Positions 1 through 39,301 of a DNA stretch of 39,301 nucleotides are shown here, one piece after another. The notes beneath the pieces were generated by a model. That model was not told where the DNA came from and ran no database searches. It worked only from the letters and a program-made list of their open reading frames with translations. The position numbers were made by a program, and so were the translations under genes. Source of the DNA: an uncultured Bacilli bacterium (lineage in GTDB: Bacteria > Bacillota_I > Bacilli_A > RF39 > UBA660); assembly GCA_947586825.1 (NCBI GenBank), contig CANPXU010000010.1, positions 1 to 39,301 on the forward strand, written 5' to 3'. Position 1 is the first letter of the stretch, and the number at the start of each line of letters is the position of its first letter.

Positions 1-77
1 TAGTTGGTAAAAACGGAGGGTGGTCGATTTGCACTCCAAAACTTTTGATGGGAGTTCGATTCTCTCCGCCCCTGCCA
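1..77 (+). tRNA. tRNA gene, 3' part; Trp-like but atypical
   Basis: The 5' acceptor strand lies before the window. The visible part has a T-arm (stem 50-54/62-66, loop TTCGATT at 55-61), a 3' acceptor strand CGCCCCT (67-73), discriminator G74 and an encoded CCA (75-77). Acceptor strand and G73 match bacterial tRNA-Trp, and CTCCAAA at 34-40 would be the Trp (CCA) anticodon loop. However, the usual 5' anticodon stem is not next to it: AGGGT (17-21) can pair with ACTTT (41-45) only if 12 extra bases (22-33) are looped out, and the D-arm is short. An alternative fold pairs 18-22 with 32-36. C70 argues against a tmRNA end, which needs a G-U pair there. That this is a tRNA gene is fairly sure; its identity and function are not. 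Confidence 0.6.
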
Positions 78-111
78 TGAATTTTAAGGCTTTAGACCTT
101 TAGACATACAT

Positions 112-140
112 AGAATTGATAGAAATATCAGTTCTTTTTT
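112..140 (+). terminator. Rho-independent terminator of the tRNA transcript
   Basis: A 10-bp stem (112-121 with 126-135, one G-U pair) is closed by a GAAA tetraloop and followed by six T. It ends plus-strand transcription from the tRNA before the convergent acyltransferase gene. Confidence 0.85.
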
Positions 141-157
141 AATATATAATTTGATTA

Positions 158-811
158 TTAACGATTTTCTTTTACTATTATTGTATCTTTATCTTTAAAG
201 ATGTGATTTTGTGGAATTACTCCTCTTACATTTGAAAGAGGGTAGATAGTGCAGTTAGGACCTACAATATTTCCAGGATTCAATACACTTTGGCAACCAA
301 TTTCAGTATTATCTCCTAAAAATGAACCGACTTTTCGTAAATGAGTTTCGATTTTAGGATTCGTAGCAATAGTCACATCTTTTTTATCGCCCTTAACATT
401 TGCTAAAATAACACCTGCTCCTAAGTGAACATAATTTCCTAATACAGAATCTCCAACATAATTAAAGTGAGGAATTTGACAATTATCAAAAATAATGGCA
501 TTTTTTAATTCACAACTATTACCGATAACACAATTTTTCCCAACAATGACATTTTCTCTGATGAAGCAGTTATGTCTTAGTTCAGCTCCTGCATCAATAA
601 TACAAGGACCATGAATTTCAGAGCTTTCAGCAACTTTAGCACTTTGATGAATCCAAATATTTTCACTTTTTTGAATATATTCATTAGATAAATTTTTGCC
701 AATTTCAACAATTATATCTTTTATTTTAGGTAATATTTCATATGGATAAGTTAATTCTTGAAAATAAGGCCACGCAATAGATTTATGGGCAATAAATAGT
801 TCTTCTATCAT
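158..811 (-). CDS. Left-handed beta-helix (hexapeptide) acyltransferase, GlmU C-terminal type
   Basis: 217 residues. From about residue 50 onward the protein is made of hexapeptide repeats of the [IV]-G-x-x type (for example VIVGKNCVIGNSC and TEIGCQSVLNPG), the signature of trimeric left-handed beta-helix acyltransferases. The order and the ILANVKGDKK and GxNCTIYP stretches resemble the C-terminal acetyltransferase half of GlmU, but the N-terminal uridylyltransferase domain is absent: the first 50 residues are a short helical leader. It probably transfers an acyl group to a nucleotide sugar or similar substrate in the cytosol; substrate unknown. The start has an AAAGGA ribosome site about 8 bases upstream. 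A minus-strand extended -10 (TGCTATAAT, core at 836-841) sits just before it. It converges on the tRNA and is probably monocistronic. Confidence 0.8.
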   Translation of the reverse strand: MIEELFIAHKSIAWPYFQELTYPYEILPKIKDIIVEIGKNLSNEYIQKSENIWIHQSAKVAESSEIHGPCIIDAGAELRHNCFIRENVIVGKNCVIGNSCELKNAIIFDNCQIPHFNYVGDSVLGNYVHLGAGVILANVKGDKKDVTIATNPKIETHLRKVGSFLGDNTEIGCQSVLNPGNIVGPNCTIYPLSNVRGVIPQNHIFKDKDTIIVKENR

Positions 812-881
812 TATTTAGTTCCTTTCAGTATCTTGATTATAGCATATTCTAGGATAAAGGTGATTTAAGTTATATTTTAAA

Positions 882-910
882 TTGCATAAATATACTTGCT
901 TTGATAAAAT
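882..910 (+). promoter_or_regulatory. SigA-type promoter for the HExxH protein
   Basis: TTGCAT (882-887), a 17-base spacer and TAAAAT (905-910). The promoter position rules out the longer TTG-start reading of the downstream gene. Confidence 0.6.
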
Positions 911-935
911 AATCGTCATATATACGGAGGCTAAC

Positions 936-1811
936 ATGTCTAATTTTATTAAAAGTGATAATGATTTAATAATGTTAAAAGAATTTGCTGATCGTTTAAG
1001 AAATGAAGGATGCGATTACTGCTTTTTAAGAGATTTTTTAGAAACCTTTATAATTAAAGCTCCATTAGGAGGATTATTAACTAATTATTTATTTGATTCG
1101 ACGGCTTTAGATGCTGGTTATAGTATGGTCACTAATACATTAGCATTTGAAATAGAGGGGTTATTGCAAGCTGCCAGTAATGATGCATCATTGATATTAA
1201 ACGATTATCATTTCAAGGAAAATAATATAAGTGATACTGAGTGTTATACAGTTCTATTAATTTTATTTCATGAATTAGAACATTCTTTTCAAGGCCTTGT
1301 TTGTCGAGATTTAGCTAAAACTCCGAGTGTTATGCTAAATAGTTGCTATCAACAACAATATGATTTAATGCTTAAGGTAACCCAAAGACATAACTTTTAT
1401 GACCGCTTCCGTTATGCTTTGTATATGACTTTTGTTTTTAATGCTAGTCCAAGTATATTTGAACGAAATGCTAATATTGAAGCCTACAATGCTCTTTTAA
1501 AATTAGCTAGTCTAGAGGGCAATGATGAAATGGTTCACTTCTTAGAGGATGCTCGATTAGTTAGAGCTCTTTTCGGTTATACTCTTTCAAGAACTGGTTC
1601 TTTAGTGACTACTTCAAGGTTTCTACTTTCTTCCTTATTTTTAGATGGGAAAGAAGAAAAGCATACTTTGTCTTTTGAAGAAAAGGTTCGTTATGGATTG
1701 CCTTTAACCCGCTTAGAACATGATATGTTAATGCAAATTCCAGAGAGCGGAGCAGAAAATGATTATCCTCATGCAAGAAGATTAATAGAAAATATACAAA
1801 GTAATAGATAA
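936..1811 (+). CDS. Unknown protein with an HExxH metallopeptidase-like motif
   Basis: 291 residues from ATG 936, chosen because GGAGG (926-930) lies 5 bases upstream; a longer TTG reading at 882 would begin inside the -35 box. Family not recognised. A predicted helix contains HELEH (residues 112-116), which fits the zinc-binding and catalytic HExxH of zincins; E176 in an ERNAN context about 60 residues later could be the third ligand of a gluzincin. There is no signal peptide and no clear membrane segment, so it is likely cytosolic. The C-terminal half is helical. A zinc peptidase role is inference from one motif; a chance HExxH in a helical protein is possible. Confidence 0.75.
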   Translation: MSNFIKSDNDLIMLKEFADRLRNEGCDYCFLRDFLETFIIKAPLGGLLTNYLFDSTALDAGYSMVTNTLAFEIEGLLQAASNDASLILNDYHFKENNISDTECYTVLLILFHELEHSFQGLVCRDLAKTPSVMLNSCYQQQYDLMLKVTQRHNFYDRFRYALYMTFVFNASPSIFERNANIEAYNALLKLASLEGNDEMVHFLEDARLVRALFGYTLSRTGSLVTTSRFLLSSLFLDGKEEKHTLSFEEKVRYGLPLTRLEHDMLMQIPESGAENDYPHARRLIENIQSNR

Positions 1812-1920
1812 AAGTAGTTCTTTTTAGTATAATGCAACTAAATTTATACATAAAACAACTAAAAATTGGTGTTATGCTACCAGTAGAAAATTATAAAATG
1901 CTAATGAAAGAAGGAATTTT

Positions 1921-3426
1921 ATGAATAATCAGTTTGCTAAAAATTTAAAAATTATTAGAAAGGAACATAATCTTTCTCAAGAACAGTTAGCAGAAGAACT
2001 TGAAGTATCCAGACAAGCTATATCCAAATGGGAATCATCATCAGCATATCCTGAAATGGATAAGATAATAGCTTTATGTGAAAAATTTGATTTAAATATT
2101 GATGATCTCCTTCATAGAGATATTAAGGAAGCGCAAAAAGAAGCTGAAAGCAAAAAATCTATAAATAAAGGAATGAATGATTTTTTAAACTTTATTACAG
2201 ATACTATTAATTTATTTAGTAGTATGAATGCTAAAAGTAAAATTAAGTGTTTGCTTGAGCAAATAGCAATTATTGGAGTTTTAGTTTTGCTATCTTGTAT
2301 TATAGTACCTATGGGAAACATGATATTTTTACAATTGTTTGAAGCATTGCCATTTAAAATATTAAATCCAATCGTAAGTTTGTTAACAACAGCAGTAACA
2401 CTTTTTTGTATAATCATGTCACTTATAATTTTAATCCATATCTTTAAAGCAAGATATTTAGACTATTTTGAAAAAGCTAAAAATAATAATGATAATAAGT
2501 TGATTAACTTTAAAGAGGGCGATATTGATTGTAAGCAAAATGATGAAAAAATTATAATTCGTGATCCTAAACATAGTGAATATAATTTTTTTGGAGATTT
2601 ATTTAAAGTTATATCTATAATTATTAAATTCTTTGTTTTGATTTTTACCCTTTTCGTGGCCTTCATTCTAGTTTTATTATTAATTAGTATGGTTCTATCA
2701 TTCTTAGTATATAAATCCGGCCTTTTCTTTGTTGGCTTATTAGTTTCAATACTATCATTAAGCTTTATTATGGCTATTATATTATTAATTAGTCTAAATT
2801 TTATATTTGGTCGTAAAAATGAGCAAAGAAAAATTGTTTATAGCTTTATTGCTTGTATTGTAACCTTAGGTTTAGGTATTGGTCTTGCCTTTATAGGAAC
2901 TCTTAACTTCAGATTTTTAAAAACCAATGAAAATATGCTTAAACAAGAAACTAAAGAATTTGCAATGACTGATAATCTTTTCTTTGAACTTTCCTCTGAT
3001 GATGTTACTTATGTTGAATCGGAAATTGACAATATAAAAGTTGAATATAAAATAAATAGATATGCTAAAGCTATTGTTTATGCTCCAGAAGATAATCAAG
3101 GAATTACTATCTTTGCACAGTGCTCCGATCCTATTAAACTTATAAAAGAAGTTTTAAATAATATTAATAATAAAAGAATTAGGCCTATTAATTTTGAAAT
3201 AAGTGATATTACTATCTATGCCTCTAAAGAAAATATTGAAAAAATTAAAAATAACTTTATTGATTATTATAAAAATTTTAATAATTATGAAGATACTATC
3301 AACTACTATATGGACTTAGTTAACAGTTTAGAAAATCAAAATTATGAGTATGAGCTAAAGATTGATGAACTTAATGAACAAATTGAACAATATAAAAATG
3401 CTTTGAAGGTAAATGGATTAGAGTAG
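1921..3426 (+). CDS. XRE-type HTH regulator with a polytopic membrane domain
   Basis: 501 residues. Residues 7-61 form a classic Cro/CI helix-turn-helix (LSQEQLAEELEVSRQAISKWE), so the N-terminus binds DNA. Five or more hydrophobic segments follow (about 112-137, 148-172, 226-262, 265-297, 305-328), then an extracytoplasmic C-terminal region of about 170 residues ending in a coiled coil (about 465-497). This architecture is that of membrane-tethered regulators whose outer domain may sense envelope state; the signal is unknown. GAAGGA (about 1908-1913) precedes ATG, and a TATAAT at 1828-1833 is the probable -10. No partner gene is co-transcribed; the next gene has its own promoter. Confidence 0.85.
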   Translation: MNNQFAKNLKIIRKEHNLSQEQLAEELEVSRQAISKWESSSAYPEMDKIIALCEKFDLNIDDLLHRDIKEAQKEAESKKSINKGMNDFLNFITDTINLFSSMNAKSKIKCLLEQIAIIGVLVLLSCIIVPMGNMIFLQLFEALPFKILNPIVSLLTTAVTLFCIIMSLIILIHIFKARYLDYFEKAKNNNDNKLINFKEGDIDCKQNDEKIIIRDPKHSEYNFFGDLFKVISIIIKFFVLIFTLFVAFILVLLLISMVLSFLVYKSGLFFVGLLVSILSLSFIMAIILLISLNFIFGRKNEQRKIVYSFIACIVTLGLGIGLAFIGTLNFRFLKTNENMLKQETKEFAMTDNLFFELSSDDVTYVESEIDNIKVEYKINRYAKAIVYAPEDNQGITIFAQCSDPIKLIKEVLNNINNKRIRPINFEISDITIYASKENIEKIKNNFIDYYKNFNNYEDTINYYMDLVNSLENQNYEYELKIDELNEQIEQYKNALKVNGLE

Positions 3427-3432
3427 GCTAGA

Positions 3433-3460
3433 TTGAATATTTTAAAATTTATAGTATAAT
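3433..3460 (+). promoter_or_regulatory. SigA-type promoter upstream of the YdcF-like gene
   Basis: TTGAAT (3433-3438), a 16-base spacer and a perfect TATAAT (3455-3460), 20 bases before the ATG. Confidence 0.65.
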
Positions 3461-3480
3461 AGCCCTTACTTGGGAGTTAT

Positions 3481-4122
3481 ATGAAATTATCGAATTTTAG
3501 TTATTCATCTATAATTTTTTCTAGTAATAGTGATAAAGAAAAAATTGTTTTTGATACCCATTATCCAAGGGTTGAAAAACCCTGCGATTATGGAATTGTT
3601 TTTGGTGGAGTTTCAATGATTCCTTATCGTACAAATGTAGCTTTAGATTTATATCAAAGGGAGTTAGTAGATAAACTTGTTCTTACAGGTGGAGTCGGTT
3701 TATTTAACAAAGATAGGCAAGTTCCTGAAGCATATAAAATGTATGAATTCTTTAAAGCTATGGGCGTGCTCGATAGTGATTTGATAATGGAATCTCATTC
3801 AAGAAATACTTCAGAAAATGTTAAATTTTTACTAGAAATGCTAGAACAAGAAAATGGCCTTGATAATAAAAGTTTCGCAGTTATAACTTCTGACTTTCAT
3901 GTAAGAAGATGCATAGGCGCCTTAAGAAGTGCTATAAATATCCCAATAGAGGTATATGCTTCTGCTGCTAAGGACGGAGTTACCGACTTAGAACATTGGC
4001 ATTCAAACCACTATGGTAGACGTATGATTTTAACAGAAGCTCTTTTACTTTTACATTACGCTAAACTTGGCCTTATTAGTAACCTTGAAATACCTGATTT
4101 ATCTCGCATACGAAAAAGATAG
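3481..4122 (+). CDS. YdcF/DUF218-family protein
   Basis: 213 residues with the DUF218 core: an early strand plus glycine turn (IVFGGV), TGGV after the second strand, a conserved E followed by SRNTSEN (residues about 101-113), and the late SDFHVRR signature. The family is Rossmann-like and mostly uncharacterised; E. coli YdcF binds S-adenosylmethionine, and SanA-type members act on the envelope. This copy lacks a membrane anchor, so it is cytosolic, unlike the second DUF218 protein at 29202-29864. GGGAG lies just before the ATG. Exact reaction unknown. Confidence 0.85.
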   Translation: MKLSNFSYSSIIFSSNSDKEKIVFDTHYPRVEKPCDYGIVFGGVSMIPYRTNVALDLYQRELVDKLVLTGGVGLFNKDRQVPEAYKMYEFFKAMGVLDSDLIMESHSRNTSENVKFLLEMLEQENGLDNKSFAVITSDFHVRRCIGALRSAINIPIEVYASAAKDGVTDLEHWHSNHYGRRMILTEALLLLHYAKLGLISNLEIPDLSRIRKR

Positions 4123-4222
4123 AAAAAATGTAAATTATTGCTATGCCTCGCCCAATAAACATTGAAAAAGTGTTTTGCTTATGTTAGTATGATACTAGAT
4201 AAAATAGAGAGGAGCATATAAA

Positions 4223-4522
4223 ATGTCAGATAGCGATATTGCAAGATTAAGAGAAATGTGCGCTGATTTTAAAAAATGGCGTGACTTAGAAACAGATGGA
4301 AACGGAAATAACTTGCATGATATTAAAAGTTCTTTTGATTATGTAAGAAATTCTTTAGAAACATACGAAATTTCATCAACAAAATTTGGTAGTAGCTTAT
4401 CTGCCAAAGCTGAAGCTGCAGGTAATGTATTAAGCGAATTATGGTTAATATTTCAAAACTTAGAAAATGCTGTAACATTATTCTGCGATGAACAAGCAAG
4501 AAATAATGGTCAAGGTAATTAA
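4223..4522 (+). CDS. Small helical protein, possibly WXG100/LXG-partner-like (pair 1, first gene)
   Basis: 99 residues, all-helical by composition, with no signal peptide and no membrane segment. Strong GAGAGGAG ribosome site; a TATGAT at 4187-4192 is the likely -10. A Gly/Asn turn (DGNGNN, residues about 26-31) splits two helices; W79 lies late in the long second helix. Size and hairpin shape are like ESAT-6/WXG100 or LXG-associated helical proteins, but a canonical W-x-G turn is missing. It is 23 bases upstream of a second small helical gene and shares its terminator. Function not recognised; secretion substrate or chaperone is only a possibility. Confidence 0.75.
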   Translation: MSDSDIARLREMCADFKKWRDLETDGNGNNLHDIKSSFDYVRNSLETYEISSTKFGSSLSAKAEAAGNVLSELWLIFQNLENAVTLFCDEQARNNGQGN

Positions 4523-4545
4523 TTTTAAGAAAGGAAAGTGATATT

Positions 4546-4884
4546 ATGGCAGCATCAAGAACTCCTGGAGCTACTATTCCAGAAGAATTACAAAGAGAAG
4601 CAGATAGAATTCAAGAACAATTTTCTCAATTACAAATAATATTAAATAATGCCGCTAGTCATTTAGCAGAAATGAGCACTATGATGCAACCTTACGATAC
4701 TACTTTAGCAGGCAAGATGGATGAGTTAAACCAAATAATCTCAGATTATGTGCCAAAAGCTAAAAATATTTATGATGATGTATCAGATAGCTTATCAGCA
4801 TATGCAGCAAATTTATCTTCTAGCTTAGAAAATTTAACAGGTGGAATTGATAAATTAAGATCTTCTGTTGATAACTTGGCGTAG
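4546..4884 (+). CDS. Small helical protein (pair 1, second gene)
   Basis: 112 residues. After an Ala/Pro-rich start it forms two amphipathic helices (about 12-45 and 55-110) around a YDTTLAGK turn, a WXG100-like helical hairpin shape without tryptophan. The C-terminal helix is rich in Ser/Leu/Asn with heptad spacing. AAAGGAAAGTGAT precedes the ATG. A strong terminator follows, so this gene and the previous one are a two-gene operon. No family recognised with confidence. Confidence 0.75.
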   Translation: MAASRTPGATIPEELQREADRIQEQFSQLQIILNNAASHLAEMSTMMQPYDTTLAGKMDELNQIISDYVPKAKNIYDDVSDSLSAYAANLSSSLENLTGGIDKLRSSVDNLA

Positions 4885-4911
4885 ATATTTTTTAAAGTTT
4901 TTAAGACAAGG

Positions 4912-4934
4912 CTATGTTTAAACATAGTTTTTTT
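4912..4934 (+). terminator. Rho-independent terminator
   Basis: Perfect 16-base palindrome (CTATGTTT/AAACATAG, 4912-4927) followed by a run of T. It separates the first small-helical pair from the second. Confidence 0.85.
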
Positions 4935-4990
4935 GTTGTATAATCAATGCAAAATATATTATAATTATCTTAGAAATGAGGCTTTTTAAG

Positions 4991-5251
4991 ATGCAATTTG
5001 AACCATATGAAATTGAAAAATTAACTGAAGAAATTGTGAATTTGAGTAAATTATTAACAGATGATACTACATATGAGCTCAATACCTCTTGTCAAAAATT
5101 AAACACCATAATTAATAATTTAAATATTAAAATTGATGTTGAAGAAAATTTTAGTAATTTAAAAAGTGCTATAAGTGATATTCAAAGTGATACTATTACA
5201 GCTTTAGACAATGTTAAAAATGATTTAGTATCTGGTAGTGGGGGAAATTAA
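4991..5251 (+). CDS. Small helical protein (pair 2, first gene)
   Basis: 86 residues from ATG 4991. An in-frame ATG 15 bases earlier (4976) has no ribosome site, whereas GAGG at 4978-4981 is well placed for 4991. The protein is two helices with Leu/Ile/Asn heptads, ending in a flexible SGSGGN tail, again without signal peptide or tryptophan. Candidate -10 boxes TATAAT lie at 4939-4944 and 4960-4965. The next gene begins 2 bases after the stop, so translation is probably coupled. Function unknown; general shape resembles the first pair. Confidence 0.7.
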   Translation: MQFEPYEIEKLTEEIVNLSKLLTDDTTYELNTSCQKLNTIINNLNIKIDVEENFSNLKSAISDIQSDTITALDNVKNDLVSGSGGN

Positions 5252-5253
5252 TC

Positions 5254-5604
5254 ATGAATATGGTAGAGTTTAAAAATTGTGCTATATCAGTAAAAACAAA
5301 TGGTCAATTATTAATTAATAAATATAAAAGTATTATCTTAATTCTTACAAATATTTATAATATTATCCAAAATAAACAACTTGCGAATGCTAAATATATT
5401 AGTGATTTAATCGAAAGATATAATGCATTAATAGAAACAATAACTACTAATTGTATAGAGCTTTCAGATAGAGTTGTTAAGTATGCTGATAACTTCTCTA
5501 ACAATTTAGAAGAATTTGCCTCTCGTATTAATGAATTGCTAAGAAATATAGATAGTCAATCAGTTAAACAAAATATTGAAACATTAGATATTGAATCTTT
5601 ATAA
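5254..5604 (+). CDS. Small helical protein (pair 2, second gene)
   Basis: 116 residues, predicted almost entirely helical, Ile/Asn-rich, with no signal peptide. Helices of about 20-45, 48-85 and 88-112 could form a bundle. A G-rich stretch at the end of the previous gene (5240-5244) may act as ribosome site; ATG 5260 is an alternative start. It ends in a strong terminator. It forms an operon with the preceding 86-residue protein, mirroring the arrangement of the first pair. Confidence 0.7.
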   Translation: MNMVEFKNCAISVKTNGQLLINKYKSIILILTNIYNIIQNKQLANAKYISDLIERYNALIETITTNCIELSDRVVKYADNFSNNLEEFASRINELLRNIDSQSVKQNIETLDIESL

Positions 5605-5607
5605 ATT

Positions 5608-5629
5608 ACTGACTTTATGTCAGTTTTTT
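5608..5629 (+). terminator. Rho-independent terminator
   Basis: ACTGAC (5608-5613), TTTAT loop, GTCAGT (5619-5624), then a T run. Confidence 0.85.
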
Positions 5630-5764
5630 AATACAAATATATAGAGCTTTAATTTAAGTATACAATTCTTTAAAACGGGCATACTAATAACATCAATATA
5701 AAATAATATTGGTAAAGCAAAATAATTAATATTTTGCAAAAATTTTAAAGAAAGGAGTAAGGAC

Positions 5765-6607
5765 ATGAAAAACTTGAAAACTGTATTATATTTAGTTGTA
5801 ATAGCAGTTGTATCTTTATTTATGACTTTAAATGTAAGTGCTGCGGAAACTGTTAAAATAAGAGTAATTGATGAATTGACTGGAGCAGATTTTAGTTATC
5901 AAGTAAAATCAGGTCAATCTTTAAATGAACTTAAAGAGCAAAGCTTTGCAAGCAAACTAAAAGAAGTTATAGATAATGTAGATGATAATTATATTACTTT
6001 TATTAATGTAGCTACCGGTAAAGAAATAGATTTAAATGAAAAAATATATTCTGACTTAACGATTAAAGCGGTTAGTAAAAGTGATACTGTTGATATAACA
6101 ATTGCTAATACTGGTAATACGTTTAAAAATCTTGAGGCCGGAATAACTATCAATAAATTAAAAGATTTATCTTATGGTAGTCAAGTAAAGAATCTAATTA
6201 ACGATAAAGACAAGGAATTTGCTATGTTTATAAATGTTAAAACAGGCGAAGAGATAGATCTTGACGAACCAATCTATGTTAATACGACTATAAAGGCTAT
6301 CTACTATATTACTGTTAATATTGATAAGGTAGATCATAAGGTATTAGAAAATACCAAATTAGCAGATTTATATCAATATGCTGCTAAAAAAGATGGTTAT
6401 GAATTTGTAGGCTTTGTTGATGCTGAGGGAAATACTGCTACAGATGCTGATGTGGTTGATAAAGCAATTCTTACATCAACTTATAAAAAAATCGAACAAG
6501 AAGAAGTACCTAATACTTACGATAAAGGGTTAACTTATATAAGTGTAGCATTAATAAGTTTACTAGGTATGTCATATTGTTATAAATTTATTAAAAGATT
6601 TAATTAG
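5765..6607 (+). CDS. Secreted repeat protein with sortase-like C-terminal anchor
   Basis: 280 residues. Signal peptide 1 to about 27 (hydrophobic core, then NVSAAE). Two tandem units of about 75 residues follow (about 29-105 and 107-180), sharing an L-x-x-L-K segment, an FINV-TG-EIDL core and an IKA end. A third, shorter unit (about 181-245) resembles the InlB B-repeat fold. The tail has VPNTYD (248-253), a hydrophobic stretch (about 259-276) and a KRF basic end: the layout of an LPxTG-type sorting signal with a variant motif. The protein is therefore probably displayed on the wall. No sortase is in the window. GAAAGGAG lies upstream and a strong terminator follows. Confidence 0.85.
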   Translation: MKNLKTVLYLVVIAVVSLFMTLNVSAAETVKIRVIDELTGADFSYQVKSGQSLNELKEQSFASKLKEVIDNVDDNYITFINVATGKEIDLNEKIYSDLTIKAVSKSDTVDITIANTGNTFKNLEAGITINKLKDLSYGSQVKNLINDKDKEFAMFINVKTGEEIDLDEPIYVNTTIKAIYYITVNIDKVDHKVLENTKLADLYQYAAKKDGYEFVGFVDAEGNTATDADVVDKAILTSTYKKIEQEEVPNTYDKGLTYISVALISLLGMSYCYKFIKRFN

Positions 6608-6619
6608 TTAAATAATATA

Positions 6620-6649
6620 ATGATAGTTTTAAACAGACTATCATTTTTT
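6620..6649 (+). terminator. Rho-independent terminator
   Basis: ATGATAGT (6620-6627) pairs with ACTATCAT (6637-6644), followed by T6. Confidence 0.9.
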
Positions 6650-6715
6650 GTTGTATATAACATATAAATAATTTAAAATAGTAATAAAATTATTTGTAAT
6701 GGAAGGAAATGCCAT

Positions 6716-7318
6716 ATGGATTATAGTGCTTTAATAAATAAAGAACATAGGCTAAATAGTTCTTATGTGCCAAATGATTTGGTTATCACGGACAATAATG
6801 AAAATAATTTTCATAATTATAAAGATCCTACACTAAAGCCAATGATAAGTGCATCTATTTTACCTTATTTTCTTATGATGCAAGCTGCTGCTCTAAAAGA
6901 AGGATTTCATATTATAATTGATAGTGGCTATCGTTCTTATGATTATCAACAAGTAATATGGGATAAAAATGTAGAGGAAAAAGGTATTGAATATACTAAA
7001 AGATATGTTATGACTCCGGGAGCTAGTGAGCACCAAAGTGGAATCGCATTTGATATCGCATATATAAGAAATGGATCATATACAGATGATGTTACAGGTG
7101 ATGATCCCGAGTATGCTTGGCTAATGAATAATGCTCATTTATATGGTTTTATTTTGAGATATCCAAAAGATAAAGAGGATATAACTGGTATTAATTTTGA
7201 ACCATGGCATTTTCGATTTGTTGGTGTAGAGCTAGCAACATACCTACATGAAAATAATATCTCTTTAGAAGAATTCCATGCTCGTAAAAATGAGGAAGAT
7301 CCAAATCATAATAGATAA
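6716..7318 (+). CDS. VanY-type D-Ala-D-Ala carboxypeptidase (peptidase M15B)
   Basis: 200 residues. The zinc-site motif SEHQSGIAFD gives H106 and D113, and EPWHFRF gives the catalytic E162 and third ligand H165, the full SxHxxGxAxD...ExWH set of M15B. DSGYRSYDYQQ upstream is the usual substrate-binding segment. Members trim the terminal D-alanine of peptidoglycan stem peptides, so a cell wall is expected. No signal peptide or lipobox is seen; export is unexplained, or the enzyme acts on cytosolic wall fragments. It has a GGAAGGAA ribosome site and is followed by a terminator shared with the convergent glycosyltransferase. Confidence 0.92.
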   Translation: MDYSALINKEHRLNSSYVPNDLVITDNNENNFHNYKDPTLKPMISASILPYFLMMQAAALKEGFHIIIDSGYRSYDYQQVIWDKNVEEKGIEYTKRYVMTPGASEHQSGIAFDIAYIRNGSYTDDVTGDDPEYAWLMNNAHLYGFILRYPKDKEDITGINFEPWHFRFVGVELATYLHENNISLEEFHARKNEEDPNHNR

Positions 7319-7324
7319 AATGAA

Positions 7325-7356
7325 AACTTGGCCGATATTTGACCAAGTCTTTTTTA
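7325..7356 (+). terminator. Terminator between convergent genes
   Basis: ACTTGG (7326-7331) pairs with CCAAGT (7343-7348), followed by T7. The A-run on the other side may let it work weakly for the minus-strand gene too; the T-run overlaps that gene's stop codon. Confidence 0.8.
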
Positions 7357-8436
7357 TTCATTAGCTTTTCTTAAGGCTTCTTCATAGTATTGCTCATTGC
7401 CTTTTAGCCGTTCATCATTAGGGTTTAGTTCCATAGCTTTTTTATTGTATGTAACAGCCTGTTTATATTTGCCTAAAGTGTAAGAATTGATAGCATATAA
7501 ATCATAAGGGTAACTATCCCAAGCGAATTCTTCGTTTAGATAAGAAACGCTTTTTTCTTTTATTGCGAATGCTTTATCAAGCTCCTCTAAAACCTTTTTG
7601 GGTTCATTTAATTCGTTGTATAATCCTGCAAGTTCAATATAGCTTTCTCTTAAATATGGTGCTTCGTTTTCTGCTTTTTCAAACCACATTATTGCTTCTT
7701 CATCAAAACCTAATCTATGATAGCATCTTGCCATATACCTCATTGAAGCACATCTTTCATCTTTCCATGTGGCTCTAGGAAGCTTTAGATGCTTATGTAA
7801 CATTTTGATAGCATCAAAGTTACGATTATAATACATATATTCTCTTCCTAAATAGTGGACATTTCGATCATCTTCAGGATCTTCTTCAACACTAAGTTCT
7901 AATAAAGGAAGATATGAGCTTCGGCTTTTACTTGAATCAGGGTGATGGTTAAGAACAACACCTTCTATTAACTGATATGATTCATTAATTTCAGGAGTAA
8001 GTACTTCATGAACTGGATGAGTCCAATGATATCCTTTGATATGAATCTTATCTAAATAAAATGTTGTGGCAGGAGTAATACCGTCCTCTTTAAAAGACCA
8101 ATTATATAAATACTTAACTCTTGTCGTGCCTTTTTGAAAATTATCTTCGATTAATTTTCGCCAGCCTTCATTAAATACCTCATCTAAATCTGTACATACA
8201 TATAAATCTGTATCGTCAGGTACTAATTTTAAAGACTCATTGCGAGCCTTATCAAATCGCCAAGGGCTGATAACCTTTGTTTCTACATGTACTCCTAAGT
8301 CTTTTAATTTTTTTACAGTATCATCACTGGATCCAGTATCCAAGACGTATATTTCATCGGCTTCTTTCATGCTGTTATACCATCTTTCAACATGTTTACT
8401 TTCATTTTTGGTAATTGCATAAACACATATTTTCAT
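7354..8436 (-). CDS. Family 2 glycosyltransferase with C-terminal TPR repeats
   Basis: 360 residues. The N-terminal GT-A fold starts with the nucleotide-binding segment (ITKNE...VLDTGSSDDT, residues 8-40) and has a D-x-D metal site at D83-L-D85. From about 195 to 350 there are TPR-like helical repeats (for example YLGREYMYYNRNFDAIK and AVTYNKKAMELNPND). This GT2-TPR arrangement matches the SunS-like and related Bacillota proteins that glycosylate peptides or surface components. No membrane segment is present, so it acts in the cytosol. AGAGGTG precedes the start. The neighbouring divergent genes encode Thr-rich collagen-like proteins, which are plausible O-glycosylation targets; that link is inference from position. 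Confidence 0.88.
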   Translation of the reverse strand: MKICVYAITKNESKHVERWYNSMKEADEIYVLDTGSSDDTVKKLKDLGVHVETKVISPWRFDKARNESLKLVPDDTDLYVCTDLDEVFNEGWRKLIEDNFQKGTTRVKYLYNWSFKEDGITPATTFYLDKIHIKGYHWTHPVHEVLTPEINESYQLIEGVVLNHHPDSSKSRSSYLPLLELSVEEDPEDDRNVHYLGREYMYYNRNFDAIKMLHKHLKLPRATWKDERCASMRYMARCYHRLGFDEEAIMWFEKAENEAPYLRESYIELAGLYNELNEPKKVLEELDKAFAIKEKSVSYLNEEFAWDSYPYDLYAINSYTLGKYKQAVTYNKKAMELNPNDERLKGNEQYYEEALRKANE

Positions 8437-8438
8437 AA

Positions 8439-9005
<567 letters not shown>

Positions 9006-9019
9006 CGAAAGGAGTCAAA

Positions 9020-9676
<657 letters not shown>

Positions 9677-9683
9677 TTTATAA

Positions 9684-9709
9684 GGTTTGCCACTATGGCA
9701 AATCTTTTT
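9684..9709 (+). terminator. Rho-independent terminator
   Basis: GGTTTGCC (9684-9691), ACTAT loop, GGCAAATC (9697-9704), then T5. Confidence 0.85.
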
Positions 9710-9743
9710 ATGTTATACTATAATTGAAAAGGTAAAGATTATA

Positions 9744-10223
9744 ATGAATAAAAAAGTAAAAATAATACTAATTGTTATAGGTGCAATATTTCTTTTACTA
9801 GCTTTAGATTCTTGCCAAGCTTTATTATTAGGAAGAAGCCCAATTATTAGATATCATTATATAATAAATGGTAGTAGTGATGTTAAAGTAATAGATAAAG
9901 GCTTACTTGTAGATACTTATTACTGTAATAATGGAAATGTTATATCGGTATTCAAAGGATTTAGCTATTCTTGTATAACGGATAAACCTAGTTATAAAAT
10001 TGAAGATACCTCTTTAAAAGATAAAGATTTTGCTTGTTCTTTGGCTTTGGAGGAAATATATAGTGATGAAAATAATACTTATTATTTACCTTGCGTAAAA
10101 AGCAGTAAGATTATAGTTACTTATAAGGATGGAACTAAAGAAAATATTAAGGATGCTTTGACAAAAGGCAATATTGCTATTACAGATTTAAATAAATTTA
10201 ATATAAAATACTTAATAAAATAA
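9744..10223 (+). CDS. Small exported or lipid-anchored protein, unknown
   Basis: 159 residues from ATG 9744; the longer TTG reading at 9687 would start inside the upstream terminator hairpin. A Lys-rich start and a hydrophobic segment (about 5-21) lead to ALDSC, which may be a lipobox, though Asp at that position is unusual. The outer part is beta-rich with several Cys that could pair (YYCNN, YSC, FAC, LPC). TATACT/TATAAT boxes at about 9714-9724 give a promoter. Family not recognised. Confidence 0.75.
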   Translation: MNKKVKIILIVIGAIFLLLALDSCQALLLGRSPIIRYHYIINGSSDVKVIDKGLLVDTYYCNNGNVISVFKGFSYSCITDKPSYKIEDTSLKDKDFACSLALEEIYSDENNTYYLPCVKSSKIIVTYKDGTKENIKDALTKGNIAITDLNKFNIKYLIK

Positions 10224-10254
10224 TATAATGATAACATGAGAAAATAGCAAAAAC

Positions 10255-10282
10255 TTGACAAAATAGAAAAAAGGGGTAAAAT
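10255..10282 (+). promoter_or_regulatory. Strong SigA-type promoter
   Basis: Consensus TTGACA (10255-10260), a 16-base spacer and TAAAAT (10277-10282). Transcription should begin near 10289, giving a leader of about 98 bases. Confidence 0.8.
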
Positions 10283-10287
10283 AAGAC

Positions 10288-10361
10288 CTCGTAAAAAGGG
10301 CAAGTTGAATATGTGATTAAAAGAAGTACGAGATCACACGTGTCTGATTTAGTACTTTTTT
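10288..10361 (+). promoter_or_regulatory. Structured leader with terminator: attenuator, riboswitch-like element or small RNA
   Basis: CTCGT (10288-10292), at the expected 5' end of the RNA, can pair with ACGAG (10328-10332). The second strand overlaps AAGTAC (10324-10329), which instead pairs with GTACTT (10352-10357) just before a run of seven T. The two pairings exclude each other, the layout of a transcriptional attenuator. Inside the terminator arm ATCA/TGAT (10333-10336/10345-10348) adds a second stem. The 35 bases between the anti-terminator strands match no riboswitch I recognise. It could equally be a 70-base small RNA ending at this terminator. Confidence 0.6.
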
Positions 10362-10386
10362 TATGACAATATAAAGGAGGTCCCTT

Positions 10387-10941
10387 ATGAGTAATGTAGA
10401 AAATATAGAATTAGATTGTTCAAATTTTGTATTTGCAAATGGCTTTGCAAATTTTTCACCATACATAATTTCCGAAAGAAATCTGTACGCTAACTATAAA
10501 GCTCATAAAAACCCACATTCTATGAATCAAACTGAGAAACATATGCAAGTTTTAGAGCTGCTTGAAAGATTGGGGTTTCCTATGGCCGAAGTAGGCACTT
10601 ATTATTATAAAGATTTAATAATAAAAATAATTACTTTATTGGACGATGATTTAGCTTCTGAAGACCAAATTGCCGATTTATTAGAACAACCTTATTCTCA
10701 ATTATATTTTGATGTAGCAAGAAATGAACTAGATGTGGGTATTAAATCATTTAATGAGTATGTCCTTTTTGCTTTTGATGGTATTGATATAGAGAAAGCT
10801 GATTCAGAACTTTTACAAAGAGTTGTGGAAAAAATGGATAGTGCTATTTCAAATAGACAACTACCACTGATACTAGCTCAAGAGTTTAGGCTTTCTATTG
10901 ATGATTCTTCTAGAGCTTTAGCACTTCCTATAGCTAACTAA
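10387..10941 (+). CDS. Possible Spo0A C-terminal-like DNA-binding protein
   Basis: 184 residues, mostly helical, with no membrane segment. Residues about 57-120 (LLERLGFPMAEVGTYYYKDLI, then a Y-S-x-L step and VGIKSF) can be aligned by eye with the Spo0A effector domain, which has [20 protein letters not shown] followed by a YPDIAKKY...VERAIRHAI helix pair. The receiver domain is absent; residues 1-45 are unrelated. The match is weak, so a DNA-binding role is tentative. AAAGGAGG is 6 bases before the ATG. Expression appears controlled by the terminator-containing leader directly upstream. Confidence 0.7.
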   Translation: MSNVENIELDCSNFVFANGFANFSPYIISERNLYANYKAHKNPHSMNQTEKHMQVLELLERLGFPMAEVGTYYYKDLIIKIITLLDDDLASEDQIADLLEQPYSQLYFDVARNELDVGIKSFNEYVLFAFDGIDIEKADSELLQRVVEKMDSAISNRQLPLILAQEFRLSIDDSSRALALPIAN

Positions 10942-10947
10942 ATCAGA

Positions 10948-10976
10948 GCAATTTTTTAAATATAAAATTGCTTTTT
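10948..10976 (+). terminator. Rho-independent terminator
   Basis: GCAATTTT (10948-10955) pairs with AAAATTGC (10964-10971), followed by T5. The -35 of the next promoter lies in its 3' arm. Confidence 0.85.
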
Positions 10977-10996
10977 GTTTGGCATTTTTCTATAAT
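10968..10996 (+). promoter_or_regulatory. Promoter of the HAD phosphatase gene
   Basis: TTGCTT (10968-10973), a 17-base spacer and TATAAT (10991-10996). The start codon is only 15 bases after the -10, so the mRNA has a very short leader. Confidence 0.6.
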
Positions 10997-11011
10997 TATA
11001 TTGGTGATAGT

Positions 11012-11704
11012 ATGATAGTATTTTATGATTTTGATGGAACACTTACTCCGTATCCTATTCCCCAATATGAAATTATTTCTAAATGTAATTTGGATTACGA
11101 AGAATTTTATAATAGAGTAATAGAGATAACCCAAAAAATGCAATTAAGCGTATATGAAGCATATTATGATGTATTTAAAAATGTTTTAATGGAAAATGGC
11201 TTTAAATTTAATAAAGATGTTATTTCTTTAGGAGCAGATAATGTTACATATAGTAAAGGTGTAATGGAATTTATTCCAGCTTTAAGAATAATGGGCATTA
11301 AACAATATGTAATTACTTCCGGATATAAAGATTATGTATTAAAAACACCTGTTGCCAAATATCTTGATGGGGTTGAAGGTACAGAATTTAAAGATGATGA
11401 TAAAGATGGTAAAATAGATAAAATCTTAACAGATGAAGATAAAGTGACTTGTATAAAGCAAATATGTGCTAAAGAAAATGTTTCTTATAGTGATGTTATT
11501 TATATTGGTGATGGTTTAACCGATAAAGATGCCTTTGCTTTTATTCATCAAAATGGGGGAAAAGCTATTTTCGTAGGTGATCAGAATGCTGAATTCGAAG
11601 CCCTTAATGCATATAATGTTATTGACAAAGTATTTGCAAGAGACTTTAGTTTAGATGCTGCTTTATTTGCTTATATTGAATCATGCTATAAAAAAGAAAT
11701 TTAA
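11012..11704 (+). CDS. HAD-family phosphatase, SerB-like
   Basis: 230 residues from ATG 11012. The track-length start 33 bases earlier lies upstream of the probable transcription start. Motif I is DFDGTLT (nucleophile D6, acid D8), motif II is TSG after a beta strand (about residue 103), motif III Lys is in the DEDK segment and motif IV is GDGLTDKDAF (about 168-177). The helical cap between D8 and TSG is of the C1 type, as in phosphoserine phosphatase and related small-metabolite phosphatases. The substrate cannot be told. Only GGTGAT lies before the start, so translation may depend on the short leader. Confidence 0.88.
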   Translation: MIVFYDFDGTLTPYPIPQYEIISKCNLDYEEFYNRVIEITQKMQLSVYEAYYDVFKNVLMENGFKFNKDVISLGADNVTYSKGVMEFIPALRIMGIKQYVITSGYKDYVLKTPVAKYLDGVEGTEFKDDDKDGKIDKILTDEDKVTCIKQICAKENVSYSDVIYIGDGLTDKDAFAFIHQNGGKAIFVGDQNAEFEALNAYNVIDKVFARDFSLDAALFAYIESCYKKEI

Positions 11705-11751
11705 AGTATAATTATCTAAGATTGTAACAACCTATTATTAGGTGAAAATAA

Positions 11752-12183
11752 ATGGAACAAGAAAATATCAATGCTTTAGATGAGGTTCATAAGGGAGCTA
11801 CCATGGGGATCGATGCTGTGAAAATGATTTTAGATAAAGTTGAAGATAAAAAATTAAAAGATGTTCTTAATAAACAGTTACATGAGTATGAAGATATAGC
11901 TAAAAAAGTAGATGCTATTTATCCGAGTTACAATGAAGGCGAACCTCATAGTACGGGGGTAATGAATAAAGTTATGACTTGGTCAGGCATCGAGATGAAA
12001 ACAATGGATGATACAAGCAACTCTAAAATTGCAGAAATCTTACTTCAAGGTGTTAATATGGGGATTATCGAAGGAAGAAAGATTTTAAATAAAAAGAAGA
12101 TTAATAAAGAAGTAGAATCTATTGTTAGTGACTATGTAACGATGCAAGAAAAGAATGTTGAAACATTAAAAAGCTACTTATAA
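11752..12183 (+). CDS. Ferritin-like four-helix protein, unknown
   Basis: 143 residues, all helical, no signal peptide. Two similar halves: ALDEVHKGATMGIDAVKMIL (about 8-27) and LLQGVNMGIIEGRKIL (about 98-113) have the same G-x-x-x-x-[AR]-K-x-[IL] pattern, as in two-repeat helical bundles of the DUF2383/ferritin-like type. H and E residues in the first two helices (E10, H12, H44, E45, E47) could bind metal, but a full di-iron set is not evident. Promoter probably just upstream in an AT-rich gap; strong terminator after it. Function unknown. Confidence 0.75.
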   Translation: MEQENINALDEVHKGATMGIDAVKMILDKVEDKKLKDVLNKQLHEYEDIAKKVDAIYPSYNEGEPHSTGVMNKVMTWSGIEMKTMDDTSNSKIAEILLQGVNMGIIEGRKILNKKKINKEVESIVSDYVTMQEKNVETLKSYL

Positions 12184-12189
12184 TAAATG

Positions 12190-12219
12190 AGATGCAATTA
12201 TGAAATAAGCATCTTTTTT
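12190..12219 (+). terminator. Rho-independent terminator
   Basis: AGATGC (12190-12195) pairs with GCATCT (12209-12214), followed by T6. Confidence 0.85.
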
Positions 12220-12295
12220 AATGCATATTATTTAATGAAAAAGGCTATCAACATTTAATTATTTATGTTATAATACCTGTGCAAGGAGTGAAGAG

Positions 12296-12406
12296 ATGAA
12301 AGTATTAAAGAAAAACTTACCCGAGGGAGTAAAGAAAAAATACGCTAGATATAAAGGCGTTAAAGTTAAGTTAATCCCTAATAAAAATAATAAAAAAACT
12401 AAATAA
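12296..12406 (+). CDS. 36-residue basic peptide (small ORF)
   Basis: Reads MKVLKKNLPEGVKKKYARYK and then a Val/Lys/Asn tail ending NNKKTK. About 14 of 36 residues are Lys or Arg. AAGGAG lies 9 bases before the ATG, a TATAAT is at about 12269-12274, and a terminator follows 18 bases after the stop, so it is a complete independent transcription unit. The composition suggests binding to RNA, the ribosome or membranes; no family recognised. Confidence 0.65.
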   Translation: MKVLKKNLPEGVKKKYARYKGVKVKLIPNKNNKKTK

Positions 12407-12423
12407 TTAGTAAGCGATATAAA

Positions 12424-12456
12424 AGGTAGATTTCTTATAGTAATCTATCTTTTTTT
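12424..12456 (+). terminator. Rho-independent terminator
   Basis: AGGTAGATT (12424-12432) pairs with AATCTATCT (12442-12450, one G-U), followed by T7. It closes the small-ORF unit. Confidence 0.85.
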
Positions 12457-12490
12457 GTAATATAATGTTTTTAATAGGCAAGGTGGTTAC

Positions 12491-13243
12491 ATGATAGAAG
12501 TAAAAAATGTTAAGAAAAGGTTTATTAAAAATGTTGGCAAAAAAGCCGAAGAAATATATGCCGTTAACGATATAAGTTTTAATGTGCCTGATGGAACAAT
12601 ATATGGTGTATTAGGCCAAAATGGAGCAGGCAAAACTACTCTTCTAAGAATGATGTCTGGCATTATGTCTCCGACGGAGGGCTCTATCAAAGTTGATGAT
12701 AGATCCTATAAAAAACATGCTGAATTAATTAAAAAAGATATCTCATATTTATCAGGTAATACTAAGCTATATGAAAATATTACTCCTACCGAGCTTTTAT
12801 ACATATTTGGTAATATTTATGAAATAGATAAAGAAAAATTAGAAAAACGTATTAAAGAAATAATTAAGCTTTTAAATATGGAAAGCTTTAAAGATAATAA
12901 AATCGGCAATTTATCAACAGGCCAAATTCAAAGAACTAATATTGCTAGATGTTTTATAAATGATCCTAAATATTATATATTAGATGAAGCAACTTCAGGA
13001 CTTGATGTTGTAAGTAGTCAAATAATAATTGATTTTATTAAAGAAGAAAAGAAACATGGTAAAACCATTATTTATTCAACTCACTATATGGAAGAAGCTG
13101 AGAATATTTGCGATGAAGTATTATTTATAAACCATGGTAAAGTTATTTGCGAAAGTACTCCAGAGAAAATAAAGAAAGAAACTAAAACCACTAATCTAAG
13201 AGATGCTTTCTTTGAGGTAGTCGGAGGCAATTATGAGAATTAA
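12491..13243 (+). CDS. ABC transporter ATPase, NatA/CcmA-like
   Basis: 250 residues with the complete nucleotide-binding set: Walker A GQNGAGKT (42-49), signature LSTGQIQR (141-148, a TG instead of SG variant), Walker B ILDEATSGLD (D165, E166) and switch H198 in YSTHYME. The fold and the C-terminal END resemble NatA-type exporters (sodium extrusion or antimicrobial resistance). It overlaps the following permease gene by 11 bases, so the two are translated together. AAGGTGG lies before the ATG. Confidence 0.93.
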   Translation: MIEVKNVKKRFIKNVGKKAEEIYAVNDISFNVPDGTIYGVLGQNGAGKTTLLRMMSGIMSPTEGSIKVDDRSYKKHAELIKKDISYLSGNTKLYENITPTELLYIFGNIYEIDKEKLEKRIKEIIKLLNMESFKDNKIGNLSTGQIQRTNIARCFINDPKYYILDEATSGLDVVSSQIIIDFIKEEKKHGKTIIYSTHYMEEAENICDEVLFINHGKVICESTPEKIKKETKTTNLRDAFFEVVGGNYEN

Positions 13244-15182
13244 GGTTGTTTTAGCATTATTAAAAAAAGAATTTCTTAATATCATTAGAGATCGTAAATC
13301 ATTTATTACGATGATATTACTTCCACTTTTGATGTTCCCTATCTTAATAGGTATTATGAGTCTCATGATAACAATGTTTTCTCATGTTGATGATACCATT
13401 AAATTTGGGGTTAACTATGAAGTGTCCGATGAATTTAAAGATTTTGTAGATAATTATTCAGATATTTATAAATTTGAAATAGTTTATGAAGACAATGAAA
13501 CTTTAAAGGAAATGTTTGATGAAGAAGAATTAGGAATCTACATCTTAAAAGAGGATAATGAGTATCTTATCCATTATGATGCTAATAACACATCATCAAT
13601 TGCTAATAGCTCAATAGTTCAAGATATATATGAAGATTATAAACAAGAATATGTAGCAAATGTTCTTGAAAATCAGGGAGTTAATTACCAAGAAATATTA
13701 GATTCATTTAAAATTACTTTTGTTCAAGAAAGTATTACCGAAATGGGAAGTTTAGTTCCATCGATGATTTCTATGGTGCTTACGATGATGATATCAAGTG
13801 TTTGTTTTTCCGTAGCTATTGAAATTACAACCTCTGAAAAAGAAAAGGGAACTTTGGAGACATTACTTAGCTTACCTATTAAGAAATCTGAACTTATAAC
13901 TAGTAAATATTTAACCGTCTTTACTTTATCCGCTTTATCGGGCTTTTTAACTTATATCTCGTTATTTGGAACCTTGTTTTTTGCCAAAGATACACTTGCC
14001 ATGCTTGGTGTAGTAAGTCTTGATATAAGTGGTAAAGTTTTAGCTATTTATTTTGTTTCTATTATTTTACTTGCTTTATTATTTAGTGGTTTATTATTAA
14101 GTATTACGATTTTCTCTAAGAACTTAAAGGAAGCCCAAAATACATTATATCCATTGGAGCTTTTAGTGGCATTCATTTCTATGCTACCGATGTTTGGCAT
14201 CACAGGCTCAATGAAGAGTGCCTTAATACCATTTGCTAATATAGCTCTTTTATTTAATAATGCTTTATCTACTAATGTCGATGGATTGTTTGTTTTCTTA
14301 ACTTTTGCTTCGACTATCGTTTACTCTGTTGTTTTAATATTTATAGTATCTAAGATATATAATCAAGAGGATGTTTTATTTAGTACTAATTCATTAAAAT
14401 ATTTAAGCTTTAAAAAGGGTAAAATATCAAGAGACTGTTTATCTCCTCTTGCATCATTAGTAGTCGGTATAATTATCTACTTGCTTGCAACCTATTTTAC
14501 TTTATTATTTGCAACCTCATCCCTTTATTTCTTACTGGCTATTATGCCTATTACCATTTTGTTTGTATCAATATTTGTCTGCCTACTAAGTCAAATTAAT
14601 ATTAAAAAGAGCATTAAGTTTAATGGCTTTTCTGTTAAAAGATTTATATGTTTAATATTCCTATTTTTAGGAACATATATAATATCTAATACGATAACTA
14701 ATATTATAGTTTCTATGTTCCCATCAACACTAGAACAATTTTCACAAGTATCCGATATGTTAAATGTTGATAATTTGTGGTTAGGTATATTACTTATCGC
14801 TATTCTTCCAGCGATAGCCGAAGAGTTCTTCTTTAGAGGTATTGTTCTAACATCATTTAAAAAGAAATATGGTGCCGTTATAGCCATCATTGCTAGTGCG
14901 TTAATATTTGGTATATATCATATGAACTGGGTTCAAGGTATAAATGCTTTTATCGTAGGACTTGCTTTAGGTTATATTTATGTTAAAACAGGATCTATTT
15001 ATCCTACAATAATAATTCACTTTATCAACAATGCCTATGGGGTTTTATGTGAATTTTATCCATCACTAGCTTTTGAACCATCAGGTCATGTTTTATATAT
15101 TCTTTTGATTGTAAGCCTTATTGTAGTTATTGCTACTTTATATATTTCTGAAACTAAATTTATTGATAAGAAAACTAGCTAG
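13233..15182 (+). CDS. ABC-2 permease (NatB-like) fused to a CPBP/CAAX intramembrane protease
   Basis: 649 residues. The first ~390 are an ABC-2 permease: TM1 near 20-45 after LKKEFLNIIRDRKS, an extracytoplasmic loop of about 130 residues, and a membrane block starting about 175 with the conserved ITTSEKEKGTLETLLSLP loop. After a short linker, a second membrane domain (about 395-645) carries the CPBP signature: E530-E531-x3-R535 (AEEFFFRG), then FGIYH and a late IIHFINN. CPBP proteases cleave or process peptides within the membrane. Fusion suggests coupled export and cleavage. GGAGG precedes the ATG. A weak hairpin (15177-15197) with a T run follows. Confidence 0.92.
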   Translation: MRIKVVLALLKKEFLNIIRDRKSFITMILLPLLMFPILIGIMSLMITMFSHVDDTIKFGVNYEVSDEFKDFVDNYSDIYKFEIVYEDNETLKEMFDEEELGIYILKEDNEYLIHYDANNTSSIANSSIVQDIYEDYKQEYVANVLENQGVNYQEILDSFKITFVQESITEMGSLVPSMISMVLTMMISSVCFSVAIEITTSEKEKGTLETLLSLPIKKSELITSKYLTVFTLSALSGFLTYISLFGTLFFAKDTLAMLGVVSLDISGKVLAIYFVSIILLALLFSGLLLSITIFSKNLKEAQNTLYPLELLVAFISMLPMFGITGSMKSALIPFANIALLFNNALSTNVDGLFVFLTFASTIVYSVVLIFIVSKIYNQEDVLFSTNSLKYLSFKKGKISRDCLSPLASLVVGIIIYLLATYFTLLFATSSLYFLLAIMPITILFVSIFVCLLSQINIKKSIKFNGFSVKRFICLIFLFLGTYIISNTITNIIVSMFPSTLEQFSQVSDMLNVDNLWLGILLIAILPAIAEEFFFRGIVLTSFKKKYGAVIAIIASALIFGIYHMNWVQGINAFIVGLALGYIYVKTGSIYPTIIIHFINNAYGVLCEFYPSLAFEPSGHVLYILLIVSLIVVIATLYISETKFIDKKTS

Positions 15183-15198
15183 TAAAATAGCTTTTTTC

Positions 15199-15227
15199 TT
15201 GTAATAAACAGGCATATCGTTTATAAT
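15199..15227 (+). promoter_or_regulatory. Promoter of the first VirB2-like gene
   Basis: TTGTAA (15199-15204), a 17-base spacer and TATAAT (15222-15227), 27 bases before the ATG. Confidence 0.6.
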
Positions 15228-15253
15228 ATTTCTAGGTAGGAAGGGCCAAACAT

Positions 15254-15685
15254 ATGAAAAAAACTATAAAATATTTTGCTTTATTTATAGCTCTATTTTT
15301 AATAGCAATTCCATGTGCTTATGCTGCAAGTGCTTCAAAAAGCTATGTGGTATGTCATGATGCAAATGTTTTAAAAGGAATTAGAGTATTAGGCTACGTT
15401 GTGATGGCTTTAAAAATTTTGGCTCCGATTATTTTAATTATCATGGGTATGTATAGCTTTTTTAAAGCAACATTGGATGACGATGACAAAGCTACTAAAG
15501 AAGCCGCTAGATTATTATTTACTAAGTTTTGTGTAGCAGCAGGCATATTCTTTATTCCTACGATTATAAATGCAACTTTAAAATTAGTAAGTAACTATGA
15601 TAAAACAAATAATAAATATACCGAGTGTATGAAATGTATTACGTCGATTAAAGAATGTAACAATTTAATAACAAGATATAAGTAA
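15254..15685 (+). CDS. VirB2/TrbC-like pilin protein A
   Basis: 143 residues. Signal peptide 1 to about 25 (AYAAS), then two hydrophobic helices (about 42-67 and 92-112) around a short charged cytosolic loop (KATLDDDDKATKEAAR). That is the two-helix hairpin layout of VirB2 pilins, and gene order with VirB6, PrgI and VirB4 supports it. Extra features are an N-terminal C-H-D and a C-terminal Cys-rich segment (CMKCITSIKEC) that could form disulfides outside the cell. It shares spacing and motifs with the next gene. It has its own promoter and an AGGAAGG ribosome site. Confidence 0.75.
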   Translation: MKKTIKYFALFIALFLIAIPCAYAASASKSYVVCHDANVLKGIRVLGYVVMALKILAPIILIIMGMYSFFKATLDDDDKATKEAARLLFTKFCVAAGIFFIPTIINATLKLVSNYDKTNNKYTECMKCITSIKECNNLITRYK

Positions 15686-15691
15686 TAAATG

Positions 15692-15721
15692 TTTGTGATT
15701 ATTCACAAATGATAGTATAAT
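15692..15721 (+). promoter_or_regulatory. Promoter with an inverted repeat over the -35: probable operator of the T4SS operon
   Basis: TTTGTGA (15692-15698) and TCACAAA (15703-15709) form a perfect 7-base inverted repeat with a 4-base centre. Its left arm contains a TTGTGA -35, 17 bases before a perfect TATAAT (15716-15721). An inverted repeat without a following T-run, sitting on the -35, suggests a repressor site rather than a terminator. A second TATACT lies at 15728-15733. Confidence 0.5.
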
Positions 15722-15747
15722 TATTGTTATACTAGAGAGGTTTAGAT

Positions 15748-16152
15748 ATGAAAAAAGGTTTAGTAATTCTAGTGTTAGCATTATCCTTTTTTGGCTTTGT
15801 TTCTCTTGTAAGAGCCGACTCTGTAGGAAGCAGTGCTATTATCTCTTTAGCAGGAGATAATTCTCAAAATTGCAAGGCTTTATTTGGTGACCCTAATAAA
15901 GCAGGGGATTTTGCTTATTATTTACAAATAATTTTGGATGTTATCAAATATGCCGGAATTGTTCTTTGTATTGTTCTATCTGTTGTTGATTGGTTCAAGG
16001 CTCTACTTGGAGAAGACAAAGAAATGTATAAACCTCTTGCCAAGAAAATGGCTGCAAGAGTATTTTATGCTGTAGGTTTATGGTTTTTACCCGCGATAGT
16101 AAAGACACTACTTACATTACTAGATGTGTATGGAACATGTGGTATAGGATAG
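15748..16152 (+). CDS. VirB2/TrbC-like pilin protein B
   Basis: 134 residues. Signal peptide to about 23 (VRADS), then helices about 50-75 and 98-122 around a charged loop (KALLGEDKEMYKPLAKKMAAR). It aligns with the previous protein over the hairpin (both have an FKA motif before the acidic loop and FxPxIxxxxL in helix 2), so the two are paralogues. Two single Cys (N and C terminal) flank the hairpin. First gene of a continuous operon: 14 bases to the VirB6-like gene. Two pilin-type subunits in one system suggest a mixed fibre or a major and minor subunit; this is inference. Confidence 0.75.
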   Translation: MKKGLVILVLALSFFGFVSLVRADSVGSSAIISLAGDNSQNCKALFGDPNKAGDFAYYLQIILDVIKYAGIVLCIVLSVVDWFKALLGEDKEMYKPLAKKMAARVFYAVGLWFLPAIVKTLLTLLDVYGTCGIG

Positions 16153-16166
16153 GGTGAAGATAGCAT

Positions 16167-18314
16167 ATGTTTGATTTTATTCCTGAATTTTTCTGGAAAA
16201 TAATTATTTCTTTAGTTGGTGCTATATTCCAATTGGTAAATTATACTTACCAAGTCTTTTTGTTTTTAGCAGAAACTAATATTTTTGATCAAAGTATTTA
16301 TCATGATCTTACCGATAAGATATATGTTATTTTAGGTGTAGTTATGCTATTTGTAATAGCGTATAACATTTTAACTTTAGTAATTGATCCTGACAAAAAT
16401 GAAAAAGGTGCTACTATTGAAAAAATATTAAAAAACTTAGTAACATCCTTTATTATGATTATCATTTGTCCATCGATTTTCAATTTTGCATTTAGAGTTC
16501 AAAATTCAATATTAAGTACAAATGGAGGAATTATTACTAATTTCTTCTCCGATTCTATGCAAGATACAGGTGGTGCCGATAGTATAAAAGCTGGAGGAAG
16601 GAGAATGGCCGTTAATACATTTAAAGCATTCTTCGTACCAACTAGTGAAAACTATGGAATTGGCAGCAAGAGTGGTAATAGAAGTTATAAGCTTCCAGAT
16701 GGTACTATTATTGATTGTAGTAGCAGTTGTACTTTATCACAAGCCGAAAAGGCTGCGTTAGAACTCGGCTCTTTTGGCCCATTTAATTCATTTGCAATGA
16801 ATATTGTTAAAGATGAAGTTGAATTTAACTGGTTAATAGCTCTTATTGCAGGAGGCTATCTAGTTTATGTTATAGTTTCATTCTGTTTTGATTTGGCAGT
16901 TAGGGCGTGTAAGCTAGCTTTGTATCAGATTATTGCTCCTATAGCGATAGCTTGTCGTATTATCCCTAATCAAGAAGAAATATTTAGCAAATGGTTAAAA
17001 GCTGTTACTAAAACTTTCTTAGCTGTTTTTATACGAATAATTATTATGAATTTAGGAGTCTTTTTAATATCCGTATTTATTGAAAGTGATTTCTTCTCTG
17101 GATGTTCAGATTGTTCATTCGGAGTTAAATTAATTGGTTATGCTTTTATAATTTTAGGTATTGTTACCTTTATTAAACAAGCTCCAAAACTTATTGATGA
17201 TTTATTTGGCTTAGGAGAAGATGTAAGCCTAGGAATTAAAGATAAACTTAAGAACGCTAGCGTATTTACCGCAGGAGCCGCAATCGGAGCTGGTACAACA
17301 GCAATGGTTAGAAATGCAGGACACGCTATAAGCAATGTTAAAAATGCTAAAGGTGCAGGTGGAAAAGCTTATGCTTTAGGTCGAGGCGTTCTTAGTACTT
17401 TTGCAGGTGCTGGTTCAGGTCTTTATCATGGTTATAGACAAGGTGCTAATGCAGGAAACTTTACTGAAATGTCTGCTGCGGCCGGCAAAGGCGCTACTGC
17501 TACTACAGATGCAAGAGATACTCGTGAAGCAAGAAAGGACAGATACAAGGCTGCTCATCAAAATGTTGTTACAGGTCATTTATCCGATTGGAGAGCCGAT
17601 GTTAGAGATTGGGCAACTGGAGGCGCTGCAGAATATGAGGGTATCATTAAAGTTGCAGATCAATTTAAGAAATCACAAGATGATATGAATTCTGAAGCAG
17701 AAAAAGTTATGAATAAATTTAAAAATAATGTTAGCTTAAGAGCAGATATGTCTCTACATGATTTTCATGATAATCAAGCTTTAAAAAATTATTTTGATCA
17801 ATATGCTGCAGCTGGAGCATCTTTAGGTGCTATAGAAAGTGATATAAATCGGTTAAAAAATGTTACTGATACAGCTGAAATGGCAAGAGATTTGGGAATT
17901 GAGCGATCAGCATATGCATCTGATGCAGAATACAATGCAGCTTTAGCTACTGTTCCGGCAAGATTTGCTCAAAAAATTGCCGATTTGGATAGTATGTATA
18001 ATCAACTTTGGAAGAAATCTAGACTTAAAGTCGAAGATGCAGCAATGCATCCTAATGATGCCACTTATGCCATAACTGGTCTTGAGGCAAAAGACTTAGC
18101 TGCCACTAGAGCTAAAAGTGAAGAATTTAATGCTTTATATCAAGCTCATGGTGCTAACGTAAAAGATAAAGATGGTAATACTCTTAATACTAATACGGCT
18201 AAAGGTATTGATGATATAGCTGGCAAATACCAAGAAGAAGGTGCTGAAGCTAGAAGACAATCTGCTCGTGTAAGACAACAAGCTGAAGCTAGAAAAGGCG
18301 ATAGCAATAAATAA
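16167..18314 (+). CDS. VirB6/TrbL-like polytopic channel protein
   Basis: 715 residues. Membrane helices at about 10-35, 50-72, 86-108, 218-262, 280-306 and 320-345 with a soluble loop (about 109-215) after the third helix: the VirB6/TrbL pattern. The later helices carry the amphipathic R-A-C-K-L-A...QIIAPIAI segment typical of TrbL/VirB6. The last ~370 residues are soluble: an Ala/Gly-rich portion (about 372-440) and then coiled-coil helices rich in Ala/Asp/Lys, ending in KGDSNK. The tail is much longer than in VirB6 and may reach the VirB4/VirD4 ATPases in the cytosol. It is 15 bases upstream of the PrgI gene. Confidence 0.82.
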   Translation: MFDFIPEFFWKIIISLVGAIFQLVNYTYQVFLFLAETNIFDQSIYHDLTDKIYVILGVVMLFVIAYNILTLVIDPDKNEKGATIEKILKNLVTSFIMIIICPSIFNFAFRVQNSILSTNGGIITNFFSDSMQDTGGADSIKAGGRRMAVNTFKAFFVPTSENYGIGSKSGNRSYKLPDGTIIDCSSSCTLSQAEKAALELGSFGPFNSFAMNIVKDEVEFNWLIALIAGGYLVYVIVSFCFDLAVRACKLALYQIIAPIAIACRIIPNQEEIFSKWLKAVTKTFLAVFIRIIIMNLGVFLISVFIESDFFSGCSDCSFGVKLIGYAFIILGIVTFIKQAPKLIDDLFGLGEDVSLGIKDKLKNASVFTAGAAIGAGTTAMVRNAGHAISNVKNAKGAGGKAYALGRGVLSTFAGAGSGLYHGYRQGANAGNFTEMSAAAGKGATATTDARDTREARKDRYKAAHQNVVTGHLSDWRADVRDWATGGAAEYEGIIKVADQFKKSQDDMNSEAEKVMNKFKNNVSLRADMSLHDFHDNQALKNYFDQYAAAGASLGAIESDINRLKNVTDTAEMARDLGIERSAYASDAEYNAALATVPARFAQKIADLDSMYNQLWKKSRLKVEDAAMHPNDATYAITGLEAKDLAATRAKSEEFNALYQAHGANVKDKDGNTLNTNTAKGIDDIAGKYQEEGAEARRQSARVRQQAEARKGDSNK

Positions 18315-18329
18315 AAAGGAGGATAATTT

Positions 18330-18653
18330 GTGAATAATAATTATTTGGTTCCGGCTAATAGTAAAAAGTCCAAATTAATATTAGGCTTTTTTACTGTACC
18401 GGACTTGATAGTGTGTGGTATTGGCGGAGGACTTACACTCATGCTTTTAGTAATAATTCGTGACCCAGCAACATGGCAGCTTGTGTTAATGAGTTTACCT
18501 CTTTTGACAGCTGCTACTCTGGTTTTCCCTCTTGCAAATTATCACAACGTAAGACAATTATTAATAAATATATTTAATTTTGCCTTTGGCAGAAAAAAAT
18601 ATTATTGGAGAGGTTGGTGTGTGAAATATTACTATGACCCAAACAACAAATAA
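18330..18653 (+). CDS. PrgI-family conjugation membrane protein
   Basis: 107 residues. GTG start at 18330 with an excellent AAGGAGG site 8 bases upstream; no other start fits. The VPANSKKSK start, FFTVPDL, two membrane helices (about 25-47 and 52-68), and the C-terminal FGRKKYYWRG stretch are the PrgI/TcpE pattern. PrgI proteins are small inner-membrane parts of Gram-positive T4SS, nearly always just before VirB4, as here. The 3' end overlaps the next gene by 20 bases. Confidence 0.88.
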   Translation: MNNNYLVPANSKKSKLILGFFTVPDLIVCGIGGGLTLMLLVIIRDPATWQLVLMSLPLLTAATLVFPLANYHNVRQLLINIFNFAFGRKKYYWRGWCVKYYYDPNNK

Positions 18654-19200
18654 TAATCAAAATAGTGGTTCAAAATATGCTGAAGATTGGCTACCTATAA
18701 GAGATATAGCCAATGGTATGATTTATACCGATGATAAGTACTACGTTACAGGAGTAAAAATTAGCCCTCGTAATATCTTTATCTTGGACCAAAATTCACA
18801 AAATAATATCTTATATGAACTTGCTAATTTTTATAATACTATTGATTTTGAATTCTGGCTTTTAATAGCAGATAGACCTGTTGATATTGATGTATATCTT
18901 GCGACTCTTCAAGTACAATATAATCAAATCCAAAATGCTGCAATGCGAAAACTAATTATGCAAGATATTAATAAAGCTAATATGTTTATGTCTAGACAAT
19001 ATAGTGTTGTTGATACTGAATATTATATTTTATTTAAAGAAAAAAGAATGGAACTTGTTCAAAAGAAGATACACAATTTAATAAGTGGTCTTGCAAGCGC
19101 AGGATTACAATCTACACAAACAAGTAACAGTGATTTAAGAATGATTTTAGATAACTATCTAAATGATGGACAAAATACAGAGTTTGGGGCGGTGATGTAA
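18634..19200 (+). CDS. VirB4/TraE N-terminal domain as a separate protein
   Basis: 188 residues, matching the first part of TraE/VirB4-type ATPases: the DWLPIRDI opening, FILD, FEFWLLIADRPVDID, the YxxLFKEKR loop and a late helical end. No Walker motif is present; these lie in the next gene. The stop TAA is followed by a single T and then the ATG of the second part, so the two are made from one mRNA in near-equal amounts, probably by reinitiation. The start is inside the PrgI gene and has no strong ribosome site of its own, so it depends on upstream translation. Confidence 0.82.
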   Translation: MTQTTNNNQNSGSKYAEDWLPIRDIANGMIYTDDKYYVTGVKISPRNIFILDQNSQNNILYELANFYNTIDFEFWLLIADRPVDIDVYLATLQVQYNQIQNAAMRKLIMQDINKANMFMSRQYSVVDTEYYILFKEKRMELVQKKIHNLISGLASAGLQSTQTSNSDLRMILDNYLNDGQNTEFGAVM

Positions 19201-19201
19201 T

Positions 19202-20995
19202 ATGGCAAATGATCAAATAAAAAGTGAAGTAGCTCCAAAAGGAATGTACTTTAAACCTACCGAGTTTATGCTTGGAGGAACTTATTATACAATTATGACA
19301 ATTGTATCTTATCCAAGAAATATATTCCCTGGTTATTTAGCAGGTATTACTAATATGGAAGGCGTAAGACTTGCTATTAAACATATTCCTATTTCTTTTG
19401 AGATACTTAAGAAAATGCTTAATAAAGAAATCGCAGATTTAAAGTCTAGATATCAATCTGAAAAAGATCAAACAACCCAAGAAAAAATAAGACAAGACTA
19501 TGAATCTCTAGAGCAATTTATATCATTCTTAGCTTCAACACAAGCAAGAATCTTTGATTTCCAAATGCACATTATGATTTCTGGTGATAATAAAGAAGAG
19601 CTAGAACTTAGAAAGATGCAAGTTAGAAATTACTTGGATGCCTTAGGAATGAGAGGCGTATCTTTAATGTTTGAACAAGAAAAAGCCTTAAAGAGTATTA
19701 TTCCTATATTCCCTGCCCAAGATATTGAAGATAGAGTAGGTATTCCACTTCCATCTGTTACTTTAGCAGGTATGTATCCATTTGTATTTGATAGTATAAA
19801 AGACCCAGGTAATGGTACTCTTCTTGGTATTGATGCATCTGGTGGAGTTGTATTATTTAACCAATTCTTATATCAAGAAAAGAAGGAAAATAACCGTAAT
19901 AATGCCAATATGATTATTCTTGGTACTTCTGGTTCAGGTAAATCAACAGCTGCGAAATTAATGCTTAGAACTCATCTTAGAAATGGCCTAAAATGTGTAT
20001 GTATCGACCCTGAAGGCGAGCTTGAAGACTTAGTTAACTTCGTTCATGGTGATTTCTTAAGCCTTGGTAAAGGTGGAGAGTTTGGTATGATTAACCCTCT
20101 TGAAATCGTAAGTGATAGTGATGATGAAGAGATTTCCCAAGGCCTTGGTTATACTGTTTTAACTAGAGCTTTACAACAAGTTAAAGCTTTCATGAAATAC
20201 TATAATCCTTCGATTGAAGAAGATGTTCTTACATTATTCTCTGAAGTTTTACAAGATACTTATAAGAGATTTAAAATAGATTTCAATACTGATTTTACTA
20301 AACTTACTAGTGCTGATTTCCCTACATTTGATGATGTATATGCTACTATCAAGGGAAGACTATTATCTATGACAAATGCTACTCATGAAAGAGATATCAT
20401 GGAAAGACTAGAGCTTAAGATAAGACCTTTAGTAAAAGAATTAAGATACTATTTCACAGGTAAGACTACTCTTCAAATAGATAGTGATTTTATTGTATTT
20501 AATATAAGAGAACTTATGAATAGTGATGAAAATATTAAGAATGCTTTATTCTTTAATATATTAAAATATGCATGGGGCTTATGTTTGGATAAAGACATTA
20601 ATACTGTCATGATGGTTGATGAAGCCCATGTTCTATTATCTAATCATAATGAACTTGGTGCTGAATTCTTAGCTCAAATCCAAAGAAGATCTCGTAAGTA
20701 CAATACTGGTACTATTATAATAACTCAACAACCTACAGACTTCGCAGCTCCAAATCTAATAATGCATGGTAAAGCTATATTTGATAATGCTTCTTATTAC
20801 TTAGTAATGGGTCTTCGTAAACAAGCAGTTGAAGATTTATCTAAACTTGTTGATTTAAATGATAATGAAAAAGAAGCTATTAAATACTATAATCAAGGAG
20901 ATGCTCTATTTATATGTGGTAATCGAAGAATGAATATGAGGGTTGTAGCTACCCAAGAAGAATTAGATTCACTTGGTAGTGGTGGAGGACTATAA
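19202..20995 (+). CDS. VirB4/TraE ATPase, C-terminal part
   Basis: 597 residues. Residues 1-230 hold the second half of the VirB4 N-terminal domain (SYPRNIFPGYL, IKHIPISF). The RecA-like motor follows: Walker A GTSGSGKS (241-248), Walker B VDEAH (D473, E474) and a TQQPTDF segment (about 507-513). It is the secretion and assembly ATPase of the T4SS, docked on the inner membrane. With the preceding 188-residue ORF it makes a full-size VirB4 (785 residues together). Downstream is the wall hydrolase, 30 bases away. The boundary falls in a linker between the two N-terminal subdomains. Confidence 0.92.
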   Translation: MANDQIKSEVAPKGMYFKPTEFMLGGTYYTIMTIVSYPRNIFPGYLAGITNMEGVRLAIKHIPISFEILKKMLNKEIADLKSRYQSEKDQTTQEKIRQDYESLEQFISFLASTQARIFDFQMHIMISGDNKEELELRKMQVRNYLDALGMRGVSLMFEQEKALKSIIPIFPAQDIEDRVGIPLPSVTLAGMYPFVFDSIKDPGNGTLLGIDASGGVVLFNQFLYQEKKENNRNNANMIILGTSGSGKSTAAKLMLRTHLRNGLKCVCIDPEGELEDLVNFVHGDFLSLGKGGEFGMINPLEIVSDSDDEEISQGLGYTVLTRALQQVKAFMKYYNPSIEEDVLTLFSEVLQDTYKRFKIDFNTDFTKLTSADFPTFDDVYATIKGRLLSMTNATHERDIMERLELKIRPLVKELRYYFTGKTTLQIDSDFIVFNIRELMNSDENIKNALFFNILKYAWGLCLDKDINTVMMVDEAHVLLSNHNELGAEFLAQIQRRSRKYNTGTIIITQQPTDFAAPNLIMHGKAIFDNASYYLVMGLRKQAVEDLSKLVDLNDNEKEAIKYYNQGDALFICGNRRMNMRVVATQEELDSLGSGGGL

Positions 20996-21025
20996 TAATT
21001 TGAATTAGTAAGGTGGTGATGAGTT

Positions 21026-23632
21026 TTGAATCCTAAAAATGGGCAAGAAGTACAGCAAAATACTGCAAATGTGGGGATAAATCAACCTAAAAAAGATTTA
21101 AGAAACCCTGATTCAAGCTCACCAACTATTGATGTTGAAGTTCAAATTAAATCCCAAAAAAGAGGTAAAGGAGTTCCTTCTTCAACGAGAATTATCGACG
21201 ATAACTCACCCTATAGAGCAAATGGTAGTACTCTAGATGATGATTCTATAGAAGTCGAAGAGGAAGAAATCCCCGAAGTACAAGAAGAATCCCCAAGTTG
21301 GGAACAATTAACTAAAGAAAAATATGCTGAAGCTGCAGAAAAAGCTAAGCAAACAAATAAAAAAGTAGCCAAGACAGCTGTTAAAGGAGTGGCTACTTAT
21401 TTTGGTGGACCAGCAGGAGAAGCTATTGCGGATACAGCCAATAATTCTGGCGTTTTGGATCCGGTATATGATAAAATCGCGGATACATCAGCTAAAGTAA
21501 TGGATTCAAATCCTTTAGCTCGCCAAGTTCAAAATAAACTTAATGAGGCTGATGACTCTGGTGCTTTAGATGCTGCTGATAGTGCTATAAGTATGATTGG
21601 CGGTAATGCCCCTTCTGCTACTAAAGCTGCTACGCAAGCAACTGGTGCTGCTAAGGCAGGAGCTCAAGCTAGCACTGAGGCTGCAAATGCAACTTCGAAT
21701 GCTACCAGTACTACGGCAAGAAGTCCTAGGATGGGCGGTAATAGGCAAACACCTAATGCTGGTGCTCCTGAAGATACTGCAGCAAAAACTGGTGATACTG
21801 CTAGCCCTGATACAGGTGGCAAACAAAAAGCTACATCTGATAATAAAAAACAAGCAGCTAACCGAGTAAGCGAAGCTATTCAAAAAAAGAAAGAGAAGAA
21901 AGAAAAAGAAAAGAAAAAGGGGCGCTTAATTAACTTCCTTAGAAGTAATCCTACACTTGTTGTCATTTTACTTGCCGCTGGGTTATTAGCTTTATTATTT
22001 ATTTTACTTATGGCTTTGCTTTTAGGAGAAGGCGGGGTACTTGAAAACTATGATTCAATGACTTCTAACCTGGATGATAGATATGATTTTACAAAAACAA
22101 ATGTTACTTTAACTAATTCTTATACTAATGAACAAGATCGGGTACAAATTCAGGAATTGATGCTTGAAGATTTAATAAAAGGTGCAGCTTATGCGGAACT
22201 ATATAATAGTTTGTCAGGTTTGACTAGAGAACAAATGGTAGAACTATTCTCTTCGAATATGGTAGTTTTTAGAGCTTTAGCTCTTAATATTGGTAAGTAT
22301 GATAGTACTACTAAAAGTATAGAAATACAAAGTGGTGACAAAGGTGTTCCATATTGTGATATTACAAATGGTTGTGATATTGTCTCTAGTAATGGTTTAA
22401 TAACATACTTAATAAGTTCTTATAATGGTACTTTAAAAGGTAGCGTTACAAGTTCAATACCTCCAGCAAGTGGCGATGTTTTAATGGCTTTAACGGAAGC
22501 CTATGCCAATACAGCATATTTAATTTTAGTTCCTAATACATTTGATGGAGTTTTAACTAGTTATAATTTTGGTAATCCACCATATAATCAAACAATTAGA
22601 CAAAATATGGTTACTAAAGCTAAGAATAACAAAAAATACGATACAATTATTAAAGAAATTAGTGATTATAATAATTATAAAATATATGATTTAAAAAGCG
22701 CTGTAATGTCTTATAGTTATGGTAGCAGTAATAATTATTGGTGGCCAATTGGTGGCAGTCAAGATAGTTCAGGCCTTTATAGTGGTACAACATCATGGAC
22801 GAGTATATCATCACCATATGGATCAAGAATCCATCCTATAAGTGGAAAACAATCGTTCCACTCCGGAATCGATATACCGGCATCACAAGGTACGCCTATA
22901 ATTGCTACAAGGTCAGGTACGGTAACAATAGCTACCTATAATAGTAGTTATGGTAATTATGTTGAAATAAACCATGGTGATGGTACCTCATCAAGGTATG
23001 CTCATATGATGAATGGTGGTATACTTGTTAAAGTAGGAGATACCGTAAGACAGGGGCAAATCATTGGTAAAGTTGGTACAACTGGAGCATCAACAGGTAA
23101 TCACTTACATTTTGAAATAAGAATTGATGGTCAAACAACTAATCCGACAGAATACGTTAGTGCTCAAAATCAAAGGCCAAAGGAAATTACTACTGTTGTT
23201 GGTGTTAAGGGATCAAATAATACTCAATCAGTATGTTTGACCTTAAAAAATGCGGGATTTTCTAATAATGCAGTTGCGGCAATAATGTCGAATATGTATC
23301 GTGAAAGTAACTTTAAACTAACAGCTTTAGGTGACCATGGTACAAGTTATGGATTATGTCAATGGCATAATGGTAGATATACTAATTTGCGAAATTATTG
23401 TGGCAGTAGATTAAATACGGTTGAATGTCAAATTGATTTCTTAATATATGAACTTAAAAATTCTTATAAAGGAGTATATAATTATTTATTATCGAATAAT
23501 AGTGCTAATAGTATGACATCTTATTTCTGTATTCACTTTGAAAGCCCTGCGAATAAGTATGTAGGATGTCCACAAAGAGCTAATTCATATAGTGCATCAT
23601 ATTTAAATTATGTTAATAATGGATGTAGATAA
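21026..23632 (+). CDS. VirB1-like bifunctional wall hydrolase: M23 peptidase plus tail-lysozyme domain
   Basis: 868 residues; TTG start at 21026 with AAGGTGGTGA 6 bases before it (an ATG nearby is out of frame). A long cytosolic N-terminus (about 1-300) is acidic, then Ala/Thr-rich, then a KEKKEKEKKK stretch. One TM segment (about 310-332) follows. Outside: a helical spacer, LytM/M23 domain (about 600-710; H612, D616, H660, H693 and H695 of HLHFE), then a phage-tail-lysozyme-like domain (about 728-868) with probable catalytic E760 in YRESNF. It cuts both stem peptides and glycan to let the T4SS pass the wall. Cys in the outer domains may pair. Confidence 0.92.
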   Translation: MNPKNGQEVQQNTANVGINQPKKDLRNPDSSSPTIDVEVQIKSQKRGKGVPSSTRIIDDNSPYRANGSTLDDDSIEVEEEEIPEVQEESPSWEQLTKEKYAEAAEKAKQTNKKVAKTAVKGVATYFGGPAGEAIADTANNSGVLDPVYDKIADTSAKVMDSNPLARQVQNKLNEADDSGALDAADSAISMIGGNAPSATKAATQATGAAKAGAQASTEAANATSNATSTTARSPRMGGNRQTPNAGAPEDTAAKTGDTASPDTGGKQKATSDNKKQAANRVSEAIQKKKEKKEKEKKKGRLINFLRSNPTLVVILLAAGLLALLFILLMALLLGEGGVLENYDSMTSNLDDRYDFTKTNVTLTNSYTNEQDRVQIQELMLEDLIKGAAYAELYNSLSGLTREQMVELFSSNMVVFRALALNIGKYDSTTKSIEIQSGDKGVPYCDITNGCDIVSSNGLITYLISSYNGTLKGSVTSSIPPASGDVLMALTEAYANTAYLILVPNTFDGVLTSYNFGNPPYNQTIRQNMVTKAKNNKKYDTIIKEISDYNNYKIYDLKSAVMSYSYGSSNNYWWPIGGSQDSSGLYSGTTSWTSISSPYGSRIHPISGKQSFHSGIDIPASQGTPIIATRSGTVTIATYNSSYGNYVEINHGDGTSSRYAHMMNGGILVKVGDTVRQGQIIGKVGTTGASTGNHLHFEIRIDGQTTNPTEYVSAQNQRPKEITTVVGVKGSNNTQSVCLTLKNAGFSNNAVAAIMSNMYRESNFKLTALGDHGTSYGLCQWHNGRYTNLRNYCGSRLNTVECQIDFLIYELKNSYKGVYNYLLSNNSANSMTSYFCIHFESPANKYVGCPQRANSYSASYLNYVNNGCR

Positions 23633-23641
23633 GGAGGATTT

Positions 23642-24622
23642 ATGCGAAACGATAAAGTATATATTGCTGTTTTAGCAGTAATTGCTATTCTACTTGGAGT
23701 TTTGGTTTTTGCTTATTTTAATATTTCTAAGAACGAAGGATTTGGCTTAGGAAATAGTAGTTCTGAAAATAGTAATATTAATAAAAATACGACTACTAAT
23801 CAAGAAAATGGTGGATCAAAACCGATTGGCGAAATAACGAGTCTACCAGTAGATCCTCATGAAAAAATTCCTCTAGCAGAGGTTACTGACTATACAGAAT
23901 TTTTCAATGTTAACAATATTCTAAATATGTTTTATAGTTTAGTAGCTAATCGAAATAGTAAGAGTATTATCAATGTTTTTGATGCCGACTATATTGAAAA
24001 GAATAATATAACAGTAGATAACTTAACTCAGTATGTAAATAGTAAATATGATGAGATAACTTTCTATTCTAAAGAAATGTATCGTAAAGGCCAAAATGGG
24101 GTTAGATATTATTTTGTTAGAGGAGAACTTCAAAACTATAATTTTGCTTCTGAAATATTATCTGAAGCTGAAAATGTAAGTATTTTAGTAATAATTGACT
24201 TTAATAATGACTGCTTTAGCATAGTCCCAATTGCTAACGAAGGCGATTTATATGAGTTTGCTCAAGGTTATAATATTAATACGGCTAAGAGGCTAACAAG
24301 AAATGAAAATAATGATTATAATGAACAAACATATAATGATGAAATAATAAGTATTAACTATATAAGATATTTCCAAAATATGCTTTATTTAAATACTGCT
24401 AAAGCATATGATATGTTATCTGATGAAACAAAAGCTAAATACCCAAAACTTGAGAACTTCTCTGATGATTTGGAAAATGTTTATAGTGGAATAACTTCAA
24501 GAATTCAAAGCTATGGTACCAAAGGTGATAATGGCCATAGAATGTATTCGATTATCATGAATAATGATAAAGAAATTATTTTCAATGAAGAATCTATAAT
24601 GAATTTTAAAGTTACACTTTAA
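23642..24622 (+). CDS. Membrane-anchored VirB8/TcpC-like protein
   Basis: 326 residues. One N-terminal TM (about 8-27), a Ser/Asn/Thr linker of about 50 residues, then two alpha/beta regions (about 85-195 and 230-326) that each start with long helices (ILNMFYSLVANRNSKSIINV and RYFQNMLYLNTAKAYDML) and continue in strands, as in NTF2-like repeats. Gram-positive T4SS use VirB8-like proteins (TcpC) with this layout, and this gene ends the operon after VirB4 and the wall hydrolase. Assignment is by architecture and context. GGAGG lies before the ATG. Confidence 0.7.
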   Translation: MRNDKVYIAVLAVIAILLGVLVFAYFNISKNEGFGLGNSSSENSNINKNTTTNQENGGSKPIGEITSLPVDPHEKIPLAEVTDYTEFFNVNNILNMFYSLVANRNSKSIINVFDADYIEKNNITVDNLTQYVNSKYDEITFYSKEMYRKGQNGVRYYFVRGELQNYNFASEILSEAENVSILVIIDFNNDCFSIVPIANEGDLYEFAQGYNINTAKRLTRNENNDYNEQTYNDEIISINYIRYFQNMLYLNTAKAYDMLSDETKAKYPKLENFSDDLENVYSGITSRIQSYGTKGDNGHRMYSIIMNNDKEIIFNEESIMNFKVTL

Positions 24623-24624
24623 CG

Positions 24625-24647
24625 AGCCATTTTTTATGGCTTTTTTT
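24625..24647 (+). terminator. Rho-independent terminator of the T4SS operon
   Basis: AGCCAT (24625-24630), TTTTT loop, ATGGCT (24636-24641), then T7. It ends the operon running from the pilin gene at 15748 to the VirB8-like gene. Confidence 0.85.
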
Positions 24648-24681
24648 GTTTCTTTTTGTAGTAGTATCACGATAATTGTAG

Positions 24682-24687
24682 TATAAT
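24682..24687 (+). promoter_or_regulatory. -10 box of the VirD4 gene
   Basis: Perfect TATAAT with a G-T-A lead, 24 bases before the ATG, followed by an AAAGGAG ribosome site. The -35 is not clear. Confidence 0.5.
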
Positions 24688-24711
24688 AAAAAAGAGTTTA
24701 AAGGAGAAGAC

Positions 24712-27171
24712 ATGGGTTTTAAAGTAACAAAAAAAGATTTATTACTATTTTGTTTATATTGTATCTTGCTACTTTATTTTTGCGCAATTGCTGTTTTAAA
24801 TTTTGCGTCTTTTTCTAATGATGGAACCTTTTATGGCTTACTTCCTTTTAAAGCTTTTTCATTTGAATATATAGGTTATACTTTAGCTTTATTTGTAGCG
24901 GTTTTAATATTAATATTCTCAAGTGTATCTTCTTATATTTTTAATAAAGATAAGGGATCATTTGGTATTCATATTGGTGATAAGGGTAGTGATGGTTACT
25001 CTAAATGGGCTAGTGAAAAAGATATTAAGACCGATAAAAATATTGTTAGAGTAGTGCCTTCGGACAAAACTTTGGAGGCTGCGGGTATTCCTCTTATCAA
25101 TAAAGGTAATGAGATATGGGTAGATAATGGAGAATATCATAACCTAGTAATCGGAGCTACTGGTTCAGGTAAAACAGAGTGTGTCGTTAAGCCTCTTGTT
25201 AACTTACTTTCTAAAAAAGGCGAAAGTATGGTTATTACTGACCCTAAAGGTGAAATATATGAATATTGTGGCGAATATTTAAGAAGCCAAGGATATCGAA
25301 TTATTATTCTTAACTTCCGTGAACCTGAAAAAGGTAATGCTTGGAACCCTTTGAGTCTTCCATACCAATATTATAAATCTGGTAATACCGATAAAGGTAT
25401 TGAACTTCTAGATGACGTTGCTCTTAATATTTTGTACAACAAAGATGGTGGTAAAGATAGTGAATTCTGGGAAAAGAGTGCAGCTGACTACTTCTCAGGT
25501 CTTGCTTTAGGTCTATTCATGGATGCTAAAGAAAAAGAAGTTAACTTAAATAGTATTAACATAATGTCAACAGTCGGAGATGAAAGAAGAGGAACAACTC
25601 CTTATATTAAAGAGTATTTCCATTTAAAAGGTGAAAGCTCTGCTCCTTATATTTTTGCCTCTAATACAATTAATGCTCCCAATGATACTAAGGGTGGTAT
25701 CTTATCAACATTTAGACAAAAGATAAGACTTTTCTCAACCAGAGAAAGTTTAAGTGAAATGCTTTCATATTCTGATTTTGATATGCGGGATATAGGTAAA
25801 CAAAAAACAGCCGTTTTCATGATTATTCATGATGAAAAGAAAACATATCATGGTCTTATGACTATTTTTGTTAAACAATGTTATGAAACCTTAATTGATT
25901 GTGCGCAAAAAAATGGTGGTAAACTTGAATATCGTACTAACTTCATTCTTGATGAGTTCCCTAACATGCCACCACTTAAAGATGTTGACTCCATGGTTAC
26001 AGCAGCTCGTAGTAGGGATATAAGATTTACCTTTATTATCCAAAACTTTGCCCAATTAGATGATGTATATGGAGAAGAAGTTGCTCAAGTTATTAAAGGT
26101 AACTGTGGTAATTTAATATACCTAATTTCTACTGAACTTAAAGCTTTGGAAGAAATCAGTAAAATGTGTGGTGAAGTAAAGTCTAAGAAAGATGATAAGA
26201 CGGCATCAACACCACTTATAACGGTATCAGACTTACAAAAATTAAAATTATTCCAAGCTATAATTATCAGATGGCGTAAAAATCCATTTAAAACTCAACT
26301 TACACCAGACTTTAAAATAGACTGGGGTACCAATTATGGTAAAGCAACACTTCCTACGAGAGAAAAACAACCAATTGAAATATTTGATATTAAGGCTTTT
26401 GTTAATGAGCAAATGAAAGATCAAGCGCTTAATAATCCAGGTATGAAAGCACCAGGAGCTAACCCTTTCTTACAACCAGGATATAATCCATTCTTACAAA
26501 ATAGTGCTCCAAGAAATCCTTTTGTATCTGATACACCAAAACCTGGTACAAGCAATCCATTTTTAAATTCTACCCCATCTTCTAATCCAACAAATCCATT
26601 AATGGGTAGTAATCCGGCGCTTAATGCGAATAATCCATTTATGAATAATAATTCTACTCCAATGATGAATAATCCATTTGTTAATAATCAACCATCTCAA
26701 ACTCCAAGTGTGCCTACACCGGCTTCAAATAACACACTTAATACTAATCCGTTTGCAAATAATGGCTTTAATCCATATGCTAATTTAACCAATAAAGATA
26801 TTGACGATATGGTTAAGAATATTGAAAAGAAACTTGCTCAACTTGATGCCGAAGAAGCTGCGGAAAAGGCTAAACAAGAACAAGAAAAAACTAAGATTAC
26901 CGATGTTGAATCTAAATTGGAACTGCCAAAAACGACTGAACCTGAAATAAAAACTATTTTTGAACCTGAAGTTAAGGATGAAGATTTAACTTTTGCTCAA
27001 TCTGAAGTAAAAAAAGAAACAGCAAAGGATGATGCTCTAGATTTAACTCAAGAAATTAAGCTTGATGATATATCTAAACCCAAAATTAATGTTGATAAAG
27101 ATAGTGTGATTGTAAATGATAACGTAGTGACGGATGATGAATTTTATGATGATTTCTTTGATGATGAATAA
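24712..27171 (+). CDS. VirD4/TcpA-type T4SS coupling ATPase with an NPF-rich tail
   Basis: 819 residues. Two N-terminal TM helices (about 7-30 and 46-70), then the TraG/VirD4 motor: Walker A GATGSGKT (148-155), ITDPKGEIYEYCG, Walker B LDEFPNMPP (D414, E415) and FIIQNFAQL. These proteins select and hand substrates to the T4SS. The catalytic core ends at about residue 560; the last 260 residues are disordered: about seven NPF triplets plus NPL/NPY (about 580-690), then an acidic Lys/Glu region ending DDDFFDDE-like (exact end DEFYDDFFDDE). The tail likely binds substrates or partners. It is a separate transcript from the main operon. Confidence 0.93.
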   Translation: MGFKVTKKDLLLFCLYCILLLYFCAIAVLNFASFSNDGTFYGLLPFKAFSFEYIGYTLALFVAVLILIFSSVSSYIFNKDKGSFGIHIGDKGSDGYSKWASEKDIKTDKNIVRVVPSDKTLEAAGIPLINKGNEIWVDNGEYHNLVIGATGSGKTECVVKPLVNLLSKKGESMVITDPKGEIYEYCGEYLRSQGYRIIILNFREPEKGNAWNPLSLPYQYYKSGNTDKGIELLDDVALNILYNKDGGKDSEFWEKSAADYFSGLALGLFMDAKEKEVNLNSINIMSTVGDERRGTTPYIKEYFHLKGESSAPYIFASNTINAPNDTKGGILSTFRQKIRLFSTRESLSEMLSYSDFDMRDIGKQKTAVFMIIHDEKKTYHGLMTIFVKQCYETLIDCAQKNGGKLEYRTNFILDEFPNMPPLKDVDSMVTAARSRDIRFTFIIQNFAQLDDVYGEEVAQVIKGNCGNLIYLISTELKALEEISKMCGEVKSKKDDKTASTPLITVSDLQKLKLFQAIIIRWRKNPFKTQLTPDFKIDWGTNYGKATLPTREKQPIEIFDIKAFVNEQMKDQALNNPGMKAPGANPFLQPGYNPFLQNSAPRNPFVSDTPKPGTSNPFLNSTPSSNPTNPLMGSNPALNANNPFMNNNSTPMMNNPFVNNQPSQTPSVPTPASNNTLNTNPFANNGFNPYANLTNKDIDDMVKNIEKKLAQLDAEEAAEKAKQEQEKTKITDVESKLELPKTTEPEIKTIFEPEVKDEDLTFAQSEVKKETAKDDALDLTQEIKLDDISKPKINVDKDSVIVNDNVVTDDEFYDDFFDDE

Positions 27172-27172
27172 A

Positions 27173-27200
27173 ATATGGAGTCAAAAGCTCTATATTTTTT
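27173..27200 (+). terminator. Rho-independent terminator after VirD4
   Basis: ATATGGAG (27173-27180) pairs with CTCTATAT (27188-27195; one G-U), followed by T7. Confidence 0.85.
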
Positions 27201-27284
27201 GTTTTACTTTAAACAAGTAAAATAACTAGAGAATTGTTGATTGTTTGTTTTTGTATGATAAACTATTAATAGAATAGAGGGTCT

Positions 27285-27773
27285 ATGAAAAGAAAAAAAG
27301 CTAAAGATAAGCATATTCTTATTATATCTATTGTACTTAGCGTACTAGCGCTAGTATCAGTACTATTTTGTTTATTTTATGCTTATAAATATTATAATTA
27401 TCCTGAAAGAAAAGTTGTGCACTGTTACTTACAAAACGATTCAGAGAATTTAGATGTGTACTACACAATACAGGGTGGAAAGGTCTTAAGGAAAGAGGAA
27501 GTTAGAACTTATCCATACTCTGGAGATTTGTATAATAAATTAAGTCAAGACTTTGATGATAGCAAAACTAGTAAATATTTAGGCTATATGCAAAAGCTTA
27601 CAAATTATAATAATCAGATAGTTAAGATGGAACTCATTGATTATGAAAGACTAAGCGATGAAGGATTTAAGGATTTATTTGGTATAACTGATAAAGATAA
27701 ATATTTAACTGCTGATGAAGAGTTTTATGCATCGGGATATAATGAAGCAGGTTTTACCTGCGATATAAAGTAA
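27285..27773 (+). CDS. Single-pass membrane protein, paralogue 1
   Basis: 162 residues. Very basic start (MKRKKAKDKH), one TM (about 11-35), outer domain of about 125 residues containing VVHCYLQND early and FTCDIK at the very end, so the two Cys could form a disulfide. The next gene has the same design (HCYYYFD near the start, HCDWDAF at the end), with an intervening pattern of a glycine turn, Y/K-rich helix and a D-rich segment. Family not recognised. GAGGG ribosome site. Position right after VirD4 but on a separate transcript. Confidence 0.75.
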   Translation: MKRKKAKDKHILIISIVLSVLALVSVLFCLFYAYKYYNYPERKVVHCYLQNDSENLDVYYTIQGGKVLRKEEVRTYPYSGDLYNKLSQDFDDSKTSKYLGYMQKLTNYNNQIVKMELIDYERLSDEGFKDLFGITDKDKYLTADEEFYASGYNEAGFTCDIK

Positions 27774-27782
27774 GGGGTTCCT

Positions 27783-28274
27783 ATGAAAAATAATATTAAA
27801 ATAATAGTTCCTTTAATCTTAATAGTTTTATCCTTAACAGTAGGTAGTATTTATGCATATGCATTTTATAACAAACCAATGGGTGAAAGTATTCACTGTT
27901 ATTACTATTTTGATGGTTCAAGAGCAGATGATTATTACTATTTAGAAGATGGATATTTAAAAAGTGCCTATCATGTTTTTAATCTTTTGTATCCTATGGA
28001 TCAAGATAAAGCATATAAGCTTACTAATAAAATGAATGATGATTATAAATGGCAATTATATAATATAGCCCAAGATGGAGAAAATGTGACGGAAACATCA
28101 TATTTTGTTTATGATATGACAAAAGATGTTGATCCAATGGATTTAAATCCTATGATTAAAATGGATGAAGGAAAAAGACTTACTAAAAAAGATTTTGAAT
28201 TTGCTTTTAAATATATAGGCAATGGTAGAAAAGATAATGGAATGAAATATCATTGTGATTGGGATGCTTTTTAA
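27783..28274 (+). CDS. Single-pass membrane protein, paralogue 2
   Basis: 163 residues, 9 bases after the previous gene, so co-transcribed. TM about 7-27, then an outer domain that starts HCYYYFDGS and ends YHCDWDAF, matching the Cys placement of its neighbour. It is rich in Tyr and Asp. A tandem duplication of one ancestral gene is the simplest explanation; sequence identity outside the ends is low. AAGGGG precedes the ATG. Function unknown. Confidence 0.75.
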   Translation: MKNNIKIIVPLILIVLSLTVGSIYAYAFYNKPMGESIHCYYYFDGSRADDYYYLEDGYLKSAYHVFNLLYPMDQDKAYKLTNKMNDDYKWQLYNIAQDGENVTETSYFVYDMTKDVDPMDLNPMIKMDEGKRLTKKDFEFAFKYIGNGRKDNGMKYHCDWDAF

Positions 28275-28302
28275 TAAGTTATATTAATTATTTATAAAAC
28301 TA

Positions 28303-28330
28303 AAAACCTCATAAAATACTATGAGGTTTT
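28303..28330 (+). promoter_or_regulatory. Perfect hairpin covering the ribosome site of the rhodanese gene
   Basis: AAAACCTCATA (28303-28313) pairs with TATGAGGTTTT (28320-28330) over 11 bp, with a 6-base loop. GAGG (28323-28326), 7 bases from the ATG at 28334, lies in the 3' arm. It could be a weak terminator (only four T) or a structure that hides the ribosome site. Confidence 0.55.
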
Positions 28331-28333
28331 ATA

Positions 28334-28588
28334 ATGAAAAGAATTTATTTAAGTGAATATAATACTTCAATGGGAAAATTAATTGATGTTCAACATCCTT
28401 TGGATTATAAAGAAAAACATGATCCAAGAAGTATAAATATTTATGCCGATAAGCTTATGTATAATCCTGGTAAATATTTAAATTATAATGAGACATACTA
28501 TATTATGTGTAACAAAGGGGTATTAAGTAGTAAAGTAGTACATAGACTTACATATTTAGGTTTTAAAGTAGTTCAAGTTGTTTATTAA
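28334..28588 (+). CDS. Small rhodanese-like protein
   Basis: 84 residues, a minimal single rhodanese domain: LIDVQHPLDYKEKHDPRSIN gives the D-V-R-x-P-x-E-[YF] and G-H-I-like elements with substitutions, and the loop CNKGVLSSKV holds the active-site C59 followed by S-S. Rhodaneses carry sulfane sulfur on this Cys. At about 80 residues it is shorter than the usual ~100. No signal peptide. Expression probably depends on opening of the hairpin over its ribosome site. Confidence 0.85.
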   Translation: MKRIYLSEYNTSMGKLIDVQHPLDYKEKHDPRSINIYADKLMYNPGKYLNYNETYYIMCNKGVLSSKVVHRLTYLGFKVVQVVY

Positions 28589-28626
28589 ACCTTAAATTTT
28601 GTAGTATAATGGTAATTGGTGTTAAG

Positions 28627-29199
28627 ATGTTAGAACAATTACCAGTATATATTGAAGATTTTGTACTTTCATTAGGTGCTTATGCACCTATTTTAGCTTG
28701 CTTTTTTATTACGGTAGAATCTATGTTACCCATCCTTCCCTTATTTGTTTTTATAACTATTAATTTTATTTCTTTTGGGCATGTGGTAGGTTTTTTTATA
28801 TCTTGGATATTTACTTGTTTAGGATGTTTTTTATCATATTTTTTAGTAAGAAAAGGTTTATCTAACTGGACTATGGCTAAGGCTAAAAAGGTAAAATCTT
28901 TAGAGGAAGTTATTGCTTTTGTTAAAAAGATATCCCCGGCGACTTTAGCTGCGGTTATAGCCTGTCCATTTATGCCTGCATTTGCTATTAATATTGCTGC
29001 AGGACTAGTTAAGATGGATTTTAAAAAATTTGCTTTATCAATATTGATAGGTAAAATATGTATGGTATATTTTTGGGGTTATGTTGGAACTGGGATTATA
29101 GAAAGTTTTCAAGATCCGACCATTCTTTTAAAAATAATGATTATGATTTTAGCAGCTTACCTAGCAACACTATTTATAAATAAGATAATAAAGGATTAG
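28627..29199 (+). CDS. DedA/VTT-family membrane protein
   Basis: 190 residues from ATG 28627. An in-frame ATG at 28609 overlaps the -10 box TATAAT (28605-28610), so it cannot be the start of that transcript. The protein has the SNARE-associated VTT domain: ESMLPILP (about residues 30-37) re-entrant motif, then a SYFLVRKGL segment and a late CPFMPAFAINIAAGLVKM motif, and a C-terminal TM. DedA proteins are lipid flippase or transporter-like, often needed for undecaprenyl-phosphate or phospholipid recycling. It ends 2 bases before the next gene, so they form an operon. Confidence 0.87.
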   Translation: MLEQLPVYIEDFVLSLGAYAPILACFFITVESMLPILPLFVFITINFISFGHVVGFFISWIFTCLGCFLSYFLVRKGLSNWTMAKAKKVKSLEEVIAFVKKISPATLAAVIACPFMPAFAINIAAGLVKMDFKKFALSILIGKICMVYFWGYVGTGIIESFQDPTILLKIMIMILAAYLATLFINKIIKD

Positions 29200-29201
29200 T
29201 T

Positions 29202-29864
29202 ATGAAAAAGTTTTTAATATTTATAAGTATTATTATTTTAATTGTTCTAGTAATTATTCTTGGCATAAACTTTTATGTCATATTTAAGTATGATAAAAAG
29301 ATAATAAGTGAAAAAGAAGCTTATAAATTAAAGGACACTGATTGTATTTTAATTCTAGGAGCTGGTATAAAAAATGGTGGACCAAGTGATATGCTAAGAG
29401 ATAGATTAATAGTAGGAAGTAAGATATATCAAAATAGCAATATTAAAAAAATAATAGTAAGTGGTGATCATAGTAAAGATAATTATGACGAAGTTAGAGT
29501 TATGAAAAATTATTTGATAAATAAGTTAAATATTTCTTCAGATGATATTTATAAAGATCATTATGGTATAGCAACTTATGACTCTATTTACCGAGCTAAA
29601 GAAGTTTATAGCTGCCAAAAGATGATTATTGTAACGCAAAAGTATCATTTGTATCGCTCTTTATATCTTGCAGATAAAATAGGAATTGATGCTTATGGTG
29701 TATCGGCATCTTTAGAGCCTTATCGTGGTCAATTATGGCGCGAAATTAGGGAAGTTTTAGCTAGGGATAAAGATTTTGTTAAAGGCTTGATTTTGCCAAA
29801 GCCAAAGTTTAAAATCGAGGCATTACCAGCATCAGCGACTGGTGATGATACTAATCAAAGATAA
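29202..29864 (+). CDS. SanA-like DUF218 protein, membrane-anchored
   Basis: 220 residues. N-terminal TM (about 3-27), then DUF218: CILILGAGI, DMLRDRL, IVSGDHSKDNYDEVRVM, GIATYDSI and VTQKYHLYRSLYLA in the order of SanA (E. coli vancomycin-exclusion protein). SanA-type proteins act on envelope permeability; mechanism unknown. The C-terminus ends ATGDDTNQR. It is the second DUF218 member in the window, with the anchor that the first lacks, and follows a DedA gene, again pointing to envelope biology. Confidence 0.9.
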   Translation: MKKFLIFISIIILIVLVIILGINFYVIFKYDKKIISEKEAYKLKDTDCILILGAGIKNGGPSDMLRDRLIVGSKIYQNSNIKKIIVSGDHSKDNYDEVRVMKNYLINKLNISSDDIYKDHYGIATYDSIYRAKEVYSCQKMIIVTQKYHLYRSLYLADKIGIDAYGVSASLEPYRGQLWREIREVLARDKDFVKGLILPKPKFKIEALPASATGDDTNQR

Positions 29865-29904
29865 GCTATCAAGAGGATAATATCCAAGTAATGATAGCTT
29901 TTTT
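29863..29904 (+). terminator. Terminator between convergent genes
   Basis: AAGCTATC (29863-29870) pairs with GATAGCTT (29893-29900) over 8 bp, followed by T6. Its loop holds the last codons and stop of the minus-strand Cys-rich gene. Confidence 0.75.
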
Positions 29905-30567
29905 AATTTCATAATATTCATTTTCTTCAAACTGCATATTAGCTATGCAAAAACGTTTGTTACTAATATGGGAGCAGAACATACATTCATATAAATTAGA
30001 ACAATCTTGGATAAAAAATGAATTAGTAATTTTGCTTGAACATACAACATTATAACTATTAGCACAATTACTGGAATCATCGGTTCTGATACAATAATTG
30101 CATAATGCTGACCTTTGTGATGCTAAAACATTATTACATTTATGACAAGAATCACAAAAAATAATATTTTTAGAATCACTACTATCACTTGAGGCATACA
30201 CATTTTCACAGCGATATATCGTATCACTTTTAGCTACATTTATTGAATCGTATACTCTTTCGGTAGTTATTAAATTAACTTTATCCCATATAGCAAGTAT
30301 TTCATCTAAAGAAGTTATTTTTTTATAAGGTAACATCCAACCATCACTTAGATCTACTTTTTCCATATTACTATTTGTTATATATTTAGATCCATTAGAA
30401 GATGATGCATAAGTTATTTCGTTAGTAGTAGCATCGACTACTTCTTTAGGTAATTTAATATCAAAGGCCAGTTTCTCATATATATCTTTTAAATGCCAAT
30501 TTATATCCTGATTAAATATCATTTTAAAGATATTTTTACACATATTTAAAGCTTCATTATCATTCAT
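29869..30567 (-). CDS. Cys-rich repeat protein, unknown, coupled to the HerA/VirB4-like ATPase
   Basis: 232 residues, 13 Cys. Residues 1-115 are mixed and contain LPYKKITSLDEILAIWDK. From about 117 onward short repeats of the type x-C-x-N-[VIS]-x-x-S stack up (RCENVYASS, CDSCHKCNNV, NCANSYNVVCSS, DCSNLYECMFCS), ending in NKRFCIANMQFEENEYYE. This suggests a right-handed beta-helix with metal sites. I associate that ending with uncharacterised proteins from candidate-phylum bacteria and phages, unverified. The ATG lies 1 base after the stop of the ATPase gene, so they are coupled. It ends in TGA followed directly by an in-frame TAG. Confidence 0.75.
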   Translation of the reverse strand: MNDNEALNMCKNIFKMIFNQDINWHLKDIYEKLAFDIKLPKEVVDATTNEITYASSSNGSKYITNSNMEKVDLSDGWMLPYKKITSLDEILAIWDKVNLITTERVYDSINVAKSDTIYRCENVYASSDSSDSKNIIFCDSCHKCNNVLASQRSALCNYCIRTDDSSNCANSYNVVCSSKITNSFFIQDCSNLYECMFCSHISNKRFCIANMQFEENEYYEIKKAIITWILSS

Positions 30568-30568
30568 A

Positions 30569-32416
30569 CTATATTTCCTTTCTACTAGTCGAATTCTTCC
30601 TTAAAATGTCTTTTAAACTAGTTTTAGCACCTGTATTAAACACGATATTAGTATTTGTATTTTTATCAATGTATTTAGTTACTTCTTTAGAAACACTTCT
30701 TAAACTAGGTTTACTTATATAATCTAAAGTAGTACCCGTTATAGTAGGTAGTAATTTACCATCTTTTTCAATTCTTACAATACAACTTCGATTAGGAAGT
30801 TCAGAAAGCATTTTAACTTTTTTATCTTTGTTATTATCTAAAGGAATTTTCATATCTATATTATCTACTAAAACATTAGCATCTATTTTAGCTACTCTAA
30901 ATAAATAATAATTACTTACATTAGCAAATATGGCATCTTTTAATTCATCAGATATTTGATTAAAATATTGTCCTGATAGGATTAAAGATAAATTATATTT
31001 TCTAGCTTCAGATAAGAACTTACATAAGATAGGATTTTCTACAATAGCAACTTCATCTACCACTAAGATAATATGTTCATTATTTTTTCTAGCTTGAATA
31101 ATATTTAAGATATTTTGCATAACTAAACCAGATATAGTTTTAGTTATCTTATCTCCTAGTTTAGTTCTATCCAAAGAAAACAAAGTAACAGTATTATTAC
31201 AAATAGTTTCATATAAACTAGAGTATTTTTCTAAGCTGTTAAAGACAGGTATCATACTCATTTCATCAATAAAACTTATAATCGGAGATATACTTTCAGA
31301 ATATGATTTAGTTTTAAGTTCATTAAAATCGCTTAAGAAGAATTCTATAACACAAATAGGTACATTATTTTTGCTAGCATTAATCATATTATTACGATAA
31401 TCTAAATCTAATAATAATTTTCTTAAATTAGTAAAGTTAAATGAATCAAGACTTAATAATAAATAGGTACTAAATCTTAAAACTCTTTCTAGTTTAGCAT
31501 TATATTGATCACTTATTAAGGATTTAAATAAATCTAGGTAAATCTCAGTTTCAGCAACTATATCATTATTAAAAGAGCCAAATAAATTAATAGAGCTATC
31601 ATTATTATTAAAATCAATTATTTTACTAAAACCCCCGATATCATCTTGAAGAGAAGCATGAGGGTCTATAACAATTACTCGATAATTATTCTTTAATATA
31701 TTATCTTGATTAATATTATTAATAAGTAGACTAATTAATTTAGATTTACCAGAACCACTTGCTCCTAAGATAACAGAGTGTTTATTAAAACTATAATTAT
31801 ATAAATTTAAGTAATAATCTTCATTTAAATAAGGAAATGTATTTATTTTTAATAAAGCATTATCTTTATTTTCACTTAATACATTTAAACATTTACTAAT
31901 ATCTAAATATTTAGGAATAGCTTTATATTCATATCTTTTATTTCCTTCGAAGTCTATTGATAATAATGAAGATATACTAGTAAGCAATGCTCTATATTTA
32001 ATTATTTCATTATTATAAGAAGTATAAATATTAACTTGTCTTTTTATTCTTTTACCAATACCTTTACTAAGTTTAATCTCTATATATTGTAAGTCACCTT
32101 TATTTTTAATTTCAAAGTTATTAATTATATCAATAATATTACTTTCATTAATCATAAGATATGGTAAAGTTATATCTTCTTTAGGTAATACTATATCACT
32201 AGTTTTCTCCAGTAAAAATGAATTTAAATCATTAATAGTAGCCGGTAAATTATATTTAGTTTTAATATAAAATCTAATCTTATTTAACTCTTTAGTAATT
32301 ATTAATGAGAAATTAGTAAATATACCTGTGTATTTAATTATTTTATTAATTAAATTAAACAAATCTTCTTTTTGAACATATTTTTTAGCTAGATATATTT
32401 CATAATACTTTTCCAT
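30569..32416 (-). CDS. HerA/VirB4-like T4SS-type ATPase
   Basis: 615 residues from the internal ATG at 32416. The first ATG (32428) starts a GGAGGGG stretch that is the ribosome site for the second. The N-terminal 200 residues are a mixed alpha/beta region. Then the motor: Walker A GASGSGKS (218-225) after HSVILG, VIVIDPHASL, Walker B LVVDEVA (D454, E455) and LILSGQYFNQ. The C-terminal region ends in a Ser/Arg tail. It is distinct from both T4SS ATPases in the main cluster, lacks TM helices and is coupled to the Cys-rich gene. It may pump DNA or protein, or be a HerA-type motor of a defence or phage-derived system. Confidence 0.85.
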   Translation of the reverse strand: MEKYYEIYLAKKYVQKEDLFNLINKIIKYTGIFTNFSLIITKELNKIRFYIKTKYNLPATINDLNSFLLEKTSDIVLPKEDITLPYLMINESNIIDIINNFEIKNKGDLQYIEIKLSKGIGKRIKRQVNIYTSYNNEIIKYRALLTSISSLLSIDFEGNKRYEYKAIPKYLDISKCLNVLSENKDNALLKINTFPYLNEDYYLNLYNYSFNKHSVILGASGSGKSKLISLLINNINQDNILKNNYRVIVIDPHASLQDDIGGFSKIIDFNNNDSSINLFGSFNNDIVAETEIYLDLFKSLISDQYNAKLERVLRFSTYLLLSLDSFNFTNLRKLLLDLDYRNNMINASKNNVPICVIEFFLSDFNELKTKSYSESISPIISFIDEMSMIPVFNSLEKYSSLYETICNNTVTLFSLDRTKLGDKITKTISGLVMQNILNIIQARKNNEHIILVVDEVAIVENPILCKFLSEARKYNLSLILSGQYFNQISDELKDAIFANVSNYYLFRVAKIDANVLVDNIDMKIPLDNNKDKKVKMLSELPNRSCIVRIEKDGKLLPTITGTTLDYISKPSLRSVSKEVTKYIDKNTNTNIVFNTGAKTSLKDILRKNSTSRKEI

Positions 32417-32452
32417 AAACCCCTCCATGACAATAAGTCTAGCATATTACTA

Positions 32453-32493
32453 CATAAAAAAACTGACTTTTTTCTTACGAGTTTTGTCAGTTA
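32453..32493 (-). terminator. Terminator after the AraC-type gene
   Basis: On the minus strand AACTGAC and GTCAGTT pair across an 18-base loop and are followed by T7. It includes the stop of the regulator gene. Confidence 0.75.
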
Positions 32494-33285
32494 ATCAATA
32501 GCTACTAAAAAGTCTGTTACTCCGTCATGATAATATTCAAGTTCAGGAATAGGCTTTAAATTATAATTACATGAGGGAAGAAAGCTTAAATAAAAGTCTT
32601 GGGATGCATTGTGAATATCTGTAGCATTTTGGGAAGGTATTCTAAAAGATAACCATCTTGATTTAGGTAAAATAACTTTTTCAAATTCTTTTATTTTTTG
32701 TTTATATAAAACATAATAGTACTGACAGTTTTCTCTTTCTTCATCATAAGTAACCATGCCATAGTCAATTTTCCCATATTTATTTAAGTATTTATTAGAT
32801 ACTTTTTGATAGAAGTAAGGAGCATCTTTTGCAATTTTATCATTATTAGTTTTCATTTTAAGTCCATATAATTCTAAAGAATCTAGTTCTATTATTTCAT
32901 ACTCAACTTCTTTAATAGCCATATCTTTTTCATCAAATATAACTCTAGGGAAATTTCTTAACTTAGTTAAATCTACTTTACTAGGCTTTATACCATGAAA
33001 TGATCTAAAGGCTCTCGAAAAAGCTGTAGCATTATTATATTGATACTTAATTGCTACATCAATAACTTTTAAATTAGGATTATTATATAAATCTAAAGCT
33101 GCTTTGGAAAGTCTTCTTTTACGAATATAATCAGATATAGTAGTTCCAACCATTAAAGAAAATAATCTTTGCATAGTATAAGAATTAACCCCGAGAAAAG
33201 ATGCTAAAACATCATAATCTATCTTATTTTCTAAATTATTTTCAATATAATTAGTTATTTCATTTAAGCCCTTATATATATTCAT
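32491..33285 (-). CDS. AraC-family regulator with GyrI-like effector domain
   Basis: 264 residues. N-terminal double HTH (about 5-105): LASFLGVNSYTMQRLFSLMVG and AFSRAFRSFHGIKPSK. C-terminal domain (about 108-264) has the GyrI/Bacterial-effector-binding pattern (EYEIIELDSLELYGLKMKT..., CQYYYVLY, LPKSRWLSFRIP, LEYYHDG), a pocket for small amphipathic molecules. Such proteins usually turn on drug-efflux genes. It is divergent from the Ppx-like gene; a TATAAT on the minus strand lies near 33300-33305. Confidence 0.92.
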   Translation of the reverse strand: MNIYKGLNEITNYIENNLENKIDYDVLASFLGVNSYTMQRLFSLMVGTTISDYIRKRRLSKAALDLYNNPNLKVIDVAIKYQYNNATAFSRAFRSFHGIKPSKVDLTKLRNFPRVIFDEKDMAIKEVEYEIIELDSLELYGLKMKTNNDKIAKDAPYFYQKVSNKYLNKYGKIDYGMVTYDEERENCQYYYVLYKQKIKEFEKVILPKSRWLSFRIPSQNATDIHNASQDFYLSFLPSCNYNLKPIPELEYYHDGVTDFLVAID

Positions 33286-33355
33286 AAAATCTCCATGATT
33301 ATTATAGCATGAAGTCCTAAAAAATGATAAGATATTGATAAAAGTAGGTGAGTTT

Positions 33356-34225
33356 ATGAAATATTATATTGAAGTGGGTTCGACGGTTACGAAGTGTGAT
33401 AAATGGGATGATAATAATTTAACCAGAGAAAAAGAAGCTACGATTCTTTTTAAGAAAAATTATCAAGTAAATAATGCTTTAAATTATGATGATGTTGATA
33501 AACTTGTGGATTTTGTTAATTCTTTAAATAAAGATATACCTAAGTATATATATGGAACTAGTATTTTTAGAAAGCTAAATAAAGAAGAATATGATGAGTT
33601 TTTTAATTATTTAAAAGATAAAACTGGCTTAGAATTTAATCTGATATCTCAAGAGGACGAAGGTAAATTAACTGCTCTTGGGGCATCTCATAACGCTGGA
33701 CAAAAAGTTTGTGTTATGATTGGTGGTGGTGGCTCTACGGAAGTATTAGTATGTGATAAAGAAGTTGTTGAGACTGTTAATAGTAATATTGGGGTAATAG
33801 ATGTTTTAAATAAGTTCCCTGACCTATCAGATGATATAGCTACTACTGATTTAGATACAGTTATAGATTATATAAAAGAAAATATTAATCTTCCTAAAAG
33901 TAAGGCTGATATTTTGATTTTAGCAGGTGGTGGTCATGAAAAATTTGCTAGATTATCAGGCATTAATTATACTGATAATACTTTATATAGTGATCCTTTT
34001 TCACCAATTATGATGGATATAAAAACCAGAAGAGAAGATACAGTAAGATATTTTAAAGAAATATCACTAGATGCTATTAAATCAAAAGTAGATGATCCTG
34101 ATTGGTGGAATGCTACAAGAGCAATGTGTGCTTTTGTTATTCTTATAGCAGATGAAATCGGAGCAAAATACATTGTTCCTACTGATATAGCTATAGCTCA
34201 TGGTATAATCGCTACAAATAAGTAA
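33356..34225 (+). CDS. Ppx/GppA-like phosphatase
   Basis: 289 residues from ATG 33356 (AGGTGAG upstream; the TTG reading at 33335 lies before the ribosome site). ASKHA fold: first phosphate loop EVGSTVTKC (about residues 6-14), second loop GGGGSTE (123-129) and a late G-G-G segment (LAGGGHEK, about 189-196). Polyphosphate and (p)ppGpp phosphatases have the same GSxxxK / GGGSTE pattern. At 289 residues it is near the N-terminal two-domain core of Ppx. It probably hydrolyses polyphosphate or pppGpp; the substrate cannot be told. Confidence 0.86.
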   Translation: MKYYIEVGSTVTKCDKWDDNNLTREKEATILFKKNYQVNNALNYDDVDKLVDFVNSLNKDIPKYIYGTSIFRKLNKEEYDEFFNYLKDKTGLEFNLISQEDEGKLTALGASHNAGQKVCVMIGGGGSTEVLVCDKEVVETVNSNIGVIDVLNKFPDLSDDIATTDLDTVIDYIKENINLPKSKADILILAGGGHEKFARLSGINYTDNTLYSDPFSPIMMDIKTRREDTVRYFKEISLDAIKSKVDDPDWWNATRAMCAFVILIADEIGAKYIVPTDIAIAHGIIATNK

Positions 34226-34273
34226 TATTTTATTAATAAATATGTTATAATTGTTAGAGTTTAAGGAGAAGCT

Positions 34274-35350
34274 ATGGCAGAGTTAGAAAATCATGAAGAA
34301 GAAGTAAAGAAAAGCAAAAATATTTGGTTTTCTCTTTTATTTGTGTTAATTGCTGTATTATGTGTATGGACAATTACTTCTTTAAATAAAAGTTTTTCTT
34401 TTGCTAACTTTATTGATTTTATAAAAAATGCCCAACTTATATGGATTATTATAGCTATAATTTGCCTTATTTTATATATTATTTTCGAGGGTATGGCAGT
34501 TAACACTATTTCTAGATCCTTTGGTTATAAAACTAAATTTAAAAATGGCTTTTTCTATTCAAGTGCTGACTTATACTTTTCAGCGATTACGCCTTCTGCT
34601 ACAGGAGGCCAACCAGCCAGTGCTTATTTTATGATAAAAGATGGTATGAATGCTGCAGCTGTAACGGCTATTTTATTATTTAATTTACTTACTTATACTA
34701 TGGCTTTATTCATCGTATCATTTATTACTTTTTTATTTAGTATCCCAATTTTTTTAAAGTTTAGTATGATTTCTAAGATATTTATTGTAGTAGGTTTCTT
34801 TGTAGAAATATTATTAATAACCATTTTTTCATGTCTTCTTTTTAAATCTAAGTTGTTATATAGTATTTGCAAAGGGACGCTTAAAATATTAGCTAAAATT
34901 CATTTAGTATCTAAACCTGAAGAAAAGATAGCAAAGCTAGAAGAAACAATGAATAAATATCATGAATATGCAAAAATGTTAAAAACTAGAAAAGAAGTAA
35001 TGCTAAAGGCTTTAGGCTATAATGTTTTACAAAGAGTATGCTTATTTTTAGTTACAGTGTTTGTCTTTTTAGGAGCTTATGGTATTTCTAATGTTACTAT
35101 AGGTAATGTGTTAAGTGTATGGTCCATCCAATGTATGGTAACAATTGGTGCTAATTTCATTCCAATTCCTGGGGCTATGGGAATATCAGATTATTTGCTC
35201 CTTGATGGCTTTAGTAGACTTTTAAATCGTGCAGAAGCTAGTAATCTAGAGCTTCTTACAAGATTTCTTTCTTTCTATAGTTGTGCTATAATATGTGGTA
35301 TAGCAGTATTAATTAAATTTTGTTTAATTAAAAAGAGGAGTAAAAAATGA
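34274..35350 (+). CDS. MprF/UPF0104-type membrane protein (lysyl-PG flippase-like)
   Basis: 358 residues with about eight TM helices and the LPG-synthase/UPF0104 sequence marks: SATPSATGGQPASAYFM-like segment (SAITPSATGGQPASAYF), EGMAVNTISRSFGY, and a late IPIPGAMGISDYLL. Members with this size move or modify phospholipids (the MprF membrane part flips lysyl-PG). The cytosolic aminoacyl-transfer domain of MprF is absent. The gene overlaps the next by 4 bases (ATGA); its stop is TGA, followed at once by in-frame TAG. Its position before pssA and psd suggests it handles an aminophospholipid. Confidence 0.88.
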   Translation: MAELENHEEEVKKSKNIWFSLLFVLIAVLCVWTITSLNKSFSFANFIDFIKNAQLIWIIIAIICLILYIIFEGMAVNTISRSFGYKTKFKNGFFYSSADLYFSAITPSATGGQPASAYFMIKDGMNAAAVTAILLFNLLTYTMALFIVSFITFLFSIPIFLKFSMISKIFIVVGFFVEILLITIFSCLLFKSKLLYSICKGTLKILAKIHLVSKPEEKIAKLEETMNKYHEYAKMLKTRKEVMLKALGYNVLQRVCLFLVTVFVFLGAYGISNVTIGNVLSVWSIQCMVTIGANFIPIPGAMGISDYLLLDGFSRLLNRAEASNLELLTRFLSFYSCAIICGIAVLIKFCLIKKRSKK

Positions 35351-36051
35351 TAGGATTTTATGATTATACGGTAATATTAACGTATTTATCATTATTTTCA
35401 GCGGTGTCTGGTATAATGGTCTGTTTTGGTGGATCAGGACACCCTTATATAGCTACATTCTTTTTACTTATATGTGGCTTGTGTGATGCTTTTGATGGTA
35501 AGGTAGCCAGAACTAAAAAGAATAGAACCGATATGGAGAAAAATTTTGGTATTCAAATTGATTCTTTATCAGATCTAGTAGCTTTTGGCGTTTTGCCAGC
35601 ATGTATTGGAGCCGCTCTTATTAAAAACGCAGGTTATTTTGAAGAAGGAGCTATTTATTCTTTCTTACATTTAGTAAAAAATTCGGTATATACTAAAGCT
35701 ATGTATTTAGTCTTGTTTGCTGTGCTAATTTTATATGTTTTAGCAGCCCTTATAAGACTTGCTTACTTTAATGTAACCGAAGAAGAAAGACAAAAAACAG
35801 AGAAAGGCTCTCGTAAAACTTATACAGGACTTCCTGTTACATCATCAGCTTTAATCTTCCCAGGGGTATTACTTTTACATAAAGTGTTTCCCGCGGATAT
35901 AAGTTTAATATATTTTATTGTTACCATTATAACAGGTGTAGCATTTTTATCTAATTTTAAAATTAAAAAAGCTGGTTTAAAAGGTATTCTTATTATGGTA
36001 GGAATAGGTATAATTGAATTCATATTACTTGTTTTAAGTAAGATATTTTAA
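35347..36051 (+). CDS. pssA: CDP-diacylglycerol-serine phosphatidyltransferase
   Basis: 234 residues, about six TM helices. The CDP-alcohol phosphatidyltransferase motif D-x2-D-G-x2-A-R-x(n)-G-x3-D-x3-D is complete: D47, D50-G51, A54-R55, G68, D72 and D76. It makes phosphatidylserine from CDP-DAG and serine; with the decarboxylase in the next gene it gives phosphatidylethanolamine. Alone, this motif also fits PgsA; the adjacent psd decides the call. ATGA overlap with the upstream membrane protein. Confidence 0.88.
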   Translation: MIGFYDYTVILTYLSLFSAVSGIMVCFGGSGHPYIATFFLLICGLCDAFDGKVARTKKNRTDMEKNFGIQIDSLSDLVAFGVLPACIGAALIKNAGYFEEGAIYSFLHLVKNSVYTKAMYLVLFAVLILYVLAALIRLAYFNVTEEERQKTEKGSRKTYTGLPVTSSALIFPGVLLLHKVFPADISLIYFIVTIITGVAFLSNFKIKKAGLKGILIMVGIGIIEFILLVLSKIF

Positions 36052-36070
36052 CAACTAAAAAGGATAATAT

Positions 36071-36898
36071 ATGATTTCAGATAAAGAATCTAAATCTGTA
36101 CTATTTCTATATAATACCTTTATAGGAAGATGTTTACTAAAGATATTAACAATGAGATTTATTTCTAAATCTTGTGGTTTTTTGCTTGATAGAAAAATAT
36201 CTAAAGCATTTATCAAAAACTTTGTTAAGAAAAATAATATTAATACAAGTGATTATTATTTAGATAATATTAATAGTTTTAATGACTTCTTTACTCGTAA
36301 AATAAAAGAGAATAAAAGACCTATTGATAAAGATGCAAACGCTTTTATATCACCATGTGATGGCAAACTTAGTGCTTATCACATAAACAAAGGGTTAGTT
36401 CTTCCTATTAAACAAAGTGAGTATCTAATCGAAGATTTACTCGAAGATGATAATCTGGCTCAAAAATATAATGAAGGAATTTGTTTAGTATTTAGATTGG
36501 CTGTTAATAATTATCATCGTTATGTTTATTTAGATGATGGATATAAAAAAGAAAATATTCATATTAAGGGTAAACTTCATACTGTAAGGCCTATTGCTTT
36601 AAGAAATCATTCAGTATTTACTCAAAATACGAGAGAGTATACTATTTTAGATACCCAAAATTTTGGCTTAGTAACTCAAATCGAAGTAGGCGCTTTACTC
36701 GTAGGCAAGATAAAAAATCATCATGAAAATTATCATTTTAAAAGAGGAGAAGAAAAGGGCTTATTTTTATATGGCGGAAGCACTATCATTCTTCTTTTAG
36801 AAAAAGATAAAGTTAAAATAGATAAAATATATTTTGAAAATACTAAAAATAATATAGAAACTGATGTTATGTTAGGGCAAAAAATAGGCTCTAAATAA
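36071..36898 (+). CDS. psd: Phosphatidylserine decarboxylase proenzyme
   Basis: 275 residues, normal for the small bacterial form. SPCDGKL (D97), NYHRYVYLD (H149) and NHSVFTQNTRE are the expected motifs; the self-cleavage site is GGST (235-238), a variant of LGST, with S237 becoming the pyruvoyl group. D97-H149-S237 match the cleavage triad. It removes CO2 from phosphatidylserine in the membrane. 19 bases after pssA with an AAAAAGGATA lead, so it is the last gene of the operon. Confidence 0.93.
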   Translation: MISDKESKSVLFLYNTFIGRCLLKILTMRFISKSCGFLLDRKISKAFIKNFVKKNNINTSDYYLDNINSFNDFFTRKIKENKRPIDKDANAFISPCDGKLSAYHINKGLVLPIKQSEYLIEDLLEDDNLAQKYNEGICLVFRLAVNNYHRYVYLDDGYKKENIHIKGKLHTVRPIALRNHSVFTQNTREYTILDTQNFGLVTQIEVGALLVGKIKNHHENYHFKRGEEKGLFLYGGSTIILLLEKDKVKIDKIYFENTKNNIETDVMLGQKIGSK

Positions 36899-37006
36899 TC
36901 GGAAGTTAATTCTTCATAAAGCTATTTTGTATAAAATGTAAATAACCTTAGTTTATTTGAATTTATCTTAACTTAATGATATTATTACTATAATAGGGAT
37001 GGCTAT

Positions 37007-37765
37007 ATGAAGAAAGAAGATAAGAAAAAACAAACTAAAACTGAAGAAGTTAATAAGGAAAGTACTAAAAAGTTAAATGATCATTATAATACAGTAGTAG
37101 GCTCTGATGGTATAGAAATGCTTGATGAAAGTCCTAATAAAACTTCTAAATTAAGTAGTCAAACACTAATTATTATTCTTCTTGCTTTTTCAACTTTTTT
37201 ACTTGGTGCTCTAGTTTTTGTAAAAAGAGATGCCATATTTACTAGCAATATATCTTTAGATAATAATACGGTAGAGGAAACTAATCCAAAGGAATCATAT
37301 GATAATATCCCTGTTGAAGATACTTATGCCTTTGCTACCGGAGAGGACTTTGGCATTCAATTTTATGTCCTACATAATGGCCGTTTATACTATAAAATTT
37401 ATGATTATGGAGAAGTAGTAGGTTATCAAAATTACCGTGTAATTGACTATAACTTATCAGCTTCATATGATGTTGAAAAAACACTTACGCAATATACTGC
37501 TTTATCAGGAATTAAAAGAATAAAAACATATAATTTTTCTGATAGTATATCCTATAGTTTACTTCTTATAATGGAAGATGGTAGTGTTTATAAATTAACT
37601 TATGTAAGTGCTACAAGCCAATTTACATTAACTAAATTAAATATCTTTGGTAATAATAAAGTTGAAAATATTATTAACTTAAATATTTCTTCGGAATGTA
37701 TATCTAATAACTGTGCTGCATCTTATGAGATTATAACTAAAGATGGTAAAACAGTAACTAAATAA
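37007..37765 (+). CDS. Single-pass membrane protein, unknown
   Basis: 252 residues. Charged Lys/Glu/Thr start of about 50 residues, TM (about 52-74), acidic Asn/Glu linker, then an extracytoplasmic domain of about 150 residues, beta-rich with tyrosines: GIQFYVLHNGRLYYKIYDYG, then ILM-EDGSVYKLTY, and C-terminal ECISNNCAASYEIITKDGK. The repeated hairpin motif is like beta-propeller or beta-barrel-type domains, but no family is recognised. TATAAT at 36989-36994 is the -10 and GGGATGG the ribosome site. Terminator after it. Confidence 0.75.
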   Translation: MKKEDKKKQTKTEEVNKESTKKLNDHYNTVVGSDGIEMLDESPNKTSKLSSQTLIIILLAFSTFLLGALVFVKRDAIFTSNISLDNNTVEETNPKESYDNIPVEDTYAFATGEDFGIQFYVLHNGRLYYKIYDYGEVVGYQNYRVIDYNLSASYDVEKTLTQYTALSGIKRIKTYNFSDSISYSLLLIMEDGSVYKLTYVSATSQFTLTKLNIFGNNKVENIINLNISSECISNNCAASYEIITKDGKTVTK

Positions 37766-37772
37766 TAAAAGA

Positions 37773-37800
37773 CTCAGATAATTACATCTGAGCCTTTTTT
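37773..37800 (+). terminator. Terminator between convergent genes
   Basis: CTCAGAT (37773-37779) pairs with ATCTGAG (37786-37792), then CC and T6. It separates this gene from prs. Confidence 0.85.
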
Positions 37801-38884
37801 AGAATTCCCCATTTTGATAACTAGTAATTGCTGAATTATCTTCCATTAATTGACTAATAGATTCATCATTATTTAAACAGTCAATAATACTAGCAAGATA
37901 AGTAGAACAATCTACGGAATTAAACCAAGGTTTAACAAGTATTTCTTCAGGTACATAATTTAAGTTAGTAGAATAAAGGGCATCAAATATTTTATTATTA
38001 TATGCTTCTTCAAATTTTTCATAACCTTCCGTAAATAAAGCAAAGGAAGTAAAGAAGAATATTTTATCAGCCTTTCTTTTCTTAAGTTCTTCTGCTACTT
38101 CAAGCATTGAGCCACCACTTGCAAGCATATCATCAACAACAATTATAGTTTTACCTTCAACATCACTACCTAAATATTTGTGATCAATAATAGGATTTTT
38201 ACCATTTACTACTTTAGAAACATCTCTTTGTTTATAAAATACACCAATATCACATCTTAATATTTTAGCTAAGAACTTGGCTCTTTCCATAGCTCCAATA
38301 TCAGGGCTTATAACTAATATATTATTTAAATCAATTTTTTCTTTAGCAAGTAATGCTTTTAATAAATTATTAGTAGGGTAAAAATTATCAAATGACATAA
38401 GAGGAATAGCATTTTGAATATTAGGGTCATGAGCATCAAAAGTAATTAATTCATGAACTCCCATATTTTGTAATATTTGAAGGGCTATAGCACAATCAAG
38501 TGATTCTCTACTTTTACGACGATGTTGTCTTGATTCATATAAAAGAGGCATTACAACATTAATTTGTTTAGCGTGTCCCATCATTGCAGATATTACTCTT
38601 ATAATATCCATAAAGTGTTCATCAGGACTAGTTTGATGAGTTTGGCCATGCATTTCATAAGTTATACTATAATTGTGAGGGTCTGACAAAATATAAACAT
38701 CTTTTCCCCTTATAGAATCTTTAATAACAGCCTTTCCTTCACCATCATTAAATTTTACATTTTCAATCGGAGCTCTAAAATCATAGTCTACTTTTCTTAT
38801 TTTTTGTAGTTCACTATTGATTTTTTCTCCTAAATCCGTCATATTGTCCATTACCAATAGGCATAAGTCATTTTTTACTTTCAT
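37799..38884 (-). CDS. prs: Ribose-phosphate pyrophosphokinase (PRPP synthase)
   Basis: 361 residues, somewhat longer than the usual ~315. Present: FNDGEGKAVIKDSIRGKDVYI (about 45-65), the flexible-loop segment YESRQHRRKSRES (116-128), FDAHDP (H152), and the PRPP loop VVDDMLASGGSM (249-260). It transfers pyrophosphate from ATP to ribose 5-phosphate. The extra residues are an insertion at about 66-92 (DPHNYS...SPDEHF) and a longer C-terminal tail after NYVPEEIL. These could alter allosteric control, which is inference. Start has AAGGAG about 9 bases upstream. Confidence 0.93.
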   Translation of the reverse strand: MKVKNDLCLLVMDNMTDLGEKINSELQKIRKVDYDFRAPIENVKFNDGEGKAVIKDSIRGKDVYILSDPHNYSITYEMHGQTHQTSPDEHFMDIIRVISAMMGHAKQINVVMPLLYESRQHRRKSRESLDCAIALQILQNMGVHELITFDAHDPNIQNAIPLMSFDNFYPTNNLLKALLAKEKIDLNNILVISPDIGAMERAKFLAKILRCDIGVFYKQRDVSKVVNGKNPIIDHKYLGSDVEGKTIIVVDDMLASGGSMLEVAEELKKRKADKIFFFTSFALFTEGYEKFEEAYNNKIFDALYSTNLNYVPEEILVKPWFNSVDCSTYLASIIDCLNNDESISQLMEDNSAITSYQNGEF

Positions 38885-38959
38885 TAATATACTCCTTAAT
38901 TAAATTCTAACATATATAGATTTTAAATGTTATAATATTTTTTAGAGAAGTGAAGTATT

Positions 38960-39196
38960 ATGTTTGTAGGTTTTAAAAAATATGAAAAAATTGGTTTAGT
39001 TAGAATGGTTAATATTAAAGTTATTCAAAATGATAAAGATGTTATTTACGAAGGACCTGCTGAAGATGCTCCTGAGGAAATAAAGAATATGTATTACTAT
39101 AAAATAAGCTTAGCCAGTAAAGAAACAACTTATTATGTTTACACAGAGGATTATTTAGCTACTCTTGATATTGATAAGTTAAATGAACATGAATAA
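38960..39196 (+). CDS. Small protein, unknown
   Basis: 78 residues. Start is uncertain: ATG 38960 has a fair GAAGTGAAG nearby, but a second in-frame ATG at 39005 would give MVNIKVIQNDKDVIYEGP, a self-contained 63-residue alpha/beta protein. TATAAT at 38930-38935 gives a promoter. Tyr-rich middle (MYYYKISLASKETTYYVYTED) looks like beta strands. No family recognised. Terminator 6 bases after. Confidence 0.65.
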   Translation: MFVGFKKYEKIGLVRMVNIKVIQNDKDVIYEGPAEDAPEEIKNMYYYKISLASKETTYYVYTEDYLATLDIDKLNEHE

Positions 39197-39202
39197 AAAA
39201 TA

Positions 39203-39225
39203 AAGAGACTAATTATTAGTCTCTT
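39203..39225 (+). promoter_or_regulatory. Perfect 10-bp hairpin after the small gene
   Basis: AAGAGACTAA (39203-39212), TTA, TTAGTCTCTT (39216-39225). There is no T run directly after it, so it may be an mRNA 3'-end stabiliser placed before the next hairpin. Confidence 0.5.
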
Positions 39226-39226
39226 C

Positions 39227-39265
39227 AGACTGTTGACAAAGTAAAAATTTGAAGACAGTCTTTTT
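39227..39265 (+). terminator. Rho-independent terminator
   Basis: AGACTGT (39227-39233) pairs with ACAGTCT (39255-39261), followed by T5. After it, TATAAT at 39284-39289 is a probable -10 for a gene beyond the window. Confidence 0.7.
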
Positions 39266-39301
39266 ATTTTTGAAAAAAAGTATTATAATTAAATTGCGAG
39301 T

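What the first reader, a model, noticed from the sequence alone, without database searches (positions are those of the whole stretch)
4223..5604. Two tandem pairs of small helical proteins without a visible T7SS motor
Four proteins of 86-116 residues, all helical, no signal peptide, arranged as two bicistronic units each ended by a strong terminator. Size and hairpin shape are like WXG100/LXG-partner proteins, but W-x-G is absent and no EssC/FtsK-type ATPase is in the window. They might be substrates or chaperones of the T4SS 10 kb away, or a separate family.
Basis: inference. Interest (0 to 1): 0.55.

Follow-up and report, generated by a model that had tools for sequence, protein, structure and literature searches.

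The report
Orphan type VII secretion helper pairs
Four small genes in an uncultured gut bacterium form two pairs of helical proteins that most likely serve, as export partners, a type VII secretion motor encoded elsewhere in the same genome, although they lack the usual W-x-G signature of such proteins.

Summary
The four small proteins are real genes in the order A1-B1-A2-B2. The "missing motor" is an effect of the window: the same draft genome has a full EssC ATPase and four WXG100 proteins on another contig. The cassette is kept in four genomes of the genus; B2 is a distant paralogue of B1. Related A-B pairs occur in five more genera of the family. All 9 verified pair genomes in a 386-genome sample have EssC (base rate 196 of 386). 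In G332 (another genus) A1-B1 lie directly downstream of essC, and PF06013 finds no WXG100 protein in that 93%-complete genome. In G401 an A-like and a weakly B-like protein lie directly upstream of essC. None of the four window proteins reaches a Pfam or NCBIfam cut-off. A1 has a conserved hinge [TS]-x-[FYWIV]-G and an F-x-D-x-Q end, where (by the model) WXG100/Lap proteins carry W-x-G and FxxxD. Best reading: A-B heterodimers are EssC-dependent export partners (EsxA/EsxB-like cargo, or Lap-like adaptors). Secretion and dimerisation are untested. A link to the window's T4SS has no support but was only weakly tested. New variant of a known kind.

The parts
4223..4522 (+). A1, 99 aa helical protein; conserved hinge T53-x-F55-G56 and C-terminal F87-x-D89-x-Q91
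4546..4884 (+). B1, 112 aa, two predicted helices; conserved N-terminal E[LI]xRxxxR[IVL]xEQ
4912..4927 (+). weak hairpin followed by a T-run after B1
   Evidence: z -1.70; not listed by the terminator scan
4991..5251 (+). A2, 86 aa (91 aa if the upstream ATG at 4976 is used), partner gene of B2
5254..5604 (+). B2, 116 aa, distant paralogue of B1
   Evidence: (hhalign of the 10-row B1 family with B2, probability 89-93%); the 4-row comparison gave 23.8%, E 8.4e-4
5608..5624 (+). intrinsic terminator after B2
   Evidence: z -3.83

Best explanation
A1-B1 and A2-B2 are two duplicated two-gene units of a WXG100-like family tied to type VII secretion (EssC). Each A and its B most likely form a helical heterodimer in the cytoplasm. 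The heterodimer is presented to the EssC ATPase encoded on another contig, through a composite signal made of the A hinge ([TS]-x-hydrophobic-G) and the A C-terminal F-x-D-x-Q. It is then exported as small cargo (EsxA/EsxB-like; about 0.44 of the 0.66), or serves as a Lap-like adaptor for a cargo encoded elsewhere (about 0.22 of the 0.66). Shown: genes, order, homology of B1 and B2, co-occurrence with EssC, adjacency to essC in G332. Inferred: duplication of the A half, dimerisation, recognition by EssC, export.
For: EssC and WXG100 proteins in the same genome. The four-gene order is kept in 4 of 10 genomes of the genus (own included); all 4 have EssC, as do 8 of the 10. In G332 the A1-B1 homologues (40% and 28% identity) lie directly downstream of essC, and PF06013 finds no WXG100 in that genome. 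All 9 of 9 verified pair genomes in the 386-genome family sample have EssC over cut-off, base rate 196 of 386 (P = 0.002 by genomes, about 0.017 by the 6 genera). In G401 an A-like protein (E = 1.4e-7) and a weakly B-like one (E = 0.013) lie directly upstream of essC. In all 10 pair loci the A-like ORF lies directly before B (B hits inside long unrelated ORFs were set aside). The 5-row B profile ranks, after the family and window B2, 13 further proteins up to rank 25, of which 10 are from EssC loci (that protein set was rich in EssC loci). PF06013 is a weak match (E up to 0.1, best 0.0019) of 5 of 10 B members. The A1 model aligns with a CFP-10/ESAT-6 chain at Z 7.8, rmsd 2.6, 90 residues. The A hinge and end motifs sit where Lap1/DUF3130 has DxxTxxxGN and FxxxD.
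Against: Profile links to the lineage's own WXG100 groups are not significant (hhalign probability at most 15% for A1 and 7% for B1). W-x-G is absent and the conserved C-terminal site is FxDxQ, not hydrophobic-xxx-D. Coiled-coil families match the B family as often as PF06013 does. In the window and in 8 of the 10 other pair loci (the essC-side pair of G401 counted) the pairs are not beside essC; in G140 the pair lies at a contig end. 187 of the 196 EssC genomes of the sample have no verified pair. In G332's genus the A protein was found in 1 of 36 genomes, and G128 of that genus has EssC but no A match. The co-occurrence is modest once kinship is allowed for. The A1 fold match is tied with unrelated bundles and B1 has no Foldseek match. 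Models are shallow (4 sequences; pLDDT 75 and 78, pTM 0.54 and 0.34).
Confidence: 0.66

Rival explanations
1. Lap-like adaptors: the pairs are not cargo but targeting factors that dock a larger T7SS toxin (LXG-like) to EssC, as Lap1/Lap2 or EsxBCD do. This is a part of the 0.66 given to the best explanation, not an addition to it.
For: Two or three small helical partners per cargo, some without WXG, is the known pattern (passages). A1 has a Lap1-like hinge and end motif and a long last helix. The own genome has an 868-aa protein of unknown family and a DUF4176 gene at the EssC locus; DUF4176 proteins are described as toxin chaperones (passage).
Against: The Laps described lie next to their toxin; I saw no large helical-headed gene beside the pairs (by eye), except that the G192 neighbour is an incomplete 390-aa repeat-rich ORF that I did not examine. 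No DUF3130 or DUF3958 match for the four window proteins or for 10 A members.
Confidence: 0.22
2. Chaperones or substrates of the T4SS in the window (15254-27171).
For: Within 10 kb in the window; TrbC/VirB2-like small membrane proteins also lie about 5 kb from the pair in G332 (L049:734-2961, by eye).
Against: No T4SS genes seen beside the cassette in G007 or G006 in the DNA fetched; G009 cannot tell, since its contig ends 3 kb downstream. This is a weak test and I raised the odds from 0.05 to 0.07 on checking it. The only direct neighbour that I could assign to a secretion system is essC.
Confidence: 0.07
3. Cytoplasmic helical proteins of another function (for example a regulator or a stress protein) that are near essC by chance in G332.
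For: Most pair loci lie among genes that look like housekeeping genes (by eye); sequence scores to unrelated coiled coils are as high as to WXG100.
Against: Adjacency to essC in G332, a second, remote instance in G401, 9 of 9 co-occurrence with EssC.
Confidence: 0.16

Closest known systems
WXG100 / ESAT-6 family (EsxA, EsxB; PF06013, TIGR03930)
   Same: Size about 100 aa, helical prediction, two-gene units, direct neighbours of essC in G332.
   Different: No W-x-G; FxDxQ in place of hydrophobic-xxx-[DE] at the conserved C-terminal site; no profile match at cut-off.
Lap1/Lap2 (DUF3130 = TIGR04197; DUF3958), LXG-associated helical proteins
   Same: Two small non-WXG helical proteins; A1 has a Thr..Gly hinge motif and a Phe..Asp motif near the end of the long last helix, as described for Lap1 (PMC9600955, passages).
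   Different: Spacing differs (TxxG instead of TxxxGN, FxDxQ instead of FxxxD); no LXG-like gene seen next to them; no match to the family models.
S. aureus EsxB/EsxC/EsxD partner proteins (PMC10653861, passages)
   Same: Small helical hairpins, EsxC and EsxD not annotated as WXG100, working with an EssC system.
   Different: Those lie next to their toxin esaD; here the pairs are mostly orphans.
T7SSc-T7SSj variant clusters (PMC11217815, abstract, passages and section 15)
   Same: EssC/TsxC as the core, mostly with a YukD-like TsxB.
   Different: All the subtypes described there contain a WXG100 protein; in G332 the essC neighbours are a non-WXG100 pair and no PF06013 match is found.

Membership tests
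WXG100 (PF06013 / TIGR03930) | Profile match at the curated cut-off | tested here: not met
   B1 15.9 bits vs cut-off 27.3 (Pfam) and 15.9 vs 44.85 (NCBIfam); A1, A2, B2 not listed up to E 1
WXG100 (PF06013 / TIGR03930) | W-x-G at the hairpin hinge | tested here: not met
   No W-x-G in any of the four; the A family has [TS]-x-[FYWIV]-G at the model's hinge
WXG100 (PF06013 / TIGR03930) | About 100-residue helix-turn-helix | tested here: inconclusive
   A1 and B1 predicted helical at pLDDT 75 and 78, pTM 0.54 and 0.34; A1 aligns with 3fav_C at Z 7.8 but tied with unrelated bundles; A2, B2 not modelled
Lap1 / DUF3130 / TIGR04197 | Profile match | tested here: not met
   None of 10 A-family members lists a T7SS model, up to E 0.1 in Pfam and E 1 in NCBIfam; the four window proteins list no DUF3130/TIGR04197 model up to E 1 (for B1 in Pfam the best 25 of 29 families were shown)
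Lap1 / DUF3130 / TIGR04197 | FxxxD near the end of helix 2 | tested here: not met
   Conserved motif is FxDxQ (F 9 of 10, D 9 of 10, Q 10 of 10); an FxxxE at F77 of A1 is not conserved
Lap1 / DUF3130 / TIGR04197 | Encoded with and binding an LXG protein | tested here: inconclusive
   No LXG-like gene seen by eye next to the pairs, but some contigs are short and the G192 neighbour is incomplete; binding not testable
EssC-dependent T7SS substrate or partner (function) | Genome carries EssC | tested here: met
   9 of 9 verified pair genomes in the 386-genome sample, and G009
EssC-dependent T7SS substrate or partner (function) | Export depends on EssC | not testable with these tools
   needs a secretion assay
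EssC-dependent T7SS substrate or partner (function) | Heterodimer of the two neighbours | not testable with these tools
   only single chains can be modelled here

The most novel reading that the evidence does not exclude
In some members of this Bacilli family a non-WXG100 heterodimer (A-B) has replaced EsxA, the substrate held to be universal in T7SSb, as the sole small partner of EssC, using a different two-part signal (hinge [TS]-x-hydrophobic-G plus C-terminal F-x-D-x-Q). The duplicated orphan pairs of the window are further substrates that spread away from the essC locus.
Probability: 0.25. Interest if true: 0.68.

Novelty: new variant of a known kind. Interest (0 to 1): 0.45.

Why it matters
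EsxA is described as universally secreted by T7SSb (PMC13355648, abstract), and a WXG100 protein as present in all the new T7SS subtypes listed in 2024 (PMC11217815, abstract). A genome with EssC but only this pair would test whether W-x-G is needed for recognition by EssC. The family also gives annotators a way to recognise orphan T7SS partners that existing models miss.

Tried and rejected
Pfam and NCBIfam: no match at cut-off for the four window proteins. The wider A family was scanned with both, the wider B family with Pfam only (98 families listed at E up to 0.1, 25 shown, mostly coiled coils). PADLOC gave weak hits only (best E 3.3e-4, ZorA), read as coiled-coil noise. Sequence search of the PDB with the A and B profiles returned chemoreceptors, designed bundles and keratins, some at E below 1e-5, read as coiled-coil noise. 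Foldseek: A1 best E 1.1, B1 no match. VIA: A1 Z up to 8.1 with unrelated bundles, nothing to align for B1. A1 and A2 show no profile similarity (under 1%). A2 and B2 were not searched for across genomes.

Weak genome hits rejected: G339 (C43) and G260 for A1 lie in giant sigma-factor-like ORFs; G196 lies in an unrelated ORF; G023, G079, G207, G271 for B1 lie in long ORFs, and I saw no small A-like gene beside them (short loci). G371 (a 298-aa helical ORF followed by two small helical ORFs) was left unresolved and not counted.

No relative by a pattern scan of viral contigs with the A1 alignment or by tblastn of B1 against plasmids. Circularity check: the five distant A-like ORFs were first picked by their place before B. 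The 5-row A1 profile alone ranks four of the five next after its own rows (E 7e-5 to 2e-3) and misses L094 (E 2.6, rank 66); leave-out profiles recover all five, and G332 (E 5.2e-8 or better). The G401 essC-side A is missed by the 5-row profile (E 0.56) and found by the 10-row one (1.4e-7); its B partner is weak with both (0.022 and 0.013).

Full report
What was claimed.

Check of the observation. Four + strand ORFs are there: A1 4223-4522 (99 aa), B1 4546-4884 (112 aa), A2 4976-5251 (91 aa; 86 aa from the ATG at 4991, which follows GAGG) and B2 5254-5604 (116 aa). Gaps are 23, 91 and 2 bases. They are kept in the same order in G009, G006 and G007. Between the window and G006 dN/dS is 0.20, 0.23, 0.18 and 0.15 for A1, B1, A2, B2, so these are proteins under purifying selection; towards G007 the values are 0.48 to 1.14, at high divergence where they mean little. 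None holds W-x-G or Y-x-x-x-[DE]. The terminator after B2 is good, the hairpin after B1 weak.

The motor. The window is contig C10 of a 1.2-Mb, 51-contig, 82%-complete draft genome. A search of that genome finds a full EssC (1026.6 bits, cut-off 778.4) on contig C26. Around it lie four WXG100 proteins over the Pfam cut-off, a DUF4176 protein and an 868-aa protein without a Pfam match. An 88-aa YukD-like protein is named by eye from its place and size; it has no Pfam match. EssC itself carries FtsK/SpoIIIE domains. So the absence of a motor is an effect of the window edge.

Relatives of the cassette. Among 60 genomes (own, 9 of the genus, 27 of the family, 23 of the class) A1 is found in 4 and B1 in the same 4, plus a B1 hit in G023 that lies in a long unrelated ORF. 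All four are of the genus. A scan of the GTDB contigs gave three contigs, labelled uncultured Bacilli bacterium with isolate names beginning 'Lapin' (that this means rabbit is my reading). They match G009, G006 and G007 in contig number and length. The surroundings differ: a DUF218 gene upstream and a 280-aa protein downstream in the window; another gene upstream in G009; a DUF218-like gene upstream and an F-type ATPase operon downstream in G006; a dehydrogenase-like and an rRNA methyltransferase-like gene in G007 (names other than DUF218 of the window and ATP synthase c are by eye). Four genes that stay together while the neighbours change probably act together.

Duplication. The B1 family and B2 are homologous: hhalign probability 89-93%, 97 columns, and the 5-row B1 profile finds window B2 at E = 7e-5, next after the B family. 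A first hhalign run with 4 rows gave 23.8%, E 8.4e-4. A1 and A2 show no profile similarity. So A2-B2 is most simply a duplicated A-B unit whose A half has drifted beyond detection; that last step is inference.

Link to EssC. With the A1 profile, 6 of 386 family genomes matched: three of the genus, two spurious hits and G332. In G332 the A1-B1 homologues (40% and 28% identity to the window) are the two genes directly downstream of essC; an 84-aa YukD-like gene (by eye; no Pfam match) is on its other side. PF06013 finds no WXG100 protein in G332 (93% complete) at E 0.001, while it finds 4-5 each in G006, G007 and G009. A search of 385 genomes of the order with a 5-row A1 profile gave 5 hits, four of them the ones known and one spurious. 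In G332's genus the A protein was found in 1 of 36 genomes, and G128 of that genus has EssC without it. With the B1 profile, 14 of 386 matched; nine have a small A-like ORF directly upstream (G000, G006, G007, G332, G401, G192, G339, G140, G123), five were set aside. All nine, and G009 outside that sample, have EssC over the cut-off. The base rate in the same 386 genomes is 196. The chance of 9 of 9 is 0.002 by genomes and about 0.017 by six genera; relatedness makes even the latter optimistic. Within the genus 8 of 10 genomes have EssC and the 4 with the cassette are among them, which alone says little. I then read the essC surroundings of five pair genomes besides G332: in G401 a 109-aa protein that matches the 10-row A profile (E = 1.4e-7, not in the profile) and a 113-aa protein with a weak B match (0.013) lie directly upstream of essC; the other four show no A-like protein. 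Of 31 distinct EssC loci read (23, L005, L049 and six), two, G332 and G401, have an A-like protein at E below 1e-3 (the G332 row is in the profile).

Motifs and fold. In the ten-member A family, F38, G56 and Q91 are invariant, and F87 and D89 are present in 9 of 10. G56 sits in [TS]-x-[FYWIV]-G at the turn into the long last helix of the A1 model (helices 3-25, 31-47, 54-96; pLDDT 75, pTM 0.54), and F-x-D-x-Q lies near the end of that helix. In Lap1/DUF3130 a DxxTxxxGN hinge motif and an FxxxD end motif have been described, the latter needed for export of the partner toxin (PMC9600955, passages). EsxA uses W-x-G plus a hydrophobic-xxx-D (PMC13355648, abstract and passages). The A family has motifs in the same places with other letters and spacing. 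This is a resemblance, not a membership: no profile match exists and the exact motifs are not met. The B family has an N-terminal E[LI]xRxxxR[IVL]xEQ. The A1 model aligns with a CFP-10/ESAT-6 chain at Z 7.8, rmsd 2.6, 90 residues, but unrelated bundles score the same; B1 gave no Foldseek match.

Mechanism. Most likely A and B of each unit dimerise and are recognised by EssC through the A hinge and end motifs, and are exported as small cargo, as EsxA/EsxB are. The main alternative within the same frame is a Lap-like adaptor role for a cargo encoded elsewhere; against it, I saw no large helical-headed gene beside the pairs in the loci read, G332 included, with the G192 neighbour incomplete. A T4SS role has no support beyond distance, but was only weakly tested.

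Novelty. Small helical T7SS partners without W-x-G are known (Laps, EsxC/EsxD). What is new here is a two-gene family outside those models, mostly orphan and once duplicated, and a genome in which it is the only small partner found at essC. Searches of the paper library for T7SS together with RF39 and uncultured, or with metagenome-assembled genomes, EssC and WXG100, returned nothing. A search for three of the terms type VII secretion, orphan, WXG100-like and bicistronic returned 11 papers, 10 listed, of which I read only the listing. I therefore do not claim that nothing is in print.

Limits. All genomes are drafts; absence of a gene is provisional. The models rest on four sequences. The co-occurrence is modest once kinship is counted. 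Secretion and binding are untested.

Noticed in passing
L038:2889-7139 (G006 contig C28): An F1 ATPase alpha-like ORF of 1416 aa carries a long, repeat-rich C-terminal extension of about 900 residues (by eye), in an operon with a c subunit (PF00137) downstream of the cassette.
   Followed up: partly
L094:2477-3268 (G123): The B-family protein of G123 is 263 aa long: after the B-like part it has an extension with two similar repeats (MNGDY.DS.GT..NNLDGT). A B protein fused to a possible passenger.
   Followed up: no
L005:6622-9228 (own genome, contig C26): 868-aa protein with a repetitive middle (TDPSQTTDPSQT, DDYQGEDNTQGPGE) next to a DUF4176 gene at the EssC locus; no Pfam match. A candidate T7SS cargo.
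   Followed up: partly
window 15254-27171: Conjugation/T4SS-like operon: VirB4-like 19202-20995, VirD4-like 24712-27171, a peptidoglycan hydrolase-like protein 21026-23632 (names by eye).
   Followed up: no
L049:734-2961 and L110:14269-14691: Small TrbC/VirB2-like membrane proteins, like window 15254-15685, also lie within a few kb of essC in G332 and G192 (by eye); chance or a shared neighbourhood is open.
   Followed up: no
window 8460-9676: Two collagen-like proteins rich in Gly-Pro-Thr-Gly repeats.
   Followed up: no
L050:1827-8936 and L051:7038-11702: RpoD-like sigma factor heads fused to very long helical tails (2369 and 1554 aa) next to a tyrosyl-tRNA synthetase-like gene in two relatives (by eye).
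   Followed up: no
L106:6373-8034 (G339): In the essC-upstream slot where G401 has the A-B-like pair, G339 of the same genus has two other proteins (255 and 248 aa): the slot appears to swap its content.
   Followed up: no

Follow-up and report, generated by a model that had tools for sequence, protein, structure and literature searches.

Ring ATPases of the HerA type move DNA, and much current work on DNA repair and antiphage defense concerns HerA-type rings that have a single dedicated partner. The relatives of HerA, VirB4, and DndH whose substrates are known act mostly on DNA. The closest described systems include the HerA-NurA pair for DNA end resection, the HerA-SIR2 and HerA-DUF4297 pairs, the VirB4 and VirD4 (TrwB) ATPases of type IV secretion systems (T4SS), and, on the side of regulation, the drug-sensing regulators Rob and BmrR. 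GyrI-like domains are drug binding, and members protect against DNA-damaging agents (PMC5684135).

The window, meaning the whole stretch of 39,301 nucleotides that was analyzed, comes from an uncultured Bacilli bacterium. A first-pass annotation had described within it a conserved two-gene unit encoding an ATPase and a cysteine-rich protein, and both open reading frames are present on the minus strand where they had been placed. The pair is conserved and has no known partner family, but the unit consists of three genes, the upstream regulator having been overlooked. The name CysR is used here for the 232-aa protein with 13 cysteines. The architecture of the cassette is well supported. A literature search did not find a description of it, and the three genes look like an undescribed stress-response or defense cassette. 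The order of the genes is regulator, then ATPase, then CysR, with the following features.

33301..33330, minus strand: predicted promoter of the regulator, TTATCA-N18-TATAAT with TG before the -10 box, from a promoter scan whose total was not above the shuffle background
32491..33285, minus strand: AraC-type regulator, 264 aa, with an HTH_18/AraC DNA-binding half and a Cass2/GyrI-like small-molecule-binding half
32463..32490, minus strand: operator-like element CTGAC-N18-GTCAG, then a T run, from conservation across loci
32436..32444, minus strand: extended -10 box TGCTAGACT of the ATPase-CysR unit, kept in relatives as TGnTATACT or TGnTATAAT
30569..32416, minus strand: HerA/VirB4-superfamily ATPase of predicted ring type, 615 aa, from DUF87 (2.1e-9), invariant motor residues, and AlphaFold and Foldseek
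29869..30567, minus strand: CysR, Cys-rich acidic protein, 232 aa, 13 Cys, an open reading frame with 92 family members aligned
29938..30261, minus strand: nine gap-free 12-residue repeats of CysR (residues 103 to 210), a predicted beta-solenoid, from periodicity and Cys/His conservation

The ATPase and its relatives

As in the first-pass annotation, position 32416 was preferred as the start of the ATPase over the mechanically called 32428, because orthologues begin near the motif M-x-x-x-E-I-Y-L and because ATGGAGGGG, read at 32428, resembles a Shine-Dalgarno sequence, so that an ATG there overlaps the likely ribosome-binding site. The reported 1-base gap between the ATPase and CysR genes was confirmed; in relatives the two genes mostly overlap by 1, 4, or 8 bases or are separated by a gap of 0 to 9. 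Such an overlapping or nearly touching junction across relatives is a mark of translational coupling.

The invariant residues of the ATPase are Walker A GxSGxGKSK, IDPHA, Walker B DE, QxFxQI, and the Arg in FR. In Pfam, the match to DUF87 is clear and above the cutoff, that to TrwB_AAD_bind is marginal (22.3 bits, cutoff 20.5), and there is no match to the CagE_TrbE_VirB N-domain or to T4SS-DNA_transf. A clear match to a VirD4 or VirB4 subfamily, which had been named as evidence against a new system, was sought among NCBIfam models, and the ATPase reached the cutoff of none, these subfamilies included. The claim that it is unrelated to the ATPases of the nearby T4SS holds at the family level, with alignment limited to the neighborhood of Walker A (38% over 48 aa for VirB4 and 24% over 51 aa for VirD4). 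The absence of membrane segments fits the hydropathy of both proteins (median maximum 19-residue Kyte-Doolittle value, 1.34 for the ATPase and 0.83 for CysR). The ATPase is basic, with a pI of 9.1.

The protein is laid out as an N-domain of about residues 1 to 165 without a Pfam match, the motor, and a variable C-terminal tail, and in its AlphaFold model (pLDDT 74) the N-domain is alpha/beta and the P-loop motor contains a helical insertion. When the model was compared with solved structures in Foldseek, HerA was best (2.6e-11), DndH-C reached a TM score of 0.64, and VirB4 reached at most 0.65 (target length). Over its whole length, the model aligned with HerA at a TM score of 0.37 and an rmsd of about 14, and Pfam gave no HAS-barrel match. 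The DUF87 match, the motor residues, and the HerA fold match bear out the earlier description of a HerA/VirB4-like motor at the level of the superfamily. By analogy with these relatives, the ATPase may form a hexameric ring that translocates along DNA, and membership in the superfamily points to DNA as the probable substrate.

The best viral fold matches were Bacillus phage G gp156 (3.4e-18) and its relatives, and the phrog_5156 profile matched the motor, up to 9.6e-21. In PADLOC, mad8 (2.9e-15) and several HerA models matched the ATPase, in the motor core only. NurA was not found in the genome's own assembly, which is 82% complete, and no NurA model was among the CysR matches. Outside the cassette, this genome encodes two further DUF87 proteins of about 600 aa (G000:C17:1190-1732 and G000:C6:3913-4398), and many relatives have distant matches of similar size.

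The upstream regulator and the operator-like element

The regulator matched HTH_18 (7.1e-17), Cass2 (4.9e-9), and GyrI-like (9.6e-7) in Pfam, all over the cutoff, and its closest NCBIfam model is RobA. Among the 64 testable loci, which are those with enough upstream DNA, it was found upstream of the ATPase in 54 (directly in 45 and with intervening open reading frames in 9) and was absent from 10. Across the 117 genomes searched, regulator orthologues of at least 50% identity occurred in pair-positive genomes only, and the pair-positive genomes without one were two, G009, in which the locus is cut by the contig end, and G048. Pairwise distances correlate between ATPase and CysR (r=0.92), ATPase and regulator (0.87), and CysR and regulator (0.87). 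By these comparisons, the regulator, ATPase, and CysR travel together.

Among the open reading frames between regulator and ATPase, a nitroreductase gene is the first intervening gene in four loci; others encode a DDE transposase or a transglutaminase-like protein. Nitroreductases often have xenobiotics as their substrates. In locus L061 (9277-10629, minus strand), where the DDE transposase gene separates regulator and ATPase, the operator-like element still precedes the ATPase. Locus L088 (~3300-4150) carries a partial duplication: a second copy of the 3' end of the regulator gene lies just ahead of the ATPase element, with an open reading frame of 118 aa in between.

The intergenic sequence between regulator and ATPase is AAACTGAC-AAAACTGATNNTTAAAAA-GTCAGTTTTTT, that is, inverted arms and an 18-base spacer. 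The spacer is N18 in 44 of the 45 aligned copies, and in 32 of 36 loci the distance from GTCAG to the downstream -10 hexamer is exactly 21 nt. The element was present in 49/56 regulator-bearing loci versus 0/11 regulator-less loci (Fisher p=2.5e-8, which overstates independence because the loci are related by descent). Where a gene is inserted between regulator and ATPase, the element stands before the inserted gene in L057, L119, and L124, before the ATPase in L061 and L088, and before both in L055 and L056. Because its distance from the -10 box is fixed at 21 nt, the element is likely a binding site for the regulator overlapping the -35 region, and the regulator may in this way control the ATPase-CysR promoter. 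The element can also fold as an RNA hairpin (z -1.81) followed by the T run, so a role as an intrinsic terminator of the regulator transcript is possible as well. A function as a terminator only is disfavored by the fixed N18, the fixed spacing to the -10 box, and the position before inserted genes. Upstream of the AraC gene itself, the conserved motif is mostly the ribosome-binding site region (12.9 bits versus 7.4 to 7.7 for shuffles; 58 loci).

CysR and the distribution of the pair

The 13 cysteines counted previously are real, and the family median is 13 (range, 8 to 15). The stacked C-x-N-[VI] repeats fared less well: repeats are present, but the strict motif fits two places (CENV and CNNV), and the true unit is 12 residues long, repeated nine times without gaps. 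At a lag of 12, the self-score of the CysR profile was -1.09 versus -2.35 (sd 0.20) for shuffled columns, a value unmatched in 300 shuffles, and there were secondary peaks at multiples of 6. Over 92 sequences, C168, C195, C198, H200, and C207 are invariant or nearly so, and several cysteines alternate with serine. This near invariance, with its conserved group C-x2-C-x-H-x6-C, suggests a C-terminal metal site. CysR is acidic (family pI median, 4.9), belongs to no Pfam, NCBIfam, or PADLOC family, and has no PDB relative by sequence. It is predicted to be a beta-solenoid; because the AlphaFold model, built from 12 sequences, has a pLDDT of 43.5, the solenoid and the metal site rest on periodicity and conservation.

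One phage profile, phrog_15341, matched CysR (best, 1.2e-6) and was dropped. It carries little weight because it also matches the antisense of collagen-like repeats in a 735-kb phage and 4 control genomes. A DNA pattern for the motif YCIxNKQY matched 7 viral contigs, in open reading frames unrelated to the cassette profiles, and a peptide probe modeled on a motif of candidate-phylum type gave no phage match.

The first-pass annotation had proposed co-occurrence as a check, and the two genes do occur together. ATPase (E<1e-130) and CysR homologues were found in the same 12 of 117 related genomes, adjacent and in the same order in all 12. A scan of GTDB species genomes gave 218 CysR relatives; among the best 80 of these, the ATPase was immediately upstream in 79, and the remaining locus sits at a contig end. 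Nearly all of these best 80 come from metagenome bins titled Bacilli, Tenericutes, Erysipelotrichaceae, Clostridia, or similar, many of gut or fecal source going by their titles. When 392 genomes from across the phylum were searched, the ATPase profile (E<=1e-15) matched this genome only, and CysR beyond this genome amounted to one same-family relic with stops and one chance match. Therefore, the pair looks obligate and largely confined to one family of small-genome bacteria. The relic (L145, genome G457) is a degenerate CysR gene interrupted by two in-frame stops, and no ATPase accompanies it at the threshold that was applied. The weak match in G134, taken as chance, coincides with what looks like a gene for a DNA-glycosylase-like protein.

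Within 11 genomes, ATPase distances correlated with those of CysR (r=0.89) and not with those of rpoB (r=0.07). For example, G007 and G050 have 79% identity in the ATPase and 85% in CysR versus 70% in rpoB, and G006 and G007 have 98% in rpoB versus 54% in the ATPase. Because cassette distances do not follow rpoB, the cassette probably moves horizontally as a unit, a conclusion that rests on metagenome bins. A gene beside the G007 cassette resembles G007's own genus, which argues against misbinning. Flanking genes vary between loci. The commonest Pfam families of 112 neighbors are acetyltransferases and ASCH, and these neighbors include no recurrent partner and no clear defense island, each PADLOC family shown matching one member. 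A cassette-free syntenic site was sought in the genus by way of the flanking genes, and no clean one was found.

Elsewhere in the window, positions 12491-27171 hold a type IV secretion locus, probably an integrative conjugative element. Its VirB4 (19202-20995) is closest to a Mycoplasma ICE model (5.1e-101, below the model cutoff), its VirD4 (24712-27171) is of the CD1115 family (over the cutoff), and it also encodes a TrbL-like protein and a protein combining an M23 peptidase with a phage-tail lysozyme. Beside the VirD4 gene, positions 27285-28274 encode two adjacent related proteins of 162 and 163 aa with an N-terminal hydrophobic segment; their genes are conserved in same-genus loci.

Function of the cassette and comparison with known systems

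We infer the function of the cassette from what is known of its parts. Given that GyrI-like domains bind drugs or are protective and that DNA is what HerA-type rings move, the simplest reading is a cassette that responds to toxins or xenobiotics and in which the ring motor acts on DNA with a metal-binding solenoid partner; we favor this reading tentatively. By analogy with characterized GyrI-like proteins, the regulator would bind a toxic or xenobiotic small molecule and then control the ATPase-CysR promoter. The ATPase would assemble as a hexameric ring and translocate along DNA, and CysR would dock on it as an adaptor or sensor. In this picture, CysR would be an acidic beta-solenoid that binds metal (Zn or Fe-S) and is produced in step with the basic motor. 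Motor and CysR together might protect or clear DNA during chemical attack; they might, for instance, strip or shield complexes of DNA or topoisomerase to which a drug has bound. The nitroreductase genes and the intact motor fold and catalytic residues speak for a toxin-responsive cassette; the 10 of 64 testable loci without a regulator nearby speak against it. A more ambitious joint claim is unlikely to hold in full, namely, that a drug-sensing AraC/GyrI regulator switches on a HerA-type ring and a metal-loaded 12-residue Cys beta-solenoid for ligand-induced genome protection, and that this would be a previously undescribed class, with a mechanism unlike efflux, target modification, or known HerA defense, spreading among gut Bacilli.

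The main rival is an antiphage or antiplasmid defense pair, comparable to HerA-SIR2 and HerA-DUF4297, in which the HerA-like ring would capture invading DNA with CysR as sensor or effector. We regard this as somewhat unlikely, but it is a serious rival because translocases of the HerA/FtsK kind are found repeatedly in systems that capture invaders (PMC12839542). The nearest solved structures to the motor are HerA rings, many of them from defense complexes, the PADLOC mad8 and HerA models match it, and the cassette is patchy and horizontally moving. However, CysR matches no effector family, whether nuclease, NADase, or other, the flanking genes are not clearly those of defense, and drug-type AraC/GyrI regulators are unusual for defense systems. 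Nor does the cassette correspond to a known PADLOC defense system, since the matches are to the ATPase core only and the neighbors include no recurrent defense partner. It is quite unlikely that the substrate is something other than DNA. In such a scheme, a metabolite would switch on the ring, which would either unfold or transport a protein or peptide or bring about the maturation of a metal cofactor, and CysR would be the metal carrier or the substrate. The Cys-rich partner with its invariant C/H cluster would suit such a function, and DNA as the substrate of the motor is a prediction from its superfamily, but no recurrent metallochaperone or peptidase partner lies nearby, and the DNA-acting habit of the characterized relatives also weighs against it.

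The position of the T4SS, a few kb from the cassette, and the distant superfamily relationship of its ATPases to the motor would suit an accessory part or substrate pump of that system. The cassette has T4SS genes beside it in syntenic loci of the same genus only, and the neighbors in other genomes are unrelated; a link to the T4SS is unsupported, and the neighboring T4SS is incidental to the cassette. The cassette also has the opposite orientation to the T4SS genes and lacks a membrane segment, and the proposed substrate pump is unsupported because there is no membrane partner, so a role in the T4SS is highly improbable. Derivation of the motor from a phage DNA packaging or injection motor, an earlier suggestion, is extremely improbable. 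In its favor are the phrog_5156 match and the viral fold match to gp156, which adjoins gp155, annotated as VirB-like (L154, Bacillus phage G 89194-93336). Against it, protein and profile scans of 2.9 million viral contigs, in which short seeds or single queries may miss very distant relatives, found no relative and no contig encoding the pair, and INPHARED tblastn, with the same limit for single queries, found none at E<=0.01. At a relaxed limit of E<=10, the CysR matches were due to chance and the ATPase matches were remote motors. CysR was absent beside distant motors in the stretches examined from phage G, a Microcystis phage, and a plasmid, and phage structural genes were not noticed around the cassettes.

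If the toxin-responsive reading is true, a mobile DNA-motor module that drugs can induce is present in some gut bacteria, and it would be a means of resistance or of coping with stress that differs from efflux and from enzymatic inactivation. CysR would be a partner of a new kind for HerA-type rings, under a drug-sensing type of regulator. Even if the cassette serves in defense, the regulator, operator-like element, and repeat protein make up a defined, testable system.

Beetle antifreeze proteins are beta-solenoids of 12-residue repeats, and the comparison of CysR with them rests on this. Pentapeptide-repeat proteins and the Knotted Solenoids resemble CysR in their short-period repeats, and the Knotted Solenoids also have conserved cysteines, there without disulfides (PMC13123833). 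CysR differs from known beta-solenoids in having no sequence relation in the PDB, a strict 12-residue unit, a terminal Cys/His cluster, and an added N-domain. The motor shares its superfamily (DUF87) with HerA-NurA, in contrast to which the cassette genome has no detected NurA at 82% completeness and the ATPase no HAS-barrel match. The ATPase resembles VirB4 and VirD4 (TrwB) in having a helical insertion in its P-loop motor (TM at most 0.65 for VirB4), but it lacks an NCBIfam-level T4SS subfamily, a VirB4 N-domain match, a membrane segment, and, outside one genus, a linked T4SS. Bacillus phage G gp156 and phrog_5156 are alike in the motor by profile and fold; they differ in a longer N-domain and in lying outside any AraC cassette, with CysR not nearby. 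HerA-SIR2 and HerA-DUF4297 (PDB 8wld, 8ziq, and others) likewise combine a HerA-type ring ATPase with one partner and are patchily distributed, whereas the cassette has a Cys-rich 12-residue-repeat partner without a known effector domain, AraC/GyrI control, and an ATPase N-terminal domain without a Pfam match. Finally, among the Rob- and BmrR-type drug-sensing regulators, which join an AraC- or MerR-type part to a GyrI-like domain, Rob has the architecture of the cassette regulator, but the predicted targets of the latter are a ring ATPase and a Cys-solenoid rather than an efflux pump.
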